28,903 nt of DNA from a virus. Numbering within the stretch: the stretch's first letter is position 1; every line of letters starts with the position of its first letter. The notes below the pieces were generated by a model. The model searched no databases and had not been told where the DNA came from. It was given only the letters and a program-made list of their open reading frames with translations. Shown piece after piece: positions 1 to 28,903 of the stretch. Location: positions 1-28,903 of the IMG/VR virus record IMGVR_UViG_3300048061_000798; one strand, 5' to 3'. Position numbers and translations under genes: made by a program.

Positions 1-54
1 TTGCTCGCCGCTATGACCTGCGTAGTAAGTTGGAAAATAGGGACTAGTAGGCAT
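1..54 (-). CDS. 14: T4 gp14-like neck protein, N-terminal fragment
   Basis: Only the first 18 codons lie in the window; the gene continues past the left edge. The fragment reads MPTSPYFPTYYAGHSGEQ, which matches the N-terminus I know from gp14-type neck proteins of T4-like cyanophages. gp14 pairs with gp13 to form the neck that closes the packaged head and receives the tail. The ATG is at 54, one base after the gene 13 stop codon, so the two genes are tightly coupled, in the T4 order 13-14. The assignment rests on a short stretch plus its position. Confidence 0.72.
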   Translation of the reverse strand, partial: MPTSPYFPTYYAGHSGEQ

Positions 55-55
55 C

Positions 56-856
56 TTATCCGATCATATCCATAGGTGGTAATGCATACTTACTGAGAAC
101 TTCGCTTTCGATTTTCTCAATTTCTGCTAGTGCGTCTGTGTATAGTTCTCTACCATTAAGGGTGATACCACCAGGTAGTTGAACGTTGTTATATTTAATC
201 AAGTTTTGACCCCACTGTCTCTTCATGAGAGCAGCAGCATATTTCTTGACAAACATATCATTATTCATCTCTGTAGCATCTGTAGGATCAATCATCCTAT
301 GTGCCTCAATTACAAGATATCTTTCTTTATTGAGGAATGATTTTTTGATGTCAAGATATAAACGATCACGACGTTGTGTATATCTAAATTGTTGGAATGC
401 TCCATTATTCAGAATCATATCTAGAGTTTCTAGATACTGCTTATTCATAAAGTAGTTGACAATATCAAGAGATCCGAATGCATATAGATCATTCAGGAAC
501 ATTTGATACTCAACACCAAAAAGATTAGATCTAATTGAGTTGCTGACTAGACCATAAACTTTACTGATACCAACTACATGATCTGGGATAGGAATATAAT
601 TAGTAGATTCTTCCCAGTCCGTTGTTCCTGATGATGTTGTCGCTTTACTATCAAAACGAGTTATGTCTTCGTCAGTAATTTTATGCCTTAGAAAACATCT
701 CTCCATACCGTTGTAGCAGTTCTCTTGGAAGAACTGGTAAGTATCATCAATAACATTATTTACTTGCTCATCATCAATGTTAACTTGTAATACAGGCTCA
801 CCAAGTTGCCTCTTACAATATGTGATAAGATCAGCTCTTGAATTTGGAGACGCCAT
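56..856 (-). CDS. 13: T4 gp13-like neck protein
   Basis: This 266-aa protein resembles the neck protein gp13 of T4-like cyanophages (T4 gp13 is about 309 aa). With gp14 it forms the portal-proximal neck where the tail docks onto the DNA-filled head. Recognisable blocks are the N-terminus MASPNSRADLITYCKRQLG, a helical segment NNVIDDTYQFFQENCYNGME (about residues 35-54), YIPIPDHVVGISKVYG (about 88-103), and a C-terminal tail ending PPMDMIG. I chose the ATG at 856 because the family starts MASPN. A TTG at 865 would add three residues and would sit about 6 nt after an AAGAAGG sequence, a better ribosome-binding spacing, so the start is not fully settled. That AAGAAGG lies in the 3' arm of the hairpin at 864-899, so folding may restrict translation. 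Gene 14 follows after 1 nt. Confidence 0.82.
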   Translation of the reverse strand: MASPNSRADLITYCKRQLGEPVLQVNIDDEQVNNVIDDTYQFFQENCYNGMERCFLRHKITDEDITRFDSKATTSSGTTDWEESTNYIPIPDHVVGISKVYGLVSNSIRSNLFGVEYQMFLNDLYAFGSLDIVNYFMNKQYLETLDMILNNGAFQQFRYTQRRDRLYLDIKKSFLNKERYLVIEAHRMIDPTDATEMNNDMFVKKYAAALMKRQWGQNLIKYNNVQLPGGITLNGRELYTDALAEIEKIESEVLSKYALPPMDMIG

Positions 857-863
857 TACACAC

Positions 864-899
864 AAAAAATCCCTTCTTACCTATTTAGGAAGAAGGGAT
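864..899 (-). terminator. Strong hairpin with T-tract between the 65-aa gene and gene 13
   Basis: The 10-bp perfect stem pairs 890-899 with 869-878 (AAGAAGGGAT in one arm). The 11-nt loop can itself close by three more pairs (CCT/AGG). On the minus strand the stem is followed by TTTTTT, the form of a Rho-independent terminator. It stands directly before gene 13, so it could attenuate transcription into 13-14 or mark a processed mRNA end. It also covers the best Shine-Dalgarno candidate of gene 13. There is no T-tract on the plus strand. Confidence 0.75.
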
Positions 900-906
900 C
901 TGAGAG

Positions 907-1104
907 TTATTCTACTACTTCTGTGGGTGCTGCTTCTGCTTCTTCCTCAGGTTTGTCTTCTAGAAGACCTAGAGTTTCTAGACCTCCTTCTAACTTAATT
1001 TTATATTCTTTTGCTTTGACTAGATTTGCTTCGAGTTCAGCAATTTGCTTTTCGGTTGTAGCAATCTGCTCTTCAAAGTTTGTTTTGAGTTGTGCTGGAT
1101 CCAT
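907..1104 (-). CDS. Small coiled-coil protein, unknown function
   Basis: This 65-aa protein (ATG at 1104) has no function I recognise, although short proteins of this look occur near the neck genes of cyanophages. Residues 1-45 form a heptad-rich, charged helix (NFEEQIATTEKQIAELEANL, then KAKEYKIKLEGGLETLGLL) that should make a coiled coil. The last 20 residues are very acidic (EDKPEEEAEAAPTEVVE) and probably disordered. A GTG at 1113 would add three residues, but neither start has a clear ribosome-binding site. It is the first gene behind the CATAAATA late promoter at 1133-1140 and lies just upstream of the hairpin and gene 13. A small virion or assembly-scaffold role is possible but is only inferred from position. 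Confidence 0.75.
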   Translation of the reverse strand: MDPAQLKTNFEEQIATTEKQIAELEANLVKAKEYKIKLEGGLETLGLLEDKPEEEAEAAPTEVVE

Positions 1105-1132
1105 GGTTATCACATGTAATTGTGTATAGAGT

Positions 1133-1140
1133 TATTTATG
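1133..1140 (-). promoter_or_regulatory. T4-type late promoter octamer CATAAATA
   Basis: The minus strand reads CATAAATA, an exact match to the NATAAATA late-promoter motif of T4-like cyanophages (TATAAATA in T4). It overlaps the stop codon of the 116-aa gene and lies about 29 nt upstream of the 65-aa gene start, so initiation near 1127 would give a short leader. It probably serves the 65-aa gene, 13 and 14. The match and position are seen; activity is inferred. Confidence 0.68.
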
Positions 1141-1486
1141 CTTGTCCATTTGGTGGAGTTGGACCGTCATCAATTAGCAAATGTGCAGCGGTTAATTCAT
1201 CTGGTTTTTTGTCGGCATACATTTTAATATTTTTGGGATCTAGTCTTTCTACTACATCTTTATATTCTTCCATAACGGGTTCAGCAATCTTCCAAAAAAG
1301 ACCACCTTTGCCTGGAATAATATCGTATGCAATATCCAGTGCCAAAGCAATGAGTATTTGGTCTCCAAATACAATACCAAGTTTTCTACGAAATTCAACC
1401 TCTCTATTTGTTGGTGCAGCTTTTCTGCATAGGAGTTCTGCAGTTTCTAATTCAACACCATGCCTTCCTTCCATTTCAATTGACAT
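1136..1486 (-). CDS. Conserved-looking phage protein, unknown function
   Basis: This 116-aa protein is one I do not recognise. The first 35 residues are charged (ELETAELLCRKAAPTNREVE). They are followed by a hydrophobic, partly amphipathic helix (about 37-58, LGIVFGDQILIALALDIAYD) that carries two or three acidic residues and so is probably not a true membrane span. A mixed region IPGKGGLFWKIAEPVMEEYK (57-76) and a polar tail ending PTPPNGQA come last. It starts at ATG 1486, divergently from the oxygenase cassette, 50 bp from that cassette's first ATG. Its first codons contain the -35 box of the opposing promoter. A late-type TCTAAATA sequence at 1515-1522 could drive it. It lies in the minus-strand structural direction, so an accessory neck or tail role is possible. 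Confidence 0.72.
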   Translation of the reverse strand: MSIEMEGRHGVELETAELLCRKAAPTNREVEFRRKLGIVFGDQILIALALDIAYDIIPGKGGLFWKIAEPVMEEYKDVVERLDPKNIKMYADKKPDELTAAHLLIDDGPTPPNGQA

Positions 1487-1508
1487 TTTTTATATAAGAT
1501 GGTATACT
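1480..1508 (+). promoter_or_regulatory. Near-consensus sigma-70 promoter for the oxygenase cassette
   Basis: A perfect -35 box TTGACA (1480-1485) is separated by 17 bp from TATACT (1503-1508), a 5/6 match to TATAAT. TG at 1500-1501 makes an extended -10 (TGnTATACT). Initiation would fall near 1514-1516, leaving a leader of about 22 nt before the ATG at 1537. This is the host-type promoter that T4-like phages use for early genes, so the five downstream genes are probably expressed early. The -35 overlaps the first codons of the divergent 116-aa gene. Confidence 0.8.
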
Positions 1509-1530
1509 GTACTATATTTAGAATTATACC
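1501..1530. repeat. Inverted repeat GGTATA-N18-TATACC over the divergent promoters
   Basis: GGTATA (1501-1506) and TATACC (1525-1530) form a perfect 6-bp inverted repeat with an 18-bp spacer. It spans the -10 box and presumed start site of the plus-strand promoter and the candidate late promoter of the minus strand. It could be an operator for a dimeric regulator, but it is short and in A+T-rich DNA, so chance is a real alternative. Confidence 0.35.
1515..1522 (-). promoter_or_regulatory. Possible late promoter TCTAAATA of the 116-aa gene
   Basis: The minus strand reads TCTAAATA, one mismatch from the T4 late octamer TATAAATA, about 29 nt upstream of the ATG at 1486. The same CTAAATATA core occurs upstream of the 3277-aa gene at 17008-17015, which supports it as a used variant. 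It overlaps the presumed start site of the opposing early promoter. Activity is inferred. Confidence 0.42.
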
Positions 1531-1536
1531 ATAAAA

Positions 1537-2133
1537 ATGTCTACCCAACCACCTAGGATTGAAACTTGGTTTCCAAAAACGGTTTACATTCGAGATGATG
1601 TGTGTAGCGATTTGTTACCAGAGTTAGAAAAAAAATGCAAAGAAATTAAAACTGTAAAAACTGAAAGTTTTCAAGTAGAATCAACACACCTAACCAATAG
1701 ATATCTTCATAAGGAAGAATATTTTTCTGAGTTGTCATCTGCTATTATGGACAACTTTAAGTTTTACATGGATCGTCTTGGGTATTGTGAAGACTATATC
1801 TCTCAATGTTTTATTGGAAATATGTGGTGTAATACAAGTAATAGTGGTGGATTTTTGTTTCCACATTCACATCCAGGGTGTATAATGGCAGGAGCATTCT
1901 ATGTAAAAACAATTGATGAAAATCAAATTGTTTTTTATGACTCAATTAACCCACCTTTTGAACCCCCTAAATATGACAACCCATTGAACTGGTCTACAAC
2001 AAAATATAACTGTGATCCTGCTAGACTACTTATGTTTAGGAGTAATATGATTCATGGAACACCTCGCCAAGAAAACGAAGGGGAGAAAATTGTTATCTCC
2101 TTCAACATTGTAAAAGCTATTAGCGCATTTTGA
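1537..2133 (+). CDS. 2-oxoglutarate/Fe(II) oxygenase-like protein 1
   Basis: This 198-aa protein has the layout of the TIGR02466-like group of putative 2OG-Fe(II) oxygenases. Such enzymes couple 2-oxoglutarate decarboxylation to hydroxylation of a substrate. The double-stranded beta-helix core is visible from about residue 95. H110 and H112 lie in FLFPHSHPG, followed by the strand AGAFYV. The distal iron ligand is H173 in RSNMIHGTPRQ, and K184 before IVISFN takes the place of the usual 2OG-binding Arg. The HxH arrangement replaces the HxD of classic members. It is the first gene of a five-gene plus-strand operon behind a sigma-70 promoter, with no obvious Shine-Dalgarno before ATG 1537. The next gene starts 1 nt after its stop. 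The substrate is unknown. The family call is fairly secure, but the catalytic role is inferred. Confidence 0.8.
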   Translation: MSTQPPRIETWFPKTVYIRDDVCSDLLPELEKKCKEIKTVKTESFQVESTHLTNRYLHKEEYFSELSSAIMDNFKFYMDRLGYCEDYISQCFIGNMWCNTSNSGGFLFPHSHPGCIMAGAFYVKTIDENQIVFYDSINPPFEPPKYDNPLNWSTTKYNCDPARLLMFRSNMIHGTPRQENEGEKIVISFNIVKAISAF

Positions 2134-2134
2134 T

Positions 2135-2818
2135 ATGGATTTAGAAGCAAACATTGATGGTATTTTTCCTTCGTATATCTTTAACTTTGATCTATCGGAT
2201 AAAGTTGATTGGAAAAAATTAATTCCTATTCTCGATGAAGAAGTTGACAAGAGACACCAATTAGAAGAAGAACAGAATGCAGCAAAATTTAAAGATCCAA
2301 TTCCATCACAAATGGCACAAACTGTTATCGTAAGAGCAGTTCAAACTTTAGATAGGGAACTTCATAGAAGACAAGAGTTTGCTGAACTTACTGCATGGGT
2401 AAAAATTTGCCTTGATTATTACAGAAAAAGATTTGAAATGCAGTGTGAAAAACTTGAACCTACTTTAATGTGGGGTAATAAGTCAATTAAACATGCCCAA
2501 CACCACGCACATTTCCATACAATGTCTTTGGTCTCTGGAGTCTTTCATCTTCATGATGGTATTGGAACATGTTTCATGGATCCCGTAGAACAAAAACTCA
2601 GGGGTCTTCAGGTTTTTGATAAAACTACGAATGATACTTGGACACCTAGAGCTTACCCAGGACAATTAGTATTGTTTCCTGCGTACATGAAACATTACAC
2701 AGAACCACATCAAGGAGATGATCCTAGGTGGTCAATTGCATTTAACAGTTTTCCTTCTGGAAAATGTAATTGGGATGAACATGATAAAATTATTGCTGTG
2801 GATCTTACTGTAAATTAA
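2135..2818 (+). CDS. 2-oxoglutarate/Fe(II) oxygenase-like protein 2
   Basis: This 227-aa protein is another member of the HxH...H...R type of putative 2OG-Fe(II) oxygenases. The N-terminal 100 residues are mostly helical and charged. The core carries H126 and H128 (HHAHFHTMSLVSGVFHLHDG), the strand YPGQLVLFPAYMKH with distal ligand H187, and R198 in DPRWSIAFNSFPSGK, the expected 2OG carboxylate contact. It is clearly paralogous in plan to the proteins encoded on either side, but the sequences are well diverged, so this is not a recent duplication. It begins 1 nt after the previous stop (TGATATG), and its own stop overlaps the next start by 1 nt (TAATG), which indicates translational coupling. 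It is probably a soluble cytoplasmic enzyme with an unknown substrate. Confidence 0.8.
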   Translation: MDLEANIDGIFPSYIFNFDLSDKVDWKKLIPILDEEVDKRHQLEEEQNAAKFKDPIPSQMAQTVIVRAVQTLDRELHRRQEFAELTAWVKICLDYYRKRFEMQCEKLEPTLMWGNKSIKHAQHHAHFHTMSLVSGVFHLHDGIGTCFMDPVEQKLRGLQVFDKTTNDTWTPRAYPGQLVLFPAYMKHYTEPHQGDDPRWSIAFNSFPSGKCNWDEHDKIIAVDLTVN

Positions 2819-3378
2819 TGGAAGACATTAAATTTGGAATACCATTTTATAATTACAGTATTCCTGATTGGGAAACAAAGAAAAAAATAATTTTAAATAG
2901 TCTCCCAAATTTTAAACAATATAAATTAGAAAAATCAAAAACTAGTGGACATGGTGATAAAAATCACTACACAGATTACTTTGATAATTTAGAAAAACCT
3001 CCTGAGTATGCTAAAACTGTTATTGAATGTTTAGATGATCAAATCCTGGAGTTTTGTAGATCGACAAATGATAATTGGAACCTAACTTCTATTTGGTTTC
3101 AAACTTATGAAAAATATAATAATTTTTCTGTGCATAATCATGGTATAGAAGGTTGGAGTGCAATTTTATATGTTGAGTTTGATAGTTTAGAACATTCACC
3201 AACCACTTTTTATTCTCCACATCTTTCATGGGAAAAAAAGACTCTAGGACAATATAACTCTAACATACCTAATGTTAAAGAAGGAGATCTTATTATTTTT
3301 CCTGCTATGATACAGCACGAAGCTTCATCAAACATGAGTGATAAAACAAGAACAATTATTTCCTTTAACCTAAAATGA
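2818..3378 (+). CDS. 2-oxoglutarate/Fe(II) oxygenase-like protein 3
   Basis: This 186-aa protein is a compact member of the same HxH-type group. H106 and H108 lie in NNFSVHNHGIEGWSAILYVE. The segment VKEGDLIIFPAMIQHEASSN supplies the distal ligand H167, and R178 in KTRTIISFNL is the likely 2OG-binding Arg. The N-terminal part (1-95) is poorly recognisable and would define substrate specificity. The ATG at 2818 overlaps the previous TAA by 1 nt, and its TGA overlaps the next ATG in an ATGA arrangement, so it is co-translated with its neighbours. The substrate is unknown. A structural, non-catalytic version cannot be excluded because the canonical Asp of HxD is absent, though this also holds for other members of this group. 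Confidence 0.78.
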   Translation: MEDIKFGIPFYNYSIPDWETKKKIILNSLPNFKQYKLEKSKTSGHGDKNHYTDYFDNLEKPPEYAKTVIECLDDQILEFCRSTNDNWNLTSIWFQTYEKYNNFSVHNHGIEGWSAILYVEFDSLEHSPTTFYSPHLSWEKKTLGQYNSNIPNVKEGDLIIFPAMIQHEASSNMSDKTRTIISFNLK

Positions 3379-3995
3379 ATTTTATTGAAGTATACGACAA
3401 CGCTCTTTCTCCAGAATTATGCAAAAAAATTATTGAATATTTTGAAGAGGTTCCACCAGAACTTAAACATAATGGTCAAATATATGGAGAAAATCATAAC
3501 GATATTAAGGTAGATAAAGATTACAAAGATTCTACTGATATTTGGATGAATTTTCATACCTGGTCAGAACCAGATAAAATTCTTGCTTCTACTCTTTTGC
3601 AATACATTCAAACATATAGAGAAAAGCATAAAGAAATTGATAATGTAGCTACTTGGGAATTATCTGAAAGGTATAACCTACAGAAATATGAACCAGGGCA
3701 GGGATATCATTCTCCTCATTGTGAGAATATGGATGGTCCGTCTCCTAGAATTTTAGCATGGATGTTTTATTTAAATACTGTTACTGATAAAGGTGGAACT
3801 CACTTTACTAACTGGGACATTACAACAGATGCTGTTGAAGGAAGACTAGTTATTTGGCCAGCATATTGGACTCATACACACCATGGGGTCATGAGTGAAA
3901 CTCAAACAAAATATATCGCTACTGGATGGTATGATTTTGAACAAAAAGTAAGTATCGAGGATCTTTTTAATGCAGCAATCCAGCAAAATCAGTGA
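3375..3995 (+). CDS. Prolyl-4-hydroxylase-like 2OG-Fe(II) oxygenase 4
   Basis: This 206-aa protein fits the prolyl-4-hydroxylase type rather than the HxH group encoded just upstream. The N-terminus (FIEVYDNALSPELCKKIIEY) is the usual opening helix. The core has LQKYEPGQGYHSPHCENMDG with the iron ligands H115 and E117 (HCE in place of HxD), the strand RILAWMFYLNTVTDKGGTHF, GRLVIWPAYWTHTHHG with the distal His (H167 or H169), and K179 in TKYIATGWY. Lys at that position is what P4H enzymes use to bind 2OG. The start overlaps the previous stop (ATGA), and its last 26 nt overlap the next gene. Family members hydroxylate prolines in Gly/Pro-rich or ribosomal proteins. The substrate here is unknown. 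Confidence 0.82.
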   Translation: MNFIEVYDNALSPELCKKIIEYFEEVPPELKHNGQIYGENHNDIKVDKDYKDSTDIWMNFHTWSEPDKILASTLLQYIQTYREKHKEIDNVATWELSERYNLQKYEPGQGYHSPHCENMDGPSPRILAWMFYLNTVTDKGGTHFTNWDITTDAVEGRLVIWPAYWTHTHHGVMSETQTKYIATGWYDFEQKVSIEDLFNAAIQQNQ

Positions 3996-4548
3996 TTTTA
4001 TTTTTGTAGAAAAATCTATACCCGATGCTATATGTGATTATGTGCTGAAAGAATTGGAATCTAACCATTGGGAAAAACATCAATGGGGATCTATAAGCGG
4101 AGATAAATTTAAAAAAGAAGAGACATCTCAAGAACCAGATGTAACTTATTCAAAACCACTTGACTCTATTTTAAATTCTTTTGTTGTTAAGACTGGCAAA
4201 AAATACGAAGAGATATACTCAGACAAATCATGTCAAAATACATCTCAATTTATTTTTTCGATTTCTGAAATTAGGTTTAATCGCTACCACATTAATCAGA
4301 AAATGGAGATGCATTTTGATCACATCAAAAGTTTATTTGATGGTAGTAATCCTGGTATTCCAGCAGTATCTTTTGTTGGAGCACTTAATGATAATTATGA
4401 AGGTGGAGAATTAGTATTCTGGGAAGATTATTCTATAGCATTAAAAAAAGGGGAAGTGGTGTGCTTCCCCTCAAATTTTATGTATCAACATAGAGTAAGT
4501 CCAATACTCAGTGGTGTTAGAGATACTTTTGTTTGTTGGTCTTGGTAA
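3970..4548 (+). CDS. Prolyl-4-hydroxylase-like 2OG-Fe(II) oxygenase 5
   Basis: This 192-aa protein has the most classical 2OG-Fe(II) active site of the five. H115 and D117 lie in QKMEMHFDHIK. GALNDNYEGGELVFWEDYSI is the typical GGEL strand, KKGEVVCFPSNFMYQHRVSP contains the distal ligand H174, and R184 in GVRDTFVCW is the 2OG contact. It starts at ATG 3970 inside the end of the preceding gene (26-nt overlap) and ends at TAA 4546-4548, with the convergent glycine-rich gene's stop codon beginning at the very next base. A minus-strand terminator hairpin is encoded in its KKGEVVCFP segment (4443-4470). It is probably a protein or nucleic-acid hydroxylase; the substrate is unknown. Confidence 0.82.
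   Translation: MQQSSKISDFIFVEKSIPDAICDYVLKELESNHWEKHQWGSISGDKFKKEETSQEPDVTYSKPLDSILNSFVVKTGKKYEEIYSDKSCQNTSQFIFSISEIRFNRYHINQKMEMHFDHIKSLFDGSNPGIPAVSFVGALNDNYEGGELVFWEDYSIALKKGEVVCFPSNFMYQHRVSPILSGVRDTFVCWSW
4443..4470 (-). terminator. Rho-independent-type terminator of the late transcript, inside an opposing gene
   Basis: A 7-bp perfect stem GGGGAAG/CTTCCCC (4450-4456 with 4464-4470) and a 7-nt loop are followed on the minus strand by TTTTTTT (4449-4443). This is a textbook terminator for transcription arriving from the glycine-rich genes, about 80-100 nt past their last stop codon. It lies entirely within the coding sequence of oxygenase 5. On the plus strand the hairpin is not followed by a T-run. 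Confidence 0.75.
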
Positions 4549-5976
4549 TTATTCTTTGTATCTAATAATAACAATACCGGAACCTCCTGCTCCTGCTTTA
4601 GTTCCACCTTGGTTTCCACCTCCATTGTTATTAGAGGAACCACCACCTCCACCACCGCCAGTGTTAACAAGACCATTACCAGCAGCTTGGTTATAACTAG
4701 GATCCCAATGAGATCCTTGACCGCCACCTCCACCTTTATTGTTTGGTCCACGAACACCATTAGTGGTGTAGTAGTATTGACCACCGTCTCCACCACCACC
4801 AAACCAACCTCTGTCTCCAGAAGTTCCGTTAATTTGTGTAGTTCCCCAATATTCAAATCCGGGAAAATATCTACCAGGACCACCAGAACCTGGCGCTGCT
4901 TGTCCCCAACCTCTTACTGTTGCTGGCCAGTTGATATTAGTGCCATAATCAGTATTACTACCCATACGACCTAATTCATATCCTCCACATCCACCGCCAC
5001 CAGCACCTTCGTGTGGTTGTCCATGTGTGCTATCTTGTCCATGACCATTCATTCCATAATTTCTTGGAACAAATCCACCATCACTACCACCAGTTCCTGA
5101 CGGATAAGTTCCATCATTTTTTCTATTAAAAGGTCCGTTGTGTGGACCGGGACCATATGCATATCTGGAACCACCACTGTTTCCATATCCGTATCCACCA
5201 AAATTTCCTTGGGTAGTTCTACCACCTAGGTTATGTGTCACCCACGATTGAACACTACTATAGAAGTCTCCTGATCCTCCACCATTTCCGCCATTTTTTT
5301 CTTCATGACCATCAGGTTGTCCCCAAAAATTGGTAGGAGTTTTAGATCTTTGTTCATTATTTGTGTAGAAAGATTCCATTCCACCACCACCACCAATAGC
5401 GATGAATTTTACCTGAGCATCACTATCTGATGTTATGTAACTATCTCCACCTCTGCGACCATGGAAGAAAGTGCCATCTCCTTGTCCGGTGTAATAATTT
5501 CCAGCAGTATTATAACTTCCGGGAGGACCTGCTTCACCACCATTTCCAACTTTTATTGTATATGTTCCTGGTGCTGCGAACCATTGTGGTTGCCAAAGAA
5601 TTCCTCCGGCACCACCTCCACCGCCACCACTATGGGATCCGCCACCACCACCACCACCAGCAACCACTAGAACTTCTGCGTATGCTTGAAATCCTGAAGT
5701 ATTGATAGTAAAAGTAGAGGTAGCGGAAGTATCTGTATATACATGATACTTCCACCCATTACCAGGAGAACTTACAGATCCTCCAGATGCTGTAATTTTC
5801 CCTTTTCCTAAATTTAACCAACCGTCGTTTGCAGTTAAAACTTGAGCAACATTAGAATCTGTGTTGTAAATAATTGCTCCAACCGAATGATTGATAGAAT
5901 CTCTGGTTGCTATACTTTGAAGCGGTACAGTGAATGCTTCAGATGGTCTTAGAGTACCTACGTTTAATTGTGACAT
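4549..5976 (-). CDS. Glycine-rich tail fibre or adhesin-like protein A
   Basis: This 475-aa protein has three parts. Residues 1-60 form a fibre N-terminal module ending in GAIIYNTDSNVAQVLTANDG and WLNLG, the 'IxFNT...W..LG' motif of marine phage fibres. A short beta domain follows (about 60-105, ending AEVLVVAGGGGGGGSHSGGG). The rest is a long Gly/Asn/Tyr-rich region with runs of up to eight Gly. It closes with GGSGIVIIRYKE, the hallmark end of glycine-rich fibre domains. In T-even-like phages, glycine-rich adhesins form polyglycine sandwiches whose loops contact the receptor, so a receptor-recognition role is plausible. It follows its paralogue by 6 nt, with a weak AGGTTTGA ribosome-binding site. 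It is the last gene of the late run, and its stop abuts the convergent oxygenase operon. Confidence 0.78.
   Translation of the reverse strand: MSQLNVGTLRPSEAFTVPLQSIATRDSINHSVGAIIYNTDSNVAQVLTANDGWLNLGKGKITASGGSVSSPGNGWKYHVYTDTSATSTFTINTSGFQAYAEVLVVAGGGGGGGSHSGGGGGGAGGILWQPQWFAAPGTYTIKVGNGGEAGPPGSYNTAGNYYTGQGDGTFFHGRRGGDSYITSDSDAQVKFIAIGGGGGMESFYTNNEQRSKTPTNFWGQPDGHEEKNGGNGGGSGDFYSSVQSWVTHNLGGRTTQGNFGGYGYGNSGGSRYAYGPGPHNGPFNRKNDGTYPSGTGGSDGGFVPRNYGMNGHGQDSTHGQPHEGAGGGGCGGYELGRMGSNTDYGTNINWPATVRGWGQAAPGSGGPGRYFPGFEYWGTTQINGTSGDRGWFGGGGDGGQYYYTTNGVRGPNNKGGGGGQGSHWDPSYNQAAGNGLVNTGGGGGGGSSNNNGGGNQGGTKAGAGGSGIVIIRYKE
5651..5679. repeat. 29-nt exact repeat, copy in glycine-rich gene A
   Basis: This stretch is identical to 6791-6819 in the paralogous gene. 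It encodes the AEVLVVAGGG junction that opens the glycine-rich domain in both proteins. Identity at the nucleotide level in otherwise diverged genes suggests recent recombination or a conserved crossover point. Confidence 0.85.
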
Positions 5977-5982
5977 TTTAAA

Positions 5983-7101
5983 TCAAACCTGATAACGGAC
6001 AATAACAATACCAGAACCACCCCTTCCAGCAGAAGAAATGCCATTGTTGTTGGAAGATCCACCACCACCACCACCACCGGCAGCGTTTACAGCATCTTCG
6101 CCATAAAGACTATATCCAGTAGAACCACCACGTCCACCACCACCGTAATAACCAGCAGTAGAGTTATTTGATCTGTTAGCAGAACCACCACCTGTGGTGA
6201 AATATCCACCACCACCGCCACCAGCAAACCATCCTGATGGAAAACCATATGGGGAGAATTGATTTAATTGTTTTCCAATTCCACCATTACCTGCAACCGA
6301 TGCAGATCCTCCGCTTGCTATACCACCAGCACCGCCGCCACCAGCACCTTCATGTGGTCCTGCGTGAGCTCCATCATCCGTTGCTCTACTTCCACCAACA
6401 TTACCGTAGTATGTTCCGCCAGCATTATTTCCTTGGAGCGCATTACCACCAGTCCATGCTCTGCCACCAGGCACGTTTCCTGCTCTAGTCGCTGGCCACC
6501 AGTCTCCACCGCCACCACCGGATCCACCATTCTTATAGATGGAGAAATAGTAGAAGGATTCATTTCCTCCTCCACCACCAATAGCATGAATCTGATCGAA
6601 ATAACTATCTCCACCTGGTCTACCATGTGAAGAAGAATCGTTCGCTGTGTTTGCGTTGTATCCAGTTCCCGCAACACCCCCATCGCCAACAACTACATTA
6701 TAAGTTCCAACAGCAATTGGATATGAAGTGTGATGAACAAGTCCACCGCCTCCGCCTCCGCCTCCACCGCCATGAGATCCACCGCCTCCGCCACCACCAG
6801 CAACCACTAGAACTTCTGCTTGAGTTCCATCTGGAACTGAAGTTACAGTAAAAGCACTAGTTCCTGGTTGAGTGAAAGCGTGCATTTTAAAATTGCCACT
6901 TACACTAACAATACCACCAGAAGCTTCAATACCACCCTGTCCTGTTGAAATCCAACTAGTTCCATCATAAATTTCAACAGTTCCGCTAGTGGAATTAAAT
7001 ATCATTAAACCGACAGCACCTGCAGGTCTATTACTAGAGGTATATGAAGGAAGTTCAATACCAACGCTTACATTAAGCTTATCTACATTAAGAGACGACA
7101 T
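5983..7101 (-). CDS. Glycine-rich tail fibre or adhesin-like protein B
   Basis: This 372-aa paralogue of protein A has the same architecture. The N-terminal fibre module contains GAVGLMIFNSTSGTVEIYDG and WISTG (about 28-53). A short beta domain then runs into AEVLVVAGGGGGGGSHGGGG. The Gly-rich body includes the shared PHEGAGGGG motif, and the C-terminus is RGGSGIVIVRYQV. The two proteins align well at both ends but differ in the middle loops, as expected if the loops select receptors. It starts at ATG 7101, behind an AATAAATA late octamer (7125-7132), and stops 6 nt before gene A. It is probably exposed at a fibre tip. A chaperone-like adhesin role similar to T-even gp38 is possible but unproven. 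Confidence 0.78.
   Translation of the reverse strand: MSSLNVDKLNVSVGIELPSYTSSNRPAGAVGLMIFNSTSGTVEIYDGTSWISTGQGGIEASGGIVSVSGNFKMHAFTQPGTSAFTVTSVPDGTQAEVLVVAGGGGGGGSHGGGGGGGGGGLVHHTSYPIAVGTYNVVVGDGGVAGTGYNANTANDSSSHGRPGGDSYFDQIHAIGGGGGNESFYYFSIYKNGGSGGGGGDWWPATRAGNVPGGRAWTGGNALQGNNAGGTYYGNVGGSRATDDGAHAGPHEGAGGGGAGGIASGGSASVAGNGGIGKQLNQFSPYGFPSGWFAGGGGGGYFTTGGGSANRSNNSTAGYYGGGGRGGSTGYSLYGEDAVNAAGGGGGGGSSNNNGISSAGRGGSGIVIVRYQV
6791..6819. repeat. 29-nt exact repeat, copy in glycine-rich gene B
   Basis: This is the second copy of the exact repeat at 5651-5679, in the same reading frame and at the same place in the protein (the start of the polyglycine region). Confidence 0.85.
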
Positions 7102-7124
7102 ATCCTAAAGCTCTTTATCTTATC

Positions 7125-7132
7125 TATTTATT
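7125..7132 (-). promoter_or_regulatory. Likely late promoter AATAAATA of the glycine-rich genes
   Basis: The minus strand reads AATAAATA, matching NATAAATA, in the 37-bp gap between the 3277-aa gene and glycine-rich gene B, about 24 nt upstream of the ATG at 7101. It would allow the two adhesin genes to be transcribed separately from the giant gene. The position supports it; use is inferred. Confidence 0.6.
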
Positions 7133-7138
7133 AGTTAT

Positions 7139-10100
7139 TTATTGTATTGTCCAGTTGCCACCATTTTCAATAGTAACTTCTTTACCAGCGCCAATTGTCA
7201 ATTCTCCAAAGGAAACAATGTATTCCCCGTTTTGAACAACAACAGTTTCGTCAATTGTTTGCTTACATTTTTTAAACATACCATAACTATCAGTCCATTG
7301 CTCAAAACCATTTGCAAACAATGAAGCTTTAGCAGGCAATAACTGAATATGAATGCTATCACCAGTATCAGTATTACCGGCACAATCGTAAACATTTCCC
7401 GATGTTGGCGAAGAGTTGATCTGCACGAAATCAATTTCACCTGAAACAGTTGCGTCAGCAAATATGCTTCCACTAGGACTACCGCCACTGCCGCCATCAC
7501 CACTTAACCATGCTAAGTAGTAAACTCCGCCAGTAGTTAAATTTGGAGTGCCAATAATTCCAGTCGCAGAATCAAAATCAAATTCTAGAATTTCTCCAAT
7601 TGTTCCTCCAGGTGGAGATTTAATTTTTGCGCCATATACTGTAGTATATGTTGTTGCTGTGACAGGAGAAACAATCAATAACCACCAATAGTATTCACCA
7701 GGGTTGACCCTTCTATATTTGACTGCTCCATATGTTTCTGTTGGATCAAGTACTACTGATTTATCAACACCAAAGTATCCAGGACTGAACCATTGTGATC
7801 CACCAGTTAAGGTATTATCACCTTTAAATTGTCCATTGGCAATTTCAATATCTCCACCAACAACTAACTCTTTTTGTGGAGCGATAACAGAATCAGATTC
7901 TGGACCAATTCCAACCTTAGATAACCTATAAATGTCTTCTTGGTTAACTGCTTCTGTCCATCTAGAAGTTACAAATTCTTCATTGTTTTGATAGAATTGA
8001 CCGTTCAGGTTCATATCACCCTGAACGTTCAGAATGTAATCTCTATTTACATTAGGTGTAACGCTAGTATCAGTACCAGCAAAAATATTTGTATTAATGC
8101 CAACTCTATTGTTGGTTCCTTGAATTGCGAGTGCTGGAGGTAAAGAATTTGGTGATGCCAAACTCTTCCAGTCAACACCACCATTGGATTGAGAAGCATA
8201 AATTTCAAGTAAATCTGCACCACCACCAATGTTTGATCCAATACGGAATCCTCTACCACCGCCAGCACCAGCTGCTCCACCTCTTAATTGTAGATCTGCT
8301 TCTGTATTGGAAGTGCCATCTCCAATTCTTGTGCTATTTTTGATAGTAGCAATTTGCGAATAAACGTTCGCCCACTTCAGTGAATTACTGCCAAGATCTT
8401 GGTCATTAGTAGCACCAGGAGTAATACTACCACCATTAGAAATTTTCAATCTTACAGCAGAAGTAGCAGTTGCTGTTCTGGTTCTAATAATTAATTCACC
8501 AACATCAGCAGATGTTCTGTGTGTTGAAATACCCCATTGGGCAGCAGCAGAAGCACCATGCTGTAATACAATACCAGATTCGCCAGTATCTACTTGGTTG
8601 TATACACTTGATTGATAAAGTGATATCTGAGAAGATAATGCTGCTGCTGTATCAAACTCATCAGCACCAAGTGCTGCGTAAACATTAAACTTGACAGGAT
8701 TTGCATCTGCAGTTTGACCGATATTGACGGTATCATTTGTAGAGTTAACATAAAGAACTCCACTATTAACAGTGAGATCTGCAGTAATTGTCGTGTTTCC
8801 ACCAACTGAAAGAGTACCAGTTCCTTGGATAATAATATTGTTATTACCGGTGATAGTCAAACCACCAGTCATGGTATCACCAGTTTTCAATACGTTGAGA
8901 GAAGCAGCACCAATAATACCAGCAGTAATTGTACCGGCAGTAAAATTACCAGAGGTATCTCTCATCACAGCAGACTTGAGTGATAATGTAGAAGCTACAT
9001 TGGTAGAATTAAATGCAACATTACCTGCGTTCCAAATAATGTTGTTATTAACTTTAAGTTCGTTTTCGTCAACAACCTTAAACTCAAGACTACCAGATCC
9101 TTCTGATGCATCACCACCATCAGCAATAATAGCAGAGTTATAAGTAGGATCTCCATTATTATCTACTGCTTGTGATTGAGAGGAGTTGAAATAGATATAT
9201 GGTTGAGTTGCGGCAATACCATCATATCTACCAAGTCTCAGATAACCAGTTCCAGAATTATTGCCTAATTCTGCATATTGAACTGTGTTATCATCAAAAA
9301 TTTCAAACTGTTCAAACTCCCTTTCATCTCCAGCATACCCAAGATAAACTGCAGAGTCAATATTACCACCAGAACTAAGTCTTCCGGTAAGCATCGTGTA
9401 TGTATTGGAAGAATCATTTAAGTCAACATTTTGTCCTGTTGCTGTAATTACAAAATCACCAACACTTTGCTTATTAATATTGTAAATATCAATTGTTTTA
9501 GTAGCTTCAAAATCTCCACCTGGATCAACATCAAGGTTTTGTCGTACAAAAATTCTATAATATGTTTCTGGTCCTGCATATGAGGAAACTTCAACTTTAT
9601 CTCTGAATTTAGTAGAACTTCTCCATGTTGGAAGTCTAGTCTCAAAAATTGTGTTCTCTTTAATGTTCCAACCATCTTGATACCAGACGCCTTCTTTGTT
9701 ATCAAGTTTGTCTGAATCCATTCCAGAACTAATACCCTGGTTTCCTGAAGTCCAAAGTTCAAACCAAGAATTGTAATTTGATACAGCATCACCAGATCCA
9801 CGGAAGTAGATTCTGTCGTTATTAGCAAATGCAAGTTGTCTTACACCACCATACGTAGCGTCTCCACCAGTTTCTCCGTTACGGAGAGTCATTACTAAAT
9901 GCTTGGCAGAGTTTTGGTTTCCAGTATCTACACTTGGATATGCTGATAGTAGACCGTTAGAACTGTTGAATAAGGTTTGTAGTGTTACACCTTGAACAGC
10001 ATCACTTGGAGCAGGGTTTGCATTAGGGTTGCTGATACCAGTATCAACACGAAGTGTGTTAGTAGATCTACCACTAATATCAATACCGTATGTTCCACTA

Positions 10101-13100
10101 GCAAGTTTATCTGGATTGATGCTACTATCAACGAAGAAAGCACCATTGAGATAATAATTACCTTGCTGACCATCTAGCAAGTCAGCATCCAATCCACTAT
10201 CAGGACCCATCTTGATAGATATGGATCCATTTCCTTCATTACCAATATTAAACTGAGATTTTTTATATCTAGCAACACCAATTGTTCCAAATAAATCTTG
10301 TGAGATTGTTAGATCGGAAACTCTTTGAATATCAAGAGAGATATTAGCAAATTGTTTTTGTGTAGTAGCTACTTTAGCGAGTAAAACTAAATTAGAACCA
10401 GCACCAATTACTGATGGGTTTGGAGTAACTTGGAAATCTTGAGTGTATCCATCACCAGCGTTTGTTACAGTGACTGTTGTGACTTGACCGTTTTGTCCAT
10501 TCTCACCAACAATAATATTTGCTCTTAGATTATTTCCGTTAAGTCCTGCAGGTGCATCTAATGCCACATCAAAGTATTGACCATCCGTAAATCCGGTGCC
10601 TGGATTTGCGATTACAACAGAATCAACAAATTCTCCTCCAGTATTTGTGGAATCAAAAACAAGTGGGGAAGAACCACGACCAAATTCAATAACAGTTCCT
10701 GCTGCAATAGTAGCATCGATAGGATTGTTGAAAGAAACTGTAGTTAGATTTCCAACTACAATAACACCATTCACCGTAGTATCTGCTACAACTCCAGATA
10801 TACTATCAGAAATTGAGTGTCCTTTCAAAACTCCAGATAAACCCTGGAAAATAAAAGAACTTGAACCTAAAGATGCTTGTGAGAACAATCTTGCAAAGTA
10901 TCTTGTTTCTGCTCCTTTTAGTGATTGAACAACTTTTGCGTAACTTTGGTCTCCTCGTAAGAAAGAGAAAGAGTTTGCCGCTTCAGAACCCAATAAAGTT
11001 GTGGAAATAACACCAGGACCTGTAAGAGATCCAACACCAACTGCTTCACTACTTAGTGATACCCAGTTGCTAATAAGTGATGATGATGTATTGACAACCC
11101 TGAGAATATTAATTGAATTTGCAGGAGTGCTAGTATCATCAAATGTATCAGTATCAAGCATCTTGATCTGATTGACAATATTACCATACAATCTACTTTC
11201 AGTAAATGCAGTAGCAGTTGCTTGTGTGCCAGCTCCAGGAGGTGCTGCGATAGTGATTATCGGTTGTGTGGTGTATCCTAATCCACCAACATAACTTGCA
11301 TTTTCTGTGACAGTAATAGTAACAACTTCGCCATTAGCAATAGTACAAGTTGCTGTTGCAGGAACCGAACCTGCTGATGGATTACCGCCAGAAATTGTTA
11401 CCGTTGGAGCAACAGTATATCCAGAACCACCTTCTGTAATATTAATTTTATATAATACGCCTTCTCTATACTCGGTAGATTGAATTCTTCCTGTAGATGG
11501 AGAACCGGTAAATACATCACCAATATTAAATGCTAGTGATGCATCTACAGCAAATCCAAGGAACAGACTTGATAGATCATTGTTTAGAATAAATGACTGT
11601 GGCGTACCATCTGCAACATCACTATTATCTTGAATAGCAATATCTCCAGCAAGTGCTCCTTCTAAGGCAAGTCTTTCCGTTTCGTTTACGATAGTAAAAA
11701 TACTAAATGGTCTTAATGCAGGGATCTGATCAAGAGAAATTTTACCAGAATCTGTAAGTTCAACCAGTGCTCTAGGAACAGCGTTCGTAGAATATGGTTT
11801 GTTAATGTATGGACCAAGAGAGTTTGTGATATAATCTTTAACTGCCTTCTGTGTAGGTAGTTTGGAGTCAGTGGCATTAGCACCACCAAGAGTATTGGAG
11901 TTATCGAATCCAGTAACAACAACGTCGCCACCTTTCAGTTTCAAGAATTCAACTTCTGAAATTGTAACCGTGCCAGTAAAGGTAATATTACCAGTTCTGT
12001 TCTCGATTCTTGCAAATGTTCCAACCTTAAAATCACCTAGTTCGTCAGTACCTGAAACATATACACGACCATAGTTTTCGGATACCTGCTCGTTTGCCTC
12101 AACTTTAGTTCCACCGTTCTCTGGAAGAGCTAAGTAGTTAGTTCCTGAACCTGCAAATTCCCAAGTGTGTGATGAGGAGTTGACGATAGATGGTCTGTGT
12201 AATCTAATCGTAGCATTTGCTGAAGCTGATGGTGTCAATGCTTGCTGTAGTGCTGTTAGACCAGAAACAGTATTACCAGTTGCTTCCTCGATTAAAGTTA
12301 AACCATTTCCAATACCATCATCAATCGTAAGTATTGCCGAGAAAGGAGGACCAACAGTAACTCCGCTTACAGATTCGACAAAGAATTCTTTATCTGGATC
12401 TGCGTTTCTATAACCATCAATTTTAACAATGTAATGTTCTAGTGGTTCTCTTCCGATATTACCAACAGTAAGGATAGTTCTGCCAGTTGGTGTTTGAGAA
12501 ACAACATTGACTATGCCAGCATCAAATTCATATGCGTCTTTACGGAAACCTGTTCCTCTTAGAGCAAAGGTTCCGAAGTTAGTAGCAGAGTTAGTGATAG
12601 AAGCATATCCACCAGTATCACAGAAAACACCATCCTGACAGAAGATAACGAAGACAGAAACTAACTGGGTATAACCATCGTTGATAACTTTATATCCTGT
12701 GCCACCGAAGGAAACAATCGTGAATGCCGCAGCAACCATCGACTTACCCTGATTAGGGAACGATGCTGTTCCGTCTGGTTCTAGACCAGGGAAGGGGCAG
12801 TTAGGTTGCTTAACCTTATCACCATCAACTTCAGCACCACTACCACCTCTAAAGGAAATAACTGAAGCGTTCTGTGTATATGGAGATGCTTCAATAATTG
12901 GATAATCATCATACACACCACGAACTGCCATCCTATTATTACCGAAGTCATTAATGAAACTAGTCGGATAAGTCAGAAGACTATTCGTTTCATATAAAGT
13001 TCCGAAGGTCTGTGCAATAGATCCAGGAGCAGCACCATTAACAGCATCAGAAGCATACTCTAAAATACTATCAAAGGTTGTTATTGCTGTTGTAATAGCA

Positions 13101-16100
13101 GAAGCAATAGCAGCACATGATGGGTTTGCACTATCTTCTAAAATACTCCAATCTTCAAATTGGGGAATTAATGAAGTTGTTGGGTATGGAGCATAGATAA
13201 TTTTAGTTCCGCCTGTTAAAGCACTTGCAAACGTGTGTGCGTCTGTATTGCTTCCACCTACACCAACGTTGGCAGTAACAATAGTATTTCCACTATTGTT
13301 TGAAACATTCGTAATTAAGAAACTTTGTCCAAAATTTGCGTCTGTTCTATATGGACTTGCATCATTACCACCACTACCATGAGCACAACTGAATGTAATT
13401 GCTCCTTCAGCAAAAGCAATTCTGTCTTGATTTGCTACTGGAGCTGCTGCTGGATTTGGGAATGTTACTGTGAATACTCCAGTGTTTGGAGCATACGTAG
13501 CAGTAGATGGTGTCGTAGCTAAAATATTTCCATCTGTCCAATTACGCATTGCTGCGATAGCAAGATCTTTTACTTGCTGGAATGCATATCTGGTTTCATC
13601 TAATTGTGCTTCTGGAATTCCAGAAAGAACGGCTCCACTAAAATACGATTCTGCAGCAGAAACAACACCATGGTTTCCTCCTAACACTAAGTCTCTTACA
13701 AGACCCTTAAGAACAATTTTGATATCTCTACGACATTTTCTCTGACGAATATCAGAGAGATTTAAAGTTGGATACGCTGCTTCTGTTTTGATTAGTGCTT
13801 CATCTGCAATTAGATCAGCATTTTTAGCAATTAGATAAGCAGCATCAAGATATGTTCCAGACGCATCATTTGTGATAACATCTGACCAAAGGTATGCTAA
13901 TGTATCAATAGCAGATCTTACATCATCACAAGCAGGAGTTCCTGCTGTTGTGTTAACAATAGTTAAATCAGTATATCTTGTTGATGTAGCATATTTTGTG
14001 GTGTATAAAGGATCAGAAAGTGTTCTATTCTTAATCCTCCAATTGCACATTGCATAAATTGCTAGTTCTCTAGCATATTCAATTGCTCGCGCATTTTGAA
14101 TAATTTCATCTTCAATAAAAGTAATCTTTCCGTCAATAATATACTTGGAAGCAGCTTCGATAATATTGTGGTTAGACCCAAACTCCAGGTCTCTTACAAG
14201 AGCATTAAGGAAATGTATTACATCTTGCTTACATTGCTCATCACCATCAGTACCAGTATTATTTCCTGAAGTTGGGGAACTATATGAAGGATAAATTTTC
14301 TGACCAGCACTACAAGAAATAAGAATGTCTGCTAGTTTAACAACATCATCTTCAGATAATGCGGCGATAGCAGCTGCCGTTGTTGTAATTGTAGCAACGC
14401 CAGTTGTAGCATTATCGTATACAAAATTGCTAATTGCATATGAAGTACCACCAAATGTTACTGTGCCACCACTAACATATGTGTTTATATGATCTGTGGG
14501 ACCTAGATAAATGTCAAATGTATTGTTAACAGCGTCAAGATTATATACTGCGAAATAATCTTTTGAGAATTGCTCATTAATAATACCAACTACTTCTTCT
14601 GCGATGTAGTCTCTATTATTTCTAATTAACTGGCAAGCATCCTGATATCTTCTTTCCGCAGGAATTGCTAGGGCAAATTTGTTTGGTGAGTTTAGTAATG
14701 AAAGTGTGACAGACTTAGAATATGACTTTACTACAGCAAATTCACTTGGGGAGAAATTTGCAGTTGATAGAGAAGGAACTTTTTTTGGAATAACAAAACG
14801 TCGTGCGCGACCATCAGCATCTTCTAGGACTTTGTAAATTCTTTGCTTTCCATTTAAGAAAGATAAGTCTGGTCCAGAAGTTGGGAGGTTTTCAAGAATA
14901 ATTTCTTGACCTTCTTTAAATTCGTGGAAGTTAGTTCTACCTACAAGAGCACTGGTGTAAACAACAACACCACCAATATCTTCTGCGTCTCCATAAATAT
15001 CAGATTGGAAACCACCAGTAGCAATACTAGGATCTCCCTGTAGAGAGAAATCTAACCTAGTGATTGGCAGAGTTGATATAATATCTTCATCATAAGAAAC
15101 AACCTCACCTTCAGCTCTAATCGACTTAAGATTTGTGCTGTCAAGAGTATTTGATGTTGGTGATGCAGAGTTAATCGTGATTGTTGAATCCGATAAAATG
15201 CTATCCCATCCTACTGCACCTAGAATAGGAACAAAAGTAACATCCCAATACGTGGGTGCATTACCATTATTAACAACCGAAACTTGGTAAAAACCTGAAG
15301 TGAATGATGAGTTGTCAGTATCGTCTAAGAAAACAACATTGTTTACTGGAAGATCTGTTGATGGATCTGTAGTAAACCTTAAAGTATTTTCTCCAGAAGT
15401 TCCACTAATTGTTTGTGAGATTGCGCCACCAACCGCAGCTGATGTAATATAACTATACTGGTCTCCTTCAATAAAGGAACCAGATGCTAATGTCACATCA
15501 ATTGTGCCTGCAACAAACGCATTTGCTCCAGTTGATGAGGTAAAAGATACACCAGAACTATTTGCTCTAGCACCAGTGTTCAAACCTAAAAGTTGAACTC
15601 CTGATTGTAGTAATGCCAATCCTGTGTTATTTTGGAAAGAGATACGAAATCTATCTGGTCCAAAAACTTGATGTCCAACTGGGAACTCGACACCAAAATC
15701 TCCATTAACTTCATTATCGATAACAATTCTTTGCTTGTCATCAAAGACCATAGCAAAGTCCCACGTTCCAGTAGGATCTCCGTTTGAGTCAATTTTATCT
15801 CTATAAGTTACGCCAGTAACATAGTTTTTATCACCAAACTTAAAGATATGCTTGCCAACATTACCGGGTCGGACAATCACCAAACGAAGGTTATCACCAA
15901 CAACAGAGCAATCAGGTGGTAGTGAGATTGGGTTATCTTCTACGTAATTACCACCAGAAACAATTAGTGTTTCTTTGACACCAGGAGTTTTCCATGCCTC
16001 TTGTGCTGCCTTTTTAATTGTTCTGACAGGGTTCACAGCAGAACGACCATCGTTTAGGTCAGAACCAATCTGTTGTGAAACATAGATACGACCACCAACG

Positions 16101-16972
16101 TCATTCGTTGCTAGGTTGAGGACGTATTCTGTAGTAGCAATTTTATCTGATCTATCACCAAGTAAAGGTGTGATGGAACGCGGGAATGCTCCTGCCGCAC
16201 CTGTTTCCAAATACTGAAAATCTGTTGGGGTGCTTACCCTATAACCAATGTGTTTAAAGTTTACAGTTCCATTTGCTTCAATGCCATCTTTGTGTTCTGG
16301 TGCTAAAGGTCCTGTAGTTCCTGTACTAACTGCTTGATATACGTTGGAAACTGAATATCTATATTGATCTTTTTGTACAATAACATTGGCAGCCCAAGGC
16401 GTGCCAGTGCCATTCATAAATGTTTTGAGGTTTGGTGCCCTCATGTCCAAATCTGGAGTAACAAAGTTCTCAATATCCAGATTTAAAATTCTTGCTGTAT
16501 CAGAAATGATAGATGTTGATGTTCTGATAGCACCATTAATGTCAAGTTCAAACTCAACAGTATCAAGAAAAGCAGTTGCTGCAGCACCAGAACCGTTTCC
16601 TCCTGTAAAAATTATGTTTGGAGCAGATGTATATCCAGTACCAGGATCATTAACGACAACAGATGTAACTCTACCATTAAAAATAGAAGCAGATGCTTGA
16701 GCTTGTGTACCACCGGCAGGAGGAGCGTCAACTACAACTAATGGAACTTGATTATATCCAGATCCACCTTGATCTACATCAATATTATTTACTCTTTGGC
16801 CAGTTCTATTAATACCTACACGAGGAAGACCACTAAGGGGGTCTTTCTGAAGGCGCATGACTTCTTGCTCATTTGCCCCAGAACCAACTCTAATTGTAGC
16901 TTCATTATCACCGATGAGTTTAGGGTTTACGCCCCTAATTTTTTCTTTATCGGAATTAATATGAAAACTCAT
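7139..16972 (-). CDS. Giant modular tail fibre-like structural protein
   Basis: This 3277-aa protein (about 340 kDa) is the largest in the window. In order I see: an N-terminal module with VGINRTGQRVNNI (about 50-65); two GxGY repeat units (60-135); a beta-helix start GGRIYVSQQIGSDLNDGRSA (about 292); a helical repeat region with CxxDI..L..LVRDL..G.NH units (about 780-1150); the beta-helix end with DGYTQLVSVFVIFCQDGVFC (about 1430); an ERLALEGALAGDIAIQDNSD fibre motif (about 1765); more GxGY units (about 1840-1920 and 2115-2190); DADLLDGQQGNYYLNG (about 2260); WNAGN (about 2645); LKTGDTMTGGLTI (about 2695); and a beta-rich C-terminus. These are trunk motifs of phage tail fibres. It lies in the position of T4 genes 10-12/wac. 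It is probably a distal baseplate or long-fibre component; exact T4 equivalence is unclear. Confidence 0.78.
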   Translation of the reverse strand: MSFHINSDKEKIRGVNPKLIGDNEATIRVGSGANEQEVMRLQKDPLSGLPRVGINRTGQRVNNIDVDQGGSGYNQVPLVVVDAPPAGGTQAQASASIFNGRVTSVVVNDPGTGYTSAPNIIFTGGNGSGAAATAFLDTVEFELDINGAIRTSTSIISDTARILNLDIENFVTPDLDMRAPNLKTFMNGTGTPWAANVIVQKDQYRYSVSNVYQAVSTGTTGPLAPEHKDGIEANGTVNFKHIGYRVSTPTDFQYLETGAAGAFPRSITPLLGDRSDKIATTEYVLNLATNDVGGRIYVSQQIGSDLNDGRSAVNPVRTIKKAAQEAWKTPGVKETLIVSGGNYVEDNPISLPPDCSVVGDNLRLVIVRPGNVGKHIFKFGDKNYVTGVTYRDKIDSNGDPTGTWDFAMVFDDKQRIVIDNEVNGDFGVEFPVGHQVFGPDRFRISFQNNTGLALLQSGVQLLGLNTGARANSSGVSFTSSTGANAFVAGTIDVTLASGSFIEGDQYSYITSAAVGGAISQTISGTSGENTLRFTTDPSTDLPVNNVVFLDDTDNSSFTSGFYQVSVVNNGNAPTYWDVTFVPILGAVGWDSILSDSTITINSASPTSNTLDSTNLKSIRAEGEVVSYDEDIISTLPITRLDFSLQGDPSIATGGFQSDIYGDAEDIGGVVVYTSALVGRTNFHEFKEGQEIILENLPTSGPDLSFLNGKQRIYKVLEDADGRARRFVIPKKVPSLSTANFSPSEFAVVKSYSKSVTLSLLNSPNKFALAIPAERRYQDACQLIRNNRDYIAEEVVGIINEQFSKDYFAVYNLDAVNNTFDIYLGPTDHINTYVSGGTVTFGGTSYAISNFVYDNATTGVATITTTAAAIAALSEDDVVKLADILISCSAGQKIYPSYSSPTSGNNTGTDGDEQCKQDVIHFLNALVRDLEFGSNHNIIEAASKYIIDGKITFIEDEIIQNARAIEYARELAIYAMCNWRIKNRTLSDPLYTTKYATSTRYTDLTIVNTTAGTPACDDVRSAIDTLAYLWSDVITNDASGTYLDAAYLIAKNADLIADEALIKTEAAYPTLNLSDIRQRKCRRDIKIVLKGLVRDLVLGGNHGVVSAAESYFSGAVLSGIPEAQLDETRYAFQQVKDLAIAAMRNWTDGNILATTPSTATYAPNTGVFTVTFPNPAAAPVANQDRIAFAEGAITFSCAHGSGGNDASPYRTDANFGQSFLITNVSNNSGNTIVTANVGVGGSNTDAHTFASALTGGTKIIYAPYPTTSLIPQFEDWSILEDSANPSCAAIASAITTAITTFDSILEYASDAVNGAAPGSIAQTFGTLYETNSLLTYPTSFINDFGNNRMAVRGVYDDYPIIEASPYTQNASVISFRGGSGAEVDGDKVKQPNCPFPGLEPDGTASFPNQGKSMVAAAFTIVSFGGTGYKVINDGYTQLVSVFVIFCQDGVFCDTGGYASITNSATNFGTFALRGTGFRKDAYEFDAGIVNVVSQTPTGRTILTVGNIGREPLEHYIVKIDGYRNADPDKEFFVESVSGVTVGPPFSAILTIDDGIGNGLTLIEEATGNTVSGLTALQQALTPSASANATIRLHRPSIVNSSSHTWEFAGSGTNYLALPENGGTKVEANEQVSENYGRVYVSGTDELGDFKVGTFARIENRTGNITFTGTVTISEVEFLKLKGGDVVVTGFDNSNTLGGANATDSKLPTQKAVKDYITNSLGPYINKPYSTNAVPRALVELTDSGKISLDQIPALRPFSIFTIVNETERLALEGALAGDIAIQDNSDVADGTPQSFILNNDLSSLFLGFAVDASLAFNIGDVFTGSPSTGRIQSTEYREGVLYKINITEGGSGYTVAPTVTISGGNPSAGSVPATATCTIANGEVVTITVTENASYVGGLGYTTQPIITIAAPPGAGTQATATAFTESRLYGNIVNQIKMLDTDTFDDTSTPANSINILRVVNTSSSLISNWVSLSSEAVGVGSLTGPGVISTTLLGSEAANSFSFLRGDQSYAKVVQSLKGAETRYFARLFSQASLGSSSFIFQGLSGVLKGHSISDSISGVVADTTVNGVIVVGNLTTVSFNNPIDATIAAGTVIEFGRGSSPLVFDSTNTGGEFVDSVVIANPGTGFTDGQYFDVALDAPAGLNGNNLRANIIVGENGQNGQVTTVTVTNAGDGYTQDFQVTPNPSVIGAGSNLVLLAKVATTQKQFANISLDIQRVSDLTISQDLFGTIGVARYKKSQFNIGNEGNGSISIKMGPDSGLDADLLDGQQGNYYLNGAFFVDSSINPDKLASGTYGIDISGRSTNTLRVDTGISNPNANPAPSDAVQGVTLQTLFNSSNGLLSAYPSVDTGNQNSAKHLVMTLRNGETGGDATYGGVRQLAFANNDRIYFRGSGDAVSNYNSWFELWTSGNQGISSGMDSDKLDNKEGVWYQDGWNIKENTIFETRLPTWRSSTKFRDKVEVSSYAGPETYYRIFVRQNLDVDPGGDFEATKTIDIYNINKQSVGDFVITATGQNVDLNDSSNTYTMLTGRLSSGGNIDSAVYLGYAGDEREFEQFEIFDDNTVQYAELGNNSGTGYLRLGRYDGIAATQPYIYFNSSQSQAVDNNGDPTYNSAIIADGGDASEGSGSLEFKVVDENELKVNNNIIWNAGNVAFNSTNVASTLSLKSAVMRDTSGNFTAGTITAGIIGAASLNVLKTGDTMTGGLTITGNNNIIIQGTGTLSVGGNTTITADLTVNSGVLYVNSTNDTVNIGQTADANPVKFNVYAALGADEFDTAAALSSQISLYQSSVYNQVDTGESGIVLQHGASAAAQWGISTHRTSADVGELIIRTRTATATSAVRLKISNGGSITPGATNDQDLGSNSLKWANVYSQIATIKNSTRIGDGTSNTEADLQLRGGAAGAGGGRGFRIGSNIGGGADLLEIYASQSNGGVDWKSLASPNSLPPALAIQGTNNRVGINTNIFAGTDTSVTPNVNRDYILNVQGDMNLNGQFYQNNEEFVTSRWTEAVNQEDIYRLSKVGIGPESDSVIAPQKELVVGGDIEIANGQFKGDNTLTGGSQWFSPGYFGVDKSVVLDPTETYGAVKYRRVNPGEYYWWLLIVSPVTATTYTTVYGAKIKSPPGGTIGEILEFDFDSATGIIGTPNLTTGGVYYLAWLSGDGGSGGSPSGSIFADATVSGEIDFVQINSSPTSGNVYDCAGNTDTGDSIHIQLLPAKASLFANGFEQWTDSYGMFKKCKQTIDETVVVQNGEYIVSFGELTIGAGKEVTIENGGNWTIQ
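10400..10630 (-). repeat. GxGY repeat units in the giant fibre protein, third set
   Basis: This encodes VIANPGTGFTDGQYFDVALD and VTVTNAGDGYTQDFQVTPN. It is the same module as at 11205-11455 and 16565-16800 in this gene, and in the 1431-aa and the right-hand giant genes. Confidence 0.6.
11205..11455 (-). repeat. GxGY repeat units in the giant fibre protein, second set
   Basis: This encodes INITEGGSGYTVAPTVTISG and GGLGYTTQPIITIAAPPGAG, about 35-40 residues each. The pattern is a Gly-x-Gly-Tyr turn, a short strand, a Gly/Ala-rich stretch and another strand. Confidence 0.65.
13510..14645 (-). repeat. Cys-containing helical repeat region in the giant fibre protein
   Basis: Successive helical units share the plan 'CxxDI(I/V)xxLxxLVRDLxxGxNHxxxxAAxxY'. 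Examples are EQCKQDVIHFLNALVRDLEF with GSNHNIIEAASKYI (about 14130-14240), and KCRRDIKIVLKGLVRDLVLG with GNHGVVSAAESYF (about 13645-13740). A partial unit is ACQLIRNNRDYIAEEVVGII at the start. The helices interrupt an otherwise beta-rich fibre. Function is unknown. Confidence 0.65.
16565..16800 (-). repeat. GxGY repeat units in the giant fibre protein, first set
   Basis: This encodes IDVDQGGSGYNQVPLVVVDA and VVNDPGTGYTSAPNIIFTGG, ending GSGAAATAF. The unit APPAGGTQAQASA here closely resembles APPGAGTQATATA in the second set, which suggests intragenic duplication. Confidence 0.68.
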
Positions 16973-17007
16973 GGCGCTGTCGTATCCTTGACTTTTTTCC
17001 TATGATA

Positions 17008-17015
17008 TATTTAGC
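17008..17015 (-). promoter_or_regulatory. Weak late-promoter candidate GCTAAATA upstream of the giant gene
   Basis: The minus strand reads GCTAAATATA, two mismatches from TATAAATA but sharing the CTAAATATA core with the candidate at 1515-1522. It sits in the only gap (44 bp) before the 3277-aa gene, about 36 nt from its ATG. An AAGGA sequence near 16986-16990 is a possible but distant ribosome-binding site. Confidence 0.35.
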
Positions 17016-17016
17016 A

Positions 17017-17517
17017 CTAAGCCCAAGCAATACTTATAACTTCTGTGGATACCGCCCATTTAATTGTTTGCACTGTTCCTGATCTTACAGTCGAATAACT
17101 AAAACGATTGGTCGCTGTGAATGGTTGTATAGACCAAGATTCGCCCCCAGGGACATCGTGCTTGATAATCGTTAACATACTGGAAAGAACTGTAGTTGCT
17201 CCTGCGGGACCACAAAATACAACACTTTCTATTTTTCCTGAGTAAACTACTCCAGAAGGATTGACTCCAAGAAAATGACCGGTGATAAAATTAACTGTAT
17301 TATTCTGAATAATAATTTGAGTCCCAACATCATCTAATTCTAGGGTTGCAGTATTTACTCCTCTCAGAATATAATTTGTTGTTTTGCTATCTTGAAAAAA
17401 TGCATTCTTCATCTCAATTGAATTGAGAGACATCGCATTATGCCCCTCATCAATATGAACTGTTTCGTCTACAGAATATCCACCAAGGGATTCAAATTTT
17501 TGTATGTTTGTCGGCAT
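17017..17517 (-). CDS. Putative virion protein, unknown function
   Basis: This 166-aa protein (ATG at 17517) has no family I recognise. It looks like an all-beta protein. It opens with MPTNIQKFESLGGYSVDETV and continues with alternating hydrophobic strands (TATLELDDVGTQIIIQNNTV; SGVVYSGKIESVVFCGPAGA). It ends with a strand-rich TVRSGTVQTIKWAVSTEVIS region and a final AWA. No signal peptide or membrane segment is seen. It has a good ribosome-binding site (CAGGAAA, about 10 nt before the ATG, inside the end of the preceding gene), follows the 1431-aa gene by 1 nt and precedes the giant fibre gene. A small fibre- or baseplate-associated virion component is likely from position and fold class only. 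Confidence 0.7.
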   Translation of the reverse strand: MPTNIQKFESLGGYSVDETVHIDEGHNAMSLNSIEMKNAFFQDSKTTNYILRGVNTATLELDDVGTQIIIQNNTVNFITGHFLGVNPSGVVYSGKIESVVFCGPAGATTVLSSMLTIIKHDVPGGESWSIQPFTATNRFSYSTVRSGTVQTIKWAVSTEVISIAWA

Positions 17518-17518
17518 T

Positions 17519-20500
17519 TTATTTAATTTCCTGAATTAATACGGTTACATTAATAATATCAGCAACAGTGTGATCATCAGTTAATTCTATTGTAATTCTA
17601 GTTTCAGAAGATGCAGTAAAATCAAATGTTGCTGTATACTGATCTGCTGAAGTATTTAACGATCCATATTCATTATGAAAAATATCCACACCATTATCTA
17701 TAACTGAATACTCGGTCATAGATTTTTTCCCGGAGTCTGATTTAGACATAACGGTTACTTTACATCCAGTTGAACTACTTGGATATAAAACTACAGATGA
17801 AGATTCTAATCCACCTTTATCTAATGTAAAAGTTGCTGTTCTTAGTTTATAATCAGCAAGTTCAAATTCTTTTAGTTCACCGTCAAAAATTTTAACACCA
17901 TTAAAAGATCCTGTTCCAAATGTTGTATTGAGATATACATCACCTTGATTATCTAATCTTAATACAGGATCAACATTTAAACCAGATGACAATCCAAGAT
18001 CTAAGTATTGTTTTGTTGTGCTAATAAATGTAGAATTTACATCAGTGTTATCAATAGTGGTTGCATTAGAACTTAAAGTTAATGTTTGAGTATCAAGAGA
18101 AAGACTAGTACCACCAGATGTTGTTATAGTATCAATATTGGTAAAGTCAAGAACAGTTTCTGTTAGTTGTAATGTGTTCGAGTTATTGTTGTAAAAATAA
18201 AGAATATTTTCATTTGCTGCAGGAGAAGTTTCGGGAATAATATACGTATTTCCATCAACGTCCCTAACTCCACCAAGAGAAGACCAGTTGGCACCACTAT
18301 ATCCTTCAAACTGAAGATTGTCAGTATTAAATCTGATAGAACCAGGTCCAGCAGGTGCAATAGATTTTTGATTGTCGTTTCCAGCAGGAATTCTGAAGTG
18401 TGTTACAGAATTTACAATTACTTGTTTACCTGCGTTTGGTTGGATAATTAAATCTTGTACTTGAGTTGAAATTGTATTGTCATCTAATTTTAATTCTTGT
18501 CCGATAATTATAGGACAATCTTTATTAGGACCTACTCTAATTTCATCTACTTCATTAAAAATTAGTTCCGATACTGCTGTTTGAGAAAATGTTAGTTGTG
18601 CGCTTCCACTATTAGCGACACCCGATAAATGAATTGGTTCTGTTCCTTGACCACCCGTTGTTCCTGAAGATGTTACCTCATATAAATTGTTTCTGTACTT
18701 AATGTAAGATCCAATTACAACTGGAGTATTTGATGTAAAATTATTAAAACTTGGAATACCTAATTTTGGGGAAGATAATGTTTTTACTGCTTGGAATTGT
18801 AATTGATCTGTTGTTAACTTTAGGGTATTAGAATTGTCATTATAGAACCACAATGTATTGTCATTTGCTCCAGCAGTAAGTTCTGCTAAAATATAAGTAT
18901 TGCCATCAATATCTCTAACACCACCTAAAGAAGACCAAGAAGATGTGGAAGCACTATAACCTTCATACTGACTATTGTCTGTATTGAATCGTATAGCACC
19001 ATTTTCAGCAACACCGGATCCAGGTCTACCTGATGTATCCCCAACAGGAACTACTAGAGCAGATAAAGAATCAATTTTTGTAACTTTGTTGGATGCTGGT
19101 TTTAAAACAAGATTATTTCCAGAAGTGGATATAATTTCATTGTTTCTTATTGTAATTTTATCATTAACATTTAAATCTGATAATATTTTTACATCACCAG
19201 AAGTTTCAATATTTCCAGAAGAACTTTCAATTGAGAATAAATTACCAACGTTAAAGAATACTGAAGTTATATCAACATCATATCCAGAAGAATTAATTGC
19301 AAAATTACTAGAAGAATTGATTGTGTTAATACTTGCAACAGAACCAGCAATATTAGGAGCAGTTAAAAGAGTAGGAACGGTTAGTGTACCAACTTCACCT
19401 GTAGTTACTGAAATCTCATTACTTGTTAGTTTTTTGTTATCAATACTAATAGAAACTATATTTGATGATTCAACATCTGATAGCGTAATAGTAAATCCTG
19501 ATCCAAAAACTTTTGGGTTGTTTAAGTCTATGGTTATTTGTGCTTCATTATTATCATCTCCACCCATGTCTGGGTGGACTGCACAATAATAATATAAAGG
19601 CGAAGGTGTAGATGCAGTTGGCGTAATTTGACTATATCCAGATTCGTATACTACGTTATCTGTATAAGCATATCCAGAAAAATCTAGATCAGCAGAACCA
19701 GATGAATCTGGAACTTTTGTTAAAGTAATATTAAATGAGTCAACAATACTTTCTACAAGTGTATCCGAACCAATAGTTCCAGCACCTTGTCCTCCACTTG
19801 CAGTACTAGTAACAATCATACCAACAAGAATTCCTGTTGTGCTCGTGAGAGTTACTGTTGTACTATTAGTATCTAAAGTTGTTGACATTCCAGTAATACT
19901 ACTGGGTGTGTGAGTTCCGTCTCTAAATTGGGAAAATCTAAATGGGTGCGATGTATTTTGGGGATTGTTAAATTTGTAAGTGCTTCCAGCATAAAATACA
20001 AAATCTGGATGATATTGAACTCCTGATCCACTATCGACAAAATATTCATTTCTACCGCTAAAAGTGTTGACAGTATATACAGTTGCTGGAACTCCAACTT
20101 TTGCAACTGTGCTAGCATCATTAATATTACCTGTATCTGCACATACCAAAGACGTGATATTTCCAATAGCAGATCTAATCGCCAAAACTTCAGCCGCGGA
20201 TCCATCATCAGAAACACCACTTACAGTAATTTCTACATTATCTGCAGGAGTTGATCCACCAACAGAAGCACCCAGAAATGTAATTACTTCATCTTGGGCA
20301 TATCCCACGCCACCCGCAGTTATTGTAGCTGAAGAAATATCACCACTAAATCCTCTTTCTATACTAAACACAGCATTAACACCAGAACCAGATGTTGTTC
20401 CTGTTAAATTTGCGTAAGTATTATTTGCTTCTGCGGCAATAGTTGTTTGTGTTGTAATGGAAGTGGATTGAATAACTCCACCTGGAATATACAAAGAATC

Positions 20501-21814
20501 ACCAACTGATATGAAAGAAGTAGGAACAGTCCCATTAAAAGTAATAGTTGCAGTTGCGGAAACACTTACTTGATATTCTACTGGTTGAACTAAATCAAAT
20601 GACGATACTGTAAGTGTATCACCTTTAGCATATCCACTACCACCATTAGATACTCCTACTGTATCTACTGCTCCAACTTTATCAATAAGAAAAGCGAAAG
20701 ATGTGCTAGGTGATCCATATGCTGGAGAAAAGTTTAAAACTGCTGATCCACTAGTATCTGGATTTCCCGATAATGTAATTGTTGTTCCATTTTTTTCAAA
20801 GACTGTTATACTTCCGCCAAGACCACCAATTAAAACACCAGATCCAGAAACTTGTGTTACAACATAATTAACTTGAATTGCATCTGCTTGAGATTGCGTT
20901 ACAGTAATATCTGTAGTTGCATTATCCAAAGTACATGATACACCAAGAACTGCTCCTGGCAAAGTTAACGTATCATTTACAAGATATCCAGTTCCTTTTT
21001 CTGAAAATTGAAATGATGATTCGTCAACTGTGCCGGGATTACTAGTAATAGTAAAACTAAATCCCCCACCGGATCCTCCAAGATCTGCATTACTGACAGA
21101 AAGAATATCTCCATTTTGATATCCTACACCAGAATTTGAAATAGTAACTCCAGTTACTTCACCCGCATTTACATTACAACCAAATGTTGCTCCCGATCCG
21201 TTTCCCCCAGTAAATGGAACATCACTATAGAGACCATCCGAGTATGAAGATCCTGCATTTGTAACATCACCTTCAATATCAATAACTTGAAAATTTATAG
21301 TTGCTCCAATTCCATTTCCACCAGATACTGGAATTGCCGCATATGAACCCGGAATAAAACCTGTTCCATAGTTAGTGATAGATCCCGTAAATGATTCAAT
21401 TGAGATGTTGATTAATCCATTAATTCCAGAACCGCCAATAACAGAAACATTGGAATACGTTCCCGGATCGTAATTGTCTCCGCTATTATTGATAGTTATA
21501 AATGAACTTGATATTTCATTCTTAACAAAATTAACATCGTTAAAAAATTTGTTATCTTGATTGTTAAAAGTAGCAATAAGTTTGGTGTTTGAAATTACAC
21601 CAATTGTTTTTGATTCTGGTCTAAAAAAACCAGTATCGTCATCATTTGTAAAAGCCAAAGACGGAACTGTTTTAGTACCATCTCCTAGTTTTAAATTGCC
21701 CGTAGCAAGATCACTGCCACCAGCAGTAACATTAAAAATTTGAGAACCAATTTCATTAATTTTGACCCTTTGTTTTTCAAAGGTATCAGTTCTAGCGACA
21801 TTAATTGCTGGCAT
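17519..21814 (-). CDS. Modular fibre-like virion protein with cupredoxin-like motif
   Basis: This 1431-aa protein opens with MPAINVARTDTFEKQRVKIN and the fibre motif TNDDDTGFFRPESKTIGVIS (about 56-75). Residues about 105-300 hold four or more GxGY repeat units (SGGNGIGATINFQV and similar), and two more lie at about 390 and 500. At 600-755 is a cupredoxin-like domain: FYAGSTYKFNNPQNTSHPF with H623, then LYYYCAVHPDMGG with C744, H747 and M750, the spacing of a type-1 copper site. Two copies of an 'IRFNTDN..(F/Y)EGY..WSSLGGVRD(V/I)DGNTYI' module follow (about 940-980 and 1160-1195), then a beta-rich C-terminus. Its first 14 nt overlap the preceding 68-aa gene, with AGAGAG as ribosome-binding site. 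It is probably a virion fibre or whisker-like protein; the exact role is unknown. Confidence 0.76.
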   Translation of the reverse strand: MPAINVARTDTFEKQRVKINEIGSQIFNVTAGGSDLATGNLKLGDGTKTVPSLAFTNDDDTGFFRPESKTIGVISNTKLIATFNNQDNKFFNDVNFVKNEISSSFITINNSGDNYDPGTYSNVSVIGGSGINGLINISIESFTGSITNYGTGFIPGSYAAIPVSGGNGIGATINFQVIDIEGDVTNAGSSYSDGLYSDVPFTGGNGSGATFGCNVNAGEVTGVTISNSGVGYQNGDILSVSNADLGGSGGGFSFTITSNPGTVDESSFQFSEKGTGYLVNDTLTLPGAVLGVSCTLDNATTDITVTQSQADAIQVNYVVTQVSGSGVLIGGLGGSITVFEKNGTTITLSGNPDTSGSAVLNFSPAYGSPSTSFAFLIDKVGAVDTVGVSNGGSGYAKGDTLTVSSFDLVQPVEYQVSVSATATITFNGTVPTSFISVGDSLYIPGGVIQSTSITTQTTIAAEANNTYANLTGTTSGSGVNAVFSIERGFSGDISSATITAGGVGYAQDEVITFLGASVGGSTPADNVEITVSGVSDDGSAAEVLAIRSAIGNITSLVCADTGNINDASTVAKVGVPATVYTVNTFSGRNEYFVDSGSGVQYHPDFVFYAGSTYKFNNPQNTSHPFRFSQFRDGTHTPSSITGMSTTLDTNSTTVTLTSTTGILVGMIVTSTASGGQGAGTIGSDTLVESIVDSFNITLTKVPDSSGSADLDFSGYAYTDNVVYESGYSQITPTASTPSPLYYYCAVHPDMGGDDNNEAQITIDLNNPKVFGSGFTITLSDVESSNIVSISIDNKKLTSNEISVTTGEVGTLTVPTLLTAPNIAGSVASINTINSSSNFAINSSGYDVDITSVFFNVGNLFSIESSSGNIETSGDVKILSDLNVNDKITIRNNEIISTSGNNLVLKPASNKVTKIDSLSALVVPVGDTSGRPGSGVAENGAIRFNTDNSQYEGYSASTSSWSSLGGVRDIDGNTYILAELTAGANDNTLWFYNDNSNTLKLTTDQLQFQAVKTLSSPKLGIPSFNNFTSNTPVVIGSYIKYRNNLYEVTSSGTTGGQGTEPIHLSGVANSGSAQLTFSQTAVSELIFNEVDEIRVGPNKDCPIIIGQELKLDDNTISTQVQDLIIQPNAGKQVIVNSVTHFRIPAGNDNQKSIAPAGPGSIRFNTDNLQFEGYSGANWSSLGGVRDVDGNTYIIPETSPAANENILYFYNNNSNTLQLTETVLDFTNIDTITTSGGTSLSLDTQTLTLSSNATTIDNTDVNSTFISTTKQYLDLGLSSGLNVDPVLRLDNQGDVYLNTTFGTGSFNGVKIFDGELKEFELADYKLRTATFTLDKGGLESSSVVLYPSSSTGCKVTVMSKSDSGKKSMTEYSVIDNGVDIFHNEYGSLNTSADQYTATFDFTASSETRITIELTDDHTVADIINVTVLIQEIK
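18175..18345 (-). repeat. Internal fibre module, second copy
   Basis: This encodes GSIRFNTDNLQFEGYSGANW, SSLGGVRDVDGNTYI and a following FYNNNSNTLQL. It is a diverged duplicate of the module about 660 bp to the right (18825-19010), similar at both protein and DNA level. Related short versions occur at the N-termini of the two glycine-rich proteins. Confidence 0.7.
18825..19010 (-). repeat. Internal fibre module, first copy
   Basis: This encodes GAIRFNTDNSQYEGYSAS, SSLGGVRDIDGNTYI and LWFYNDNSNTLKL. It pairs with the copy at 18175-18345, so about 220 residues of this protein appear to be a tandem duplication. Confidence 0.7.
19559..20050 (-). other. Cupredoxin-like domain with split copper-site motif
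   Basis: The region runs from the FVFYAGSTYKF strand to the C-x2-H-x2-M loop. H623 is encoded at 19946-19948, C744 at 19583-19585, H747 at 19574-19576 and M750 at 19565-19567. About 230 bp between the two halves encode a different beta module (TTVTLTSTTGILVGMIV ... DSSGSADLDFSG). The ligand set matches type-1 copper sites; actual copper binding is inferred. Confidence 0.6.
20940..21500 (-). repeat. Tandem GxGY repeat units in the 1431-aa protein
   Basis: At least five consecutive units of about 30-38 residues occur here: NNSGDNYDPGTYSNVSVIGG, NYGTGFIPGSYAAIPVSGG, NAGSSYSDGLYSDVPFTGG, NSGVGYQNGDILSVSNADLG and KGTGYLVNDTLTLPGAVLG. Further units lie near 20600-20660 and 20270-20330. They probably build a beta-solenoid-like shaft. 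Confidence 0.7.
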
Positions 21815-22007
21815 TTTTTATTAACTCTCTAAGTAGGAATTTAATTTCAGAGACTTCATCCTTCAACATATTTATGTCGTCCAACGCGGAATTCAGCTGT
21901 CGCTGCTTGCGTCTTGCTTGGATAGCAGAATCGCTGTGATTGACTATGGCACCTGAGGTCTCGTCTCTGACAAGACCATCATGCCCTTTGACTTTAATAT
22001 AACCCAT
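21801..22007 (-). CDS. Small coiled-coil phage protein
   Basis: This 68-aa protein has a look I associate with short proteins encoded among cyanophage tail genes. The N-terminus is MGYIKVKGHDGLVRDETSGA. A basic stretch ARRKQRQLNSALDDI (about 31-45) leads into a C-terminal helix MLKDEVSEIKFLLRELIKNA with heptad spacing, probably a di- or trimeric coiled coil. It starts at ATG 22007, 9 nt after the large protein's stop, and its last 14 nt overlap the start of the 1431-aa gene, so translation is probably coupled. It may be an assembly factor or trimerisation helper for the neighbouring fibre proteins; this is inferred from position and coiled coil only. Confidence 0.74.
   Translation of the reverse strand: MGYIKVKGHDGLVRDETSGAIVNHSDSAIQARRKQRQLNSALDDINMLKDEVSEIKFLLRELIKNASN
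21869..21876 (-). promoter_or_regulatory. Candidate late promoter CATAAATA upstream of the 1431-aa gene
   Basis: The minus strand has the same octamer CATAAATA as at 1133-1140, about 55 nt upstream of the ATG at 21814. It lies within the 68-aa coding sequence (codons for DINM). It would give the fibre gene its own late start. Because the octamer arises by chance every few kb in A+T-rich DNA, confidence is modest. Confidence 0.42.
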
Positions 22008-22016
22008 ACGCGGAAA

Positions 22017-25000
22017 TTAGAATGCAGCAACTGCACGAATATCTTGAATCTTCGGAACATATGCAGGATCATTTCCTTTCATAACAATTTTAATTGCAAA
22101 TGACGAGAACTCTGGGAGATCTGCTACGCTGTAAGTAATATCCTGATAAGATTCTTGCTTCTCAATTATACTCGAAATGCTATTTTCAGGAGTAGCAATT
22201 TCTAGAGAATCAGGTTGACCGGTGCCATTGAAGTATTCCCAATCAATATCCTCAAAGTTTTCATTGCTAGATGCTTTTTTGAATTTGTATAAAACTTCGA
22301 TATCAGAAAGATCTCTGGCATTTAAAGTTAAATGTATATCAATCGCAGTAGCTGGATTTGTGATAGAAACTTCTTTTGTAATATACTTAGCAACAGAAGA
22401 ACTATTCTTAGAAGTAAGTTCAGAAACAAATTCAGAACCATTGCTATATGTCATAGTGCCAACTTCCAAGAAGAAGGCTTCATCAGCAGGTTGGTTCGGA
22501 TATGATACAATATCACCTACACGGAAAATATCAGAAACTTGATCAACTAACTGTGCTTTTCTAGCATATGCATCACTATCTCGAATCCTTCCATTAAAAT
22601 CACCGGCAATAGGTTGAGTGTCAGTTCTTAATGTCAATTCTTGTGTTCTATCATTCCAAATTACTGCTTTACCAGTAATAACATTATCATAAGTTTCTGT
22701 TGGTGTAGCTGGATTTCTTGCTGTAATTGTAGAAGCATCAGGAATTTCCTGGAAGTTTTGAATTGGATTTGTATCGACAATTGCCAATGGAACTTCTACT
22801 CCATTTACAGTTTCAACCAAAGTTGGTTGATTGCCTAAAGTAATTCTTTCTCCTTTCTGGAAGAACTGTGAAGTCTTAAGTTTTACCCAAACTGTAGATC
22901 CAGAAACTTTTGCAATCTTACCAACTGCTTTAGAGTTATATCCCTCAATTGCTTGATCATTCTGAACAGTCACTCCAGTGATATTGGAAATATTAAATGA
23001 GTAGATGGGATAAAATTCAATGATTTGATCTTTTCTTCCATAGCGATCCTCTTGTCCATATGCTTTATCTATCCTATTAGTGGATGTTTTTACACTAGAA
23101 GTTGATAGATCCACAACAGGAGAAAGGTGTGATACTGTAGAAGATAGTTGTAATTTATATGACAGAGAATTGGTTAGATTATTTAATATTTCATTAATAT
23201 TTGAAGAAATGAATTTTTGATTAGCGAAGTAATGAGGTTCATTCAAGAAAGTTTTTTCGTAATCAGATTGATCATATGAATCATAATTAATTTTGGAAGC
23301 ATCTACTGCAATAACATTTGTGGTTTTTACCATAGATTCTATCTTAGTTCCCGTAAAAGATAGATATTGCATCTGTGGATATAAAGTTTCATATTTTCTG
23401 TTATAAGAAGAATAAACTTTATCTCCACCACCTATAATATTTCCAGAAGCAGCAATAGATGATGTAATGTCATACGTATCAACTCCGCTATTAGAAATCT
23501 GGAACAACGTGTTATTTAAAACATCTGATGTTATACCACCAGTTTCTAGTGCTGTTCTATAGAAAACATAAGAATCTCCAAGAGTTTCAAATCCGTGATC
23601 TCTGTGATTAACACGTACAATACTGTTATTGTTTCTAAACAACAACGAAGTTGCATTTGTGTTTGCTGTAGCACTGGTTTGGAATGGATTCTTCTGTAGA
23701 AGTTCGTATCCCAAATCTTCATTTGTAAGAATTAACTCTGCAGTTCTTGTAATATCAAACTCTGCTCTATACATTTTGAACTTGATATCTTCATAATTAT
23801 CTTCTGTCCAATTCTCAGTATTCTGAGATCTATAAACAGAACCAAGTGAAGGTTGTGTAGTGATAACTGTGCTTGTAGCAATATCTGTTTCACCAAGTCG
23901 CGACACCCACAGTTCGTAATCAGTTGAATCTGTTTCAACAGCAAGAGCATATTCGGTATCATTCTGTAGATATACAGGATAATCAAAAGCAAAGTGTGTT
24001 GGTATTGTGGAGTCTGTGATCTCTTCAGAATCAATTGCTACACCCATTCTAACTGCTGGGGTGTTAATCTCTATCTCTGTCTCAATAACACACCCTCCAG
24101 CGCCATTTCCGACGCCTCTGACGACTACTGATGGTGGTTCTGTATATCCAAAACCAGGTAGAGAAATTTCTGTGTTGTAAATTTTACCACCAGAAACTTC
24201 TACTCGTGCAGTTGCAACCGATCCACCAGAAAGTTGTGGACTTTCAATTGTGATAATTGCGCTATCATAATTTAATCCGGGATTCAAGATTTTAACAGCA
24301 GAAACTTTTCCACTATCTTTTGCAATAGTTAATACCGAATTTGTTCCTTGTGTGTTATTTGATAACGTTACTGATGGTATGATCAGATTTTCATTTTGAT
24401 TAAATGAACGACCATTGTGGTTATCTAAAACCATAGTGTAAACTTGTTCGTTTGTTAGTAAGTATCTTCCTGAAGACGAAGGAACTAGATCAACACCATT
24501 TTTGTCAATGATTTTAGAAAGAGGACCACTTGCGGCAGAAGTCGAACCAGTAATTGATTCTCCTTGAGTCAAGTAAACATTTCCGTTAGTGAAAATCTTA
24601 AGGAAAGTAAATGGAGATATAACTTTTTCTGTACCAGGAATAATATTTTTTCCTGGCTTATCAGAATCAACATTAGTAAGATAAACTTTGATTGGAATTC
24701 TATTACTCTTATTACTAAAGAATAAATCAACACCAGTAGTAAATACTCCACCATCATAGTTTTCAACTTTGAAAGTTTGTGCTAATGGATTAGGACGAAC
24801 TGGATTATCAGTATTGCTATCTACAAACTGCACACCTTCATTTGCTTTAAAGAAAGATGGTTTTGTTGAAACAATTGTTCCTGGATTTTCTGGCAAAATA
24901 CCAGTTGCATAATACTTAACTTCTGCATAAGTATCTACAGTAGATTTGTCTTCGTCTGTGGAACTAGATGTAAATCTAAATGTTTTGATACCCGCTGCAA

Positions 25001-28000
25001 TTTTTACTTCTTCTCCAGAAGAATCGTATGAAATAGTATCTACATCTCCCGTCCAAGTTGTATTTTCTTCCGGTGGAAGTCCAGCAGGAATAATAATAAT
25101 ACCACTAGCATTTCCATCATCATCTGTAGTTACTGGTCCATTAAAAGCAGACGGTGAATTACCAGCAACCCCAGTAAATCTGAGATCTGGATTTACCCAA
25201 CGACTAATGTTTCTACCTTCCAAAAAGACAGAAATAGTTGTATTTGGTTTTAGTCTTTTAACAACAAACTTAACTGGAATACTTCTAGCAAAAAATTGTA
25301 GAGCAGAAGATACGGCATTTCCTCTTACAGTTTTAGTTTGAACTCCTTTTGCAACATCATTATTTTTTGGACTGATGTTTGAAGAACTAGCAGTAGATGC
25401 TAGTTTTACTTTTGACTGAGCATCCTGACTATTAACATTGCCAAGAGAATTAATTGAAGAGAATGATGGTGATGAACCAACCCAGTTAATTACAAAAGAA
25501 TTATACAAACTAGAAAAACTTTCTTTTACATTTTCTTTGGATAAGAAAATCTTGTATAGATCAGTATTAGTATCTACAATTAGTGGTTCTTCTGTGGTAT
25601 CATACCATTGATCGATACTTGGAGAGAGCACAGAATCTCCAACATACTGGAGGACAACAAATGGATTTGGATTAAGAGTCTTTGATGCAAAACTATTACC
25701 GATAAATTCTAAACTAGAATATGGTAAAGTAACTACATTTCCAGATTTTTTATATCCAGAAACAACTCTTTGATCTTCTCTGGTATTTACTTCCTTGAGT
25801 ATAAAAGAATCTTCTTTCGATTGTGGGCGCAAGACTGCTTGCTGAGAATCAATGGAACACTGGTAATCTAAAGAAGTTAAATTGCCAGTTCTATGCGATT
25901 CAAAATTGTCTACCAAGAAACCAGATTTAAATCTGTCAAATCCAATTTCATCCTTAACTTGCATATTAAGAGCTTGTTGCTCAAGAACACTAAGAGTGGT
26001 ATAATACTCAAGTCTCTCAATACGCTTCTCCAATTTACCAATATCGCGCATTGTATAACGGCGATTATCAACTGGAGTAATTCTTACATCTTTACTATTT
26101 TGTGTAAACGCAGGAATGTATGCATAGAAAAGAGGAATTGCATCATCGATAAGATCTGGTTTGGATGGATTGAGTGAGGAATTTCCTTCCTTAACAATAA
26201 ATTTACCATTCTTATTGAGGAATACACCATCAATTCTATCAAGATATTGTACTTGACTGAACGATAAAGTATATTCTAAATTGGTATCAGATGCGGGACT
26301 TGATGCAATAATAGCACCAGAACCAGCAAATGGACCAACTGTTCTTGATAAAGACGCTGTATCCTGGAAACCAGCAATAGTTGCAGTGGTATCTACTTTA
26401 GGTCTGAAATCTAAAATATTTTTAAGATTGACAATACCATAAACAGATGAATTGAACGATGGAATTTCATCTTCCGTCACACCAGCTTCATGAATATAAC
26501 TATCAACTGTACAGAAATCTCCAACAGAATGCTCGAAGTAATCGAAAGCAATTAGAAGTTGTCCAGTAGTCTGTTCATATCCTGGTTTTAGAACTAATCT
26601 AGAAACATCATAAACAGTGTCTCTTTGACCATCATCAAATGTAAATCTATCTGTGACATCAGAACCAGAAATTAACTCTCCAGCAGAGTTTGCTTGGGGT
26701 GGTTGAGTAGCACTACCTTCATAAACATATCTAAGTTTGTACGCATCAGAATATGAAAGTGTTTCAACAACTTCATTATCATAATTAACACCCCTAAATG
26801 GAATTACTCTATCACCACTAGAAGTAATTACAATTCTTCTATTTTCTACAGAAGTTTTTAATCTTGGTTTTGCATTTTCTACTTCTAATGTAGCAGTCAG
26901 TTTTAACTTTGGATAAGTTCCATTTGATGGAATTGTTCCAAAATATGTTGTTGGTAATTGTAAACTAATACTTCCAGCAATAAGTCCACTGCTAGTATCA
27001 GTAGATGAACTAATTTCTACTGCATCCTTATCAATATAAACAATATCTCCAATGTTTACAACAGGAGAATCGCCGGGATCTAGAACAGTAATAATATAAT
27101 TTTTTTCAGTAAAAGCAGCAAATCTTTGTGTGCCAAATGGCAACTGAGCAGCAAAGGTAATAATGCCACCACCAGTAGATGCAGTAGTTACAAAATCTCT
27201 GCGGAAGAAATACTTAATCTTAGTTTCCTCTGGTGTTGCAGCAATCTGCTTAATTTGATTGCTTCCAGTTGGATAAATTAAAGTTCCTTGGTTTGCACTA
27301 TCTACTCTAGGACGCAAACGTACAATGCTAGTATTAACAACATCACCAGGAAGCATTGTATCCAAATAGATTCTGGTCTTAAATGCTCCTTGTTTTACTG
27401 TTGCATATTGGATAGTTGAACGTACTAAATTGTTATCTTCATCAGAGAACTGAATGATATCACCCTGCTGCAGTACATTACTAGCATCTGCATTGAAACT
27501 GGTAGATTCAATAAAATTATATCCTTTAGATCCAAAGAAAGTAAAATCAGTAATAGATTTAATTTCTGCAAATTCTGAATCATCAACTACAACATCTGCA
27601 GTAAATACGTTTTCTCCAGCAGATCCATACTTAGCAGAAACTGATTTTACATTTTGTGGAGTATATGTTGTTACTGCATTTCTAGTCAACACTGCTAAAA
27701 TAACTGCACCTTGAGCGGGTGTTGCAGAACCATCAGGTTGTTTTACAGTTATTGACGGTGGTTGTGCATACTCTGTTGATAGAGCAGACTTATTTTTAAC
27801 TTCTGCTCTATAGAAAGCACCGCTGTTTAATCTTGCTAGATCAACAACAGAGTTATCATACTCAACGCCATTAACTACAATATTTGAATTGTCTGCATAT
27901 CCCAACCCAGGATTGGTTACAATAAAATGAGATACTGTATTATCTTTTGCAATTTTAACTACATTTCCACCTTCATCCTTAATAGATTCTCCTGACTGAA

Positions 28001-28903
28001 ATCTACCAGATAGAGTTTTTATGAACAAAAGTTTTCCTACGGAATATACTCCAGAAGGACTACCTTCAACAACTCCATACGCTCCAGATTTTAAACCAAA
28101 TACATATTTACCAATTCCAAATGCTCCTGCTGCAGGAATGGTATCTAATAAAATTTTGGTAAAAAATTCTGGATCAAAATAAGATAATCCAAATGTTGCA
28201 TTGTAAGTTGTTGATCCATCAGATTGACGACCCTGTGATAAAATAATATCAGAGTCATTATTAAATCCTGATCCTGTTTTCTTAAGAGCAAAATTATTTG
28301 GTTTTGCTCTACCAATAACAGGTGTAATTGTTTCACTGTAATCTACAATAAAACCCAGTTCATTAGAGTCGGAAGATGCATCTGAATTAGCAATAAATAT
28401 TTTTCTTTGGTAATTTGAGTCTCCTAAATCATACTCAAGAAATAATAAATCTAGATCATCTTTCTTACCAAGAATTGTTAATTCTAGAAATTTAACGGAG
28501 TCATTTGCATTAATTAATGGTTTGTTTACTTTTGCAAAAGCAAGTCCTTTTACGGATGAAACAGAAGTTGCAGCACCAGAATCATTTCTAGTTTTAATAA
28601 AATGAACTTCTCCAAGTAAAGTATCAAAGTTTGCATCTGTAATACTTGAAAGTGGTTGGGTAGTATTAGTTACTTCAACAACAATAGTTTTTACAGCATC
28701 ATCAGAACCAAAAACTTTTCCTCTTCTATCTGTGGTTTGTCTATGATCAGTAGGAAGTTCCGAGTCTCCTAATCCCACAGACCCATCATTAAATGTGGAA
28801 TATAAGTTAATGTATGGATATGCAGTAAGCTCTGCTCCTTCTTTGTTGAGGGGAACACTACCATATACATTAGTAATATTTAAAGTCGGCAAAGACTTAG
28901 TTT
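22017..28903 (-). CDS. Very large tail or baseplate structural protein, 5'-truncated by window edge
   Basis: At least 2294 residues are in the window. The frame stays open to the right edge, reading TKSLPTLNITNVYG. The TTG at 28892 is an internal Leu codon, not a credible start. Recognisable parts, in order, are an N-terminal beta region; GxGY-type units (VTNPGLGYADNSNIVVNG); a helical segment RDIGKLEKRIERLEYYTTLS near the middle (about 25970-26060); a segment PFVVLQYVGDSVLSPSIDQW (about 25600-25660); NPGLNYDSAI and PGFGYTEPPSVVV repeats (about 24110-24300); NDTEYALAVETDSTDYELWV (about 23900-23975); and a beta-rich C-terminus ending IQDIRAVAAF. Large proteins with the RDIGKLEKRIERLEYYT segment are common in marine T4-like phages and may correspond to DUF4815-type baseplate proteins, but I could not verify this. 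A baseplate-fibre connector role is likely. Confidence 0.74.
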   Translation of the reverse strand, partial: TKSLPTLNITNVYGSVPLNKEGAELTAYPYINLYSTFNDGSVGLGDSELPTDHRQTTDRRGKVFGSDDAVKTIVVEVTNTTQPLSSITDANFDTLLGEVHFIKTRNDSGAATSVSSVKGLAFAKVNKPLINANDSVKFLELTILGKKDDLDLLFLEYDLGDSNYQRKIFIANSDASSDSNELGFIVDYSETITPVIGRAKPNNFALKKTGSGFNNDSDIILSQGRQSDGSTTYNATFGLSYFDPEFFTKILLDTIPAAGAFGIGKYVFGLKSGAYGVVEGSPSGVYSVGKLLFIKTLSGRFQSGESIKDEGGNVVKIAKDNTVSHFIVTNPGLGYADNSNIVVNGVEYDNSVVDLARLNSGAFYRAEVKNKSALSTEYAQPPSITVKQPDGSATPAQGAVILAVLTRNAVTTYTPQNVKSVSAKYGSAGENVFTADVVVDDSEFAEIKSITDFTFFGSKGYNFIESTSFNADASNVLQQGDIIQFSDEDNNLVRSTIQYATVKQGAFKTRIYLDTMLPGDVVNTSIVRLRPRVDSANQGTLIYPTGSNQIKQIAATPEETKIKYFFRRDFVTTASTGGGIITFAAQLPFGTQRFAAFTEKNYIITVLDPGDSPVVNIGDIVYIDKDAVEISSSTDTSSGLIAGSISLQLPTTYFGTIPSNGTYPKLKLTATLEVENAKPRLKTSVENRRIVITSSGDRVIPFRGVNYDNEVVETLSYSDAYKLRYVYEGSATQPPQANSAGELISGSDVTDRFTFDDGQRDTVYDVSRLVLKPGYEQTTGQLLIAFDYFEHSVGDFCTVDSYIHEAGVTEDEIPSFNSSVYGIVNLKNILDFRPKVDTTATIAGFQDTASLSRTVGPFAGSGAIIASSPASDTNLEYTLSFSQVQYLDRIDGVFLNKNGKFIVKEGNSSLNPSKPDLIDDAIPLFYAYIPAFTQNSKDVRITPVDNRRYTMRDIGKLEKRIERLEYYTTLSVLEQQALNMQVKDEIGFDRFKSGFLVDNFESHRTGNLTSLDYQCSIDSQQAVLRPQSKEDSFILKEVNTREDQRVVSGYKKSGNVVTLPYSSLEFIGNSFASKTLNPNPFVVLQYVGDSVLSPSIDQWYDTTEEPLIVDTNTDLYKIFLSKENVKESFSSLYNSFVINWVGSSPSFSSINSLGNVNSQDAQSKVKLASTASSSNISPKNNDVAKGVQTKTVRGNAVSSALQFFARSIPVKFVVKRLKPNTTISVFLEGRNISRWVNPDLRFTGVAGNSPSAFNGPVTTDDDGNASGIIIIPAGLPPEENTTWTGDVDTISYDSSGEEVKIAAGIKTFRFTSSSTDEDKSTVDTYAEVKYYATGILPENPGTIVSTKPSFFKANEGVQFVDSNTDNPVRPNPLAQTFKVENYDGGVFTTGVDLFFSNKSNRIPIKVYLTNVDSDKPGKNIIPGTEKVISPFTFLKIFTNGNVYLTQGESITGSTSAASGPLSKIIDKNGVDLVPSSSGRYLLTNEQVYTMVLDNHNGRSFNQNENLIIPSVTLSNNTQGTNSVLTIAKDSGKVSAVKILNPGLNYDSAIITIESPQLSGGSVATARVEVSGGKIYNTEISLPGFGYTEPPSVVVRGVGNGAGGCVIETEIEINTPAVRMGVAIDSEEITDSTIPTHFAFDYPVYLQNDTEYALAVETDSTDYELWVSRLGETDIATSTVITTQPSLGSVYRSQNTENWTEDNYEDIKFKMYRAEFDITRTAELILTNEDLGYELLQKNPFQTSATANTNATSLLFRNNNSIVRVNHRDHGFETLGDSYVFYRTALETGGITSDVLNNTLFQISNSGVDTYDITSSIAASGNIIGGGDKVYSSYNRKYETLYPQMQYLSFTGTKIESMVKTTNVIAVDASKINYDSYDQSDYEKTFLNEPHYFANQKFISSNINEILNNLTNSLSYKLQLSSTVSHLSPVVDLSTSSVKTSTNRIDKAYGQEDRYGRKDQIIEFYPIYSFNISNITGVTVQNDQAIEGYNSKAVGKIAKVSGSTVWVKLKTSQFFQKGERITLGNQPTLVETVNGVEVPLAIVDTNPIQNFQEIPDASTITARNPATPTETYDNVITGKAVIWNDRTQELTLRTDTQPIAGDFNGRIRDSDAYARKAQLVDQVSDIFRVGDIVSYPNQPADEAFFLEVGTMTYSNGSEFVSELTSKNSSSVAKYITKEVSITNPATAIDIHLTLNARDLSDIEVLYKFKKASSNENFEDIDWEYFNGTGQPDSLEIATPENSISSIIEKQESYQDITYSVADLPEFSSFAIKIVMKGNDPAYVPKIQDIRAVAAF

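Follow-up and report, generated by a model that had tools for sequence, protein, structure and literature searches.

Why would a phage keep five 2-oxoglutarate/Fe(II) (2OG) oxygenase genes side by side within its tail gene cluster, on the strand opposite to the tail genes, and on what might their products act? We approached this question with a 28,903-nucleotide stretch of DNA (the window; IMG/VR record IMGVR_UViG_3300048061_000798), the source virus being a marine T4-like cyanophage. The five open reading frames, here called ox1 to ox5, are adjacent on the plus strand from 1537 to 4548, exactly where the original prediction had put them, and they do lie antisense inside a structural cluster, the remaining large open reading frames of the window being structural genes on the minus strand. 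The relevant features are as follows.

56..865, minus: gp13 neck protein, 99.3% identical to that of ACG-2014i
907..1113, minus: protein of 68 aa, phrog_580; the module's right border falls at its start
1136..1486, minus: 116-aa protein within the exchanged stretch, in divergent orientation to ox1
1480..1508, plus: candidate sigma-70 promoter for the cassette; TTGACA-17-TATACT, the -10 extended by TGn
1537..2133, plus: ox1, 198 aa; PF13759; HxH110-112, H173, K184
2135..2818, plus: ox2, 227 aa; PF13759; HxH126-128, H187, R198
2818..3378, plus: ox3, 186 aa; PF13759; HxH106-108, H167, R178
3375..3995, plus: ox4, 206 aa; PF13640; H115-E117, H167/H169, K179
3970..4548, plus: ox5, 192 aa; PF13640, PKHD-hydroxylase-like; H115-D117, H174, R184
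4549..5976, minus: gly1, candidate glycine-rich tail adhesin; PF21722 Gly_rich_2; convergent with ox5
5983..7101, minus: gly2, candidate glycine-rich tail adhesin; PF21722; matches phrog_863 (tail fiber assembly) weakly
7125..7143, minus: two putative AATAAATA late-type motifs, upstream of gly2
7139..16972, minus: long tail fibre protein, 3277 aa; phrog_5342
7139..7955, minus: C-terminal tip of the long tail fibre, ~270 aa, exchanged with the module

Five genes and their predicted products

Recognizing that dN/dS against orthologues is low in all five genes (0.03-0.26, with ox2 the most conserved at 0.03-0.08) and that the longest open run of 234 codons exceeds the maximum of 178 among 1000 dinucleotide shuffles, we conclude that ox1-5 are not chance open reading frames; the same data rule out that the block is really coded on the opposite strand. 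The junctions, in order a 1-bp gap and overlaps of 1, 4 and 26 bp, make coupled translation plausible. The GC3 of ox1-5 (0.17-0.26) falls inside the structural-gene range and is uninformative as to a host origin.

With the Pfam curated cut-off at 27 bits for both families, all five proteins score above it, ox1-3 matching 2OG-FeII_Oxy_5 (PF13759; phrog_81) at 43-58 bits and ox4-5 matching 2OG-FeII_Oxy_3 (PF13640; phrog_61) at 38-46 bits; the PHROG labels 'DNA endonuclease', 'DNA endonuclease V' and 'ferrochelatase' were rejected for proteins matching these Pfam families. Membership at a finer level was not seen, as judged by scores of 35-45 bits for ox1-3 with the TIGR02466 profile (cut-off 62.5) and of 38 bits for ox5 with the NCBIfam equivalog of PKHD-type hydroxylases (YbiX/PiuC; cut-off at least 143). 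The sequence of ox5 matches PDB 3DKQ, a protein of the latter type, with an E of 2e-7, the resemblance being limited to the C-terminal catalytic half of ox5. The distal His and Arg/Lys were found in all five as foreseen (H173/K184, H187/R198, H167/R178, H167 or H169/K179 and H174/R184, from ox1 to ox5) and are invariant across 12-13 contigs; the Arg/Lys, about 10 residues past the His, would bind 2OG. The predicted iron-ligand pattern held in its canonical HxD/E form for ox4 (H115-C-E117) and ox5 (H115-F-D117), but ox1-3 and every one of their orthologues carry HxH, as does the solved PF13759 member 3BVC (HxH...H). An AlphaFold2 model of ox2, the one member modelled (pLDDT 76, pTM 0.78), is predicted as a double-stranded beta-helix rather than some other fold, and yielded 302 Foldseek matches in the PDB at E<=0.001, the top ones from the 2OG-Fe(II) oxygenase superfamily: 3BVC (E 6.6e-11), 2RG4, then prolyl hydroxylases, with HygX and AndA also among the neighbours. 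The TIGR02466/PF13759 structures 3BVC and 2RG4, which are bacterial proteins, share the predicted fold of ox2 and the HxH...H motif of ox1-3. By family match, the distal Arg/Lys and the predicted fold of ox2, we place ox1-5 in this superfamily, as the original prediction did, with HxH...H in ox1-3 departing from its usual iron triad. Mutual similarity is as low as had been claimed, the closest pair (ox1/ox2) being 24% identical over 148 aa; together with the division into two Pfam families, this rules out recent duplication of one gene.

Candidate adhesins and enzymes replaced together on one backbone

Sixteen other IMG/VR contigs have the block, 12 of them with every one of the five genes whole; gene order, strand and flanks match in all 16 without exception, in the arrangement gp13-907-1136-[ox1-5 antisense]-gly1-gly2-fibre. 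Gly1 adjoins ox5 in every contig extending that far, and the 1136-1486 gene, whose product has no match in Pfam or PHROG and for which no counterpart was found in ACG-2014i, is conserved in all 14 contigs reaching it. The cassette is under purifying selection and fixed in content, order and orientation, and the concern that the homologues might never occur together is removed. The original prediction of a dedicated modification system stands insofar as the run behaves as one unit, but that unit also takes in the fibre tip and the glycine-rich adhesins. Protein distances of ox2 and gly2 are uncorrelated (-0.14), indicating that members of the module recombine independently.

The extent of the unit is evident from comparison with ACG-2014i, to which the window is 98.3% identical at 1-1112 and 99.4% at 21640-26028, whereas nothing alignable was found at 1113-7955, the segment that holds the fibre tip, the two adhesins and the five oxygenases. 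Similarity of the fibre to ACG-2014i and L103 ends at window positions 7952-7956, the rest being mostly 64-98% identical. A third phage, L103, has the same fibre backbone, gp13 and breakpoints (1110, 7952) as the window, but its module comprises a different Gly-rich adhesin and a different antisense run, with eight 2OG genes plus a halogenase. Across the window, ACG-2014i and L103, adhesin and enzymes have therefore been replaced together on one backbone.

Our designation of gly1 and gly2 as candidate tail adhesins is based on their sequence. Like gp38-type adhesins (T2/S16/PP01), they are predicted glycine-rich tip proteins lying downstream of the long fibre gene; the likeness is one of position plus the weak phrog_863 match, and the gly2 profile gave no match among PDB sequences. 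A polyglycine-II fold, as expected of a gp38-like adhesin, was looked for in an AlphaFold2 model of gly2 from an eight-sequence alignment, but the model was unusable (pLDDT 31). The gp38-type adhesins of coliphages and Salmonella phages are not known to come with an oxygenase run. As for expression, the promoter candidate ahead of ox1 agrees at 11/12 positions and is the best of 33 matches in 1-8000, with TTGACA and TGnTA(T)nnT preserved in aligned contigs, albeit that this conservation may be partly coding, since its -35 box runs into the start codon of the gene at 1136-1486. The motif upstream of gly2 we take to be like the T4/cyanophage late promoter.

Oxygenase runs beside adhesins in other marine phages

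In other Kyanoviridae, a SAR11 phage among them, similar oxygenase runs are found next to Gly-rich adhesins, in many cases accompanied by tryptophan halogenases. When scans were seeded with two other Gly-rich adhesins and loci followed by 1.5 kb or more of sequence were counted, at least two 2OG genes adjoined the adhesin at 38/38 loci. The array of S-RSM4 (NC_013085, SRSM4_132-142) occupies the same slot as ox1-5, between long tail fibre and gp13; like the ox block it keeps company with Gly-rich adhesins, here on both sides (one of them matching the ALK/LTK glycine-rich domain PF12810), and has relatives of ox1, ox4, ox5 and ox2. It differs in having at least seven and up to ten genes, in a different order and on the structural strand, and antisense orientation, which could have been read as a signature of the system, is accordingly ruled out as such and not essential. 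In Pelagibacter phage HTVC008M, gp068-gp072 likewise comprise a Gly-rich adhesin, an antisense oxygenase run and gp13, an arrangement present in every sufficiently long contig of this pelagiphage type, but with other members and family order, a SAR11 host and distant similarity to ox1-5. In ACG-2014g, P-RSM6, P-TIM40, S-WAM1 and S-SZBM1, where the adhesin lies away from gp13, the oxygenases accompany the adhesin and not the gp13 slot.

The strength of this association depends on the distance considered. In position shuffles, 8/14 genomes had at least three 2OG genes no more than 8 kb from the adhesin vs. 2.1 expected (P 0.0005), and 5 of 14 had a halogenase within 5 kb vs. 0.5 expected (0/20000 shuffles); at the narrowest distance, 5 kb, enrichment was weak for at least one 2OG gene (7 vs. 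4.9, P 0.18) and for at least three (2 vs. 1.1, P 0.30). S-CAM1, S-CAM3, P-SSM2, S-SCSM1 and S-WAM2 have Gly_rich_2 proteins with no oxygenase run nearby. A comparison of amino-acid composition between oxygenase-linked and unlinked adhesins, meant to point to the target residue, was underpowered with two unlinked proteins.

The premise that cyanophages carry single or scattered genes of this kind had to be abandoned: all 24 isolates scanned, about half of them picked through 2OG hits, have these families, many with about ten genes, and published counts are 24 for S-SCSM1 (PMC9602691), ten for S-CREM1 (PMC9964418) and nine for S-SZBM1 (PMC9146016). Those auxiliary oxygenases resemble ox1-5 in Pfam families and low mutual identity, but the three papers treat them as scattered metabolic or DNA-repair genes with no link to adhesins. 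The nearest isolate homologues of ox1 (S-RIM50, ACG-2014g, S-RSM4) are all near Gly_rich_2 adhesins; those of ox2, ox4 and ox5 sit in replication/early regions (S-H38, S-SZBM1, ACG-2014g, P-SSM2, S-RIM50), the closest of ox2 adjoining clamp-loader genes, and that of ox3 adjoins gp5. Several ox members thus derive from a wider pool of phage genes that serve other roles.

What the enzymes may act on

Since these blocks are exchanged with tip proteins and recur beside such proteins, the observed linkage of oxygenases to adhesins suggests that the enzymes chemically modify the host-recognising part of the virus. We surmise that ox1-5 supply the enzymes of a host-recognition module open to exchange and hydroxylate the adhesin or fibre tip, a reading that we hold about equally likely to be right or wrong. 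A host-type promoter of their own would drive the oxygenases, and each enzyme, with 2-oxoglutarate, O2 and Fe(II), would hydroxylate side chains in the adhesin or the tip, perhaps at residues different from those of the others; this may affect how the glycine-rich fold forms, how stable it is or how it binds the receptor. Weighing against this reading are the homologues of several members in other regions, the Gly_rich_2 proteins with no run nearby, the weak enrichment within 5 kb and the uncorrelated distances of ox2 and gly2. Viral protein hydroxylases are exemplified by the collagen lysyl hydroxylase L230 of Mimivirus and the prolyl 4-hydroxylase of PBCV-1; these offer a parallel in working only, that of a virus hydroxylating its own glycine-rich structural protein, and differ from the window in belonging to eukaryotic viruses, in their collagen substrate and in enzyme family. 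More tentatively, and with somewhat less than an even chance of being correct, we postulate that marine T4-like phages in general carry interchangeable receptor-binding modules, each adhesin with its own 2OG oxygenases, with or without tryptophan halogenases, that hydroxylate (and halogenate) it.

The oxygenases could instead be cargo that accumulates in the hypervariable host recognition cluster (VrlC-gp14), where recombination swaps whole islands, with no action on the adhesins. The region is indeed a published hypervariable island (PMC7029224) in which tail fibres stand alongside unrelated genes, glycosyltransferases for instance, the same genomes have 2OG genes at many other places, and the homologues of ox2, ox4 and ox5 noted above lie in other modules. 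We regard this as rather unlikely, as evidenced by: 1) the composition fixed in 16 contigs; 2) the content of S-RSM4-type arrays, fixed across adhesins 67-91% identical; 3) oxygenases following the Gly-rich adhesin when it is outside the gp13 slot; and 4) the few other kinds of cargo inside the module. It seems quite improbable that the targets are host-surface sugars, altered so as to exclude competing phages, or small molecules, with tryptophan halogenases as partners: no glycosyltransferase or other pathway gene was found within the module, and surface modification alone would not require joint exchange of adhesin type and enzyme set, even though halogenases accompany oxygenase runs, superfamily members such as HygX and AndA act on small molecules or sugars, and a change in host LPS has been suggested for other recognition-island genes (PMC7029224).

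Two explanations have been proposed in the literature. That the enzymes deplete 2-oxoglutarate in the infected cell, and thereby alter its energy supply and NtcA signalling, was put forward for cyanophage 2OG oxygenases by Sullivan et al. 2010 (PMC3037559) and repeated in PMC9602691; we find it very doubtful here, as it leaves unexplained five different slowly evolving enzymes, the adhesin linkage and the co-exchange with the fibre tip, and such oxygenases are present in SAR11 phages too. AlkB-like repair or modification of nucleic acids, a published guess for oxygenases near uvsX/uvsY/uvsW (quoted in PMC9146016) with which the clamp-loader neighbourhood of the ox2 homologues would agree, is highly improbable for this block, which sits among structural genes: 0/5 proteins match an AlkB-type family, all being in PF13759 or PF13640, and ox5 resembles PKHD-type protein hydroxylases.

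Oxygenases as such are routine in T4-like cyanophages; the new point is their linkage to glycine-rich tail adhesins, for which we found no published account in the open-access literature, either in general or for the S-RSM4 array. These enzymes are among the commonest unexplained cyanophage genes, and for 15 years DNA repair, general metabolism or nitrogen signalling has been invoked to account for them. If some of them modify adhesins, phage receptor recognition would gain a chemical layer invisible in sequence alone, and fibre sequences would not suffice for predicting host range. The adhesins of S-RSM4 and HTVC008M, for example, would then be expected to be hydroxylated, and an experiment on this point could also test what the puzzling tryptophan halogenases of phages do.

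The oxygenase block and its surroundings

The source phage is a T4-like cyanophage (a 28.9-kb IMG/VR virus record) whose gp13 is 99.3% identical to that of Synechococcus phage ACG-2014i (Kyanoviridae, Chalconvirus), and the window covers the interval from VrlC to the neck genes, the "host recognition cluster" of Zaragoza-Solas et al. (PMC7029224). Read from fibre to neck, the long tail fibre gene is followed by gly2, gly1, ox5 to ox1 on the opposite strand, a 116-aa gene, a 68-aa phrog_580 gene and gp13, with these positions:

56-865, - strand, gp13 neck gene
1136-1486, gene for a 116-aa protein, divergent from ox1
1537-4548, + strand, five 2OG-Fe(II) oxygenase genes, ox1-ox5 (the cassette)
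4549-5976, - strand, gly1, Gly-rich tail adhesin candidate (PF21722, Gly_rich_2)
5983-7101, - strand, gly2, Gly-rich tail adhesin candidate (PF21722, Gly_rich_2)
7139-16972, - strand, long tail fibre gene
17519-21814, gene for a 1431-aa virion structural protein

The 116-aa protein, present in every cassette contig reaching its position, had neither a Pfam or PHROG match nor a counterpart in ACG-2014i.

The original prediction had placed the five oxygenase ORFs correctly. All five pass curated Pfam cut-offs (ox1-3 as PF13759, ox4-5 as PF13640), with phrog_81 and phrog_61 as PHROG matches, and comparison with orthologues on other contigs gave dN/dS of 0.03-0.26 and invariant catalytic residues. 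The distal His and Arg/Lys, said to be kept throughout, are indeed present in all five; the proposed iron-ligand pattern needs correcting for ox1-3, where every orthologue has HxH in place of HxD/E. Since the solved relative 3BVC also carries HxH, we regard this as a trait of the PF13759 family and no sign of decay. The double-stranded beta-helix suggested as a fold check appears in the predicted model of ox2, with 3BVC and 2RG4 as nearest neighbours, followed by prolyl hydroxylases and other 2OG enzymes. ox2 (2135-2818) is conserved far above neighbouring genes (89-96% identity, dN/dS about 0.03), and clamp-loader genes adjoin its closest isolate homologues.

Upstream of ox1 lies a candidate sigma-70 type promoter (TTGACA-17-TATACT, with TG before the -10), the best in the first 8 kb and recognisable across aligned contigs, a conservation partly confounded because the -35 overlaps an opposite-strand start codon. 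Two AATAAATA motifs directly precede gly2 on the structural strand, and we take these to resemble T4-type phage late promoters. These promoter types make it plausible that the enzymes are made early or middle, before the late adhesins.

Conservation and exchange of the block

Five scans of IMG/VR yielded 16 further contigs with cassette parts (12 with five whole genes, 4 cut by contig ends), representing fewer than 16 independent lineages because three nearly duplicate the window or one another. Order, orientation and neighbours were the same in all 16, supporting the single unit that had been proposed, and gly1 and gly2 were included wherever a contig extended to them. Protein distances did not run parallel for all members (correlations of 0.85 for ox4/ox5, 0.76 for ox4/gly1 and -0.14 for ox2/gly2), indicating recombination of genes inside a block whose layout persists.

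Identity to ACG-2014i is 98.3% at 1-1112, 86% at 7956-19050 and 99.4% at 21640-26028, with no alignable sequence at 1113-7955. This segment encodes the last ~270 residues of the fibre, the two adhesins, the 116-aa protein and all five oxygenases; in its place ACG-2014i has 1.5 kb carrying two small genes unrelated to these. The fragment L103, from a third phage, has the fibre backbone and gp13 in common with the window and the same breakpoints (1110 and 7952), enclosing another Gly-rich adhesin and then an antisense run of eight 2OG genes plus a tryptophan halogenase. The same breakpoints with differing contents indicate that the fibre tip is swapped together with the adhesins and enzymes, as a single unit. 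Nucleotide similarity to ACG-2014i almost vanishes in a second stretch as well, 19050-21640, which sits between aligning flanks within the 1431-aa structural protein.

Linkage to Gly-rich adhesins

PF13759 and PF13640 genes were present in all 24 isolate genomes scanned, consistent with published 2OG gene counts of 24 in S-SCSM1 (PMC9602691) and ten in S-CREM1 (PMC9964418). Among 13 genomes selected by gp13 similarity alone, the fibre-gp13 slot contained 13 of 92 such genes, whereas its length predicts 1.9 (P 0.001 by position shuffling). A PF13640 trio recurs at ~44-50 kb in many cyanophage genomes, away from the adhesins (for example, S-RIM44 45595-47909; Syn1 45797-48111; S-CAM3 46742-49099), and probably has another, core role.

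In 8 of 14 genomes a Gly_rich_2 adhesin had at least three 2OG genes no further than 8 kb away, vs. 2.1 expected (P 0.0005). The association weakened once the criteria were tightened or relaxed (P 0.18 for one or more 2OG genes inside 5 kb) and roughly half of these genomes had entered via 2OG hits, so this statistic alone is not decisive. We therefore started two more scans from the Gly-rich adhesins of ACG-2014g and S-RSM4, and two to eight adjoining 2OG genes were found at all 38 loci with enough DNA; these comprise few adhesin types and are not 38 independent events. A search with the HTVC008M adhesin showed an antisense run in 9/9 contigs, with gp13 next where the contig extends. Two of these pelagiphage contigs (L078, L079) differ in the antisense run: one lacks an oxygenase and the other has an oxygenase replaced by an unrelated one, showing that members are exchanged within the run. 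In the S-RSM4 type (L107-L143; over 30 IMG/VR contigs), a Gly-rich adhesin precedes seven or eight oxygenases on the sense strand, a conserved array that in the longest contigs is closed off from gp13 by another Gly-rich adhesin.

Genes for tryptophan halogenases were found, above chance, with a Gly-rich adhesin on one side and an oxygenase run on the other (P-RSM6 156-159 kb; P-TIM40 36-40 kb; S-RIM44 104-107 kb; S-WAM1 31 kb; S-SZBM1 17 kb; L103:11777-13237); five genomes had one within 5 kb of a Gly_rich_2 adhesin vs. 0.5 expected (0/20000 shuffles).

Function and earlier descriptions

We surmise that the 2OG oxygenases would hydroxylate the Gly-rich adhesins or the fibre tip, which would account for: 1) the fixed multi-enzyme set; 2) the linkage to adhesins at differing places and the joint exchange; 3) the occurrence, in several runs, of another type of enzyme that modifies side chains. 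Adhesin modification is the best explanation, with a function that we infer and to which we give about an even chance. Against it, the isolate homologues closest to ox2, ox4 and ox5 lie in replication or other early regions, the one closest to ox3 adjoins gp5, and five isolates carry Gly_rich_2 proteins with no run nearby.

That the genes simply hitch-hike in the island is an unlikely alternative; in ACG-2014g, P-RSM6, P-TIM40, S-WAM1 and S-SZBM1 the adhesins are remote from gp13 with oxygenases still beside them, which argues that the linkage is not simply a feature of the gp13 slot. Chemistry on the host surface or on small molecules seems less probable, a draw-down of 2-oxoglutarate less so again, and nucleic-acid repair the least probable of all; earlier authors have explained cyanophage 2OG oxygenases by nitrogen signalling and by DNA repair (PMC3037559, PMC9146016).

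PHROG labels matching ox4/ox5 read 'DNA endonuclease' (phrog_2297), 'DNA endonuclease V' (phrog_274) and 'ferrochelatase' (phrog_3531), at window 3375-4548 and at three other loci (L086:6498-7686; L053:14147-15137; L058:4594-5229). Several RefSeq proteins under endonuclease or ferrochelatase names match PF13640/PF13759, and these labels are probably wrong and have passed into RefSeq naming. The reported pelagiphage pairing of 'ferrochelatase' with a 2OG oxygenase (PMC9599517) may partly reflect this. 'Ferrochelatase' proteins of phrog_2954 (L053:17986-18621; L074:12809-13450) lie within or end oxygenase runs and show weak PhyH/2OG_Oxy_2 similarity.

Earlier work already covers the gene families, how abundant they are in cyanophages and the hypervariable island, and the 2OG oxygenase genes have been called scattered (PMC9146016); we found no account of their coupling to Gly-rich adhesins in the open-access literature. 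Demonstrated modification of the adhesins would be needed to make this locus a system of a new type.
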